Below, piece by piece: positions 1 to 64,000 of a stretch of DNA of 64,000 bases (positions are counted from its first letter, which is position 1; each line of letters begins with the position of its first letter). This DNA comes from Physcia stellaris. Taxonomy: Eukaryota > Ascomycota > Lecanoromycetes > Caliciales > Physciaceae. The stretch is taken from positions 62,001-126,000 of the forward strand of contig JABSSW010000053.1 in assembly GCA_018902385.1 (NCBI GenBank), written 5' to 3'. Below the pieces are notes generated by a model. It made no database searches and was not told where the DNA came from. It saw only the letters and a list, made by a program, of their open reading frames with translations. Position numbers and translations under genes: made by a program.

Positions 1-85
1 CTGGCGATTTCCTCATCGGTTGATGGTCCGTTGCTGTGGATTGAGTGGACTGTGTTTGGGATTGTGCTGATTGGTTTTGGGATAG

Positions 86-532
86 GTCCGCCGCTTCGTG
101 GTTCGTCGTGAGGTTACGCCTAAGGGTGAAGGCAAGAAACCATATACCAAGGCTCCTCGTATCCAGCGTCTCGTTACTCCTCAACGTCTCCAGCATAAGC
201 GTCATCATATGGCTCTCAAGCGTCGTCGTGCCGAAGCTGCCAAGGATGCTGCGGTATGTCGCGAACATGGCCAAGCACTGCGTATAAGGGTCTACATACT
301 GATTGATCTACTACTACAGAACGAATATGCCGCCATTCTTGCCAAGCGTGTCAATGAAGAGAAGGCGAAGAAGACTGAGTTGCGAAGTAAGTAAAACGTT
401 CCCTAACCCCCAGTATCCGATATTTCTACTCCTTTGCTTGCAACATATATTGCAATACTTTCTCTAGCAACCATGGTACGTACAGGCTAACGATCGATCA
501 CAGAACGTCGTGCCTCATCAATGAGAAAGTAG
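86..532 (+). CDS. rps6: 40S ribosomal protein S6, C-terminal exons (partial)
   Basis: Structural protein of the small ribosomal subunit; the window opens inside one of its introns. Visible exons are 86-253, 320-386 and 504-532, joined across GT...AG introns of 66 and 117 nt. The reading runs [16 protein letters not shown], then a very basic stretch ([22 protein letters not shown]) and ends in RRASSMRK. That Arg/Ser-rich tail is the conserved site phosphorylated by S6 kinases in this family. The N-terminal half lies upstream of the window. The first exon starts directly after a TAG acceptor at 83-85, in the phase that gives the conserved V-R-R-F. Identity is very secure; only the completeness is limited. 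Confidence 0.95.
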
Positions 533-1115
533 ATTTGCTTGCACGACTATGGAGAATGGAGACGGCGAAGATCGTCGAGCATGTGCATCGGCCAGGGCAT
601 CGGTGGTTACGATTCGATCAATGGTTTCAGGCTCTAGCGGCTCAAAAGGGTGGAAAGGCGTGCAGAAACTATCTGCTTAGTGGCGCAACGCACGCGTTGA
701 TCGAAAATTCTGCCTCTGCTCTTGCAAAAGCGACGTCAATTGAACAAGCGACTGAGTGTAGACCAGAGCATAGCTTTTGTCCACCAAGCTAGATAGATGA
801 CATACGTACTGCTCCCAATGACCCCTTTACCTTAGCCAATGCGATTCTCGGAGGTGTTTGACTAAGATGTGGAATCGAGTTTGGGTAATAGGTGTACTTA
901 ACCCCTTCACCATCTCTGTTTCCCAACCCGAGATCTTGTATTCACAATCTTTGTTCATTGTCATCTTGTCACCTCCGACGGTCAGCGGGACTCGCCGGAG
1001 TTGAGAAACACCACGGAATGCCTCCGCATTCGCACATGCCAATCATAAAATCGCACTCTCCGACTTTCTCTCGAACACTACCATCATGTAGCAAGCCACA
1101 CCGACAACGCCAATC
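533..1115. other. Intergenic / 5' UTR space before PRS
   Basis: About 580 bases between the S6 stop and the pyrophosphokinase start. A short open frame at 535-792 has no recognisable motif and no splice support, so I read this as the S6 3' UTR followed by the promoter and leader of the next gene. Pyrimidine-rich runs near 895-975 are typical of fungal core promoters, but no specific site can be named. Confidence 0.5.
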
Positions 1116-2359
1116 ATGGCGTCTAACTCTATCAAGCTCTTGACTGGTAATAGCCATCCGCAGCTGGCCAAGCTGGTAGCCGACAGGTATGAGGGAAGCT
1201 CTCAATGGCAAGCAATGATTGACAAAGCGGGATAGATTGGGCATTGAGCTCACCAAGATAATGGTGCTTCAATACTCGAATCAAGAGACATCGGTCACGA
1301 TAGGAGAGTCTGTTCGAGACGAAGATGGTACTGATACCCTCCAACGCTCTCATCACCCATCTCCTCAAATCCGTCCAATAGATTCCCCTTCACTAACCAA
1401 CCCCTCTTCAGTATTCGTCCTCCAATCCACCGCCCCCGGCGACATCAACGACGGGCTAATGGAACTCCTCATCATCCTCTCAGCCTGCAAAACCGCCTCC
1501 GCGCGACGCATCACCGCCGTGATCCCCAACTTCCCCTACGCGCGGCAAGACAAAAAGGATCGCTCACGCGCACCCATCACCGCGAAATTGATGGCGAATA
1601 TGCTGCAGACGGCTGGCTGCAATCATGTGATTACGATGGATTTGCACGCCAGTCAGATACAGGGGTTTTTCAATGTGCCGGTGGATAATCTGTATGCGGA
1701 GCCGAGTACGTTGAAGTGGATAAGGGGGAATTTGGATGTGGAGAGGATTGTGGTCGTGAGCCCGGATGCTGGGGGCGCGAAGAGGTATGGATGGCTTGCC
1801 GACTTCCTCCTTACCTACTCTTTTTCTTCTACCTTTGCCTGTACCAAACTCTCCTCCATACCGCGTTGCTTTGTATCGAACAAGGCTCTAAACCGTCAGA
1901 CCCCGCAACTGACTTTAGTGATATCTCAGAGCAACCTCAATAGCCGACCGCCTCGACGCCCCCTTCGCCCTAATCCACAAAGAGCGCCCCCGCCCCAACG
2001 AAGTAAGCCGCATGGTCCTCGTCGGCACCGTCAGCGCCCGCATCGCCATCCTCGTCGACGACATGGCCGACACATGCGGCACGCTCGCCACCGCCGCGTC
2101 CCTGTGCGCCTCGCACGGCGCCTCCGAGGTCCTCGCCATCGTCACGCACGGCATCCTCAGCGGAAACGCCATCCAGACGCTCAATGAGAGTAAGTTGAGT
2201 CGCGTGGTGGTCACGAATACGGTGCCGCATGAGGAGAAGAAGGGGCTGTGTGAGAAGCTGGAGACTATTGATGTTTCGCCTACTTTGGCGGAGGCGTGTA
2301 GGCGCACGCATAATGGTGAGAGTGTGAGCTTTTTGTTTGGGCATGCGCCGACTGAGTAG
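1116..2359 (+). CDS. prs: Ribose-phosphate pyrophosphokinase (PRPP synthetase)
   Basis: Makes phosphoribosyl pyrophosphate from ribose 5-phosphate and ATP, the precursor for purine, pyrimidine, histidine, tryptophan and NAD synthesis in the cytosol. Four exons (1116-1186, 1236-1327, 1412-1784, 1930-2359) give 321 aa, the usual length for the family. The protein starts [18 protein letters not shown] and carries the catalytic/ATP region [17 protein letters not shown], the metal-binding [11 protein letters not shown] and SPDAGGAKR, and the PRPP loop [10 protein letters not shown] near residues 221-230. All junctions are GT...AG and keep frame. The short first exon is typical of fungal PRS genes. 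Yeast has five paralogues; without the non-homologous insertion of Prs1/Prs5 it fits the Prs2/3/4 type, but I cannot choose among them. Confidence 0.95.
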
Positions 2360-2730
2360 GAGCCATGGGGAGGAGATGGAGAGGATTAGAAGGGAGAGTG
2401 GGAAATCGTAATGAGGCTGGAAGGATTGCAAAGAGTGGGGATGGAGATCAGCGAATGGATTTTGGCGTTGGCGTGGGAAAGAGAAAGATTGGGTAATAAT
2501 GCTCCCTTATGATGGAATCCGCCCACGGGGCTTCCAAGACTGCTGCGAAGACGAGACCGAAGAAAGAAAAGGGGAACTGAGGCAGAAATCTCTATTCAAA
2601 AAGTAAAATGCACTGAAAGAAAAGAATCAAACTTCATCCAACGAAAAAGGCCAAACCACTCCATGTCAAGCAAATCCATCCTCCGAAGAACATACCCTCG
2701 ATAAACCGAACAGAATATTGCCCTTTTAGG

Positions 2731-3050
2731 ACCCCCATCCCCCGCTCCTCCCCAAAATCAGTACCCTTAGCCGTCCCTACCTTGCTTGCTCCCAAAACCT
2801 CCTTTTCAGGAATCACACCCTCCAACCTATAAACCACAATCCAACCCCCTCCCTTCTCTTTTCAGCTTCGAATAATCTCATCCCACCCCCATCCCTCGCT
2901 CCTCCCCGAAATCAATACCTTTAGCCCTTCCTATCTTGCTCCCAACTCTCGCCCCCCTCCAGGTTCCATACTCCCAACCAACACAACCCACAAACCAAAC
3001 CTCTTTCCCCTTTTTTAGCTTTGAATAATCTCATTCCCCCACCCTTCTTT
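2731..3050 (+). repeat. Imperfect tandem duplication, unit about 155 bp
   Basis: Two and a part copies. The segment from 2731 (CCCCCATCCCCCGCTCCTCC) is repeated from about 2886 (CCCCCATCCCTCGCTCCTCC) with the following AAATCA-TACC-TTAGCC block also conserved. The unit-end marker CTTCGAATAATCTCAT at about 2864-2880 recurs as CTTTGAATAATCTCAT near 3020-3036. Copies are roughly 80 percent alike, so the duplication is not recent. Confidence 0.7.
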
Positions 3051-3610
3051 TCTAAAAATAAGAGTTTGTGTAATCCCCCCTCATCCTCAGAGCATTTCAA
3101 TCCCCTCAACGCACGAACCAAAACTTCGTCTTATTTTTATTGTCGCTTTTTTGGTTCTGTTCATCATGAGGGAGGGATTTTGTGATCTCTTTTTGTTTTC
3201 TAGAAATTGGAGGAGGGGAGAGAGGGAAGAGGGATTTTAGATTGGGAGGAATGCGAGATGGATTTTTTTGACGGGTTTTAATGATGAGGTGGAAAGAGAA
3301 AAAGTGAGAAAGAAAATGGAGAAAGAAATGATTGAGGTTTTTGAGAATGATGCTGATGATGAAGAATAAATAAAACATAATTTCATTTGATTTTCATCTC
3401 CATTTTAAAAAAGTCAAAAAAAGTCGAACGAAATTCGAGAAAAATTGGAAATCCTCATCTTCATCCCCATCTCCAATCCTCATACTCCCCTCCCTAAGTA
3501 TCCCCAATCTCTCATCCTCAATCTCCACTCCCCCAGACCCCTTATTTTAAGCACCACCTTCTCAATTTCGCATTCATAATTTCAATCCTCAATTCCCTCC
3601 TAATTACAAT

Positions 3611-3638
3611 CCCCTCCCCCTCCCCCTCCCCCTCCCCC
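3611..3638 (+). repeat. (CCCCCT)n tract, G-quadruplex potential on minus strand
   Basis: Five runs of four or five C separated by single T. The minus strand therefore has five runs of at least four G with one-base loops, an ideal intramolecular G-quadruplex arrangement. It lies between two convergent genes, where a structure could influence termination; that role is inference. Confidence 0.75.
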
Positions 3639-4500
3639 GGCATCATCTATCCCTTGGCTAGTAGTTGTTTCCTCCCTCCATCAAAGCTTCGGATGTTTCT
3701 CTTCTTTTTGGGGGAATTTTGGGGTGAGGTGAAGGGTGGATATATGTATGTTGAGCTTTTTGAGGAGTGAGAAAGTGAGAGAAGGAAAAGGGGGAGAGGG
3801 AACAAATTTGGACGGAGAAATCTGGAGTTGCGTATCTAAGATCCCCTACATATCTGTTTTCCCTTAACAATATCTCCCTACCAATGTGGTACATGAATCC
3901 CCATAAAATTCCTACGACAACTTCCTTACAACAACGACAAGAGAAAAAAAAAACAAAAGATGAAAAGTGCAAGGGCAATATCTTGTACGAAAGCGCGCAA
4001 AGGCAGTATCTCAGTCCGAATAAAGCAATCTTCGACAATCACCAACCACCACGAAAAAGAATGGGACAGGGGGCACGAACATCCTGAGCCAGCAAACAGC
4101 AAAAAGCTCATTAACTATCTAAACCCATGCTAAAGCCTATGTACAAATCCCCCCCTCCCCTTTCCCGTCCCCAAACTCGTTCTCGACTTCCACCACCAAC
4201 AACCACAAAGAGGGGGGAGGAGGGAGGGCATAGACGACCTGCACGCCAGCCATGCCCCACCACTCCCCCACCAGTCCCTTGATAAAAACCCCCCGAGCTC
4301 AATCTCAATTAGACAAGAAAGCAAAAAGATGTAGTAAGTCGAACTCGAAAAGCACCGAATCTTCCTTCATGATGATGTACAGATAAAGCCAGATGATGCC
4401 CCGATTCGCAACCTCAGTTAGGATATGTCAGTATCTCGCTCACAAAGCGCCGCCGCCATGCAGAAACGCCCGAATATCGGATATTCACGAGGACAAAGCA

Positions 4501-7500
4501 CTAAGCGAAGCCGAAGTATTCACTGCCGGCCGTCATGGCGGTGTAGAGCTGGTGGCGGAGGGCTTCGTAGGAGTCGTATTCCGGGAGGTCGAGTTCTGTG
4601 GATGTGCATTAGAATTGTTCAGAAGATCAAGTCTTGGAAATCGGAGACGACTTACGATTGAAGCAAGTATGGGAACTAGGCAATCTGTCCTTGTTGCCAT
4701 AATCGCGGTGGATATTGAACCGACTGAATCCATTCATACCCTCAAGTTGACTGAAGCCGTTGAGTGGTACTTTACTAGTTCCGGTCACGAATTGGAGAAG
4801 TTTGGCACGCTCTTCTTTGTCAAATGAGCGGACAGCACGCCAGAACCATTGGATTTGAGAAGATGAGGCGGAGTAGTTGTGGTATTCGGTATTGTTCTTC
4901 CAGTCATCTACATCGATATCAGGGAGGCCGGAGATGAGAAGCTCTAGCTCTTGTTCGTTGAAGATGGCGATAAGTTCTGCCGGAACGATGTCGTGGAAGC
5001 CTGGTAAAGGTTAGTGCTAGGTAGACAGTATTGAGATTTACGGATCTTATACCTTTCAAGAATCGCTCGAGCTGCTCCTTTACCGACCCAGTCAGGCGGT
5101 ACTCCACAACAAGCTGCACATACTCATGCTTGTTGTCTTCCGTGACAGCTATGTTCCGACCGTTGGGGATCAGATCGACCACTTCGGTGACACCAAAGTC
5201 GTCCGTTTCGACGGAGAAGGTCTCGGTGATAATTTCGGTGATGTCATTCTCCAACATCCAAAGCAGTGATTTATAGTAGTCCAAGTCCAGAGTTTCCATA
5301 TCTTTGATAGAGACCGTCTTACCAAGGATTCGCTTGTAGACAGCTCTGCTAAAGTGGCAATCCAATGCTCGGCCTTCGTAAAGTGCTTTACCGATCATCC
5401 TCCCAATGAACATGAAGAATTGCAAATGCTCATCGTTGATTTTGCTGAGCTTGTTGGGGTGGAAGGTTGTACGATCCGAGGCGACAGGAATGAACAATGC
5501 ATAGTCAGGATTGAACATCTGGCGCGATAGGACTTGAAACCATTCTCGGGTGACACCACCTGCGTCAACGCCTTCCTCACCGCTGAAGCGAATGCTGAGC
5601 TTGCCGTATTTGATCTCCTCGCCGGACTTGAGCGATAAAGCGGCAAAGGAGTCAAGGAAAACTTGGTCACGTCGGACGTTGAGCTGTAATGGAGGTTGCG
5701 GATGTCTAGCCTCGTTGCCTCTTGAATGTAGACGTCTAGTGAAGTAACTTCGCTTGTTGTCAAACTCCAGAACCTTGGGATTCTTCACCAGCAAGGAGAA
5801 GTTGGCGCTCATAAGCTTAGGATTGTGGCGGACAAGGTCATTCAAGATTTTGCGGTGATCCTCGGTAAATCGGAAGAAAAGAGTCTCGATTCTGGACTCT
5901 GGCGGAGGACTGGTGACAGAGAACTCCTTGGCAGCCTTGATCAGTGGAGCATCCTTGATCGTTGTATTCTTGCAAACGACCATAAGCGCTTCGATGAGCG
6001 GGAGTAAGATTGTAGCAATGCTGAGAGTACCATCGCCTTGGCGAATAGCGCTCAGGCACTCGCTCAGTTTGGCCCAAAGAGAGCCAAACGTAGGATGCTC
6101 GTAAAGCGTGGTAAGCATATCATCCTTCGAGGTCGATGCTTCTTCGGATGTTTTGTTCTCGCCTACCACCGGTTGAGTCTTACCATCATTGCGCTTAGGG
6201 TCGAACAAGTAGTCGAGAGCAGTGAGAACACGAAGCAACTTGGCCTGGTCTGAGGATGCTGGCGAAAAGTTGGCCAGGGCCATGCCTTGAATGTCGGATC
6301 CCGAGTCGGCTTGCTGGATCTGAGGCACCAAATCGTTGAGGTCATGGAGGATGGATTGACCGAGTTCCTTAGCTTGCTCGATCAGTGCTTTGCCAAAGAC
6401 TTCCTTAGCTTCAGGGATGGCTGATAGATTGTTGATGGTTGACAGAGTGTCTCTAAACGTTTTGCCGCTACACTCGCGCGCAGCAATGATGTTGACAACC
6501 AATCGTAAGTTCTCTTCCGGGACCACTGGGGGTGCGAGAGTCCTTGGCTTCTTCGCTTTCTCTTCTGCAGCCTTGTCCCCTTCGCTAGGCTTGGCGTCTC
6601 CGTTCTCAGCACCCGCGGTTGTTGGGGGATTCTCTAGAGCGGAACTGGGGACCTGGCGATCCACTTGAACATCACTCATTGCAGTAGCTTCAGCAGCAGC
6701 TGTATCGGCCATGGCGCCCTGGGTGGTATTCGTGGTGTCCACAGCGCTGGTAGTATCACCTTGGTTCTCATCGTGTGATAAGGCGTCCTTAGGTTTATCA
6801 GCTTCCTCCGGCTTCTCTTTCTCTTTGCGCAGAAGGATCGTCAAGGGATGGGTCACACTCTGCAATAGGCTAGACAGCTGTTCCATACAGCTAGAGCTTT
6901 CCATGATCAGCTTGCGGTCCAACAAGCTGAGTAAGGCATTGAGGGCGAATTTAGACGCTTTGGTTTCCTTTGCTTTGCCCTTCCGATTCGATTTCGACTT
7001 TGCTGAAGAAGATACTTCGTGTTCTGTGAGGAAGAAGTACGGAATCGACGCATTGTATTGCGTCAGGGAAACCAGGGCAGCTAGGCATTGCTGAACAACC
7101 ATTAGAGGAGTCATCTCTGAATTGTTGAGTGGTGATATCTGGTTGGTAAGACTCCGCTTAGGCCCTTGAGGTGTCTTTGGCTCGGTTGGCTGCTTGGCAC
7201 GTAGCGAGAGGCTCGTGAAGCTCCGCTCAACAGCATTGACATCGGCAGTCCCATCCTGAAGAATGGACAGCAACAAGCTGATCACTTCAGCCCGGTTCTG
7301 CTTGTTCTGTGAGATGTCGTGGAGAATGCCATTCAGTGTCTGCCGAGAACTACCCTGTTGCTGAACGAACATTAAGCGGAGTAAAGTAGGAACACCCCCT
7401 TTGTTGAGCATCTGTCTTATTTGCCGACGTGGCGTTTTCTGGGTGTCTGGAGGAGGGATTCTGGCAGGTCGATCGATACCACGCATACGGTTGAGACGTT

Positions 7501-10500
7501 GAATATCACCGAAACGGTGCGTAAAACGCTCACTTCCCAAAGCTCGCGCTTCAGCCGCGATACCTGGTGGAAGTTGGGCAAGCATATCGTCATCTTGCTC
7601 CATGAGGACGGCTTGCCGCAAATTAGGGTCTAGAGATGCTAGGAAGCTTGCAGTATCCATCTCTTCTGCACGAGCGGCAGCAGGTGGACCTGTCCCGCTC
7701 TCGGCGGCCCTCCGTCGGTTCTCTTCTCGTTCACGTCGTCGCCGATCCTGCGCTTCTTGTTGTAGGAGCTCCTCTCTAATGTCTGGGGGTAAAGCTTCGA
7801 GGAACTCTCGGCTTATGTCTGTTGGTTCTTGCCCTGCCGCAGCAGCTTCAGATCGTTGCAGTGCTACCTGGGACATGAGTACTTCCTCTCGCAGTTCCTC
7901 CGGCAATGCATCGAGATATTCAAGATCGATACCCATGCCGGTTATATCGAGCTCGCGACCTCGGATTGTGGTTACCACACGTTCAGCAGGTTCTGACGGG
8001 CCAGCCTCGGCGGCCTCCTCCATTGACATTATGTTTTCGTTAACCTCGGAGGTATCGATAGGCTGCTCAGTATCAGTAGCCTCGACACCTTCCATGGCCT
8101 CTTCATGCTGCCCTTCTGGCTGAGTCTGGGCTTCCTGGGCCTGGCTTTGAGCTGCAGCTTCTGCTTCAGCCGCGGCCTCTGCTTCTTCCTTCTCTCGCTT
8201 TTCGCGGGCTTCCTTTTCAGCTGCTTCTTTGGCAATTCGTTCCTCTTCAATCCTCTTTTCAGCAGTCTCTCTTTCAAGCCTCATAGCCTTAGCCTCATCC
8301 TCTCTTCGTTTCCTCTCTTTTTCCATCGCAGGAGGAACAAGAAGCCGTAGAATGGAGTTCACGACTCGGATAGCCTTCTCTGCATGAGCGTTACCGTAGA
8401 GTAATCTTGCCTCTTCTTGCCATCGTTGAGGAGTCGACGCAGGAAGGAAAGTTGTCGGTTGCAAGCTGTCATCTCGGCTACTCCGTCCTACTTCTCGCGT
8501 GGATTGACGAAGACCAAGCACAGCTTGTATTTCTCGAGGAACACCACCCTGTGTACTCCCAACAGTGAAGTGGAGCGCGCCACCTGGGCCGCCGACGGCG
8601 AAGCCGCCTGGACCTCCTTGGCCGATAGCACCAATGATATTGCTGATGAGGGACACAGGACTGTCCATTAAGCCACGGGGCTGGATTGGTTCCATACCAT
8701 GAACCCAGTAATCACTGAGATTAGCAGCGACGTCCGACAAGCCCGTATGGATTGACCTCGAGCCACCTGCAGCACGGTCATGCCGCTGAAGCAATGGGTT
8801 CACGCCGTCGTCAGCTGCACGAGGACCACCAGAGACCCGATTGGGGCGGTAAGTGGGCAACCGATCCAGAGCGCCGCCAGCGATGTTTGGAAAGATCTGC
8901 GAGAAAGTTGGCATACGGTGAGTATGATGATGATGTCGCCTTGTTGGCATAGCTGGGACTTGGTCGTCGCCTTCTTCCCAGCCCCAAGGAGGATCCGGCA
9001 TTCCAGATTCATCGTCTAAAAGCGTCAGCTGCATTCTAAAAGACAGGTCAAGTTGTGGGGATACGAACCATCATACTCGGGTTGATAGATGACATCCTCG
9101 TCCTCCCCCTCTTCCTCATCGTCCTCCTCCGCAGCTAAGTCTGGTTAGCCTTGCATACTGAAATGGTGAACAACTAACCTTCGTCATCTTGACCCGCCTC
9201 CTCGGTGATATCCCCCTCCATTTCTATTGCAATATCACGAAGTGCAGCTGGTGCATCAGCAAAATCTCGAGCCATTTCTCGCAATGCGTTCTCAGGATCT
9301 TGGCTCGGACCAAAATCGCCATCCAGGCCATGTCCCTCGTCGTATCTCTCGGCCTCGTCTTCGTCCTGCCAAGCTTCATCATCCCCGTCCGCAAGACTGT
9401 CGTTTTCGTCATCACCTGTGATCTCGTCGATTACCTCCACTTCTTCATCTTCATCTAACTCGTCTTCAGAGTCTCCCTCATCATCGTCACTATCTTCTTC
9501 CATTTCGTCGTCTTCGCCATCGATGACGACCTCGACGTTCATACCAGCGTCTCCCGGCATGCCCTCCATTGGACCAACACCCTCTATCTCCTCATCTTCA
9601 TCGCTAACGACTTCATCGCCATCACGTTCCATTTCTTCTTCGTACTCCATACCCTCGTCATATTCATCGTCATACATGTCTTCGTCATCGTTTGACGAAT
9701 CCGAGCTTGACTCCTCCTCGCGGCCAGGCTCAAACATGCCAAGGGTGGTGTTTCTGAACAGGTCAGGAGTCTCCTCGCGCTCATCATCCATCTCCGATAC
9801 AGAGGTTGCAGTGGAAATATCGTCGTCGTCTGTTTGACCAGATGCTGCTGAATCTTCGGAAGTCTCACTGACGATGATAGCTGTTTGCGTAAGCTGCTTT
9901 AAGGGTCGTAGAATGTACTTCACAGCGCGCTTGGAGCCGGGGAAGTTGAGGTCAATGTCGGCAAGAGAATTAGTCAAAGCAGAAATGAACTCCTTGCCGT
10001 ACATAATCTTGGCGATCAACTTCTGTGGACCTATAGAGAGCTCGGGAGATTGGCTCGAAGCGTTTTGAACGACTTTGCCAGTGATCAGGCGTTGAAATAA
10101 GTCCGAAAGACAAAGTAGTCTTGCATATTTGACATCCAGCCCCTCTTCCGAAGTGTTAGCGTCTTTGTAAGCCTTCAATGCATGCTCTAGAACGAATCTT
10201 CGCACAAATTGCAGGTCTGTATCGTCTTCCTCTTCTAGAGATCCTCGCTTCTTGGGGTGTCCGCTCTCGTCAGTCCTTAGGCAAAGGGAAACTATTGTTG
10301 ACATAGCCCAATTCGAAGTACTAGATCTCTTGCGAAAGAGTATAGTCTCATCGTGATTGAGAGTACCCACAGGGATCAGGTCGCTCAAGAGGTAGTTCAA
10401 AACACTAGATCTAGGTTTTGACGGAGTAGTGGCCTTGCCATCAGCTCGACGGGAAAAGTTGATAAATTCGATCTTGGTCCTATTGTAGCAACGTAACAAC

Positions 10501-13500
10501 TCTGTCAGACACTGGAGCAAGAAGCAGCGATAGATGTAGATCGGATGTTGCTCCGGCTTGAATTCTGGCTTGTCTTTCTTACTGTTGGTGGACTCGGCCA
10601 TTTGGGGTTGGATAGCAACCGTAGGGGTTACACCATCTTCCATCTCCACATCAGGTAGGGTATCCTGCACGGATGACGGTTTTGCAGCAGCAACATGATC
10701 CTTGTCGACGACTTCCTTGTAAGTAAGAAGCTCGCAGAGAAGATAATGAATGACCCCGCTAGGATGCTGAACGACAGGTGCCTTGGTATCACTGGCTTTC
10801 GGCTTCTGGCCATTGGCTGTAGAGGGTTCCTCTTTCGATGGCTGGACAATTTCCTTGGTTGCATCATCCTTCGAGCCCACATTGTTGTTCCCTGTCTCTT
10901 CCTCTGGTGATTGGATAGTTTTCAATGGTTCGACAGCTGGGACCTCGGACTTGAGGGCCAGATTTTGGGGTTGGTGGCTTGCATCGTAGTTGACGACTTC
11001 AACTTTCTCATTGGTGATTTCGACAAAGATCTCGGGGGCACGAAGCGCAAGATGGTACATCTGCCTAACGTATCCAGTTGTGTCGGTAATTCCAGTCCGT
11101 CTAGTCTCGAAGTTTGCAAGAATCTCGCTTCTCATAATCTGTCTGATCGTATCATCATCTTCGACGATGTGTCTCAGGAGTAACATGAATGAGCTTTGTA
11201 GTCGTTCATTGGTGATCCCAGCTAACTGCTTGATCATGACAAATAGTCGCTGTATGTTAGATTTCTCACCTAATTGCGACGCTATGCTTCGGTTTCTTGT
11301 CAGGATCACAAGAGTTCGAACAACAGACAAGGCCAAAGACTCATCCTTGCCAATACGAGGGAGAATCTCTACTATGGCGGTGAAAAGCTGCTGTTTATCT
11401 GCCAAATCGAGAAGTGGGTCCGGAATAGTAGCAACAGGGGGTTCAGCATTAGAGTCATCTAGGTTCGGCGCAGTCCACTGAATCTGAGCAGGCTGTACGT
11501 CCTCGGCGAGTACTTTCTCTAGTACTAGTAATACTTGGCCAATCCAAGGTGAAGACTCATCTACCGGCTGGTCAGGGAACATACGGATAAACCCTAGAAG
11601 ATAGCCAAAATTATCCTTCAACTCGTCTAGGGTCGCTTCATAGAAAGCTTGGTCCTGAAGAATTAAAGCCAATAGATTCGCGCAAGCCGCGACTTGCTTG
11701 CCAGATGGTCGGAAGTCGTCCGCCATTTGAAAAGAGATTAAGGATTGTATGAGTGTCTCACCAGTTTCTTTGCGCATCGCCGTGGCGTCTTCGGCTTTGG
11801 TGGCTGCAGAAGTGATCAGGTCTGAAAGCTCAAAAGTGACCTCGTCATGCACAATCAAGAGGTTGAGCGCACGATCAATAAGATTCTTTCGAACAGCTGT
11901 TCGCTCATCGTCCAGCTCGTTGATGGTGACGGGCTCTATTAACTTGAGCGAAATGGAATTTGCCGCTCGATCTCCCAGCCGCCGCTGAATGGAGGACGAT
12001 CGGCGAGATTCGGAAGCTTCGCGTGGATTCCGAACTGCGAGGTTAGGGAGGTTGTCATTGCTAATTGCCATTGGATCCCCGGCAGCGCTGTCAGACTCAG
12101 TAGTTTGCCCTGAGGCAGGCGCAGGCTCGGCCGATCTTGTTGGCGTAGTCTCACCATTTGCTGCTTGCGTCTCCTCAAGGGCATTGACAAGAGGCAGCAA
12201 TTGCTCGTCAGACGGCAGGTCAGGAATATCTACATCTTCCGACTGAGCCACGCTACTGGTATCAGGAACGGTCGCTTCCGAACTTCGGCGAACAGGCGTC
12301 TGAACAGGAGTCATCGAGGCTGGAGTTTCTTGATCATACGTTGGGATTGGGTGTCCCAATACTCGTGAAAAGCCCTTCTGTGATCGGCAGTACTCTTCCG
12401 CAGCAGAGACAACGTTCATGCACCGATAGAGAGCTTCGCGAACCTTTTCGATATCATAGCCTTTCGCTGTCAAAATTCCAACTTTGTCAGCGTGGATGTT
12501 GTACTTCTTCCATGGCATCCTCATCCGAGTGGGTGACTTTTCGCCTTTGCGCAACGCCCCTTGCTCCTCACCACCGTCGAGGATAGTTCGAAGAATTCCG
12601 ATGATGCACTTGATGATAGAAGCTGATGCTTTGTCCACGAATTCCGAGGCCCACATCGACCTGACGACTGGGAGAATGGCCATGCGCAAATCTACCAAGA
12701 ATTGAGATGGCGAGAAGAAGTAGGGATGCCCTCGGTCTCGATCACTTGAGGCAATAGCCACCGTCTGATTACTCTCCACTATAGGCTTCGTAGCTACGAC
12801 CTGGCTGTAGAAATTAAGGATGATCTTGATGCCTCCATAGGCGGAGGTCAATCGCGCGGGACCATCGACAGGATCCTTTGGATTACTACCATCACTAGAG
12901 AATGATTTGGCCTCTTCGGAGAATATCCCAAGAACCTCTTCAATAGCTTTGAGACCTCCGCAAGCCCTGAACTCTTGTAGTACTAATGTTAAGCACTGCG
13001 GATGGTTACGCTCAAGCGGAGGCTCTATCATCAATTGGGATATCGATGTTAGGATGACAATCCAGTAAGCATATCGGTCTTTGGCACACGTGACGTTTCT
13101 TGGAGCCTCGAACTTAATCTGCTCAACGATAGATTCTGCCATGGCGCGAGCGACCATGTAAGCGTTTTGGCGAGCGTAAGCGTCTGGTCTACGCTTGGCC
13201 ACGAGAGCCTTACCAAGGCCCTGGAAGAAGGGTACAATGGACGATGGAATTTGACTTAGGAGGTGCCGCAATGTCTTGACATTCTGGAATTGAGCGGATT
13301 GCTCAGATTCAGCCAAAGTCGGCTTTTTCCCGCTCTTTGAAGAATCCCCTCCGGACGCATTACTGGAAGGTGATTCTGAGCTGTTTACAGCATCCTCGCT
13401 ATGTTCTGTGCGTTGATCGTCGTGGTGTATGAACCCAAACACTTCGTCGGCCTCTTCACTGCCCATTCCATAGCCTTTGATTCTCGTAGCGTCTTTCCAT

Positions 13501-16500
13501 GCTTCAGGCATATTCTTCTGCAAAAGGATTTCTTCCCAAACACAAGCACGGTGCAATCGACTTAGACTCTTGACAAGTACGACATACTCGTCAGCGAGAT
13601 TGACCTGATTAAACACGGTGTGGCTACTCCTGGAATTGTAGACTGGTCCGGAGAAGGTTTCGTAAAGAATATTGCAAAGCGAATGCACTGAAGTAAAGGA
13701 CTTAACAACTTTGGTGCCGAGCTCGTAGTCTTTCGTTTCCATTTCTTGACCGGCGGTTGTGAACTTGGCGAAGAAAGCTGACCCATCATCATGATCCGAT
13801 ACGATTTGGAGCGCGTCGACTTCATGCTGTGTTCGCTGTACAAGCGAGGGGAGCACGAGATGCGGCTTCTGTTCTGCAATCATGTGAACAACTTTAGCAA
13901 TCTCTTGGCTTGCGGAGCTCATGCTGAAATCATATCTCAGGGATTCCGACGTGGCAAAATCCAACAGAAACTCGAGACCACCCAATTCGGCGAACGTCCC
14001 GCACGAAGCCGAGTTTTCGAAGAAGCCAGAGAGGAACTTCATGGCAACGTTAATGTAAGAAGCTACCTTGGGCGGGCCTTTTGGATCATCTTCCTCCATT
14101 GTGTCGTTTGAATCAGCTCCCATGGCAATGGTAGGAGCACCATTGGCCTCCTCCATGACGACATCAGCATTTGATTCTGTGGCTCCCGATTTCTCCGCTT
14201 CGGTAGACAGTCTAGCGCCATGGGTAATATCTGGGTGCTTTGGATTGCAGAGGTAGCCAACACGAATGACCATTGACAGTACCGATAACATAACAAGGTC
14301 CTTGAGTCGGGGATGATGGCGTACCAATTCGTCGAAAGAATTACCGAGGAGTCTGGCTAGCTCTGATTCGTTATCCATAGATTTGACATGATCTGGACTC
14401 TCGAAGATCTCAAAGAAGGTGGTCAATGCATTGGACCTTACAAACAGGTCCATCCCAGCGTTGTTGAGGCAAATTGCGCCAAACGCTTGGGGAATGGTAA
14501 CGATTGCATCGGTAGCGGGCAAGATGCCCTTGGCGAGAACGGTCTCGCGCCGTCTGGTCAGCATTGATTGGAAGTTCGCAGGTGTAAGTCGTTCATTGAT
14601 GTCTTTCTCCCAGAAATCTGCGTCGAAGTCTGCATGATTTTCCGCGTTTGCCAAGAAGGTCTCTACGTCTGTTCGTAACACGTCCTGAGACGCAAGAGCT
14701 GAACCAGATTCCTCACCTGTCCCTGCTGTAGCCTCGGAGGTTTCAGACTCTGTAGTTGTGGTAGGCTGCTTGCGTTCAGGGAAAGTTCTAGATGTGATGG
14801 CCTCAAGTAAACCTCTGCTGAGACCAGCTTCGGCAATGACCGCAAAACTCGTTGGCTCGTTGTGTATGAAGCTACTCATGATATTCACAGCACCGCTCCA
14901 GACGTTCGATCCGAAAACGCCTGCATTAGTGATTACTGTTCGTAGACCGCCGAGCAGCTGCGGGGAATCAATGAGGTTCCGTAGTAACCGGTCAAAATTA
15001 CCGCTTCCGTGAGACATCATATGATTGACGAATTTGAACAGCCATCGAAGGGTTTGTTGCTGAAAATACGGGACTTGGTAATCAATGACTTGCGTCCGAA
15101 AGTTGGCAGCCAGTCCGCTGCCATCGTGAGCATTTTTCAGTCCAGATTGTACCTCGTGCGCTATCAGATCCGAAATTGCGTCCAGCCCCTTGAGATTGGC
15201 TAGCGTCTGGAAAGCATCACGAACAGTATAAATGGTGGTATTCAAGAAGGTGAGAATCTTAGGGAAGCTCCGTTCTGCCTTACTCGTCCGTAAATTCAGG
15301 ATATCCACAAGGATTTCGAGCAAGCCCGCAGCAATCATGGAATCCCCTGTCCTTGGTGCCGATGTAGGTAATGCATCAAGGAGTGAGAACAGGGCTTCCC
15401 GCCACTCGTTGGATCCATCTGAATCGTGCATAGGTTCATCGTCTGCCATATCAGACACAGATTTGCGTAGAAGATGCATCAAGACACCGTGACTGACATT
15501 AACATTGAGCGCGGCACAAACATCTGGGGCTTTTGCCTTGTGCTTTGAAAGGGCCTCCATAGTACCCAGCGCAACCGTTGGAAGCCATGCGAATATGCCA
15601 TACTGTACGTTGTTATGAGCATGTATTAGGTCCGCTAGCTGATATGCTAATTGTAGCCTACGTGGCTCGTCAGAGTCTTGCTGTAGTATCTTCTGCTGGA
15701 ATGTAGACTCAGGATAGATATATGCGAGGTTAGTGATAGCTAATAGCCGTATGCCAAGAATTCGTTGTCGACTGGCCGAGGATTCGGTCATGGCTTGAGC
15801 TACGCGAACCTTGGTCAAGAGATCGTATTGAGATGCTTTGGGTATTTCGGCGAGCGTCGTGCTTAGAATGTCTTCCGTCGGGCTAGACATGATTCTGGAC
15901 GACGGAATGTCAAGGCTCTTCATACCTCCCACGGTTGTTTCCTCAGGTTTTACGACACTGGTCAATGTTGCTGAGTCCGATGATTCGTCAAAGCTTGAGG
16001 TCCGAGTCTGTCGTGACAAGCCTGAAGGTCGCCGAGGCGCAGGTGTAGGCGTGTTTGGGGGTTGGGAAAAGGGAGTAGTTGGAGGAGCCTTCTCATCTTT
16101 TGGTGCCGGTGGCGGTTGGTAATACCTCAGAAAGACGCGGCCCCAATCTTCCCAATCATGCTTCTTATCAGATTGTGGTTCTGGAGCACTATCCTTGTGT
16201 GCGGATCCATTGGTATACACCGCATCATCTCTGGCAATGGCAAACAAATCACTGCTCGGTACGGGCTTCGCTTGTGCATTCGGGGCCTTCTCCTTTCCCT
16301 TGGATAACGGGGTCGTCCCTGAAATTGTCGAGCTTGTCGTTGAAGGGGCTAAGAACCTTGTGAAAGGAGCTGCTAGTTTTTGGACCTTTTCCAAGTCGAT
16401 GTTGTAATGACTTGCTAGGAGAGCAGTGTTGAGGTGCTGGCTAGCACTCGCCCCTCGTTGTCGCGATGCATGATATCGCTGGGCGAGGCGGACCGCCAGT

Positions 16501-17072
16501 TGTAGCGCGTCTGAAAGTAATAAGAGATCAGTGGTATTGAGGAGTTCTCCTAATCGATCACTGCTGTTATAGAGGCTTCGGTTGCCGCAGTTCTCGAGTA
16601 GCACACGTGAGAAGACAAGAATCGCTCCAACTAGTTGGCGGTCGGCATCCTGGTCAAAACCCAACGCATCGAGCTCCTCCGGACTTGTACTCTCAATAGT
16701 CGCAGCCTTGTTCTCTTGTGCAACACCCTTTTCTATTAGGGCCCGCCCGAACGGTCGTGTTTGAGGTCCCTCCTGAAGGCCATACTCAACAGTGAATTGT
16801 TCAAGTATATTGTCGAAACGGTTCAATAATGGTATCCAGTGATAGACGTCACCTCTAGGGAACGGCCATCTGCGGGGGAACGTTTCGATATGGGCAGGTA
16901 GGCGTGATATGGGGAGTGTGCTACCAGTAGCAACGAATTCGGCTATGGCTGGAGACTAAACAAGGAAGTCAGCTAGTTACTCTGCAGTTACGCCACAAGG
17001 CCATCAAATGACAAGATCATTTACCACTGTTGCTTCATGCTTAGGCCCCGCCGCCTTCTTGATACGCCCCAT
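4501..17072 (-). CDS. TOM1: Giant HECT-type E3 ubiquitin ligase, TOM1/HUWE1 family
   Basis: Transfers ubiquitin from an E2 to substrates through a HECT cysteine; yeast Tom1 acts on excess ribosomal proteins and histones and supports mRNA export. Six exons on the minus strand: 17072-17025, 16955-9179, 9134-9069, 9015-5053, 5000-4656, 4595-4501. Together they total 12,294 nt, 4097 aa, the family's usual size. The start [16 protein letters not shown] lies in a 48-nt first exon and matches the conserved Tom1 N-terminus. Order: helical DUF908/DUF913-like half; acidic tract about 2435-2640; Glu/Lys/Ala coiled coil about 2860-2930; three LP-type ubiquitin-binding motifs ([20 protein letters not shown] and one related) about 2990-3090; HECT domain about 3745-4097 with catalytic Cys near 4064 in HTCFNQLDLP and C-terminal EYFGFA. 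The two long open frames belong to one gene: a 66-nt micro-exon joins them in phase. Confidence 0.96.
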
Positions 17073-17768
17073 CGTGGCAGTTGAGGTATTGAAACCTCAT
17101 GTGAGGTTTATGGCGCTCAAGCTTGCTCACTAGGCTGTCTCATGCGATTAACGGGGCTGATGACCGGTCGTACGGCTTTCTCGGCCTTCTGAAGCTGGTT
17201 TTTGAAAGTCGCTGGAAGGGCTAGGCTATTTGCAGGACTGGAGTTTTGAAAGAGCGTTTTCCAGGATTCTATTGTGGATGTTTGCCTTTGAACCTCGCGA
17301 ACAGAAAGAAACCAGGCGAAGTGATTCTTGTTCAGCCAAAGTGGTGAGTACCGAAAAAACGGTGATGGGCGTGGAGATGATGGTAAGTATCTGAGAATGG
17401 TGGTTGAAGAAGTATGATGGAATTTGGCGGTGCAGGTCGCCGTGTTCTATCAGATTCTTTAATCAGGTAGTGAGGGAGTGTAGTAGAACACTCCTGTGTT
17501 TTTTGCTTCGGGGAGTAAAGTGAAGGTGGAGCAGCTATTTGACGCGGTTCAGCAGTATCATAATTCCAGAAGTGAAGCTTCGGGTGATGTTGCCGCCTCG
17601 CCGTCAGCCGGAGCTTTCGGATCGCTTCCGTGTCCTAGGGTTAGCAAACGGTTTAGGGTTAAAATATTCGTACTGTTGGGTGTCCCTCGACTACTATCGT
17701 ACTCGTACCTTGTTGCTCGAGTGCTCCTACGATCGAATACTGTTTGCCCTTACGGTCAGCTGTTTGTC
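17073..17768. promoter_or_regulatory. Divergent promoter region between TOM1 and TSC13
   Basis: Roughly 700 bases separate two head-to-head start codons. It has two TTAGGG-like boxes close together (CTAGGGTTAG at 17635-17644 and TTTAGGGTTA at 17652-17661), which resemble the telobox motifs known upstream of fungal housekeeping genes. An open frame from 17496 runs in phase into the TSC13 start, but its translation is not conserved-looking, so it is treated as leader. Confidence 0.45.
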
Positions 17769-18721
17769 ATGCCGTCAAACCTAGTCACTCTCTCAGTTCG
17801 ACCAAGGGGTAAATCCACTGCCATCTATGCTCTCTGCGAGTGCTAATTATCCATGTAGGGAAGCCTTTCAAGAAACTTCCCGAAGACATCTCCGCTCCCT
17901 ACACCGGCAAAGCCTCGGATCTCTACAATCAGTTGGCCCTCAAATCCGACACGTCAGTACATCGACTGCGAATCACAAAAGGCAGCGATGGAAGTCTTGT
18001 GCCCAACAGTACTGATGTGTCAATCTCTCAAACTGGCCTTCGCGACCAGAGTACGGTATACGTCAAAGATCTTGGTCCACAGATAGCGTGGCGGACAGTT
18101 TTTCTCGTGGAATACCTTGGTCCGATGATAATTCATCCAGTATTATTCGCTCTATTACCGTCCTCGCCACCCTCGACAGCACAGACCCTCTCCTGCGCGC
18201 TCATAACCCTGCATTTCGTGAAGCGAGAATTGGAAACTCTTTTTCTCCATCGTTTCTCAGCAGCTACCATGCCTGCGCGCAACATCTTCAAGAATTCTGC
18301 ACATTATTGGCTCCTCGCTGGGGCCAACATCGCTTATTGGGTCTATAAATCCAATTCTCCGACTGCCCGACAGCAGAATCCTATCATCATATGTGCAGGG
18401 GTACTGCTATTTATTCTTGGTGAAGCTGGCAATCTCTCCACTCATATCACCCTCCGGAATCTAAGAAGCGCTGGAGGGAAAGAAAGAGGCATACCTGATG
18501 GGCTGGGATTCAGTCTAGTCACATGTCCCAACTACATGTTTGAGACCATAGCGTGGACTGGTATTTCATTGGTCACTTGGAGTTTAAGTACGCTGGTGTT
18601 CGTACTTGTTGCAGTTGGCCAGATGGGTGTTTGGGCTAGTGGAAAAGAGAAGAAGTACAGGCGTGAATTTGGAGATAGGTACAAGAAGAAGCGATCAGTA
18701 ATGCTACCTGGTGTCTGGTAG
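17769..18721 (+). CDS. TSC13: Very-long-chain enoyl-CoA reductase (TSC13)
   Basis: Last step of the endoplasmic reticulum fatty-acid elongation cycle: NADPH-dependent reduction of trans-2-enoyl-CoA, feeding sphingolipid synthesis. Exons 17769-17808 and 17859-18721 (50-nt intron, branch site TGCTAAT) give 300 aa, close to yeast Tsc13. The N-terminus MPSNLVTLSVRPRGKPFKKL opens a ubiquitin-like domain; the C-terminal two thirds is a multi-pass steroid 5-alpha-reductase domain. Catalytic candidates Lys135 (HFVKREL) and Tyr239 (CPNYMFE) are present, as is the terminal GDRYKKKR...PGVW signature. The start is chosen because it restores the conserved beginning; a 91-residue extension from 17496 is formally open but unlikely. 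Confidence 0.95.
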
Positions 18722-18887
18722 TAGGAGCCAGGCAATCTGATACCGCAAGATTCAACCATCTGAAGATGGCGACTACGAGCAGATTTACACGTATGGCTTG
18801 TAAGCCACCTCGGCGGCTCCTCATCTTAGCCTAAATCGACCAATTGCTTGCCCATCTGTCAAAATTACCTCTTCGCGATGCCTCATC

Positions 18888-19817
18888 TCAAAGAGTATCG
18901 ATCTTCAGTCTGTAGAGTCCTTCCCCGTCTCCTTCCAATCTCCCACTCTTTGCCGCCTCCAGCAATTCTTCCAAGTCTTGACAGCAGTCAATATAGCGCC
19001 CGCTCAGTAGCTGCGCGTCCTTATTAGTACACAAGGCAACAAACGTATCGGCGGGCAAGGTCAGTCGATCTCTCATACTGGGCATGAAATCCTTCATGAA
19101 TCTACCCAGTTCTGGGTCCTTTTCCAGAGCCGTCTCATTCAACGCTCCAATACCAAGCGTGGTATCCGCAATCATCCCGGGATGTACGGCAAAGCTCAAA
19201 ATACCTTTTGATCTTAGCTCTTTGTCAAGAATATGTGTAGCCTTGATCATGCCCGCCTTCGCCGCGGAATAAGCCCAAAAGTATGGTGGATCGGTTACCG
19301 CGAGTGCAGAGACGACATTAATAATAATTCCCATACCGCGAGCTACCATACCAGGGGTCACAGCATGCGTAAACGCCAAAGGCCCGCGCAGGTTAGTCTC
19401 AATGACTGCCCAAGGGACTTCGAAATCGCTTTCGTGCTCCATGGTAGAGATGCGCGAGGTACCTGCGTTGTTGACGAGGACATCAATCGCACCGTACTTA
19501 TCCTCAAGCGCCTTTACGACTTGACTGGGATGAGAGGGATCTGTGACATCGCATTGGAATATGGTTGCTTCGGCACCGAGACAACGGATTTCCTTGCCCA
19601 CAGCTTCGACATCGGAGTACGTCCGTGACAGGCAGGCCACGTTAGCACCCGCTACGGCAAATGCCAGAGCTGTAGCACGACCAATGCCACGTCCTGAACC
19701 AGTTACGAGAACTGTCTTGCCTCTGAGAATGTCACCATATTTCGAGGGATCGATGAAAGGATAGCTGTCAGTGTGGCGCGATATCGAGGTGCGTGGAGGG
19801 ACAAGATATTGATCCAT
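18888..19817 (-). CDS. Classical short-chain dehydrogenase/reductase
   Basis: Single-exon, 309-aa NAD(P)-dependent oxidoreductase. Rossmann motif TGSGRGIG at residues 39-46, NNAG at 116-119, catalytic Ser170 (NVVSALAV), Tyr183 and Lys187 (YSAAK). The length exceeds the 250-aa SDR core: about 35 residues precede the Rossmann fold and a C-terminal tail of about 45 follows. No targeting signal is obvious. Substrate unknown; this subgroup is common in fungal secondary metabolism and in detoxification, but no cluster genes surround it. It converges on TSC13 with a 166-base gap, so the two probably share terminator space. Confidence 0.9.
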   Translation of the reverse strand: MDQYLVPPRTSISRHTDSYPFIDPSKYGDILRGKTVLVTGSGRGIGRATALAFAVAGANVACLSRTYSDVEAVGKEIRCLGAEATIFQCDVTDPSHPSQVVKALEDKYGAIDVLVNNAGTSRISTMEHESDFEVPWAVIETNLRGPLAFTHAVTPGMVARGMGIIINVVSALAVTDPPYFWAYSAAKAGMIKATHILDKELRSKGILSFAVHPGMIADTTLGIGALNETALEKDPELGRFMKDFMPSMRDRLTLPADTFVALCTNKDAQLLSGRYIDCCQDLEELLEAAKSGRLEGDGEGLYRLKIDTL

Positions 19818-20442
19818 CAGTCAATGTCGAGGGAATATCGTTCAATTATACCGTAACCTACAGATTCATAGGGGAATTAAGGTAGGCTTTGAATATTATC
19901 ACTCGAGTAACCTCGAGAAGGACCAAGCTCAGGATTACCGCTTATGCCAGGTACGGAGTGTCATTGCAATAATGGAAAGCTGTCATAATTGATTTCTACA
20001 TCGAATATGCTGAGAGCGAGAAGTCATTAATTGGTCGCCAATGGTAGCTGTTGCTGATGATGGAGCAAGACTTGAATCTCACAACGAGCAAGTATTGCCG
20101 AAGTCGATATGATGTCATGTCATGGTTTTAGCATGTGAAAGTCACGCTAGTCTCAATGGGACACAACATCGTGAACGGAACCTCAACACTCACGGAATTG
20201 AGACAAACCGCCGCTTCTCGCGAGTGATTAGTAAGCGATCTTCGTCTAGTCTCCCAGCCTCTCAATTAACAAGATATCCCACAGAGAAAATTTCTTTGCC
20301 TTCCTTCCGACCTTCTCTCCCCAAATATTTCTCTTAATTCTCAATCGCATGTCCTTGTCGCGCACACATGTTCAATACATCTGATTAATTGTTACTTTCG
20401 AGCATAGAGACACTAACTCAACAATTCAAGAACATACGCACC
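19818..20442. other. Intergenic region between SDR and frataxin
   Basis: Contains the divergent leaders of the SDR (-) and frataxin (+). No coding region or named motif could be supported; pyrimidine-rich DNA at 20295-20340 may mark the frataxin start region. Confidence 0.4.
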
Positions 20443-21632
20443 ATGAAGAATAATCCTGTAGCTCGATTGAGCGGCCGCAAGTCTTTGAACGACGTTGTTA
20501 GACGCACCTCAATCACGTCTCGAATCAAACCGATCCCCATCTACTCTGATGCTACCGCAACAAGTCCTCTCCCTCACACTGCTAGGCCTGCTGCCTACGG
20601 TCCTCTGACTCCGTGGACTAGTCCGTTCACAAGCGCTTCCGCTACTACATCATCATTGACCGACCATTTCAAGAAACCACCGCCTATCCTCGGGGGTAGC
20701 CCAATCAAGAGACACCGTCATAGATCTAGGAGACCAAGCCCCTCTCCTCAAGTCTCTGCTATCCTCGAAACTGCCGGTATCGATCAATCTCCCAACGGTT
20801 CTTTCACCAACGAGACTGCCGCCTCCAGCAACGTCGAAGCGTCTACTGATGGAATCCACCAAGACTCCCAGGCCGTCATCAACGCCAATAATGCGCCATA
20901 TTTGACTGACCCTGGCGACGAAGACTGCCCAGTCGACCTCACCAAGATTTATATAGACGCCAATGGCCAATTCCAGAGCACCCAATTTCTCCTCCCTACG
21001 CCCATACATACCATGGGCGCAAGCGCCTACCAAAACAATGCACTCAACTACACGCGCCGTCTGAACTATGGGATGACCCGAACCGGGGCAGAACGATTCA
21101 CCGCCATGGCTATGAACCAACAGCCCATCCGCCTGATGAGTTCCAAAGCCGAGCTGAGCATGGAGCAATACCACCAGCTCGCGGACGAGTACATCGACAG
21201 CCTAGTCCTGATGCTCGAAGGCCTCCAAGACGAGAACGAAGAGATCGAAGTGGAGTACAGTGTAAGTCAAGCCCCCAATCCAACCCATTCCATTCACCTT
21301 CCCGCAAAAGCTGATAGAAATATCCCCAGGCCGGCGTCCTCACCCTATCCTACCCACCCCACGGCACCTACGTCATCAACAAGCAGCCGCCCAACAAGCA
21401 AATCTGGCTCTCCTCCCCCATCAGCGGGCCCTTCCGCTTCGACTACCGCGAAGTCCAGACCGAAGACTTTTCTGAAGAAACCATCTACCGAGGCAAGTGG
21501 GTCGACCGCCGCGAAGGCACTTCCCTGTCCGCTCTGCTCGAGAGGGAGTTGCAGGAGGTGTTGCCGCTTGAGGGCGAGGATCGGAGCTGGAATCCGGAGA
21601 CGAAGAGGTTCGAGCAGGTCCCCAGGGCTTGA
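20443..21632 (+). CDS. YFH1: Frataxin, with unusually long N-terminal extension
   Basis: Mitochondrial iron-binding activator of Fe-S cluster assembly on the Isu1/Nfs1 complex. Exons 20443-21261 and 21330-21632 give 373 aa. The C-terminal 130 residues are textbook frataxin: [19 protein letters not shown], acidic ridge [13 protein letters not shown], then after the intron [39 protein letters not shown], and the final LSALLEREL helix. Yeast frataxin is 174 aa and the human one 210, so the first about 240 residues, Ser/Thr/Pro-rich with a basic RHRHRSRR patch, are not normal family sequence. Another in-frame ATG at 20389 adds 18 residues. Either the true start is internal (a Met near 21070 or 21105 is possible), an intron was missed, or an unrelated upstream gene is fused. 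Core identity is secure; the start is not. Confidence 0.9.
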
Positions 21633-22298
21633 GGGAAGAAAAGCGCGAGAGAAAGAAAATTGATATGAATATATGATGGAATGAAGTCAGATGAGATCAG
21701 ATTGGCGTATTGGGGCGGGCATAGCGATGGCTGCGACCCACGGTTGGGGCATTCGAGAGCGATTCTTCGCGGACTGCAGAGCGAGGCATAGCGACGGCGG
21801 GAAATTTTCTTGTGATTTAGAGCGCGTTGCGCATGGTACGTACGCGTGCCATTGATTTATTTCTCTTCCTAGCGAGGTGCTGGAGGGCGAATTTACACAT
21901 AGAGTCCTGAGCAGAACCTTGTCATCTAGAACCAAAAAATCAAGTCATTTATCCCAGGTTCTTGGTGTTCCTTGTGTCTTGATCTTTATGCTTACATATG
22001 AGTACAAGGGCTTTCTGATTTTATCATGCTCTTGGACGGGGTGCTTTCGAGTTCCACTCCTACTTAGTCTTTCCACTCAGTTCCCTAAAGCCTCTTCGTT
22101 CCCCAGCCTCCATCTTTCTATCGCAACCAACGCTATGGGATGATGGGTAACAGAGATATAGAACAAGCAAAGGAGGAGTCGACGTGTGAGATGGACACTT
22201 TTTGGGGGGATATTTTGGCTACTGTTGGAGTCTGGAGCTTGTGCCTTACCGAACTCCCTTTAAGACGCTTCAATATAAACCTATAATGAAACAAAGCT
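21633..22298. other. Convergent intergenic region (frataxin / GT34)
   Basis: Only short, low-complexity open frames. It should hold the 3' UTRs of the flanking genes. No repeat or RNA gene was recognised. Confidence 0.4.
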
Positions 22299-23560
22299 TC
22301 AAGACAAATCATGCGCGAATTTCTTCCCCCTTCCTCTTCTATAGCCCTCCTTCTCCTTGCCCTTCTCGTTCCCGATCTTCTTCTCCTTCTCATTCTCCTT
22401 CTCCCTCCCAATCTCTTCTTCCCTCTCCTTCTCCTTCTCCATCACCACCTTCTCCCCCTCCCTCTTCCAAAACGCCCCAATCTCCTCCTCCAACCCCATA
22501 TCCCCCACCGCAACAGCCCACTTCTCCTCCCTCTCAATCTTCTCCAACCACTCACTCATCTTCGGCACCCTAACATCATCCGTCTGCCCGGGCAAATGCA
22601 ACAACAAACTCCCCTTCTTAACCTCAAAGTCATACGTATTCCACCAATGCTTGGGCTGCCACACGATGCCCTCTTTCCAGGGACTGCGGTCCGCGAGCGT
22701 GGCGATGGCGCCTTGCTCGAAGTACCACCCGAGATCGAGATCGGGTTTCCAGAGCGGGATGGAGAGTGTTGCGATCAGGAATTTGAGGGCCGTTTCGTGC
22801 ACGCGTAGGAAGAAGACGCCGCTGTTGAAACCGTTGTGGTCGCGCGTGGCGAGCAGGAAGGTTGAGTCGGAGGAGGGGTGGAGGGGTGGGGGGAGGAAGA
22901 TGTGGAGGGGGATAAGGGGGTTGAGGATCAGGGTTGCGTCGGCTTCTTGCCACCTAGTGCCGGGTCAGTTAGGTTTGAATGGAGGAGGTGGCAGGATGGG
23001 GATATGAGATGATGATGGACGTACATGATCCATTCCAGGCGCTCGTCTTCCGGTTTGATCAGCTCCTGAGTGATGATTTGAATTAAGTAAAGCATCTTGT
23101 TCCAAGCTCCACCAAGGTTCTTCCGATCCACGGCATTGCAATCTACGGGCAAGCCGTTACAATTGCTCGTGATCCCTTGCTTCAAGAGAAAGGTCTCGTA
23201 GCCGTGCCTTTGCGCGTATTTTTCCAGAGTTGCAATTGCGTCGTCGTAGAGGGGATGGACACTTTCGCCCCATGGCATACAAGCAATCCCGATCCGGGCA
23301 TCTGGATCCGGACCGGTGTTGGCGTCGGAGAAGTAGTCTGCGGCTTCTGGTTGTCGTGAATAGGTAGGTGATAAACGCCCAGGACGTCGCTGCCAGTCGT
23401 CTAGATCTTCGATTTGGAAGGATGGGGAGGAGATAGGTTCCTGCTCTTGGATTGCGGGCGGTTGTTCCTCCTCGGGTTCTGAAAGGCCATCTCGGCACAG
23501 AGCGATGAAAAAGAGAGTCGTTAGGATGCTGAAGATGATGGTTGAAGGTCTGAAATATGG
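22299..23560 (-). CDS. GT34 (GMA12/MNN10-type) glycosyltransferase
   Basis: Type II Golgi membrane sugar transferase, expected to add alpha-linked galactose or mannose to cell-wall glycans. Coding exons 23560-23025 and 22953-22299 (71-nt intron). Near the start a membrane anchor is seen (IIFSILTTLFFIALC), then an acidic/proline stem, the fold's first strand ARIGIACMPWGE, YETFLLKQGI, then EWIMWQEADATLILNPL where GT34 relatives have an Asp-x-Asp metal site, then NGFNSGVFFLR and EQGAI. The first Asp of the metal site is Glu here. The C-terminal tail after residue about 345 is a Glu/Lys low-complexity stretch encoded by (TCTCCT)-like repeats. No ATG precedes the anchor in this exon, so an upstream start exon is needed; a candidate lies near 23,750 with donor GTGTAAGT but is unproven. 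Confidence 0.85.
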
Positions 23561-23861
23561 CTAAAATGCGTAGAGGGACAATTCTTAGCAGATATGTCCA
23601 ACGGTGGAGGAAGCGTGAATTAAGGAGCAAAGATGGGATGAGGTTGAACTTCTGCAAGGAAGAAAATAAGGTTAGCGCGCGTCGAGTGGGGCTGATTGTC
23701 CAATCAGCTTCGATGTCTCACTTACACCAATGTGCCCATAGAAAACTTCAGCAGCATCCTTCTCTACAAAGGTCTGTTCTTGCTCACGAGTATGTCGATC
23801 TGAACCTGCGTCCGAAGCACTGACCCTCGAAGGCGTACGTCTGCTTCTTGTAGATGTGCTT

Positions 23862-24759
23862 CTACAACGTGGTCCATGCCGGCGATTTTCTATTTACGAG
23901 TGTTTCATCGTACACGCGATACCCGTCGTCCTGAAGATCGTTTGCGGCATCTTGGATGGCCAAGTTTTGCCAATGCTGCCAAGTAGAGACGGAGGAAGCG
24001 ACGACCCGTTGTTTGGTAGCATTGGAGTATCGCTCGTCGACGACTCCGTGCCCATCGATGATATCTGGGCTATTCATAGCCCAACAAATCTCCAGCCTGG
24101 AATGAAGTCATTGTGGACGATAAATCCTATCCGAATCGAATGGTCTCCTGGACTGCTCTTCTCTAGAGCATCGCATGTCACTGTAGTCTGAGGTTGGTAT
24201 TTACCGTTCTTTCGCTACTGTCAATGCCATCTTTTCCGTTCCTCTCCTTCAATATTGAGGGCTGCGTAGAAAGATTGGGCCCGTACCAACTTAGCCCTTT
24301 CGATTTGATCTCCTTATCTTTTATTACTCGTCATCACTTACAGCGTCTTCCAGTATTCCTCGGGGTGAAGAAGTACAGGATCGATGCTAAATATCATCTT
24401 CGGGCATATGTTGGATACAAAGGCTGACAGTGCCACACAAATGAGAACCATGTGCGCAGTCAGCCCCACACTGAAATATAGCACCGGAGAGAGAAAAATA
24501 CCCGTTGGGTGAGGGTGATCATATCTCAATGATAGAAAGCTAACAGAGGAGGGAAAGAAAGCAATTTCATGCGGCGGAAGCTTACATTCGAGATCAAGAA
24601 GTGAAGAAGCAGCATGCGCTGTTTGGGAGACCGAGCCGGAGCCTCATCACTGATGCCCAGGCTAACAGGGTGGCCGGTCGAACACGATTCCTCCCATTGC
24701 TATCCCATGATCTGGTGTGGTGCTGTCTTCCCCGGGTGCATCGGCACTGACCTATCCAT
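23862..24759 (-). pseudogene. Unidentified decaying gene, possible small secreted/membrane protein
   Basis: A minus-strand series of gene-like pieces. A first exon would start at 24759 (MDRSVPMHPGK) and run in frame to FLISN before a GTAAGC donor, but an in-frame TAG stands at 24702-24700. A second piece (about 24470-24376) encodes a hydrophobic helix (LTAHMVLICVALSAFVSN) then PVLLHPEEYWKTL and a GTAAGT donor. Further pieces follow at 24190-24060 and 24077-23862 (VSTWQHWQNLAIQD). The phases do not agree between pieces. Architecture (short N-terminus, one membrane helix, small luminal domain) recalls UstYa/DUF3328 proteins, but I do not see their HxxHC motifs, so this is only a guess. The 5' end is shared with the copy at 38.9-39.2 kb. 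Confidence 0.35.
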
Positions 24760-24925
24760 TGTGACAAAATGCGTACCCTTCTTTGGCACAAAAAGATCAA
24801 GCCGACATGAAGATGACACTATCGTCTGATTTCGTCCCCAGTCGGGCAATCGCAGATCTGTCCGTGTATCATGAAAATTAGCACCACCTACTACCAGACC
24901 ATGAGATACCTCATAAACTGGCCAC
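24640..24925 (-). repeat. Dispersed repeat, copy 1 (gene 5' end plus upstream region)
   Basis: This segment matches 38,935-39,180 in the same orientation, with blocks such as GTGCTGTCTTC / ATGCTGTCTTC, GTACCC-TTCTT, GTCGGGCAATCGCAG / GTCGGGTAATCGCAG and ACCACCTAC-ACC. Similarity covers the presumed start codon (24759 here, 39023 there), the bases upstream and a donor site downstream, so it is a duplicated gene start rather than a transposon end. Confidence 0.7.
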
Positions 24926-25138
24926 CAATGTTAAGTTGACTAAGCAGTCGATCATCGAAACCTGGCTAGGTAGTACAGATTTTTAACTTTTTTTGCTTGA
25001 AACGAGGCACGACAGTACGGCACACCTTGCAAGGTCGGCGGCATCCTTTTCCACGTCACCTTCTTCAAATCACCAGAAATAGTACTCGATTTCTTTTCTT
25101 TGCTATCTTTTATCCTCTCTGTTCGCAGATCCTACCTT

Positions 25139-27576
25139 ATGGAAGCTCTAGCAATTACTGCAACGCTTGTGCAACTGGTGGAGGGGGCATCACTTGTTAC
25201 TAAAGAGACTAGGAAGATGTGGATCTCTTACAAACAATCTCAGCGAGAATTTAGAGTTTCAGCAAAAAGAAATTCTGTGCTCGAGAAACTCTTGGCCGAA
25301 GCTACTTCAGTCCGCGAACAACTTCGGACGGGGAACGGGCTAGGTAAGCAAGCTAATACTAGGAATGTGGACTTTGATTAATTTCACAGCCTCTAATGCA
25401 CTTCCTCAGACACCGCTGATATGTATGTGAACAGAGCAACTGCCACTTCATACCCAAGACTTTGTCGAATCCACTGTACAGGATACCTGCGCCGCATTAG
25501 ACGACCTCAAATCCGCCCTAATAGTAGCTGGAGACCAATCAAAGGTCGTAGATCGTCTAAAGTTCGCGGTGATGCACCAACATTCGATCAAAAAGGCCCA
25601 AATTAAATTGGAGCAAGCAAAAAGCTCCCTAATCGTCTCGTTACAGCTCTTAGACCTGCAAATCTCGAAGTCTTCGTTCGCAATCCTTTCTGATATCTCG
25701 TCAGCCCAGCATCGATTGCAACATCAAGTTGAGGCGACTACTGGATTGGTGCGTGAAGCCAGAATAGATCCTCGGACTCACCAACATCGGCGGTCAACAA
25801 TCTCTGATAGAATCCACCAAGAAAATGCTATGGATGCGTTGATACGCAGAAACAACCGCGCGGATGTGGCTCCCCAAGTGCGGTATCGAACAATCTACCG
25901 GTGGGACTCCTCTGCTAGGGTAGGTGACCTTCTCGAATCCATAGAAGCAGATGAGTACGCCGGATGGGAGGCACCGAAGACCTTTGGCCTAGTCTGCTCT
26001 TGTGTCTGACGATGTGGCTAACAGTGCATTTTTCTAGGCCGTATTCATGTTCATGGGATTTGTCTCGTTCTTATCTAATGAGACTTCATCGACCTGTGTA
26101 CTCTCTCTCATAGCGAAGATACCATGGTTTTGGAGTCACTGCGCCATAGGTTTCAATCTACGAATAAGATATTACAATTCGATATGGTCCAGTCTTTCAG
26201 TAGATTCTGGCTTCATTGGCCTGAGTGCATACGTACCACGGGATGCTCTGATAGTAAAAGCGTGTGAAAGCGGTGACGAGGCGACTGCTAGGCAATTGTT
26301 GCAGGCCAGACAAGCGGGCCCCAATGATCGCTTCGTACTGGAGGACCTTAATGATCCTTGGATGCGTCGTCATGGCGGGCCTGGCGGTGACTATACTCTA
26401 CTTTCAGTACGTATTGATATAAGGATAGGTCTGGATAAGGAGCTAATCAAAATGATTTAGGTTGCAATAACCTCAGGCAGTTATTCATTGGTTAGGTATT
26501 TGCTCAGCGTCGGCGCTAATGTCAATCTGACATTGGGAAAGTGTTGCAGGTAAGTTATTGCAAGACGCACGATCCGAAAACAAACTTCCTGAATGAGGTC
26601 TAACTCAATCTCTGGCTAAAGGAGCCCTTTGCAGGCTGCGATGTATCTGGGGCAGGGTGACATTGCCCGTCTCTTGATCCGTGAAGGAGCTTTCTTAGAT
26701 CACCGCGACATATATGGCAATACAGTAGCACATGGTCTGTTTGTGCGAGGTGTCTACACAGCCATTGGGCAGGAGAACATCAATTCACTACTCAAGATCC
26801 TGGTCTGCGTAGGTTTCTCTGATTTTGGACAAGTTAACCATATGGAAGCTTCCGTCCTCTCCCTTGCGATACGGGGCTATACACATCTTGTTCGTGGACA
26901 TACCAATGATCAAAGCTTTCGGAACACTTATCCAACTTCAAACCCGTCGGCCTCTTTAAGCCGACTTGATCTTGCGCCATCGTGTTCAATCTACGAACCC
27001 AGCATCGACTCGGATCAGGCCGCGTCAATTACTACTACTAGGCGCCGCAAAAACGCTGCAGGCCAAACCCCAAGGTTGCATAGCATAGGAGTCAGTCAAG
27101 CTGATCCATGTTTACGCCTTCTACAGCACCCCGAGAACGATATCTCTACCCCTCCAACAGTTGCAGCAAAATTCAAGGTCTCAAGACTGGATATCGAAAA
27201 GCCTTGGCTGCGGAGCGAATCCACTCTTTCCAACGAACCATACCAGTCCTCGAACAACATCACCCTACAGAACTTTGCTGAAAGCATCACCGTCTTACTC
27301 CGGAACGGCGCTGAGCCCTGGACAGCGATTCCCGTGCCGCTATGGTTTCGGAGTGTGGAATGGTGGTACGGCCAGCAAGGTTATCTGAGGTATGAGGAGC
27401 GCATTCGCGATTGCCCGGCCATGGCTGCGATCTACTACCACGTCATCCACAGCCTGTATCCTGAGACCTTGGTCAGTACCGAAGGTGATATTTTCTGGGA
27501 CGCCAGGCAGGATGTTGAAGGGCCTGCTTATGGAACCTCGTTCTTGTTACCTTTACGGGAGACTAGAGCTGATTAA
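25139..27576 (+). CDS. Ankyrin-repeat protein with fungal STAND-like N-terminal region
   Basis: Five or so exons: 25139-25343, 25435 to about 25919-26000, 26038-26406, 26461-26549, 26622-27576. The N-terminus MEALAITATLVQLVEGASLV followed by alpha-helical, Lys/Glu/Gln-rich sequence to about residue 200 looks like the helical N-domain of fungal NLR/ankyrin proteins. Next come ankyrin units (ALIVKACESGDEATARQLLQ; LVRYLLSVGANVN; SPLQAAMYLGQGDIARLLI, FLDHRDIYGNTVAH). The C-terminal half lacks known motifs. No NACHT or P-loop is seen. The donor of exon 2 is uncertain: AGG|GTAGGT at 25920 fits best by consensus but would drop residues that look coding. Such genes are often involved in nonself recognition and evolve quickly; function here is unknown. 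Confidence 0.7.
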
Positions 27577-27648
27577 TGATGTGCGAGCTTTTGGAACCTC
27601 GTTCTTGTCACCTTTACTGGAGACTGGAGTTGGTTAATGGTGTATGGA
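27532..27648 (+). repeat. 61-bp tandem duplication over the stop codon of the ankyrin gene
   Basis: GGAACCTCGTTCTTGT at 27532 is repeated at 27593, followed in both by ACCTTTAC-GGAGACT-GAG-T-G-TTAATG. Each copy brings its own TAA. The gene uses the first; the second lies in the 3' UTR. Copies are about 85 percent identical. Confidence 0.85.
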
Positions 27649-28062
27649 CTTTCTGAGTGTAAGTATAATTGTGTGGGCTCTGAACTCATGTTTTAGTTTA
27701 TTTAAATGGCGATCACTCATCCTTGGCTCTGAAGATGTTGTGCGGACTGTATCTCCTACTGCCTGATACCTGCTTCTATGAAGAAAGATTTACTTTCGAG
27801 TATAGTATGTAATATCGATCAATCGTGTCCTGAACCTGAGAGCGAATCGCTACTGATGAAACTCCACTGTTCAACCGATGGAGCGGTTTTGATCACAGAA
27901 GAGGTTTCTACGCCCAACGACGCTTCGTGCCCTGTGATTTGACCAGCGTTCGTATTGAAGTTGGTTGAAGTCAACCACTCCTCGATGACAACACACCCCT
28001 CATCCCGACATGCCTCTCCACTACCGCTCGATTCCCACCCTCACCACCATCCTCACCACCTT
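27649..28062. other. Intergenic region (ankyrin gene / RRP42)
   Basis: Roughly 400 bases between convergent genes; no coding potential or motif recognised. Confidence 0.4.
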
Positions 28063-29088
28063 TCAACCCATCACCAACCCCTCCAGCCCATCCAAAACCT
28101 CATCAGCCACGCCCCCCCGCTCAGTAACAAGCCTAATCATCTTCCTAACAACATCCCTCTTCATCCCACCCCTCGGCGGCCTCCACACCCCCTGATCCCC
28201 CTTCCCCTTCCCTTCCATCGCCCCTCCAGCCGCACTCGCCAACCTAGCCGGACTATCAACCGTCCGTATCGCTAGCACTTTTATCCCCCCCTCCGTCCGC
28301 GTGACACTGATCGCCAGCACGGCGTCTGCGACTGCGAGCTCGGGGGCGGAGGGGTCGAAGAAGATGTTGACGCCTACGGAGATTATGAGGAGCGTTATGG
28401 GTGGTTTCGATTGCTGATGGGTTGTGGTAGAGGGGGGGTATAGAGGGACCGCAGCGTCCCAATCGTCGTTGAAGAGCGGATCTTCGTCCTCTGCACTTAT
28501 GGATGCGGGGAGGGAGGTGGAGAGGAGGGCGAGGTGCGTGGTTAGGGAGAGGAGGGGGAGGGGGGAGGAGGGGAGGGGGGAGATGAGGAGGATCTGTAGG
28601 TATGTGATATCAGCCTTGCAAGATAGCTAGATGGAAGGGAGGGAGGGGAGGGGAAACAAACGTCAATAAATAATTTCCAATGCCACCTCCCCCCCAACCG
28701 TAGCCGTCGCACCAGCATCCCATCCCCCACCAGCGCCTCACGGATCATAGCCCCCAGGAACACCACCATTGCATCATCGTCCCGCTGGCCGGGTATCTCA
28801 ACCGTGACCTCGACCCATTTCTCATCTCCCACTGCCCCCTCACCCTTCCATACCTCCCATATCCGTCTTCTCCACCTCCGCCTTAACCCCCACCAGCGCT
28901 TCGGTGCCATCTGCGAAACAGAGCCGCGCGGAACCGTTGCAGGCGGGCAGGAGGGAGGTTTCGGCCACGAGAGGGCGGAATGTGGTTGCGCTGCGGGCGT
29001 CGGGGCGGATTGGGGGGGTGAGGGAGAGGGAGGTGTGTAGGTAGGCGAGCTCGGCGGGGGAGAGGGTCGGGGGGAGGGTGGGCGCCAT
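28063..29088 (-). CDS. RRP42: Exosome complex subunit RRP42 (RNase PH-like)
   Basis: Catalytically inactive RNase PH-fold subunit of the nuclear/cytoplasmic RNA exosome ring. Starts MAPTLPPTLSPAELAYL and continues with the family signature PPIRPDARSATTFRPL, SLLPACNGSARL and GVKAEVEKT; then WVEVTVEIPGQRDDDA, RRLRLGGRWHWKLFID, and, after a 68-nt intron (28661-28594), PLPLLSLTTHLALLSTSLP, EDPLFNDDWDAAVPLYP and the usual C-terminal strand. At about 28,875-28,850 the reading frame changes between GVKAEVEKTDMG and GDEKWVEV. A GT...AG segment of only 22 nt would restore phase; that is too short for an ordinary intron, so a sequencing indel, a natural frameshift or a different splice are alternatives. 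This linker region is variable in the family. Confidence 0.88.
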
Positions 29089-29366
29089 TGGGAGGTGGGT
29101 GGGAGGTGTTGGTGGGGTGCAGATGAGATGGGGGTTTAGTTGGGGCGCATCGTTTGAGGCGGGAGTGGGTTTTGGGCGGGATCTGGAAGAGGGAGAAAAT
29201 TGGTTGGGGGGGTCGGTTGGGGTTCGGGAAGTGATGAGGTGACTTTGGGGAAGCTCAAGGGAAGAGAATTTTAAGATGGGTTACTATTGTGTTACTTTGG
29301 TTTCATTCGAGTCAATTGCAATAAAAAGAACCGTCCTGAGAGGTTTCTATATTGATCCGTCGGTTT

Positions 29367-30270
29367 CTACCAAATCCCAAACCACTTCTTCAACGGCTTC
29401 CGCTTCCCTTCAAAATCAAGATACTCTCCTTTTCCCACAGCTGCTGGTTCTGCAGTCACAGGACTGGCATCCTCAGCCCGTGCCACCTCCCCGACTGCCT
29501 TCTCCACATCCTCTTTACTATCATAGTACTCCAGCCTCCGTCCAAAGCCCCATACGCCCTGTGGATCCTTGATGCCATGCGCCTTTCGATACGCGTTCCT
29601 CTTCTCGATGTCATCGAGTCGCTTTTGCCTCATCTCTGCCACTACCTGGCTCCTCTGCTCAACGTGCATTTTGTAGACCATACTCCATTGGGAGATGAAG
29701 TCGATGGGATGCGACCAGAAGTAGCTCCCAGGAGGAAGTAAATGAGTGAATTTACATGTGTGGTAGAAGGATTGTTTCCATGCCGTTGCTGCTAGGAACG
29801 AGAGGAAACCCTATGTGAAAGTCAATCACCATACTCTCTCATGAAGGTATCCATTGCAACCGCCCGGCAACTTCGAAGTCCATTGAATCAAAAAATGAAA
29901 GCATAAGTCTTACCAGCACGATGTAGATGTGAATCTGTCTATTCGTGAGGAACCAATATCTCCATGTGCCTTCTGGTGGGAAGGAATTGGGGTATTGCTT
30001 TGTCTTTTGTTCCTCCTTCTGCGTCTCAGACAATCTAGGCCCCGAGTACTGTCTTGGAGGTTTTCTGTTGAGTCGTGCAGGATGGGAGGGTGGATTGAAT
30101 CTTTCAGGCTTCTCTAGGACAATGGGTTTGGAAGGAGCAGTGGAGGCATATCGACAGATGAGAGAGGCGCGCCGTGTCACTGATTGAGCAGACGAAGAGG
30201 ATGAGGTGTAAACACCTTGTAGTGGTACGTTTGCTCGAGGGAGGAGGAACCGCGGAATGGTGGTCGCCAT
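29367..30270 (-). CDS. Small mitochondrial membrane protein, conserved in fungi
   Basis: Exons 30270-29914 and 29810-29367 (103-nt intron) give 266 aa. The start MATTIPRFLLPRANVP with many Ser/Arg and no acids to residue about 45 is a typical mitochondrial presequence. The core reads KQYPNSFPPEGTWRYWFLTN, RQIHIYIVL|GFLSFLAATAW (a single membrane helix spanning the splice junction), FTHLLPPGSYFWSHP and IDFISQWSMVYKMHV, followed by a charged helical tail (RLDDIEKRNAYRKAHGI). I recognise this as a family that recurs in Pezizomycotina but know no assigned function. It diverges from BET4 with only 209 bases between start codons. Confidence 0.8.
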
Positions 30271-30479
30271 CTTGATCTAATCATAGAAATTCTGGAATCC
30301 GGACGAGGTGGAGTCGAAATCGTCGTTGATAACTCGGTTGCACCTTCCTAGAAAAGTGCGGCCCGAGCCGGCATGTCCTCTAATCCATGTTCGGCGTAGA
30401 GGATCGTGAGGATGTATTGCCCTGCTGCCTCTATCGAGCTGGACAGGACTCAATCATTATCCTCTTCTGATTTCACAGC
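30271..30479. promoter_or_regulatory. Compact bidirectional promoter (mito protein / BET4)
   Basis: Two divergent start codons are separated by 209 bases, so both genes must share this space for their promoters and leaders. No specific factor site can be named. Confidence 0.5.
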
Positions 30480-31730
30480 ATGAGCGTGAGTGACCCTCTA
30501 CTGTCGACGTTTCGATGCTGATTTTTGAAAAAGCACGGAGTGCCGCGTACGAGCGGGCTGAAGCCTGTATCTGAGCAAGCACGCAAGAAGGAGATACGGA
30601 AGATAGAAGAGTATAATAATCTAGTAAATCGTGTCAATAGATATGTAAAGCTGTACTACCTCGCCAACCTGGTCAGTCTCTCATGTTAAGTAGGTCAGAA
30701 AAGGCGATTTCTCCCATGACGTCCTGCAAGAAACATCCAAGCTCTTACAGATCAATCCGGAATATTACACCATATGGAACCATCGACGTCTAATTCTAAG
30801 GCATCTCTTTCAGTCTGCTTCAAGCGAGAGGCATGAAGATGAGACTGTGAGCATTACTTTACAAGATAATCAGCGGGTTGAGGATCTCATTTCCAGCGAT
30901 CTCACATTTCTACTTCCTCTGCTCCGTCAGTACCCTAAATGCTACTGGATATGGAACTACAGATCCTGGCTTCTAAATGAAGCAACGCGTTTGTTACCGT
31001 ACTCGGCCTCTCATAGGCTTTGGAGCCAAGAGCTGGTTCTTGATAGTAAAATGCTCAATCTTGACAGCCGCAACTTCCATGGTTGGGGCTATCGACGAAT
31101 GATCACCAAATCATTAGAAAGTGACAACAGTGACTCTCAAGATCGAAGTGAAAGCGTGGCTGAGGCGGAGTTCGAGTATACAACTAAGATGATTCGAGCG
31201 AATCTGTCAAACTTCTCAGCTTGGCATTATCGAAGCAAGCTCATTCCTCGTCTGCTGGACGAGCGAAAAGCCGACGACAAGGCTAGACTGAAGATGCTGG
31301 ATCAAGGTGCGTACTAAATTTGCGTAAATCGGAGGTATCTCCACTGATCCTGATACCAGAACTTGAAATGATCCAACGAGGCCTTTACACCGACCCAAAT
31401 GACCAATCCCTATGGTTTTACTACCAGAATCTGCTGTGCACCTTTGACCCTGTCTATGCTTCGAGAAGCATGGCTCCTACCATGTCTAATGAGCAGAGGC
31501 TTGAATACGTCTCGAAAGAACTCGAGAACCTTAGTGAAATGCTGGACGGTGCTGAAGACTGTAAATGGATCTACCAATTCTTACTACAGCTGTGTGCAAT
31601 ATACAAGGAATTGAGTAATGATTGGCCACCCGAAAGAGCGAAGATGTCAGCATGGATCGCAGAACTTCATAAGTTAGATCCCTTGAGGGGTGGTAGATGG
31701 GTCGATTTGAGAACAAGTCTAGACCTCTAG
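30480..31730 (+). CDS. BET4: Rab geranylgeranyltransferase alpha subunit
   Basis: With the beta subunit Bet2 and the escort protein Mrs6 it attaches geranylgeranyl groups to the C-terminal cysteines of Rab GTPases. Exons 30480-30485, 30534-30644, 30694-31306, 31360-31730 give 366 aa. The first exon codes only Met-Ser; it is supported by MS|HGVPRTSGLK, the usual start in the family. Five prenyltransferase alpha repeats are visible: PEYYTIWNHRR, PKCYWIWNYRSWLL, SRNFHGWGYRRM, NFSAWHYRSKLI and PNDQSLWFYYQNLL. Length matches fungal Bet4 proteins, which lack the animal Ig-like and LRR domains. Confidence 0.94.
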
Positions 31731-32918
31731 ACCTTTCCATCGCCTCAATCTTACTGCTGGAATCCGAGAACTATGTGACGCCCTCAAAGTTATTGCGGTG
31801 TGTTGGGCCTCCTGACCAAGATTTGAGGGCCCGTTATCTTGACAGGTCTGACTTTTAAGGACCAGGCAATGCTGTTTTAGGCTTGTGATCCAGCTTTTGA
31901 CCGCCAGTTACGCAGCTCAAGAATAACATATGTTCATTCCAATATGTAAGTCTAATCTATACACTGTATGTTTTCCACCAAAATAAAATGCTGCGCACGT
32001 TTGGTGTGGTCAGTCAATGAATAATTGACACTAATCCGTCCACAGAGCTTCAAATCCGCCAATGGATGATCCATATCCTATGACCACATCTATATCAGCA
32101 CCTCCCGCTTCCACACATTTCGACAATCCACCCACGTCTTACCACCCTCAATATCTCGCACCACAGCAGTCAAAGCCAACCGAAAGTGTGTTGAGCTCGC
32201 CGATCTAGCGAGTCATCACCTCAGAACACTTTAGTAGCGAAGCCTTGTCCCAGGCAAAGTACATCGTACAATGAGTGAAGGCCCCAAGCTCCTCACATTT
32301 TCATATCCACGTCAGAATCAGATCCTGGATCTCTATTGCCAGTCGCCTTAACAGAAATCGGCTCAGGATAGGGTAAGGTAGTAACACGTCCAGAGACAGC
32401 ATGCTGGCGATGTATGGCCTGGTGATGGAGCGGGATGGAAATTTCTTGGATTCCTGCCAGGAGGGTGATATGTTCATAAGGAGAGGGCTGGGTAGAGGAA
32501 GAAGGGGTATGCCGAGAGAAGGTGATCATTCAATATTGGGATGCCATATCTCGAGCCTCGCGTATCGTATCCTCGTCATTGAATCCTGAAGGCAATTCTT
32601 ACAAGCAGCGGCACATATGAGGTGGCGTCTGTATGCTCCCCTCGTGCGCAGAGTGGGGCTTTCTTCTAAAAATCGTCAGGAATAAACAAGCAACTGCGCT
32701 CCTCTTTCCACTACAATTTCCTTAAAGCGAGAAGACAATCTAAATTTTCTACATAAAAAAGTATGAATACCTTTACTCTTCGCTTTTCCACTTCCTCTTC
32801 CTTCGCATCGCAAATAGAGATAGACACTAGGATAGCCACAACGCCTCCCTACTCTCCAGAAACAGCCTTTTTCATAATGATAACCAGACCTTCATCCAAC
32901 AGCGTGCATGCATGCGTA
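31731..32918. other. Intergenic region before the TIR element
   Basis: About 1.2 kb without a supportable gene. A minus-strand frame at 32529-32293 (78 aa, Ser/Pro-rich, ending VTTLPYPEP...SDSDVDMKM) has a coding-like look but no upstream exon could be linked to it. Base composition is normal for the gene-rich part. Confidence 0.4.
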
Positions 32919-35900
32919 CGGAGACTGACACCATTAGTTCTGTCACTGGCCCTAACCCTATGTTAGGGTTTTCCATACACCCCACCATTAGGGCTGAGAA
33001 TCAGGTGATCAGAGCCTGAAAGTCATCTGATATGATGTGATTCTCAATAAAAAACGTGCACGTTCTGAAGATTCTCGAAAAGTTTATCCTTTTTTGTATG
33101 TAGAATTTTCTCAATTTGAATGAGAAATGATTTCATTTCAAATCACATTGAACAACGATATGAAGTGTTAAATTTACAATGCAGAAATCGAGCACTTTCG
33201 TGAAAAATCGAGCATATCTTTTGCGATTTTGATGTGAAAACAAATGTAAAAATCGAAAAACAATCGATTTTTCGAATTGCAATGATTTCATCTTGTTTGT
33301 TTCATCTGTTGAATAATTGTGCAATTTTTAAAATTCGAAAAATCTCATTTATTTCTCGCTTATTCGGTGTGATATCGACTTTTAAACTCGAAATATCTCA
33401 AGTTTCAATGACAGCATCATCAACGAGAAAATGTGAAGCTTTCAATATTGAATATCAATGCGTGAAAAATCTCGTTTGTTTTTTGAAATTTGAATGTGAA
33501 ATCGTCGATTTGACGAAAATTCAAATTTTTTTTCGAAATTCTCAATGATCGAAAAAGCATCGAGAATATGTTCAAGTCAAACAAGAAAATGAATGAAATT
33601 TCATAAATATCGTGATTTTTTCGTGTTGTTTTTGAGTAGAATTTTTATTTATCACTGCAATATTCTCATTTGTAATTTGAAAATTCATTCGAAAATCAGT
33701 CAATATACGATCGTTCAAAAAAAATGTTCTTTTTATTATGATTACTAAATCTCGAAATCGTGCAAATGTTTCGAATTCATTTTTTTCGATCGATATCACG
33801 ATTTCAATACAATTTTTTGTTTCGATTTCAATACGATTTTCGATTTCGATTTCAGTACGATTTGTTTCGATTTCAATACGATTTTCTGTTTCGATCTCAA
33901 CACGATTTTTGTCGATTTTTCGCGTGAATTTTCTGTTGTGACGTCACGTCGATTTCGTGTTGATGCTTTTAGAAAAATTTTTGTAATGATTGAATCATCA
34001 AATTTCGAAAAATCGTCATTTTTTAATGAGAAATCGTTTTTTTGACGAATTTTTCATTTTTGCTTTTGTTTTTGCTTTTGTTGTGACTCAATTAACGACT
34101 TTTTCTGTTTCTGTTGTGATACATAGACGTTCATTTAGAGTCAGAATTTTTTCATTTGCTTTTTTTTTGTTTCGAAATCGATGAACTGAATTCGAGCATT
34201 TGATTCGAAAACGACGAATTTCGACAACTTTTCGAATTCGCTGCAATCGTTTCAATTGCAATTGTTATTATTGTTGCGATCATTGTCGTTTCTTCTGTAA
34301 ATACGCGAACTATCAAAACTGTTAACAAAACAGAAAAAACGAAAACGCGTGAAAACACGTGATTAATGACGAGAAAGTGAAAATTTCTCGTCATTGCGTT
34401 TTTTACACGTTTCATCAGATCAAAAATTTATTAAACAACGTTCGCAAAACGTCATGTACATCGATGTTCAACGTTTTCAAACTTTTGTTTTTTACACGTA
34501 TGAAATATTTGCAATGAACGTTTGTACAACAATCGATATCAAGCATTTTCGTACTGTTAGACGTTTTTGCAAAAAGCGAAAAATCGAAATTTCGATTCAG
34601 AAAGCTTTTCAGTTTTGAAAATCGAATACGTACAAAATGCGACTCGTTCAAATCGATCAATTATTTGTGATTTTGCGAAAGAAAAAGCGATTTTGATTTC
34701 AAGTAAATTACATCTTTTTGATTGTGTATGATAATTTTGTTAACAAATTCAATGCAAAAGAATCGCAACGATCGCGAAATGTCTGTTGAAGTTTTGAAAT
34801 ACGAACACGATGTTTCGATTTTCATCATACGTCGCATTTTCAAAAAAAACGGTTTTCATTGCGTCAAACTTACACGAAAATCAGATTTTACGAACAAGAT
34901 GAGACAAAATCGTTACGAATTCGCTAAAAAGCACGAAAACTGAATTATTGAAAATTGAAAAAATGTTATATGAATCGATGAAATCAACGTAATCATATGT
35001 AAATTTTTTTTATCATGCGAAGAGCTTTATTGACGTAATGACAAGTCGTCGAGAAAAAGTACGAATTTGACGTAAAACGAATGAGAAATATTTTAAAACA
35101 TGTGTGCGATTTCGTTGAAAAAATAAATTTTTTTTAAATTTGATCGTTTTCGATGTATTGATTTTCGAAAACAGATTTTTCGAAATTTATGTTTTGAAAT
35201 TGTTTCTTTTATGACAAAAAAAATTCTTGTCACATCTTCAAAAACGAAATTGTGAAAAAACGAAAATTGATCAAGCGAATCATTAATGTCATGAACAAAC
35301 GATTGAAATCAATCATGAAAGTCGAATGAAAATTCAATAATGCGATTCGAAAATTTGCTTTACAAAATGTGAAAAAAATGAAATCTGAATGAAAATGAAA
35401 CAAGACACACGACAAGATAAAACGAAAAATCAGAAACGATATTGATTCAGTTGATTTCGTTATCAAAAGCAAATTCTTTTTTTCTTGTTGATGTCGTTCG
35501 CTTTGAAATGTCAAAAAAATAAATTTCACATTCTCGTCATGAAAAACGATGTTTTTTCACATGTTTCGAAAATGCAAAATCAATGAATTATTTTTCATTT
35601 TTTCACGACGTTTTGTTGATTTTGCACAAAATTTTCATCGAAACGTCAACGTTTTGAAATTTTTTTGATACGACAATTCGCTCGATTTGAACATGATAAA
35701 ATTTTGTTGATAATAAATGAAACGCAAAATCAACGAAAAAGATGAGTTTATTTTCAAATTATCGTACAGCAAATTTCAATTCGTTAATTGATTCAAACAT
35801 TTCGAAAACGAAAAAAAACATGACGACGACATTCAGACGTTTATGATACAAAAACTCATTCAAACACGTATACAACATTGAATCGAGCGAATGTCACGTC

Positions 35901-36394
35901 ATATTCAAAAAATTATTGAATTACGAAAAAAAATGAATACAAAAAGAAAACAACAGAGATGATTATGATCAACGAACACGATAAAATTGTTGAGATGTCA
36001 AACAAAAATCATGTACGTTTTTACAATTTCGAAGAAAAAAAAATTGATCTATACAAAACGAAAAGCAAACGTTAAATCGAAATATAAAAACAAATGAATG
36101 AATTTGAAATTTAATATTTCGCAAACTTCGCATGTAAAAATATTGCGACAATGACGCAATTTCATCAGAACAACGATCAGATTCAACATCAAAATGCGAT
36201 TAAACTTAATCGAATAATAATAGTCATTTTATTTTACAGATATCACATCGAAATTGAACGATTTGGTCTGAATTCGTGACACAATTGATAGATGAAAATG
36301 CGTTGCACCCTGCGGCCGAAACAGCGGATATTACTCCCATTTTCTGCCCCCATAGGGTTAGGGCCAGTGACAGAACTAATGGTGTCAGTCTCCG
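32919..36394. mobile_element. TIR-bounded DNA element (TA target), AT-rich interior
   Basis: Perfect 44-bp terminal inverted repeats: 32919-32962 (begins CGGAGACTGACACCATTAGT) and 36351-36394 on the other strand. TA dinucleotides flank both ends (32917-32918 and 36395-36396), the target duplication of the Tc1/mariner-pogo superfamily. The element is 3476 bp. About 80 bp inside the left end and 60 bp inside the right the sequence has normal composition; between 33,040 and 36,290 it is strongly AT-rich and hypermutated. Only short open frames remain and none is recognisable as a transposase, so superfamily assignment rests on the ends. The left end also carries CCCTAACCCTATGTTAGGG, telomere-like units head to head. 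Confidence 0.8.
33798..33916 (+). repeat. Minisatellite, about 24-27-bp units
   Basis: Inside the TIR element, units of the form CGATTTCAATACGATTTT recur about five times with variable spacers (TTGTTT, TCGATTT, TCTGTTT). Similar simple repeats are not seen elsewhere in the AT-rich DNA. Confidence 0.7.
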
Positions 36395-36518
36395 TACAGA
36401 GATCGAAACATTGTAGATCGAACGACATAGATCAAGCAATAAGTCTGCTAGTCACCTCCCATGCATCCTTCACCAGGGCTCGAAAGCCACCTCTGATCCT
36501 TTGCGATCAACCTCGCGA

Positions 36519-38306
36519 TCAACTCCCCTCAATACCCACCACCCCCTCCCTCCCCAAACCCCTCCGCCCACTCCCACCCCCAGCTCCATAAAGCACCTCC
36601 AACACCCTCCCCTTCTGCACCTCCCTCACCTTCCTCAAATAGTCATACGTCCCCTCCAAGCCGCGAATCTGCTCTTCCACACCGACCGTACTGCCCCCCT
36701 GGCCCATCCCCCCCGCGCCCCTAACCAGCGGACTCACCAACTTCCTCCTCAGATTCTCAAGATTACTTTTCAGCGCATGCAACTTCCCATTATGCTCGAC
36801 CAACAAACTCTTATTCTGCGTCGTCTTGGCACGCACAGACGCCAACAAGCTCTTATTCTTCTCGTACTTGCGCAACGTGGCGGCATTGGGGCCGACGATG
36901 CGCGTCCAGAGGCTGGAGAGGAATTCACTCTGGAGCGTTTCCTGCGTCGTGCTTTCGCGGATGGTGGTGCGTTGGAGATTGAGGAATTGGCGGTCGATGC
37001 GCTCGAAGAGGGAGAAGAGGGTCGTGCTGTAGGTCAGTTCGCTGTTGATGGAGTCTTCGAGCACGGAGAGGAATTCGGTGAAGGTGCGTTGCAGGGTTTG
37101 GTGCGTGCGCTGCGAGTGCGTTGCGCCGAAGAGGGCGGTGAATGCTTTTCCTAACGTGGTTGGACGGTGGGTGGAGCGCGATTCGAGGACGCCGAGGGTC
37201 GAGAGGAGGGAGTGGATGTTTGTGAATGCGCTGCTGAGGCCGCCGAGGGGGAGGGTGGAGAGGGCGGAGAGTTCGCGCTGCGCCCATTCCATGACGATGA
37301 GGATGCCGTCGATGTCGCCGTCTACGTTTGCGAAGAATTTCGTTAGTTCAATGCCTAGCGTTTTTAGCGACTCGGAGAGGGCGTCGAGTTCGTTGACGAT
37401 GAGCGGCGCGGAGGTCATGTTTGCAGAGCGCACGCTCTCGCCGAGATCCCAGACTGCGACGCCTGTTTCTTGCAGGTCGCCGATTTGACGGATGCCGTTT
37501 TCGGAGTAGTGGATTAAAGGCTCGAAGGAGCGGGCGAGTCCGGCGACTTTGACAAGATCGGGCACTGGCGGGAGGGAGGGCGTGTGGGTTAGCAGGCGGA
37601 GGGTGAAGATTGCGAGGAGGAGGATGGCGATGGTTGTAGAGAGTGAGGTCCATGACTTGGAAGCGTTGGTGGTATAGGTGCGGACGTAGGTGAGGAAGGC
37701 TTCTATGGGTTCGGTGCGGTGTTGGACTTCGGCGCGAACTGCGAACCGGATATCTTTGAAATTGTCAGTTTGTTGCCCCAGTACCTATACAATGATATGC
37801 GCTATACAATTATTTCCATTTTCAGGTGGAGACGGTGCTGGCTCCTCGGCCTGCTCGAATTGCTGGCCAAAATCTTGACCTCCACCAGCGAAAGGTTGAG
37901 GGCTAGGGGAGCGCTCTTTTGTTGGCGATCTGGAACCCTGTGGTAACGGTATGTTCGCTGGTATCAATGTATCATCTTCAGCTCCTCGAATATCCTCATG
38001 TTGCGGACTCGTCTGCCGTGACCGTGAAGGGCTTTGTGAGAGCTTTGTGGGATCACTCCCTGGATACGGCTGATGCCGATACCACCCTCCAGTGGCACTA
38101 TTCCTCCATGCTGGCGGTGACCAAGGCTCCTCTGATACTGACTCGGCATCTGCGTCTGAATCTTCCGATTTGAAGCCGGAGTGCTGAGAAGGGAGGCCAA
38201 AAAGGGGGGAGCGATTCTCGTTGTTCTCGAAGTCTTCCAAAGATGCGGATAATGATGGATGCGATTCGTACATGTTGTTCAACGAATTGATGCGATTTGG
38301 GAGCAT
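36519..38306 (-). CDS. Conserved fungal single-pass membrane protein
   Basis: Exons 38306-37808 and 37753-36519 give 577 aa, in frame across a 54-nt GT...AG intron with an ACTGAC branch sequence. N-terminal third is disordered and rich in Ser/Pro/Glu (MLPNRINSLNNMYESHPSLS, PWSPPAWRN). After the intron comes YIRFAVRAEVQHRTEP, a membrane helix (TTIAILLLAIFTLRLL, about residues 225-245), and then 330 residues of mostly helical, Leu/Glu/Lys-rich sequence suggesting coiled coils. A glycine-rich stretch lies near the C-terminus. I recall similar hypothetical proteins across Pezizomycotina, but no function is known. It is the only clear gene in the island between the two transposon blocks and has normal codon use. 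Confidence 0.75.
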
Positions 38307-38930
38307 CTCACAATCATATCGATAATGGTGGATCAGAAAAGGTCAATTGCTTGGTACAAATATGCGAATCCTGTGCGCTGTAAAGTATATCATCAGTCAT
38401 AGTTGTATGAGAGAGGGACCAACCTAGCAGACCTTGAAACACCTGAGGCAAGCAACCTTCCTCGTCGCAGCGCAAGATGAGTCAAGCACAAGTAGTGAAG
38501 CGAGTGTAGGGATAGTGAAGGTCACAGCAAGCAAGTGGACTTGAATGGAGGTTGAGGGATCGAGGGGCAAGCTTGAGCACAGTTCATCGTCGAGGTGGCT
38601 GGGCGAATCAATTGGCGATGCGACAGAGATTCAAAGCCAATCACATGTCAGAGATCCATCTCGGGAGCTTGATTCCATGCAAGGGGTCCACGGAGGGGGA
38701 GTAGGCCCGACGCCGACTAGCTTATCGATATCGATATCTTATCGATAAAGAGGCTCGAGTCACTCTCGAGCCACCCCAGTCGAGCATCAGGGCCAACCGC
38801 CAACAAGGCTGTGACACTCTCGATGGAGCAACATCACTCTGATATCATTTCTGATATTTAACTTACTCAACAAGTTCCGATCAATACCGAGTGCCCACTT
38901 GATTCTCATGGATGCTTCCAGTTTCCGCGA
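38307..38930. other. Intergenic region with palindromes
   Basis: Leader of the membrane-protein gene and unassigned DNA. It contains a cluster of ATCGAT palindromes (38721-38747) and a perfect hairpin at 38752-38772. Confidence 0.5.
38752..38772 (+). repeat. Perfect 8-bp inverted repeat
   Basis: GGCTCGAG and CTCGAGCC are separated by five bases (TCACT). It directly follows three overlapping ATCGAT motifs. It could be a dimeric factor site or a hairpin; no homologue is recognised. Confidence 0.7.
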
Positions 38931-39180
38931 ACACAGGCAGAACCAGGGATGAACAGCTGGTAGGCCGAGCTGGGATATCCCATGGTCTGCTGTGATGCTG
39001 TCTTCGTCACTGATGGTACCCATTTTGAGAAAACGTGTACCCGTTCTTGACACAAAGCATATGAATAGTACAACATGAAAGAGACATAATCTTCTGATTC
39101 CGTAACGAGTCGGGTAATCGCAGGTCGGTAGGGCAAAAATATGAAATTTATAACCACCTACCCGGCCATGGGATAGATCG
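38870..39180 (-). pseudogene. Truncated copy of the 24.6-kb gene 5' end (dispersed repeat, copy 2)
   Basis: Homologous to 24,640-24,925 in the same orientation. An open frame from a start at 39023 (MGTISDEDSITADHG) runs to a donor-like GTAAGT at about 38,871, mirroring the first exon of copy 1. About 130 bases upstream of the ATG is a TATAAA. No second exon follows, and the match ends near the hairpin cluster, so only the 5' end was copied or kept. The first-exon frame here is open, unlike copy 1. Confidence 0.5.
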
Positions 39181-39349
39181 ACACCAACAGTACAGTAAAT
39201 CAGTGTATTCCATGACTTGGTTGCGGTCCTCGAAACAGGCAGCTAGCTCCAAGGCGCAGCTTCCGACTCGTCCCAAGTCGGTCGACAATAGTCTATGGCA
39301 AGGCGCCCAATGGTGCGAGTAGTGCACCACAGGCCTCATACTATACTAT

Positions 39350-42300
39350 ACTACCGATTTTTGAGATGTACTATTTCACAGAAGCTCAATACTATATTAT
39401 ATTACGAAATTTGATGGTGCATCAGTAGTGCATCGATAATACGTATAATACGTAAATGTTTTGAAAATTTTCGAAAGTTTTATTGCGAAAACAGTTGCGA
39501 CAGACGATAATTCTCGAAATATTTAACAAATTTACATACAAATTGATTTTGTTCGTTTTTTGATTTCGTGCAAAATTTGTTTGATGTATTGATCAACTCA
39601 TTTGACGTCATTCGTTCGAATTCGAAATTTTGCATTGAAATATCATTTTCGTTTGACGTTATTCGTTCGAATTCGAAATCTTTGCAACGATGTATAATTC
39701 AATTTTTTTGTGAATTTTTTCATTTCGTCGTTCAAAATCAATACGACGTGTGAAATGCTATGCAAAAATATAATATTATTACATAATTACACGAGAATAT
39801 CGAAATGAAAAAACAAATACAAAGAATCTGACAAAACATATGTAAAAGATTTGATCATAAACGAAATTCGATTTTGTCATTCGATGTGATAAAATAAAAG
39901 TGTTAACTTTAATGATTGATCAAATGTTGATTTCAAATGTTGAAATCGATGCGACGTTCGTCACATTATTTTTCGTTTTTTTTCAATTTCGTTTCGAAAC
40001 GATTAATTCATCGCTTTTTTCTTTTTATCGATCGACAGAGTACGCGATCTTGATGACTTGTTTCTAGACGTGTACAATTCATAATAATTGCGACAATCAT
40101 GAAAACGTACAGAAATTTGAAATGTAATCGACGAAAACGACGAAGATGATTTTTGCAAACGATGCGATTTTGAAAATTCACTTTTGATTCGTAACGAAAA
40201 AATTATTAAAACTTGAATGTGCAGAAATATCGCGTCATTTCGTATGAAAAAAAGACGTTTTTTTTCGACAAATTCTTGAACATGCATGCGAAATTCATTA
40301 ATAGTTAATACAAATACACGAAAAAACATGAGAAAACGTTTTCGAATTTTTATTCGAAATTTGATTGCGAGACATGAATCATGATATTTGCAAATAAATG
40401 ATATGATAAATCATTTGAAAATATCTGAAATTCGAAAATCTTGAAACAGATTGATCGAAATGAGAAAATTGTTCAACGTTTTGAATTTCTGATCGAAATA
40501 ACGATTCGCTTTTATCAGATTTTCGATATGAATAAAAATATCTGTGTTTTGATGACGAATGCAAATTTATGCGAAATACATGAAATCGAAATCATTGCAA
40601 TTGATAAAGAAATTGATTCGCAATTAATTCGCGAAAAATGCAAACGATAACGTAAATGATTGAACGAAAATTTGTTTCTTCAAAGTTTAATACGTAATTT
40701 AGAATGTAAAGAATCGAAAATTCGAACTTTTGAATGTAATGAAAACATTAATGTAAACATCGAATTTTTGAAACATCAAATCGATTTCATTACGAGAAAA
40801 CGATTTCGTCGTGTCGATAAAATCATTGTTTCGATGTTTAACGCATTGATATTCGCGCATATATGAAAGTTAATTCGTACATTGAATTTAACAAAACGTG
40901 CATGTAATAAATTTTCTAAAAATCAAATAATTTGCACGAATTTTACAAATAATTTCGTCATTCATTAATAAACAATATTTCGAAAACATGTGTTGTTGAA
41001 AACTTTTCGAATTCGAACTTTTCAAATTTTGACTAATCGATGTTTTCTGATTGATTGCAAACAGAAAATAAACGATAATGCGAAATTGATATGTGACAAA
41101 TGATCGAACGTCAAAATTTTGCGAAAAAGCAAAATTTTTTGATATTGACGTAAATCAAATTTTCTAGACTTTTCACGAAACATGCGAATCAAATCATGAA
41201 TAATGAGATAAAATTTCTGATATTTTGATACGAATGTTCGAAAAGATGAAATTGATAATTTTTTCATTGATTTTGATGTGATATTGAATGTCGCAATAGA
41301 AAAATGCGAACATTTCGATAATATTGATTCAAATATCGATATAAATGTTGCAAAAAAAATCGACGAAACAAACGAACAAACGTTTGCTGATTTCTTTTTG
41401 ATTTTGAATGTGATTTTCAATGTAAAGAATGAAAATTCGAACTTTTGATGTTTTGTGACTGAATATTCGAACAATTTATTTTTCGTTTTTTTTCAGTTTC
41501 GTTTCGAAACGACAAATTTCTTATTTTTATTGAATGACACGATCAATGATCGAAACGACTTGTCGATAAACGTTAATGCAATTTATTGTTGCAATTGACA
41601 TAATCGAAACGATTACAAAAACAAAAAAAAAATCGAAAAAAAACGAAAAAATATGAAAATGAAAAAAGAAATTTTCGAATCGATGTCGAAAACATCGAAC
41701 ATTTTGTATGATAATTTGATCGATTTTTCAAACAAACTTTTGTTGAAAACAATGCGAATTGATTTCGCAAACATGTGTTGTTTCGAAATTTTCGATTTTA
41801 AATATTTCGAAATTTTATTAATTGAAGTTTTTTGATTGATTGCAAATTTAAAATAAAAAATAATTCGCATTTGATTTGAAAAAATATTTCGAAAAATACG
41901 TTTATTTGATTTTCGAGTTGATTCTTTTGACTGTAAAATAAATTTTTTTTTTGAATTTTTCATCGAACATTTCGAACAGATTTTCGATAATGAAATAATA
42001 TTTTTCGAAAAAATTGAACATGATCGATCGAATTGACGAAAATCAAAATTTTGCGAAAAACGACAACGATTTTGATGTTGTTGCAAATCAAATGATTTAT
42101 GTTTTTCGACAAACATGCGATTCAAATCATTCACAATCAAATAAAATTTTTGAATGTAAAATTTTTGATGTTTTCGAACTGAATCAGCGATGAAATTGAT
42201 GAAAAAATGAACGAACAAACGACAATTGAACTTTTTTCATCGATTTTGAATTAATTTTGTATGTCGCAATCGAAAAATTCGAACATTTCGATGATAAAAA

Positions 42301-42484
42301 TTGCGAAATTATTGTCGTCGAAAATATTTGATTTCGTGATATTGCAAAAAAAATAAATGATTTTTGCGAAACAAACGAAACAAACGAATAAATGTTTGTT
42401 GATTTTTCAATGATTTTGTATGTGAATTCTGATGCAAATGTTCGAACATTCAAGTTTTTGACAAATTTTCGAACATGATGTTTT
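39350..42484 (-). mobile_element. Old, hypermutated C2H2/Gag-like retroelement remnant (left part)
   Basis: AT-rich fossil on the minus strand, related to the intact element at 42,485-45,251. Recognisable protein remnants at 42,453-42,184, 42,218-41,613 and 41,474-41,022 match the intact family's C-terminal region (its DDLVRMF and RITSYF blocks). The block occurs twice, and DNA around 40,980-41,050 resembles 41,765-41,880, so a tandem or partial second copy is present. Heavily broken (dozens of breaks), old. The fossil continues on the far side of the later insertions at 45,252-45,462, 52,933-54,036 and 60,689-60,965. Confidence 0.7.
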
Positions 42485-45251
42485 TGTGACGAGCGTACTA
42501 TGTGTTGGACCCTGGTAGGTGTTTGAACCCTTATCTTATCACACCGGGATCCGGGCCCGGATCCCGCCTATGACCAAACCACCTACATATGGCCTGCCAG
42601 GCCCCCATAGTTAGTTCTGCAGTCTAGAATCCTGTTGTTTACCCATATCATTGCATGGCACCTTACATTATTCTAGACTCTATCAAACCCAACCGGGGTA
42701 TGTCTTCGTACATGCTCCACCATAGCCGAAAGTAAGGCAACGGATTGAGCATTGAAGCTCGTCGACCAGGTCTAGGTTCTAGACCACCAAATCAACGAAC
42801 CTCCACTCACTCCATTACCTATCTTCGGCCCTATACACCTACCTACCGCTCGTTTGTGATACGCGAGATTAAATAAGCATTCACACCCCCTGAAAGCCGG
42901 TTCCGAAACCTCAAACCAGACCTCAGAACCGTCACGATAACTCAGCACTCGAACCACCTATCTGCTTCGAGAACCCTTCAGAATCATACCTATTTACCTA
43001 GCAAATCAGCACTTGTCCCCTGTCTCGGTGATAGCTTCAATAACACCTCGAATCAGACCGGCCCCGAGATACCCAATACCTACATCATCATTTCTATTGG
43101 AGAACCTTTCGAAATCCTACCTATTTACCTAGCAAATCGGCCGTCTTCTCCAGCTTTCGCGATACGAAGGATGCATTGTCCAGTCTGTCACGTCGACCTT
43201 CCTACAGGCCTCACCAATAATCCCTTGCAAGAGCATTGTAGCAGATCATACCCCTGCCTCATAGCAATCATGAAGGAACAGGTCAAGGGATATGCACACA
43301 AGCGAGAGCATATTGAACAGGCAGCTCGGCAACGAGCAGAGGAAAAAGAACAACAGAAGCAAGCCGAGCAAGAAGAACAGAAGAAAGCCGAATTGGCCCG
43401 TCAAGAAGCCCAGAAGCGAGCGGACCCCGAGGTCGCGAAAGCCGAAATCCTGAAGGTCAAGCAACGGCTGCAAGAGCTACGTCAACGACGAGCTCAAAGA
43501 GAGGCTATCGAAGCTGCAAGACCTATACCAACACCCCGTGATATCGGTATATTCGATCCAACACTCATATGCGATATCCAGGAGTTCGGGTTGTATAGTC
43601 ACGTAACAGGCTTTCTGCAACACCTTGAGCGCCAGCAAAGTCAACACCAATATCGGAAGTCAGATGTGCTCGCTCTGTTACCCAAATGCCTTCGAGGCCC
43701 TGCATTCGCATGGTTCAAAGATCAGACCTTCACCACCATACAAGACTTCGGCCGCGGGCTAGCATGTGCATTTCCTACTACCTCGCTTGAACCCGCACCG
43801 AAAACACCAAATCAGTCATCTACATCTACTACGCATGCTTCACATCCTCCGCCTCAGTATCACTCGTGCGTCGAATGCTCCGCCCAATTCTCCTCATTAA
43901 GTCGACTTCTGGAGCATACCAAGCAAGAGAACGCTTGCTCCAGGGCCGTCTGCAAGCAATGCGAGCAAAGCTTCAACTCCAGGAACAAGCTTCACGAGCA
44001 CATACGCGAGCATCATACTTCGAAATCGATTACATCACCTACTCCACCTACTACACCAAAAGACTCGAATCTCCGAGTCCCTACACTGAAAATCACACTC
44101 AAATCCATGGAGAAGCCAGCTCCGCTTGCTCCACCGACCCCCCTGCAACACCTACATCGATATCTGAACCAGTATCACCAAAGGGTTCGCATCTCCCTAT
44201 TGCGACACTCAATATTACACCAAGGCAAGCGGAGATTGCATCAATGCTAGCCACACGAGGGTTCACACCAAAGCGAGCCGAAATTGCTGCATCCAATTGC
44301 CCGCTTGCTCCTCCGCTTACCCCCTGCAACACCTACATCGATATCTGAACCTGTTTCACCAAGTTCGAATCTCCCGATTGCGACACATAAAATCACACCA
44401 AAATCGATGGAGAAACCACCAGCCAATTCACTTACACCTCCGGCTTCACCTCCTCGAACATCTGTATCAAAACACCAGAAAACTTATCTCACTTTCGATG
44501 ACCTGGTCCGCATGTTTCGTGGGAAGCCTAGGCCAATTGACCTACATTCGCACCGAAAAGGCTCTGCTTCTCCGCAGCGTTTCGGCACTCGTCCATCACG
44601 TCAACCACGCTCCCCTTCTATGCACCAGTCACGAATAACCTCCTACTTCATGCCTGCAACCAATCAGAAGCCGTCGATTAGTCAGGGCTCGAAAAGCTCA
44701 AAACCGAAGACTTCGAAGCAGTACATGCCCGCGGAACCTACCCGCACTGTTTCCAGCAAAGGCTTTCCTGAGAAATCGGCCTTTTCGCCATACAAAATGG
44801 CAGGCATCTCCTACACCTCGCTGCAGTCAAGGTCCTCATCAAGGTCCTCATCCGCATGGCCTACGTCTCCGCCTACGTCTCCGCCGTCCTTTCGATCTCG
44901 GACCCCAGATCACGTTTGTTGCACCTGCTTCGGTCATTCCAGCTTCCGCAATGGCCTGTTCAAGTACCCACGCCCTAGCCAACGATACCCCTCGAACCGC
45001 CGGCCGATGAGAGGAGTGGGAGAGATGGTTAGTCGCTTCGGGGCGAAGCTGGGAGGGAACGGGGGGTAATGTGACGAGCGTACTATGTGTTGGACCCTGG
45101 TAGGTGTTTGAACTCTTATCTTATCACACCGGGATCCGGGCCCGGATCCCGCTATGACCAAACCACCTACATATGTCCTGCCAGGCCCCCATAGTTAGTT
45201 CTGCAGTCTAGAATCCTGTTGTTTACCCATATCATTGCATGGCACCTTACA
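42485..45251 (+). mobile_element. Young LTR element encoding a Gag-like C2H2-finger protein
   Basis: Direct repeats of 183 and 182 bp (42485-42667, 45070-45251) begin TGTGACGAGCG and end CACCTTACA and differ at only a few positions. Five-base target duplication GTTTT on both sides. The purine run GGGAGGGAACGGGGGG just before the right LTR is a polypurine tract in plus orientation. The coding part (about 43171-45069) encodes in order a Cys-rich N-terminus (CPVCHVDLP), a Glu/Gln/Lys coiled coil, a Gag-like stretch (LLPKCLRGPAFAWFKDQ), two C2H2 fingers (CVECSAQF..., CKQCEQSFNSRNKLHEHIREHH) and a Ser/Pro-rich tail. No protease, reverse transcriptase or integrase: a non-autonomous element. It looks close to whole, with about one break, and is recent. 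It sits inside a fossil of its own family. Confidence 0.85.
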
Positions 45252-45462
45252 GTTTTCGAATATAATCGTGAAATTTGTTATTGAAATTGCAATTTTGTTT
45301 GCATTGTTTGCAAATTCGTTGAATTGATGTAATTTTCGTCGAATTTGATGATTTTTGCGAATGAAACAAACATGCAATTGTTGATTTATTCGTTGTTTCG
45401 CATATTAATTTGATTTTATTAATGCGTTTCAAAGTTTCATGTTCGCGAATGTGCTCGAAAAA
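45252..45462 (-). mobile_element. C2H2/Gag-like fossil, middle fragment
   Basis: Short AT-rich piece of the old minus-strand element, lying between the young LTR insertion and the gypsy fossil. Traces of C2H2 fingers are visible on the minus strand (RICKQCKQN). Old and hypermutated. Confidence 0.6.
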
Positions 45463-48400
45463 TGTTATGCGTAAAGTGTGAATTGATTGATTTAGAAACT
45501 ATGAACGGCAGAATGTCAATTTATGTACAGTAACTGCGAGTCGTTGTTGCTTGATCATCACTCATTTAATATGAGACGATGACAAAATTCTTGTCAAATG
45601 CTTTGCAAAAATATTCGATTTAATTTCAGATCATTCAATCTGATTTTATGTCATAACAATCTGTCAACCAAAAAAAAAAAAAAGATCAGTGTCTTCATCA
45701 ATTTCATGTTTTATCATCATGCGTAATCATGTCATGCATCAATCTATTTTTTCTCGTTTTTCGTCTGCCGTTGCGATCATCAGAGTTTTGCGAATGATTG
45801 AACTCGTATTGCTTCAATGAAATTCTGAGAATTCTGTAATCCGGAAATAGATCGTCATTCGTCATATTTCGACTCATAGTCGGTTCATCTGACTAGATAT
45901 TGAGTTACGAAAATTTTGTTGTATTTTTTGATACGTTTGTCGATTAATTTCTCGATTTCATAAAACTTGTATTGATTCGTATCGTTTTCGATCTCAATGA
46001 AATCAAAATAATGAAAACGCGAGCGATTGTAAAAATCAGTTTCGACAAATATTGATTCGAACTGTGCAATAAACACAACGAGATGAATTCGTCATGTTGA
46101 TGACAATTTCAATCTGTACGCGAGACGTTCGATGCGTTCAAAAATTCGAAATGATTCGCAGCGTTGTTGAAATAGTTTCGAATTTGACCTGTCAGACAGT
46201 TTGTAATCTTTGTTGAATTGTAAATAAATCTTTTCTTCTTGTTTTAGTCGAATAGAAATATGACGCGAATCATAATATATTTTGATTTTGACAGTCGCAA
46301 AGTTCGTGACATCGACAATTTCTCGCTGATATTTCATGCGTTAAATTGACAAATTTTGTATTTTTGCTGTGTTGAATGCGATTAGATTTGATATCGCGTT
46401 TCTGATCTTGAATTCGTATATGATCTCGTTGAATGATAAATTTGTAACGATGTTAGACGTGTTGTTTAGCTGAGTCTGAATTGCAAAAAACTAAAATGTA
46501 ATCGATGTTCGAAAACTCGATAACGAAATATTTGATAACAATTTCAACAATCTGATTGATTCGTTTTGACGAATCGTTCGTTTGCGAATGATATGTCATT
46601 GAGACTAGCAATCTCGTGTCTAATTTGATGAAGAACATTTGTCAAAGATTCGACATGAATTTTGAATCACGATCGGAAATTATAGTTTCAGACACTTCTC
46701 AATCGACGATTAATAATCTGTTCAGTAATGCGTTGATTCATTTTTTCGTTTCATAAATGTTTTTGTCGAAAATCAATGAAACTCGACGAAAATGTTTACA
46801 AATTGCGAACATAACAATGTTCATTTCGTCAAACATAATTAAAATGAAATCAATGACAATGATATGAAACGAACGCGAAACGAATGTGATAAACATCAGT
46901 TTTTCGTAAAATCGATAACGCTTGATTTGTGCTAACTGACAAATAAAACAATGCTCGATGTATTTTTTGATCTTTCGCGAAAATCGAAATATGTATAACG
47001 TACTGAAAATTCTGTCATAGCATCGATGAATTCTCGAATGATAATTTTGATCGTGAATTAAACGAAATATTTCGCGTTTCATCGTGATCGATATACACGA
47101 TCGACGCGAATCAATGTCAACGTGATATATAATCGTCATTCGTATTTATCGCAAAATTGATCTCTGTTTTGAGTTTTTTTGATATAAACTTCGTATCGTC
47201 ATCTTTTTGCTCATTGACGTTTCGTTTCGCTACGTTGTCTCCGAACGACGATGAGATTTGAAAATTTCGAATCGACAATTCTTGTTTTTTCGTGCATTCG
47301 GATCGTCAGCGATTTTAGCATCGTGATCATGTTTCGTCATGTTTTTTCGTTTTGATATTCGTTTTTGATTTTCTTCTTTAGATTTTTCGACATTGCGATA
47401 AAAATGCTTTGAAAAACGTAACAATCGAAATTATTCGAAAAATCGATTATTTCGTCATGATATGTGTTCAAATCAAACTTATCTTTTGAATTCTTGTCGA
47501 TTTGCTCATTTTCAAAAGTTAATCTTGATAACGCATTCGGAACGACATGATTTTTTTTTTTTTTGATTTATATTTCATTTTCAATCTAAACTGTGACAGA
47601 TAAACTGAAACACGAACGAAACGAAAATTGAGTTTATCGATGTTGTTCGAATTCATCGTGATTTGTTTAGCGATGAAAATATTGACGACATGATTCGTGA
47701 ACACAATAATGATATTTTTGATTGTTTTTATCATATGTCGAACTTTTCTGACAATTCATATTAAGTCACACATTTCGAATTCGATGAGTCAATATTTGAT
47801 TTCGACTTCGTTCAACATTTTGCTTAGAAATAGAATGAGTTCGATGTCGTTACGTTTGAATTTGTCTGAATTGCTGTTTGTTTTAAAATGATAGATTATC
47901 GCGTCGAATTCGCGTCGTTTAAACGCGTCGATATCGATGTACAATTCTCGATCGGAATTGAAATGTATCAGAAATGAGATTTTGCTAAAAGTCTTTTGCA
48001 ATAGTCGATATGACTTTAATTTTTCAATTGAAAAATTGTTCATTACAATTTTTTGCGAATAGATTTTGCGAATCGTTTTTTTGTTGCTTGAAAATTGACG
48101 TAAAAATAAGATTTTGCGACGTTGTAACGCGTTCGTCTTTTGAAGCATAAAACGCGACGAATTCTCGTAATCATTCTGTTAAATCTAAATAGATTTTCAA
48201 ATTTTTCAGAATATAAAAAAGTTCAGTTTGATTATTGTCTTCAATTTATCGATTGCGATAGTGAAATCAAAAACGTCAATTTTTTGATCAAGAAGTGCGA
48301 TCGTAAAATAGCCGAGAAATGACTTCTTCGGCGACAGGCTAATCTCATAGGTATTCAGTCGTTCGAATACCGAGTGTAAATGAGTCATATGTTTTTCAAG

Positions 48401-51400
48401 AATATTGGAAAAAACGACAATGTCGTTTACGTAAACACGAACAAACTCGCGAAAATTTCGAAAAATAGCGTCGATTCGTCGTTGTACGTATGATGAAAAG
48501 TTTTTGAATTTTATCACTGCGACGTTAAATTGTTTCTGTTTTTTATGTGAAACGACGATAAGTTTATGTCTGTCTGCAAGCTTTATCAAATCATTGATGA
48601 AAGAAATTCGCAACGTCAAAAACGAATATGAATTTGCATCCGACGACAGCTGAAGTAATGTCTGATTGAAAAAGCATAGAATAGGAATCGGTTAGAGTGA
48701 TTTTGTTTAGTTCGCGTATATTCACGACGACTCGACCTTTGCGTTTTGAATCATTTGATTCAAATACTGTTTTTCATATTGCGAAAACAGAATAGTCATG
48801 CGAAATGAATTGATTGATGTATTTCATGCGTTCTTGAGCGTGCAATTTATCAAAAGTCTCATCAACGAGCTTTCGATCTGCAGAGTCGAAAGAATAAATT
48901 TTCGTTGCGTCAATTTTCGCGTCGAATTTGAACTCAATTGACATTCATTTTTCAGACGGAATTCGCACAGTAAACTCGTTATCATTTCACAATTCTGGAT
49001 AATTTTCGACTACATTTGCAAGCTTAGTTCGTGCACTAATATCATCGTAAACCGTGATATTTGCGAACAAGATTTTCTCAACATTAATGCTTGAATTTGA
49101 GACAGAATTGTTAGAATTTTCGCACGGATTAATTGCAAAATTGATCGTAAAATTGAGATTTGAAACGACGAAATTAATCGCGATCGCATCGTGCAAATTT
49201 TCATAGTTAATCGTCATAATCGCGTCAATTGTCATGATCGAAACATCAAGTTTCAATGCTTGTTTGAATCAATTTCTAGAAACAGATTTATAAACATTAG
49301 CAGCTAAATGAACGTATTTCGAGTTAACTAAATAGCATTTTTTTTCGTATTTTTGTACGAATTTCAAACGCGTATTTTTGAGAATGTAAACATTTTCAAA
49401 GTTGACGTTGTTCGTTTGAATCATTTTTGTATGCAAGATCAATGATATGAGAAAGTACGTTTTCATTTTGATTTAGATGTTCAATTCGCGAAAACGTGAA
49501 CATAAAGTCGCGTTCAACAAGTAAATTATTCTTTTCACGTAGTTTGAAAAAATCGTAAAAATTAATTTAACTGAAATTTTAATAGTTTCGTTGACACGAA
49601 TCAACGCGTTTGATTTGTAAATTTGCATTGATGACATTGAGTTGTATTTTAATGTTTTTGCAATTTCCGATAATAACAATCTGTTTGTTTACATTTATAC
49701 TCATTCGCTTTGAATTCAGTATATCATTGCCAAGAAAAATTTTTGCTTTCAGTTTTTTCATTATGTAAATCTGTCGAATGAACGTGACAATCGCATTCTC
49801 GTCATCAGTCGAAATTTCAGAAACACGAAAAATTAATGAAATATGATCAATTGTTGTGACGACGACATTCTCGATATCGCGAATTTTGAAAAATTTCATG
49901 ATCTGTCGCGCATGAATTTTGTAATCAAATATTTTTGCATCAGAAATTTACGATCGATTAGAAATGCATCGCATTCGATATTGACGCACATATCGAGTGA
50001 AAAACTGTTTTATGTTTGTCTTCATCGTGACGTAACGTCACGAACGAAATTCGAAACTGAATCGTGTATTTGCTTTGACACTTGATTGTATGATAAATGT
50101 CTGATAATTATGAGCATTTTTCGTCGACGATGTGTCAAACTTAATCGGAATTGTTTGACACGAACGCAAATGTCGATGAAATTTGTTATTAAAATAGAAT
50201 TTCGATTGATAACGTTTGTATGAATAAATTTTTGCTTGTTTGATTGAAATATTCACAAAATATTCGAATGATTCATGAATCACATAATTTTCATTAGATT
50301 TCTGAGTTTCGAAATGCTTTTCGTCATGATATTCATCATTTATCATAGATATTTCTGACGCGTTTTCAGTATTCATGCTGTGATTATTTTGATAATTTTT
50401 TCATCGTTTGAATAATTGTTTTTTGTTTTTTCTTTCGCAAAATACGTTCGTCGATATGATGTTTCATTTTGATTAAACGTTTCATTTTGATTAAAATAAA
50501 TATTTTGTTTAAACGAAAACGGAAATGAATTTGAAAAATCAACAAAGTATTGATTAAAACGTAAAAATTGCGAATATTGAAATCGCGAATCGAACGTGTT
50601 TCGATTTTTTTGAACTTCGTCTTGTTGCGTTTGTTGAAATCGATATTGCTAATTTCCGTATGAACGTTTTTGCATATTTTGTGTCGACTGTTGTCGATTT
50701 GAATAATTTGATTGATACGAACGCTGTTGAAAAATATAAACGTTATTTTGTTTTTCAAACTGATACGATGTCGAATATTGAATTTGACGAGACTGCGAAA
50801 AAAATTCATTGAAATTTTCGTAATTTACACGTTCATTGATAGCAAAAAAGTATTATACGAATCGAATGAAATTGAATTGATAATTGAAAACGATAAATGA
50901 ATTGAGAACGACGTTCGTTTTCGGACGGATAATAAAATCGATATCGATTTTCGATGTTTTATTATATTTTTTTTTATCATCGAGCTGTTGAAAAACTCAT
51001 TCATTGTAATTTTTTTTGTCGGATTTGATCAAATTTCGTCGAAATTTCAATTTCAACTCATTGTAAATTAGATACAATTGCGAGTAAATTGACATCATTG
51101 TCGATTTAATTTTTCTGATTATAATCTCAGCGAAATCGAATGACTCGCGATGTCGGCGAACATTTTTCATTGTGTATTTTTTTTCGTAATGATCGTCAGC
51201 GTTGTTGATGACGATTTTTTGTATCGTTTCAACAACAAACGTTTTCATTTTTTTACGTCATTTTCGAGTTTGATCAATCGTTTTTGATTATCGTTGACTA
51301 TTTTTCAATATCAACGTAACGCGTGATCACGCATGCAATTATAAAGATTTGCTCGAATCACATCAACATTTTTGAACAATGTCATATTCTTAATTTTTCA

Positions 51401-52932
51401 ATATAGAGATGAACATTTCGAAAATATGTATTTTTGTTCGAATGCTCGATCGAATTGTCGATAATAGCGTTTTTTTTTCGTATCACGAGTCGAAAAATTT
51501 TGTTTTTTGAACATTTCATTTGACGTCATCATCATTGTCAAAAGATTCGACTGAATCTGATGATTCGACAGAGTTTTGAAATTTTGTCTGAGCATCGTTT
51601 CGAACATTTGTAATCAATGTCTGAAAAATTTCATTGTTGTTGCGTGAATTTCGTGTTCTGTTAATTGTTATTTTCGCTCGTCATATTTGAATTGAATGCG
51701 AAAATAGATTCGATATTTTCTGTGTTTCGAGAAATAATGTTCAGCGAAATTATGATGTTGTTTCGTCGTTGAGAAAACGACGTCGACGAAATGACTTGAA
51801 ATCTACGACGTAAATTTTTCGAAAAATGAATGTAAAAATATCAAAAAAGATATTTGCAATCGTCGATTTTAAATCAAAAATGAATGACGTAATTCGATCA
51901 TTAATTCAATCGAAAAATGATTGATTGTTTCGATACGTTTCGATGACGATCACGAAAATTTTAAAATTTTTGCGAAAGCGAATTTTGTCGACGATTCATT
52001 TTGTTGAATAAACAATGTTTGTCGAGACTGAGTGACTAATAACTGACAACGATGTTGATTTAGAACAGCTAATTACGATATTGTTCACAGTAGTTTTTGC
52101 AAATGTATTGACAGAATAAACTGAATCAATTGTATCGATGTAATCGAATAGTTCAAACGCAATGCGAATGACTTGTGATGTGAAAACAGTCAGAGTGACT
52201 TAAATGAAAATGATGTGTCGTATTGAGATTTGAGATAAAATGATGATAAACAGAACAAAAAAAAAAAAACGAGCTGAAATTTTCAAGACTTGTTGAGCAA
52301 ATTATTTGTTGATGAGAAAACAAATGAAATCGTTGAGCTGAATTGTTCGAATCAGACAGAAATTCGATGATGAATTGACGTTCAAATGTGTCGTCATTGA
52401 ACGATGACAACACGAATTCAAGCGAAAGTTTGAAATGCTTTCAACTATTTGAAAGAGAAATCAGTCGTCTCTATTGAAAATTGTAGAAAGTCGAGAAAAC
52501 GTGATTGAATGATTCATCTTCAAGTGAGTACTGATTGCTGATGAAAATGAATGATTGACTGTCGATCGAAACGTCAATCAAATGACATCAAAATTTTGAT
52601 TGCGATCGTGAGAAGAATACTGATGAGCAGCTGATTTGCATACAGAGCGCAAGACTGTCCGAAAACTGATACGTTAAAAGACAAAAAATGATGTCGTTTT
52701 GTTTACGTACAAATCATCGCTTGAATGATGTTATCAATTGTTATGCGTAAAATGTGAATTGATTGATTTAGAAATTATGAACGACAAAGTGTCAATTTAT
52801 GTACAATAATTGCGAGTCAGTTGTCTGATCATCACTCATTTAGTATGAGACGATGACAGAACTCTTGTCAAATGCCTTGCAAGAATATTCGATCTAGTTC
52901 CAGATCATTCAATCTGATTTTATGTCATAACA
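45463..52932 (-). mobile_element. Ty3/gypsy LTR retrotransposon fossil 1
   Basis: LTRs at 45463-45658 and 52739-52932 (about 195 bp), both beginning TGTTATGCGTAAA and ending TGTCATAACA, so the ends form a TGTTATG/CATAACA inverted pair. Flanks AAAAA and AAAAT are a probable target duplication. Parts in minus-strand order: Gag-like region (about 51,600-50,400), a finger-like segment (about 50,376-50,038), protease region (about 49,899-49,579), reverse transcriptase (about 48,619-48,206, with the YVNDIVVFS-type core), RNase H (about 48,148-47,789) and integrase with H2C2 and core (about 47,139-46,092). The order protease-RT-RNase H-integrase defines Ty3/gypsy. Old, hypermutated, with dozens of breaks. 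It is inserted into the C2H2/Gag-like fossil, inside a finger-coding stretch. Confidence 0.9.
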
Positions 52933-54036
52933 AAAATTTCTTATTGAAATCGAAATTTTGTTTACAAGATTTGCACATTGCTTGAACACATGTGATTTTT
53001 TGAATCGATACGTTTTTCATTTTTTCTGATATAATTACGAACGTATTCAACGAAAAATTCAAACGAAATGCTTTCAATCTCGTAAACAAATAAACAGTGC
53101 GAAATCGTTATTCGACATTTTGTTTTGAAATAAGTTTTGAAATTTTTGCAATTGAAATGATTGTTGATTTCTCGACGATTTCGCACGTTAAATTGACGAT
53201 ATTATTCGAAAAAAATGAACAAATAGTTGAATGTTTCTAAACATCGATTTTTTATGTTTCGATTCGAACGTTCGAGATGATAATTTCGACGAAACAAAAA
53301 AACATTGAATTGATTTATTTTTTTTCGACTCTAAAACAATTTCTGATGCAATAAATGAAAAATGCGATTTTTTCGATGAAATGATCGTTTCGAAAATTAT
53401 TGCAAACTCGAATTTTTGTTTTGATGTTGCAATAAAAATTTGCAATTCAAACGAAACGAACGAATTCATGACGATTGATTTTTTTTCGATCGCGCATATT
53501 AAATTGATTGCGTTGTTTTCGAAACGAAAATTCTTGACATGTTTTTTCGAATGTTGTTCGCTTTTATGTTTTCGAAACGATTTTTTGAAATTGAAAATCT
53601 CGTCGCAATGTCGACACGTTGTTGTAATGATTGTTGATTTTTTTTTCGTTTCGTATGTTGATTTGATTGCAAAAATCGAAAAAAACGAAACGAACATCGT
53701 GCTGAAAATAAATGTAAAAAACGTTTTCGTTAAAATTATATTGAAATCGTGCAAAAAGATGAAATTCGATTGATTTTCGAATCAAATGTCGACAAAATCA
53801 CAAAAAATTACTTTCATTCATTCGAACAATTTTGATTCACAATACAGATGTTGACATTGTTGAAAATGTTGAATGAAAATGACGATTTGATTGAATCGTT
53901 TTTTTTTTAAATTTTGATGAAATCGAATTGAATTAAAAATATTAAAATTCGCGAATAAAAATTCAAACATTTGTTTCGAATGTATTGTAAACGAAACAGA
54001 AAACGATAAATTGATTATTAATATTTTCATCGATTC
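52933..54036 (-). mobile_element. C2H2/Gag-like fossil, fragment between the two gypsy copies
   Basis: AT-rich piece of the old minus-strand element with clear finger traces (TCRHCDEIFNFKKSFRKHK at about 53,630-53,580). Flanked by the ends of both gypsy elements, so both inserted into the same older element. Confidence 0.65.
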
Positions 54037-57000
54037 TATCATGAATCGTGCTTGAATAAACGTATTATTGATTAGCTAAACGAAGACAATAAATTTGCAA
54101 AAACAAATAAATACAAAATGTTGAAATTGCAAACAATGTGCGACGTCAAATTTCAAATCACGCTAATTTCGACGTAGAATTAAAACATAATTCGTTGTTC
54201 GATCACATATCATATCAATTATTTATTTGTCAAATCTATTTGCTAAACATGTTCGTAACACTATTTTTTTTTTTCGCGAACGTCGTTTCGACGATTCGTT
54301 ATTGTTTCGAAATTTTGAAAATTTTGTTGATTGATTTGAATGTTTGCAAAATTCAAAAACTTCACGATCATCATTTTATTTTTTGATGTTTTGTTATCGT
54401 CTCAACGTTCGATAAAATTTGACAACAATTTTTGAAAATGTTTTTGACACGATTCAATCTTTTATACGATGTAAATTCTGATTGTAAATAACATCGAAAC
54501 GATAATAAAAATTAAAAATCGAAAAATGTCGAAAAAGTGAAAACGTAAATGAATGCATCGAATCTGAAATTTTCAAATTTTAATCGAATGTAATTTCAAT
54601 AAAAATCAAAACGACGATTTTTTTTCGAAAACGACGACGATTTGCAAAAAAATCTTGAATATCGACGACGAAAATATTTGATTTAAACGATTTTGAATTT
54701 GCAACGATAAAATGATTTCGATAATAATTTTTTATCACGTCGCGAACGTTATCGAATTTTTCGTTATCAACGTAATATCACGTTCGATCATGCGATCAAT
54801 CTGATCAATTGACACGATATTGAAAACGATTGTAATGATATCGAAATTTCAAAATATCGTTCATTTTCATTCGAAATTTTCGTTGACTATAACAAAATCG
54901 AATGATTCGTTGATTTGATTTTCGAAAAATCACAAAAATTTTTGCGAAAAAGTCAGCAATGAAACACATCGTAAATTCGCATTGTTTCAAATAATTCGAA
55001 TTGATAAAAGTTGTCTCGACGTTTGTAATTTTGAACGAATTCAATTTTTTGTCATCGAATTTGTCAAATGATTTAACGATTTTGATGTTTCGTCGATTCA
55101 AAAAAACGTAATTTTTTTCGACGTATTTCACAATTTTGCGATGTTTGTTGATTTGAATTGTCATGCGTTTTTGAATTACGTCGACGTGATTTCGCACGTA
55201 ATTGAAAATGTTTTGCATGATGTTTGTGATATTTTTCGCTTTGACGATCAACAATCGTTTTTTTGTCGTGACATACGAAATAAAATTCGATGAAAAATTC
55301 ATACGTGAATGAAAATTTTTGTTGACGAAAAACGATAACAATTCAATAAATGCAAAAATCGCGTTATTGTTTGCAAATTCGATCATAAATAATCAAACGT
55401 TTCAATCGTTTTGCATGTAATTGCAATATTGTCGCAACTGTTTTTCGATGTTCTGATTGATTTTTCGATTTGATTATCGATTTCTGAATAAAAAATCGTG
55501 AAAAACTTACATTTGATGTCGAAAATTCTGCAAAAAATTTGTCATACGAAAAACACGAATTGAAAATTTCGATCAAATGTTATGAAGAAAAACAAATCAT
55601 GAATACGAAACACGTATTGAATGAATATCTTTGTTGTGATTTCAATATTCGTGTTTTCGTTTTTCGCTGTACAAAATGCATAATGACGTTTTTTACTAAA
55701 TTTGTCGATTATCGTGCAAATGACATTATGATCGTGAACGTCAAATAGTTTCGTGATGAAGTCAATGAATATATTCGTTCAACGTTGCAAAAATATGATC
55801 AGAAAAATGAGTAATTCGTTTTTACGATTTTTGAAAACTTTAATTCGCTGACATCTGTGACAATTACGTACGTATCGACGAATTGTTTTGCGCATGTTGA
55901 ATCAATAATAATCACGACGTAAAAAATTTTTCATACGATTAAATTCAAAATGATTCGATGCGAAAAATTCATGAATTTTTTGAAAAAATCAACGAGCAAA
56001 AAACATCGACGAGCATTCATAATCGATTTTTGTAATATAAAACATCGTTTTTTTGACAATCGCGTAAATTAATTTCATTCACGAAAATGAAATTTTGATT
56101 GAATGTTTCACGATATGTTCGACAATCGTCGTTTTTTTGTTTGCGACGAAAATTCGTTTGTAAATTGATTCGTCAAATTCGACGACATGAATTTCGAATC
56201 GTTTTGAAATGAACAATATTTGTTTTTTATATTGATGTCGTTCATCGTTATCGTTTTTAAATCGTGAATTCGACATGCGAATCAAAACGTCTGTTTTAAC
56301 GTTTTGAATTTTTGATTGAAATTGAATGACGATATTGAATTTCGATAAAATTTCTGTTCAACGAATTTGACGAAAAATTAATTTTTTCGAAATCATGAAA
56401 ATTTTCAAATTTTTGTGATCGATGAAAATTTTGATCGATTCGTCAATTTTTTCGAATTTTGAACGTCAATGTTTCAAACAACGAATAATAATCAATAATT
56501 TTTTGTCATAAATTTCGTAATTGCATTCGATTGAAATCATGTTTCGATTGTAAAAAACAACGAAATGCAAAATTTTTTCGTCATCGTATTGCGATAACAT
56601 TTTCGCATTAACGTAATTTGAAAAATCGATTTTCAAAATGATTTGTTTGATTTTATCGTAATGACGAAATATGAAAATTTCGATCATCGTTTTTTTAAAT
56701 AAATTGAAAATTTTTTTTTTTGTTTTTCGTAATTCATTCGAATTCTACGAATTTTTTGATCATTCGATGAAAATTCTGATTTTCTTCGAAAAATCACGAA
56801 TGAAACGTCGATAAAAATTGACGAAATTCACGAAAATTTGTATTTTCTTGAAATTGATAAAACGTTTTCAATCAATTATGATTTGTATTTTTTTGAATTC
56901 ATGCGAAAATCATTCATCGAAAATATAACGTTTTAAAAAAAATCATTTTTTTTTGAAGAATTCGCATTTCTCGATATTCATTTGTAAATCGATTTTTTTG

Positions 57001-60000
57001 AATTTTTTAGTATTGTTCGAACGTGCACGATATGCTTTTTTTGAATTTGCTGTAAATAAATATGTCATTCAAATAGATTTGACAAAATTCGTTCAGAAAA
57101 TTGAACAAAAAATCATTCATGTAATGTTGTCAACTTGCAAAATCGTTGATTAATTCTAAAAATAATATTCGATATTTATACGATTTCATAGAAATGACGA
57201 ACGTGATGAATTTTTCATTTTTTTCACTCATTCGAAATTTATTGAAAATTGATATGATATTCAACTTGATCAAATATTTGCAATTTTGAATTTTGATCAA
57301 AATTTTTTCAATCAAAAAAATGAAATATCGATTGCGTTTCGTAATGTGATTGAATCGACGATAATTCACACACAAACGTAATTGATCGTTGAATTTGATC
57401 GCAAATAAAACAAATGAAACATATGTCGTTTAATTAAATACGATAAATTTTTTTGCAAATTTTTTTTCAAATATTTTTTCAATTTTTGAATTTGAATTCG
57501 AATAAAAAATACATTCGATTGCGAAACAAAAAATTATTATCGTTTAAACAATTCGATTTTATGATCGTAAAATTTATAAAAAAACAATTTGATTGTTTTT
57601 TGAAAATCAAATATTTTGATAAATGACGAAAATATTTTGACATTTTTTTCATTATGCGTTCGAATATCGATTTGATTTGTTCGTGTTTTAAAATTTTTTG
57701 ATCATAACGACGATTTCTAACGATTCAAAATCTGTTTGTAATGTTTTGAGCGCGAAATCGATTTGATTGATCGTAATGAAAAAACATTGAACGTTTTGTT
57801 TTCGATTTTTGACATCGATCAACAAACGAAAAAAAAAAATTGCATCAATCATTGCGATATTCATCGAATCGTCAAAATTCAATTTTGAAAATAGCGAAAA
57901 TTCTGATTGTTGTTTTTTCGTTTTTCATCGTTTATTACGTTGATTTTTCAATTTTTTTTTTCTGACGAATGTCGTTTTCGTAACAGTCGTAATATCAATT
58001 TCTGAATTATCTGATTCGATTGTTGACGACTCGTCGTCGATATCGATTTTTGAGTGAATTGAGCATTCGAAACATTTCGAGTCGATTATATTTGATTCGT
58101 CTTCAACAGTAAAAAATAAGAATTTGATTTTGAGACGAGACAAAATGATATATCGAGATTTTATCGTCGCTATGTGTTTTGTATTATTTTTCGACGATAA
58201 TTTTGCATCGCGACGTCAGTTAAATACATCTCATCGACGATTTGATTTGAAAGTTTTTAAACGACGAATTTGCATCGTTTGACTGAATATGTTGTCGTGA
58301 TGATTGCATTTGAACGATTTAAAAATCAATTTATCGTAAATCATGTTCAATATAATTTCATGTCTGTTTATTCACGACTTTTTTAAAATTATCGAATGAT
58401 TATCGAAATCAGTGATTAGCAAAAAAACGATCAATTCGAAATGTAATTTTATCGTCAATTTGAAATATATCGCGTGAATTATAAAAAAAACATGACGATC
58501 GTCGAATTCAATCAATGATTTCGATTTCAATAAAAATACGAATTTCATGTTCAACATGTTGCATACAAATTGCGCGATTTTTCTATCAATGAACGCATAA
58601 TCGATTGCATCAATGTTTATTAAAATTTTTAATTTATGTTTATTATCGTTGAATGATAACGTACAACTGATGACTAAAAGTCGCTTGATGAAAAAGTCAA
58701 ACATATTATCATCGTGAATAGAGAAAATTTTTAAATATTCATCAATCGCGTCTTTGACGTGAATTGTCAATTTTTCGAATCAAATTCGTTCGAATCGATA
58801 TCAAAATTCAATTGATGTATTTGTAATTTATGTCATTGACGCTTTTGAAATTTGTTGACGTTGAAACAGAACTTTCAATCGTGATCGAATTTTTCACACG
58901 TGAAACATTTGTTCGTGACAATCAATTGATCGATGATCGAATCATGTTTATGATCGTTTTTGAACTTGACGAAAAACGTCGACGTAATTGATTTGACAAA
59001 CGAAATTGCAATCGGAACAGCAAAAATCGTTTTGAAAAACATTAAAATTGATTTTTGAACTCGAATTCGAATTTTTTTTTTTCGAATGCTGATCAGATCG
59101 TTGTACATTTGTTAAATGTCATTCTTTCACGCGAACAAAATAAAATGATGACGAAACGAATTGTTCAAAATTTGTTTCAGCGACATAATGAATTTGTCAA
59201 TTAAATTCTTCATCAAAATGAATTGATCGAAATTGATCTGAATATTCAAACGATGAAAATTCGAATAAAAAAATTGAAAATTTTGAATGTCGAACATGAT
59301 CAAATCTCGATATTTTCGACGTACGTTGCGTTGATGATTTGAATTTTCATAAATGTTTTCGAGAAAGTTGATCATCATTATTTCATTTTCGAAATAATTC
59401 AGATTGTCGTATCGACGAGATTGAATATGTTTGACTGTTTTTTTTTCAATTCAATCGATTACTGTCGTGATCATGAATCGAACAATTTCGTATCAATCAT
59501 TGTTGATCGTGAATTTGTCGTGAACGTTGATTTTTCACGTAAATCAATCAAAATTCGCATCGTTCGTGAATTTATCGAAATTCGAATGCTTGTTCGTGCG
59601 TTTCTTTTTCGAAAATTTGACAAAATTTGTAACGATCGAATCGTCAACAACAAATTTTTTTTCGTCATCATCGATATTGTTTGAATTTTCATTTGAATCG
59701 AAATTGAAAACACGTTCAAAACGACGAATTTCATTCAATTTGATCAAATCGTCATATTCAATACGTTTGTCAACGAGTTGATTCATCATTCGCTTTTTTT
59801 CTTTTTCGAACGTTTTAAATTTGTCGCGTATTTGCTCAAAAATATTATCGATATCGAATAGATTTTTTCTTTGAATCTTGAACAATTTGACGAACTCGTG
59901 AAAATTCTTTAAAACGATCAAATATTTGTTTCGATCGATGCGTAAATCATTCAACACGTTCAAAAAATCGTCGAAATAATGCTGAATTCAATATTTCAAC

Positions 60001-60688
60001 TGACGAACAATTTTTATGTTCAAAAATGCGTGACATCGTCGTTCTGATTCGACACAACGTTTGAAATAGAAAAAAACTGACGAAATTTGTAGCGAATCGT
60101 GAATTCTTCATCGATTTCGTGAATTTCGTTCAGCATTTGCTTCAACGTTTTTTTGTATTTCGTCGATATTCAAATTCTGACGAGATGAATTGAATGAAAT
60201 TGTTTCATGATGATTGCGAATCATCTCGAAAAAATAAAAAATAAAAAAAATAAATAAGAAATCGTCGTCGTTTCGTCGTTTTCTATCGTCGAAAATTTCG
60301 TCGTTTGCGTGTAAATTCGATTTGTAATTACACGATTTTCGTCGTTTGTTTCGTCAAAAGAACTTTTCGTCGTTTGTCTCTCACGAAAAACTTGATCGAT
60401 TTGAAGTTTTATTTTTGAGCGCTCGCGTATCACGACGAACGATAAAAATTGAAAATTTATTGTAATATCATGAATCGTGCTTGAATAAACGTATTATTGA
60501 TTAGCTAGACGAAAACAATAAGTCTGCAGAAACAAATAAATACAAAATGTTGAAATTGTAAACAATGTGCGACGTCAAGTCTCAAATCACGCTAATCTCG
60601 ACGTAAAATTAAAACATAGTTCGTTGTTCGATCACATATCATATCAATTATCTATTTGTCGATTTATTTGTCAAACACGCTCGTAACA
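54037..60688 (-). mobile_element. Ty3/gypsy LTR retrotransposon fossil 2
   Basis: LTRs at 54037-54260 and 60466-60688 (about 223 bp), about 90 percent alike, ending TCGTAACA on the plus strand (so the minus-sense LTR starts TGTTACGA). Flanks GATTC and AATTC fit a five-base target duplication. Parts on the minus strand: Gag (about 60,433-58,875) with a CCHC knuckle trace (CFTCEKFDHD), protease region (58,770-58,372), reverse transcriptase (about 57,375-57,130), RNase H (about 56,687-56,466) and integrase (to about 54,805). Its LTRs and protein remnants differ from fossil 1, so it is a separate family. Old, hypermutated, with dozens of breaks. Confidence 0.88.
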
Positions 60689-60965
60689 AATTCGTATGTT
60701 AATTTGATTGCATCGATCAAAAAATGTGAATTGATGACAAATTTTTTCGCATGTTGTTCGCGTTTGTGTTGACGAAACATTTTTTTGAAATTGAATGTTT
60801 GTTTGCAATGTCGACACGTTGATAATTTTTTCGTCGATTTTGATGTAATTTCGAATGCAAAAAATTGAAAAATCGAACGTTTCAATAAAATGATTGTTTC
60901 GAATGTTAATGCAAATTCGTTTATCGATTTTTGAATTGCAAATGAAACAAATGATTTATGCGAAA
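60689..60965 (-). mobile_element. C2H2/Gag-like fossil, right fragment
   Basis: AT-rich remnant on the minus strand with one recognisable C2H2 finger (TCRHCKQTFNFKKMFRQHK at about 60,825-60,770). AT-rich, hypermutated DNA ends sharply at 60,965, where unmutated sequence starts. Confidence 0.65.
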
Positions 60966-63129
60966 TGTTGGAAATACAGCCTCCGCAGGTGTGCTCGGCA
61001 GGTGCTGCAGTCAGGGTCCATTGGTATAGACCGGCCAATGGGGCTTAGCGCCTTGGCACCCGCACACTTCTTGTGCTCCCACCTGCATGTATGTTACAAG
61101 AATAACGAGATTCAGAGCAATAGAATGGTAGTCACCCATACATCTTTCAATAGGTTATGAGAACCGGGTTAGCAGCTTTCGCTACATCTAGTACCAGCTA
61201 CAGCAGCATGAGAGCATGCCAGAGCAAGTAGTAACTAGCCGCAGGCAGTACAGCAGAGTTTGCAGTACTAACAGCAGTAACCAACTCCCGTGGAGTATCC
61301 AGTCTTGTCAGACCCGAAATCGACCTAATTGCAATCGAGCAATATTCAGTACCTTGGTACACAGTACATTCAGTACACCCTCAGTTACTTCAGCAGTAAC
61401 ACCTACCTACCGAACTCCTTACGAATTCTTCGCGAATTCGCCTACCTACCGAACTTACCTTACGATGTCGAAATATCTACGCGAATCCTATCACTCAGTC
61501 AGAATGACGACTCCATCATCTACAACGCACTCGCCTGTCTCGAATCGTGCATCAGAAATCGTATGCAAGCACCCAGAGAGTGCATCCTCCACCTCCGAAT
61601 CGCCGCCTGATATCCTTCCTTGGTCACCTCTTCTTTGCACCTGTCTCGACGCAAATGATCCGAGAACGCAAGACCTTCGAACCCTATATCACGAGCACAC
61701 GAACTCAAGCCTTACTAGTGTTTCGCGATGCAGTTGGTTCACTCAAGCAAAGAGGGCACAAGAAAGATATCTTGTGCGGAAGCACGAGTTGCAGATGAAG
61801 AGCAAGGTCAAGCAGGAAGCGAAGGAGTTATTGAAACAACAGGAAGAAGCCCGCCTGGCCAAGAAACGGGCTGAAGGATATACTTGTCGGCGTTGCAAGA
61901 ACAGTACGAAATTTGACAGCAACACCAAGCTCCACGAGCATATCCGTACTCGGCATGCGAAGAAGCCGAAGCCTGCTCAACAACCTGCTGAGTCTGTTGT
62001 TTCACCTGCTTCCGAATCGAAACCTCCTACGCCTCCTCGATCGGTCACCTCGTCACCTCCCTCGTCACCGAAACTCTCACCTCTCGAGATCCCTACACCA
62101 GAAATTGTATGCGAGCGTTCAGAGAGCATATCACCTACCTCGTCGGTTGCAACACCAAAGAAACCGATATCTTGGGCAGAAATAGCCTCACGGCCAGTCG
62201 TTGCACCGAAGCCCTCTCGTCTCCCGATTGCGACACCCAAATCGGTGTGCAAACCGTTGGAGAATGCAAGCATTGCTTGCCCGCCTACTCCGCCTCGAGC
62301 ACCTACACCATCGAGGCCCTATCTCACTGTGGACGACCTGTTCCGCATGTTCGCTGGGAAGCCGAGTCCATTTGGCCTGCAGCGGCACCAAATGCGCTCG
62401 TTTTCTCCGCGCGGCCCTGGCAAATGCAGTCCCGCAAGCAAATGTGGCCCCGTACAAAGCCGCATTACGTCATACTTTCATGCGGTGGCCTTACCTGCTT
62501 CTAAATTGGCCAAATTCGAAGCATTTCCAGCAGCACACGCCTCGGTGAAACAGTCGGCCCGCACGTCACCTTCCTCGTTTCGCCCGACTCCTCGATTTTC
62601 TTCTTCGGTGCGCCCATCTCTCTCGGCATTCTCTCGCCTTCCTCCTGTTTGCAGGCACTGCCAAGGGCGTTCTGCCACCTATCGGCCTACTGGTTGGGCC
62701 ATGCCAAATGCCTCAAGAGTTGGGAACAATGAGATACCCATGGGGCAGCGCTATTGGAGTTTCGCTCCTCCCCGCCCTACTTTGGGGGAGTATTGACCCT
62801 CCTACCTCGGGGGAGTCAGCATGTTGTTTGTTTGCTTTGCCCGCCCACCTCCCCTTATTAACCGTTGATCGGCCTGGGGGGACTAAATGTTGTTGTTTTA
62901 ATGGATTCGATGTCCAGCCCCTCCCGCCCTGTGGCCTGGGGGAGCTTTACAAGTTGTTGTATGCTTTGTTTATTTGTTTATTGTTTCACGAATATGGTAG
63001 GGACTTACCTTTGTTGTGGCTTCGTCTTGATCTAACACGACTAATCTCGCCTCTATTCCCTACTACCCTTTGAGGCTTTAGTCGCCCGATAAATACGAGG
63101 GGGAGAGAGTGACAGTACAGCCCGTCAGT

Positions 63130-63264
63130 GCAGTCTCGGAGGAGCGTACTGACGTACTGTACGAACAGTTGTTAAGGAGGACGAACAGACTAGATAGTAC
63201 GACTTCGGGGGAGCGTACTATACAGTCAGGAGTCACATAGTACCGCTTCGGGGGAGCGTACTAT
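63130..63264 (+). repeat. Three copies of a CGGGGGAGCGTACT-type motif
   Basis: CGGAGGAGCGTACTGACG (about 63137), CGGGGGAGCGTACTATAC (about 63206) and CGGGGGAGCGTACTATGG (about 63248). The GAGCGTACTAT core also occurs at the start of the 42,485 LTR, linking the two elements. Confidence 0.7.
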
Positions 63265-63859
63265 GGAGTCATTACATACTCGGCCTTGCAGAGCAGGAAC
63301 TCGATCAAGAAGGACAAGAACTCGATCAAGGACTGGAGATATCTGACCTTTTCGCATACTAATCGACCTGGTTCTCTGGCAGGTCTTAGTCAGGTCAGAA
63401 AAGCTCGATTCTGCACCCTTTGCATCGGTGTATGCCCGCAATGCATGCCGCGCATTCGATGCATTACCTTCCTTATCGATTTCCCGACCATCTGGCATAC
63501 CTTATGGACTTCCTACAGCCAAATTGCATAGGTATCGGTCCATTGATGTCGCAAGAAGTACCTGAGAACCCTGAGATCCACAATGATGCTACCAAGATCA
63601 TGGTGTGACCTGCACTCTCGTCAATATCGCACTACTCAGGCAAAAGGTACTTGCTCCATGGTGTACCTTCCACCCAATTCTAGGTACCAGATCCCACATC
63701 GATGCCTCACCTCATGGAGAAACCCAGAACGCCTTCAGTCACTCGGTCGCACGTCTTACAAATCGACCTTACGTCATATCTGAAGCGCATGGACCTCGAT
63801 TCGTTCGTTTCTGCAGTCTTCGCATCGGTGTATGTCCTAGCCCTACAGGACCTACGTCA

Positions 63860-63990
63860 TTGGGGGAGCTTGCTCGGAAGCCCCAGGCAACACACCGCTG
63901 GGGAGCTCTAGGATACGCATCGCTGGGGAGCCGCATCGCTGGGGAGCATCATGACTCGTCGCTCTGGGGAGCTTGCACGGAAGCTCCAGG
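63860..63990 (+). repeat. Short tandem motifs CGCTGGGGAGC
   Basis: Five irregular units each opening with a TGGGGAGC-like core, spaced about 16-38 bases apart (63860-63990). The flanking unit GCTTGC-CGGAAGC-CCAGG appears at both ends of the array. Function unknown; part of the element that leaves the window. Confidence 0.7.
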
Positions 63991-64000
63991 CCAGGCTGGG

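What the first reader, a model, noticed from the sequence alone, without database searches (positions are those of the whole stretch)
39350..60965. Hypermutated DNA with a CpY (not CpA) signature: a RIP-like process of unusual specificity
Seen: in the AT-rich DNA CpC/GpG is nearly absent and CpT/ApG scarce, while CpG and CpA/TpG are abundant. Hand counts: 59521-59580 has CG 6, CA 4, TG 3, CT 0, CC 0, AG 0, GG 0; 47101-47160 has CG 7, CA 4, TG 3 and none of CT, CC, AG, GG. In 59521-59580 TpA/ApT is 2/7 and (CpA+TpG)/(ApC+GpT) is 7/6, so both standard RIP indices are negative. Some other lines (such as 40441-40500) keep a few CT/AG, so the bias is strong but not absolute. Established: RIP in Neurospora and most Pezizomycotina changes CpA to TpA, and some basidiomycetes target CpG. 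Inference: a C-to-T process acting before a pyrimidine, on both strands.
Basis: partly seen in the sequence, partly recalled or inferred. Interest (0 to 1): 0.92.

Follow-up and report, generated by a model that had tools for sequence, protein, structure and literature searches.

The report
Transposon hypermutation aimed at CpC/CpT
Old jumping genes in what looks like a fungal genome have lost nearly every C that is followed by C and most that are followed by T, while C before A or G is left almost alone; this is close to the reverse of the textbook fungal defence called RIP.

Summary
In three blocks (33030-36304, 39432-42479, 45257-60969) CpC/GpG is at 1.6% and CpT/ApG at 28% of the level in the window's other DNA, while CpA (96%) and CpG (112%) are unchanged. 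Three tests agree. (1) Intact element versus relics, best columns: C to T in CpC 56/58, CpT 43/55, CpA 6/51, CpG 6/44. (2) LTR pairs of two hypermutated retrotransposons: all 36 substitutions are C:G to T:A, 31 at CpY. (3) Fitted dose: CC 0.92-1.0, CT 0.60-0.83, CA up to 0.08, CG up to 0.014. Both strands are hit and neighbouring DNA is clean up to the borders. The 3' neighbour sets specificity, pointing to a methyltransferase-type (RID/DIM-2-like) mutator rather than APOBEC-type (inference). In the passages I saw, RIP targets CpA, CpT or CpG; none describes saturating CpC/CpT loss with CpA and CpG spared, but a key survey was not available. No genome is held: enzyme, species and repeat dependence are untested.

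The parts
33030..36304 (.). Hypermutated interior of a TIR-bounded, probably Tc1/mariner-like DNA transposon (outer ends 32916 and 36397)
   Evidence: Two-state segmentation; CC odds 0.03 in 33040-36290; weak HTH_Tnp_Tc3_2 match at 34758-34940, E 1.6e-5, below the Pfam cut-off
32916..36397 (.). Outer limits of the TIR element: identical 47-bp terminal inverted repeats 32916-32962 and 36351-36397, not mutated; TA at both edges
   Evidence: Self-BLAST 100% over 47 bp; sequence and TA flanks
39432..42479 (-). Hypermutated relics of the same family as the intact element at 42485-45251 (aligned pieces 39749-40852, 40857-41425, 41463-42459)
   Evidence: C-to-T-tolerant alignments, scores 313, 395 and 425 against a maximum of 101.5 in five shuffles; no CC or GG in the segment 39432-42492
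42485..45251 (+). Intact, unmutated small LTR element (LTRs 42485-42667 and 45070-45251, 5-bp duplication GTTTT on both sides, purine-rich tract before the 3' LTR) inserted into the relics; serves as the unmutated reference
   Evidence: Sequence; LTR alignment and repeats; no Pfam domain in its two ORFs at E 0.001
45463..52932 (-). Element A: hypermutated Ty3/gypsy relic, probably a chromovirus; LTRs 45463-45658 and 52739-52932
   Evidence: LTR pair; RT_RNaseH 47591-47950 and Integrase_H2C2 46927-47085 above Pfam cut-off; SH3_Tf2-1 46071-46232 and Chromo 45810-45962 below it
54042..60688 (-). Element B: hypermutated Ty3/gypsy relic; LTRs 54042-54260 and 60471-60688
   Evidence: LTR pair; RT_RNaseH 56337-56648 (E 2.7e-14) and Integrase_H2C2 55839-55991 (E 1.9e-12)
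60970..64000 (+). Second intact, unmutated element related to 42485-45251 at the edge of the hypermutated DNA; its right end was not found in the window
   Evidence: Segmentation border 60969; ORF 61192-62796; 67% identity over 208 bp to the first element

Best explanation
An active, double-strand C-to-T hypermutation process strikes transposons. Its specificity is set by the 3' neighbour: CpC fastest, CpT about three times slower, CpA and CpG almost untouched. Shown here: the substitution type, the context, both strands, retrotransposons and an apparent DNA transposon as targets, sharp borders, and a large excess over all other substitution. Inferred: it is a repeat-induced (RIP-like) genome defence, run by a fungal DNMT1-superfamily enzyme (RID/Masc1 type, or DIM-2 type, which is described as preferring CpT for methylation) whose target preference has moved from CpR to CpY. 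Because C before A or G is spared, CAA, CAG and CGA codons can survive and stop codons arise mainly from tryptophan (TGG to TGA), so elements are ruined mainly by missense.
For: Absolute dinucleotide ratios CC 0.016, CT 0.28, CA 0.96, CG 1.12. Intact element versus relics: CC 56/58, CT 43/55, CA 6/51, CG 6/44 (Fisher p 2e-29 for CpY versus CpR). One simulated control with fitted CpY doses (CA 0.05, CG 0) plus random divergence reads CA 0.11 and CG 0.15, so the observed 0.12 and 0.14 are at background. LTR pairs of A and B: 36 substitutions in 415 columns (3 of them gaps), all C:G to T:A; CpY sites differ at 31 of 42, CpR at 5 of 98 (shared sites counted only where the neighbour agrees; p 8e-17). 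Fits for four blocks and two starting compositions: CC 0.92-1.0, CT 0.60-0.83, CA 0.005-0.077, CG 0-0.014. The 5' neighbour matters little (0.44-0.68) against 0.12-0.97 for the 3' neighbour. At six borders CC+GG per 100 bp goes from 4-17 on the unmutated side to 0-1 on the other. Pol stretches set by Pfam matches hold 10 TGA and no TAA or TAG.
Against: No genome, so copy number, RID/DIM-2 homologues and sexual cycle are unknown. The second intact element against the relics gave CpG 16/40 at the looser threshold, higher than the model predicts; CC 40/44, CT 28/34 and CA 4/35 agree. Of the 18 LTR differences of element B, 4 are at CpR. The aligner is not neutral: a CpA-type control with true doses CC 0.2 and CG 0.3 read 0.43 and 0.44, and an equal-rate control read CT 0.73 against 0.47-0.56 for the rest, so alignment fractions are approximate; the LTR pairs and composition do not depend on this. 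Two intact elements sit unmutated beside mutated DNA, so the process either stopped, is rare, or does not see them. The outer 114 and 93 bp of the TIR element are unmutated although they belong to it.
Confidence: 0.7

Rival explanations
1. Slow decay: transposon cytosines are methylated in CpY contexts (MIP or DIM-2-like methylation), and 5-methylcytosine deaminates spontaneously over long times, with no active mutator.
For: DIM-2 is summarised in a 2026 review as methylating all CpN contexts with a CpT preference (passages of PMC13297926). The 3'-neighbour dependence fits a methyltransferase.
Against: The two LTR pairs show 36 C:G to T:A differences and no other substitution. Slow decay would run beside ordinary mutation. 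A simulation with the doses of element B changes 0.23 of bases, which over both pairs would be some 190 hits against 0 others (my estimate).
Confidence: 0.15
2. A cytidine deaminase of AID/APOBEC type acts on single-stranded transposon DNA.
For: Pure C-to-T outcome at very high dose.
Against: Both strands are hit about equally (60/111 and 51/97), so not cDNA of one strand; an apparent DNA transposon is hit as strongly; the context is set by the 3' base, whereas AID/APOBEC enzymes read the 5' side (recalled knowledge, no call).
Confidence: 0.07
3. Ordinary CpA-type RIP whose signature was distorted by later events such as double hits or secondary mutation.
For: Studies report CpT as main or second signature in some RIP-competent fungi (passages), and CpC to TpT double mutations beside CpA in Monilinia (passage).
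Against: CpA is nearly unchanged in absolute frequency (0.96) and TpA/ApT is 0.40 against 0.66 in unmutated DNA; CpA sites are kept in 45 of 51 best-aligned columns.
Confidence: 0.03
4. CpR cytosines are shielded (for example by methylation or a bound protein) from an otherwise context-free mutator.
For: CpG and CpA are spared together, and both are typical methylation contexts (recalled knowledge).
Against: CpC is faster than CpT (56/58 versus 43/55, p 0.004), which simple shielding of CpR does not predict; no methylation data.
Confidence: 0.05

Closest known systems
Repeat-induced point mutation (RIP) of Neurospora crassa and other Pezizomycotina (RID-dependent)
   Same: C:G to T:A only, both strands, transposons heavily mutated, neighbouring DNA spared, AT-rich blocks
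   Different: Order in N. crassa CpA>CpT>CpG>CpC; in T. reesei CpA~CpG, with CpT>CpC after them (passage of PMC5496416; a sign is missing in the stored text). Here CpC>CpT>>CpA~CpG. Both standard RIP indices read negative here
CpT co-signature of Magnaporthe oryzae, Botrytis cinerea and Sclerotinia sclerotiorum transposons
   Same: CpT is a major target; a RID-type gene is present there
   Different: In Table 2 CpT stands beside CpA in all four genomes that show it (passage of PMC4352252; the find call counted no 'CpC' in that paper); here CpA is spared and CpC is first
CpG-type RIP-like mutation (Microbotryum, rusts weakly, Rhizoctonia solani AG8, Tuber)
   Same: C-to-T bias in repeats or SNPs with a non-CpA context
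   Different: CpG is the named target there (passages); CpG is among the spared contexts here. Note against novelty: the AG8 table gives CpC the shortest raw SNP spacing (214 bp; CpG 370, CpA 422, CpT 491), though the authors call the bias CpG and all four contexts are hit
DIM-2 cytosine methylation and DIM-2-dependent RIP
   Same: Non-CG contexts, CpT preference; acts on old heterochromatic repeats (passage)
   Different: A CpC-first order and near-absolute sparing of CpA are not described in that passage

Membership tests
RIP (general) | C:G to T:A transitions only, on both strands | tested here: met
   36 of 36 LTR substitutions; C to T 60/111 and G to A 51/97
RIP (general) | Repeated DNA mutated, single-copy DNA spared | tested here: inconclusive
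   Mutated blocks contain transposons and flanks are clean, but copy number in the genome cannot be seen
RIP (general) | Depends on a RID/Masc1 (or DIM-2) homologue | not testable with these tools
   No genome held; no methyltransferase domain in the 19 window ORFs scanned, which is only part of the window
RIP (general) | Premeiotic, homology length threshold of about 400 bp | not testable with these tools
   Needs crosses; the short LTRs of the intact element differ by one C/T site, at CpC, which neither tests nor contradicts it
Canonical CpA RIP | CpA preferred, TpA excess, positive RIP indices | tested here: not met
   CpA 6/51; TpA/ApT 0.40, (CpA+TpG)/(ApC+GpT) 1.36
CpG-type RIP-like mutation | CpG preferred | tested here: not met
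   CpG 6/44, fitted dose at most 0.014
AID/APOBEC-type deamination | Context read on the 5' side, one strand of a single-stranded intermediate (recalled) | tested here: not met
   5' classes 0.44-0.68, 3' classes 0.12-0.97; both strands

The most novel reading that the evidence does not exclude
A fungal genome-defence mutator whose target preference is inverted relative to known RIP: saturating CpC and CpT while exempting CpA and CpG, through a RID- or DIM-2-like enzyme that has switched from recognising CpR to CpY. It would be invisible to the standard RIP indices, so fungi scored as RIP-negative may carry it.
Probability: 0.55. Interest if true: 0.82.

Novelty: new variant of a known kind. 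Interest (0 to 1): 0.74.

Why it matters
How RID-type proteins choose and convert cytosines is not settled; purified RID shows no detectable methyltransferase activity (passage). A natural mutator with nearly the opposite dinucleotide order would allow domain swaps that map the specificity and test whether the methyltransferase homologue itself sets the mutated context. [quoted passage not shown] Sparing CAA, CAG and CGA means relics keep fairly long open frames (for example 207 codons at 41613-42236), which can mislead gene prediction.

Tried and rejected
Species identification failed. The window has no tRNA by ARAGORN and no Rfam match at gathering threshold, no genome is held, and two protein queries and one LTR pattern sent to viral contigs gave no confirmed relative. 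Three PDB searches show TOM1/HUWE1, Rab geranylgeranyltransferase alpha and short-chain reductase relatives but do not place the organism; 'fungus, ascomycete-like' is my reading of the gene content, not a result.

Counts over all aligned columns (CC 0.88, CT 0.71, CA 0.36, CG 0.27 of C plus T) were judged contaminated by poor alignment, so quality-filtered columns and the LTR pairs were used; all are reported. LTR alignments that ran past the LTR ends (CpT 34 of 45, CpC 2 of 2, CpG 29 of 67, CpA 12 of 84) were replaced by LTR-bounded ones. All seven pairs of mutated copies compared gave CA 114, CG 110, CT 64, CC 2 C/T differences (per available site CA 0.19, CG 0.22, CT 0.53, CC 0.67); five of the pairs are only 56-73% identical and I dropped them as misaligned, keeping the two LTR pairs. 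Searching for inverted ends inside 33030-36304 gave nothing convincing. The block 39432-42479 was not scanned against Pfam; 45253-60969 and 33030-36304 were.

Literature. Of the 12 papers that hold RIP, CpC, CpA and repeat-induced I saw passages of 8 and did not open 4 (PMC7493409, PMC2973834, PMC10170752, PMC7979813). Passages only of six more papers and of the 2026 review. The survey of Clutterbuck 2011 (its scope is recalled) is not held, so a CpC/CpT-first species described there cannot be excluded.
Full report
What was claimed.

Where it is. A two-state segmentation places the hypermutated DNA at 33030-36304, 39432-42492 and 45253-60969, the last with three short interruptions (48310-48374, 48636-48697, 52612-52660). 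It also flagged 109 bp at 3338-3446 in gene-rich DNA, which I did not pursue. 42485-45251 and the DNA from 60970 on are unmutated. Borders are sharp: at the six borders profiled, CC+GG per 100 bp goes from 4-17 on the unmutated side to 0-1 on the other.

It is a loss, not a composition quirk. Compared with the unmutated parts of the window, absolute frequencies are CC 0.016, CT 0.28, CA 0.96, CG 1.12, TC 1.04, TA 1.18, TT 2.56. Low-GC windows among the genes are not depleted (161 CC+GG seen, 171 expected, seven overlapping windows, five of them at 3001-4000). Residual CC is mostly CCG (31 of 45 both-strand counts).

Direct evidence 1, intact versus relic. The intact element 42485-45251 has relics on the minus strand of 39432-42479. 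With an aligner that tolerates C to T and G to A without regard to context, and in columns with at least 88% local agreement, C to T is CpC 56/58, CpT 43/55, CpA 6/51, CpG 6/44. At 80% agreement it is CpC 105/110, CpT 77/101, CpA 19/91, CpG 20/102. The 5' neighbour spans only 0.44-0.68. Four simulated controls, one run each, were aligned the same way. Fitted CpY doses plus random divergence read CpC 0.88, CpT 0.83, CpA 0.11, CpG 0.15, much like the data, so the CpR changes seen are at background. Equal rates read 0.47-0.56 with CpT at 0.73. A CpA-type spectrum read CpA 0.86 but CpC 0.43 and CpG 0.44 for true doses 0.2 and 0.3. Without hypermutation the values are 0.03-0.15. So the method inflates some fractions, and none of the controls other than CpY resembles the data. 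The second intact element against the same relics, looser threshold only, gave CpC 40/44, CpT 28/34, CpA 4/35 and a CpG value of 16/40 that is higher than expected and unexplained.

Direct evidence 2, LTR pairs. LTRs of one element are identical at insertion (established knowledge), so their differences record later mutation without any outside reference. Elements A (45463-45658 / 52739-52932) and B (54042-54260 / 60471-60688) differ by 18 substitutions each; all 36 are C:G to T:A. Contexts: A CT 15, CC 2, CG 1; B CT 14, CA 2, CG 2. CpY sites differ at 31 of 42 and CpR at 5 of 98.

Direct evidence 3, model fit. Fitting four context-specific doses to the trinucleotide content of four blocks, from two starting compositions, gives CC 0.92-1.0, CT 0.60-0.83, CA 0.005-0.077, CG 0-0.014, far better than equal rates. 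For elements A and B the survivals imply that CpC is hit about three times faster than CpT (my calculation).

What is hit. Element B carries RT_RNaseH and integrase H2C2 matches (E 2.7e-14, 1.9e-12); element A RT_RNaseH (5.5e-6) and integrase (4.1e-8), with sub-threshold Tf2-1 SH3 and chromodomain matches: Ty3/gypsy elements. Block 33030-36304 lies inside a TIR element with 47-bp identical ends and TA at its edges and holds a sub-threshold Tc3 HTH match, so a DNA transposon is probably hit too, which argues against a process limited to retroelement cDNA.

Consequence for coding. In the pol stretches set by Pfam matches the stops are 10 TGA and no TAA or TAG. The longer stretches around them were chosen to be free of TAA/TAG, so their stop types are not independent evidence; they hold no TGG in 1169 codons, which follows from the loss of GG, and they keep CAA, CAG and CGA. 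The intact element's first ORF has only 1 TGG in 458 codons, so TGG is not frequent everywhere. In simulation on window gene DNA the doses of element B give 0.98 stops per 100 codons against 5.83 for a CpA-type spectrum that I chose for comparison.

Mechanism. Pure C:G to T:A change on both strands, saturating dose, transposon targets and the excess over other substitution make an active RIP-like mutator most likely. Reading the 3' base is how cytosine methyltransferases define CpN contexts, while AID/APOBEC enzymes read the 5' side (recalled). In N. crassa RID and DIM-2, both of the DNMT1 superfamily, act on new and on heterochromatic repeats respectively, and DIM-2 methylation prefers CpT (passages of PMC13297926). 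I therefore propose a RID- or DIM-2-like enzyme with a CpY preference. The enzyme is inferred; nothing here shows it. The two intact elements show that young insertions currently escape, by being single copy, by clonal growth, or because the process has ceased.

Comparison with print. N. crassa: CpA>CpT>CpG>CpC; T. reesei: CpA~CpG, with CpT>CpC (passage of PMC5496416). Ten fungal genomes: CpA, CpT and CpG signatures, with CpT beside CpA in Table 2 (passages of PMC4352252). CpT as a main alignment signature is also reported elsewhere (passages), so the CpT part alone is not new. CpC is mentioned as CpC to TpT double mutation beside CpA in Monilinia, and the R. solani AG8 table gives CpC the shortest raw SNP spacing although its authors call the bias CpG. 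Saturating loss of CpC and CpT with CpA and CpG spared did not appear in any passage I saw; the limits of that search are given under Tried and rejected.

Verdict. The feature is real and strong. It works like RIP but fails the context test for CpA-type and CpG-type RIP, so I call it a new variant rather than a member of either. The main gap is that only 64 kb of an unidentified genome could be examined.

Noticed in passing
32916-33029 and 36305-36397: The outer 114 and 93 bp of the TIR element, including identical 47-bp TIRs, are classed as unmutated although the 3.3-kb interior is saturated. The TIR contains CCCTAACCCTA, which resembles the telomere repeat.
   Followed up: partly
42485-45251: Small intact LTR element with GTTTT target duplication and two ORFs without any Pfam match (a C2H2-like segment by eye), inserted into hypermutated relics of its own family; probably non-autonomous.
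   Followed up: partly
60970-64000: Second intact related element beginning at the edge of the hypermutated block, ORF 61192-62796, right end not found in the window.
   Followed up: partly
52001-53000: CpC is nearly gone (odds 0.06) but the CpG odds are only 1.39 and CpT 0.75, unlike neighbouring kilobases.
   Followed up: no
33030-60965, mutated segments: On the + strand TG (1649) far exceeds CA (1153), and G exceeds C in all 21 one-kb tiles counted; perhaps the coding strand of the minus-strand elements.
   Followed up: no
24701-24908 and 38976-39175: Unmutated repeat pair, 67% identity over 215 columns; its nature was not examined.
   Followed up: no
45253-52611 versus 52661-60969: The segments of 45253-52611 keep 27 CC/GG sites, 52661-60969 only 3, two of which lie in element A's right LTR, so elements A and B differ in dose or age.
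   Followed up: partly
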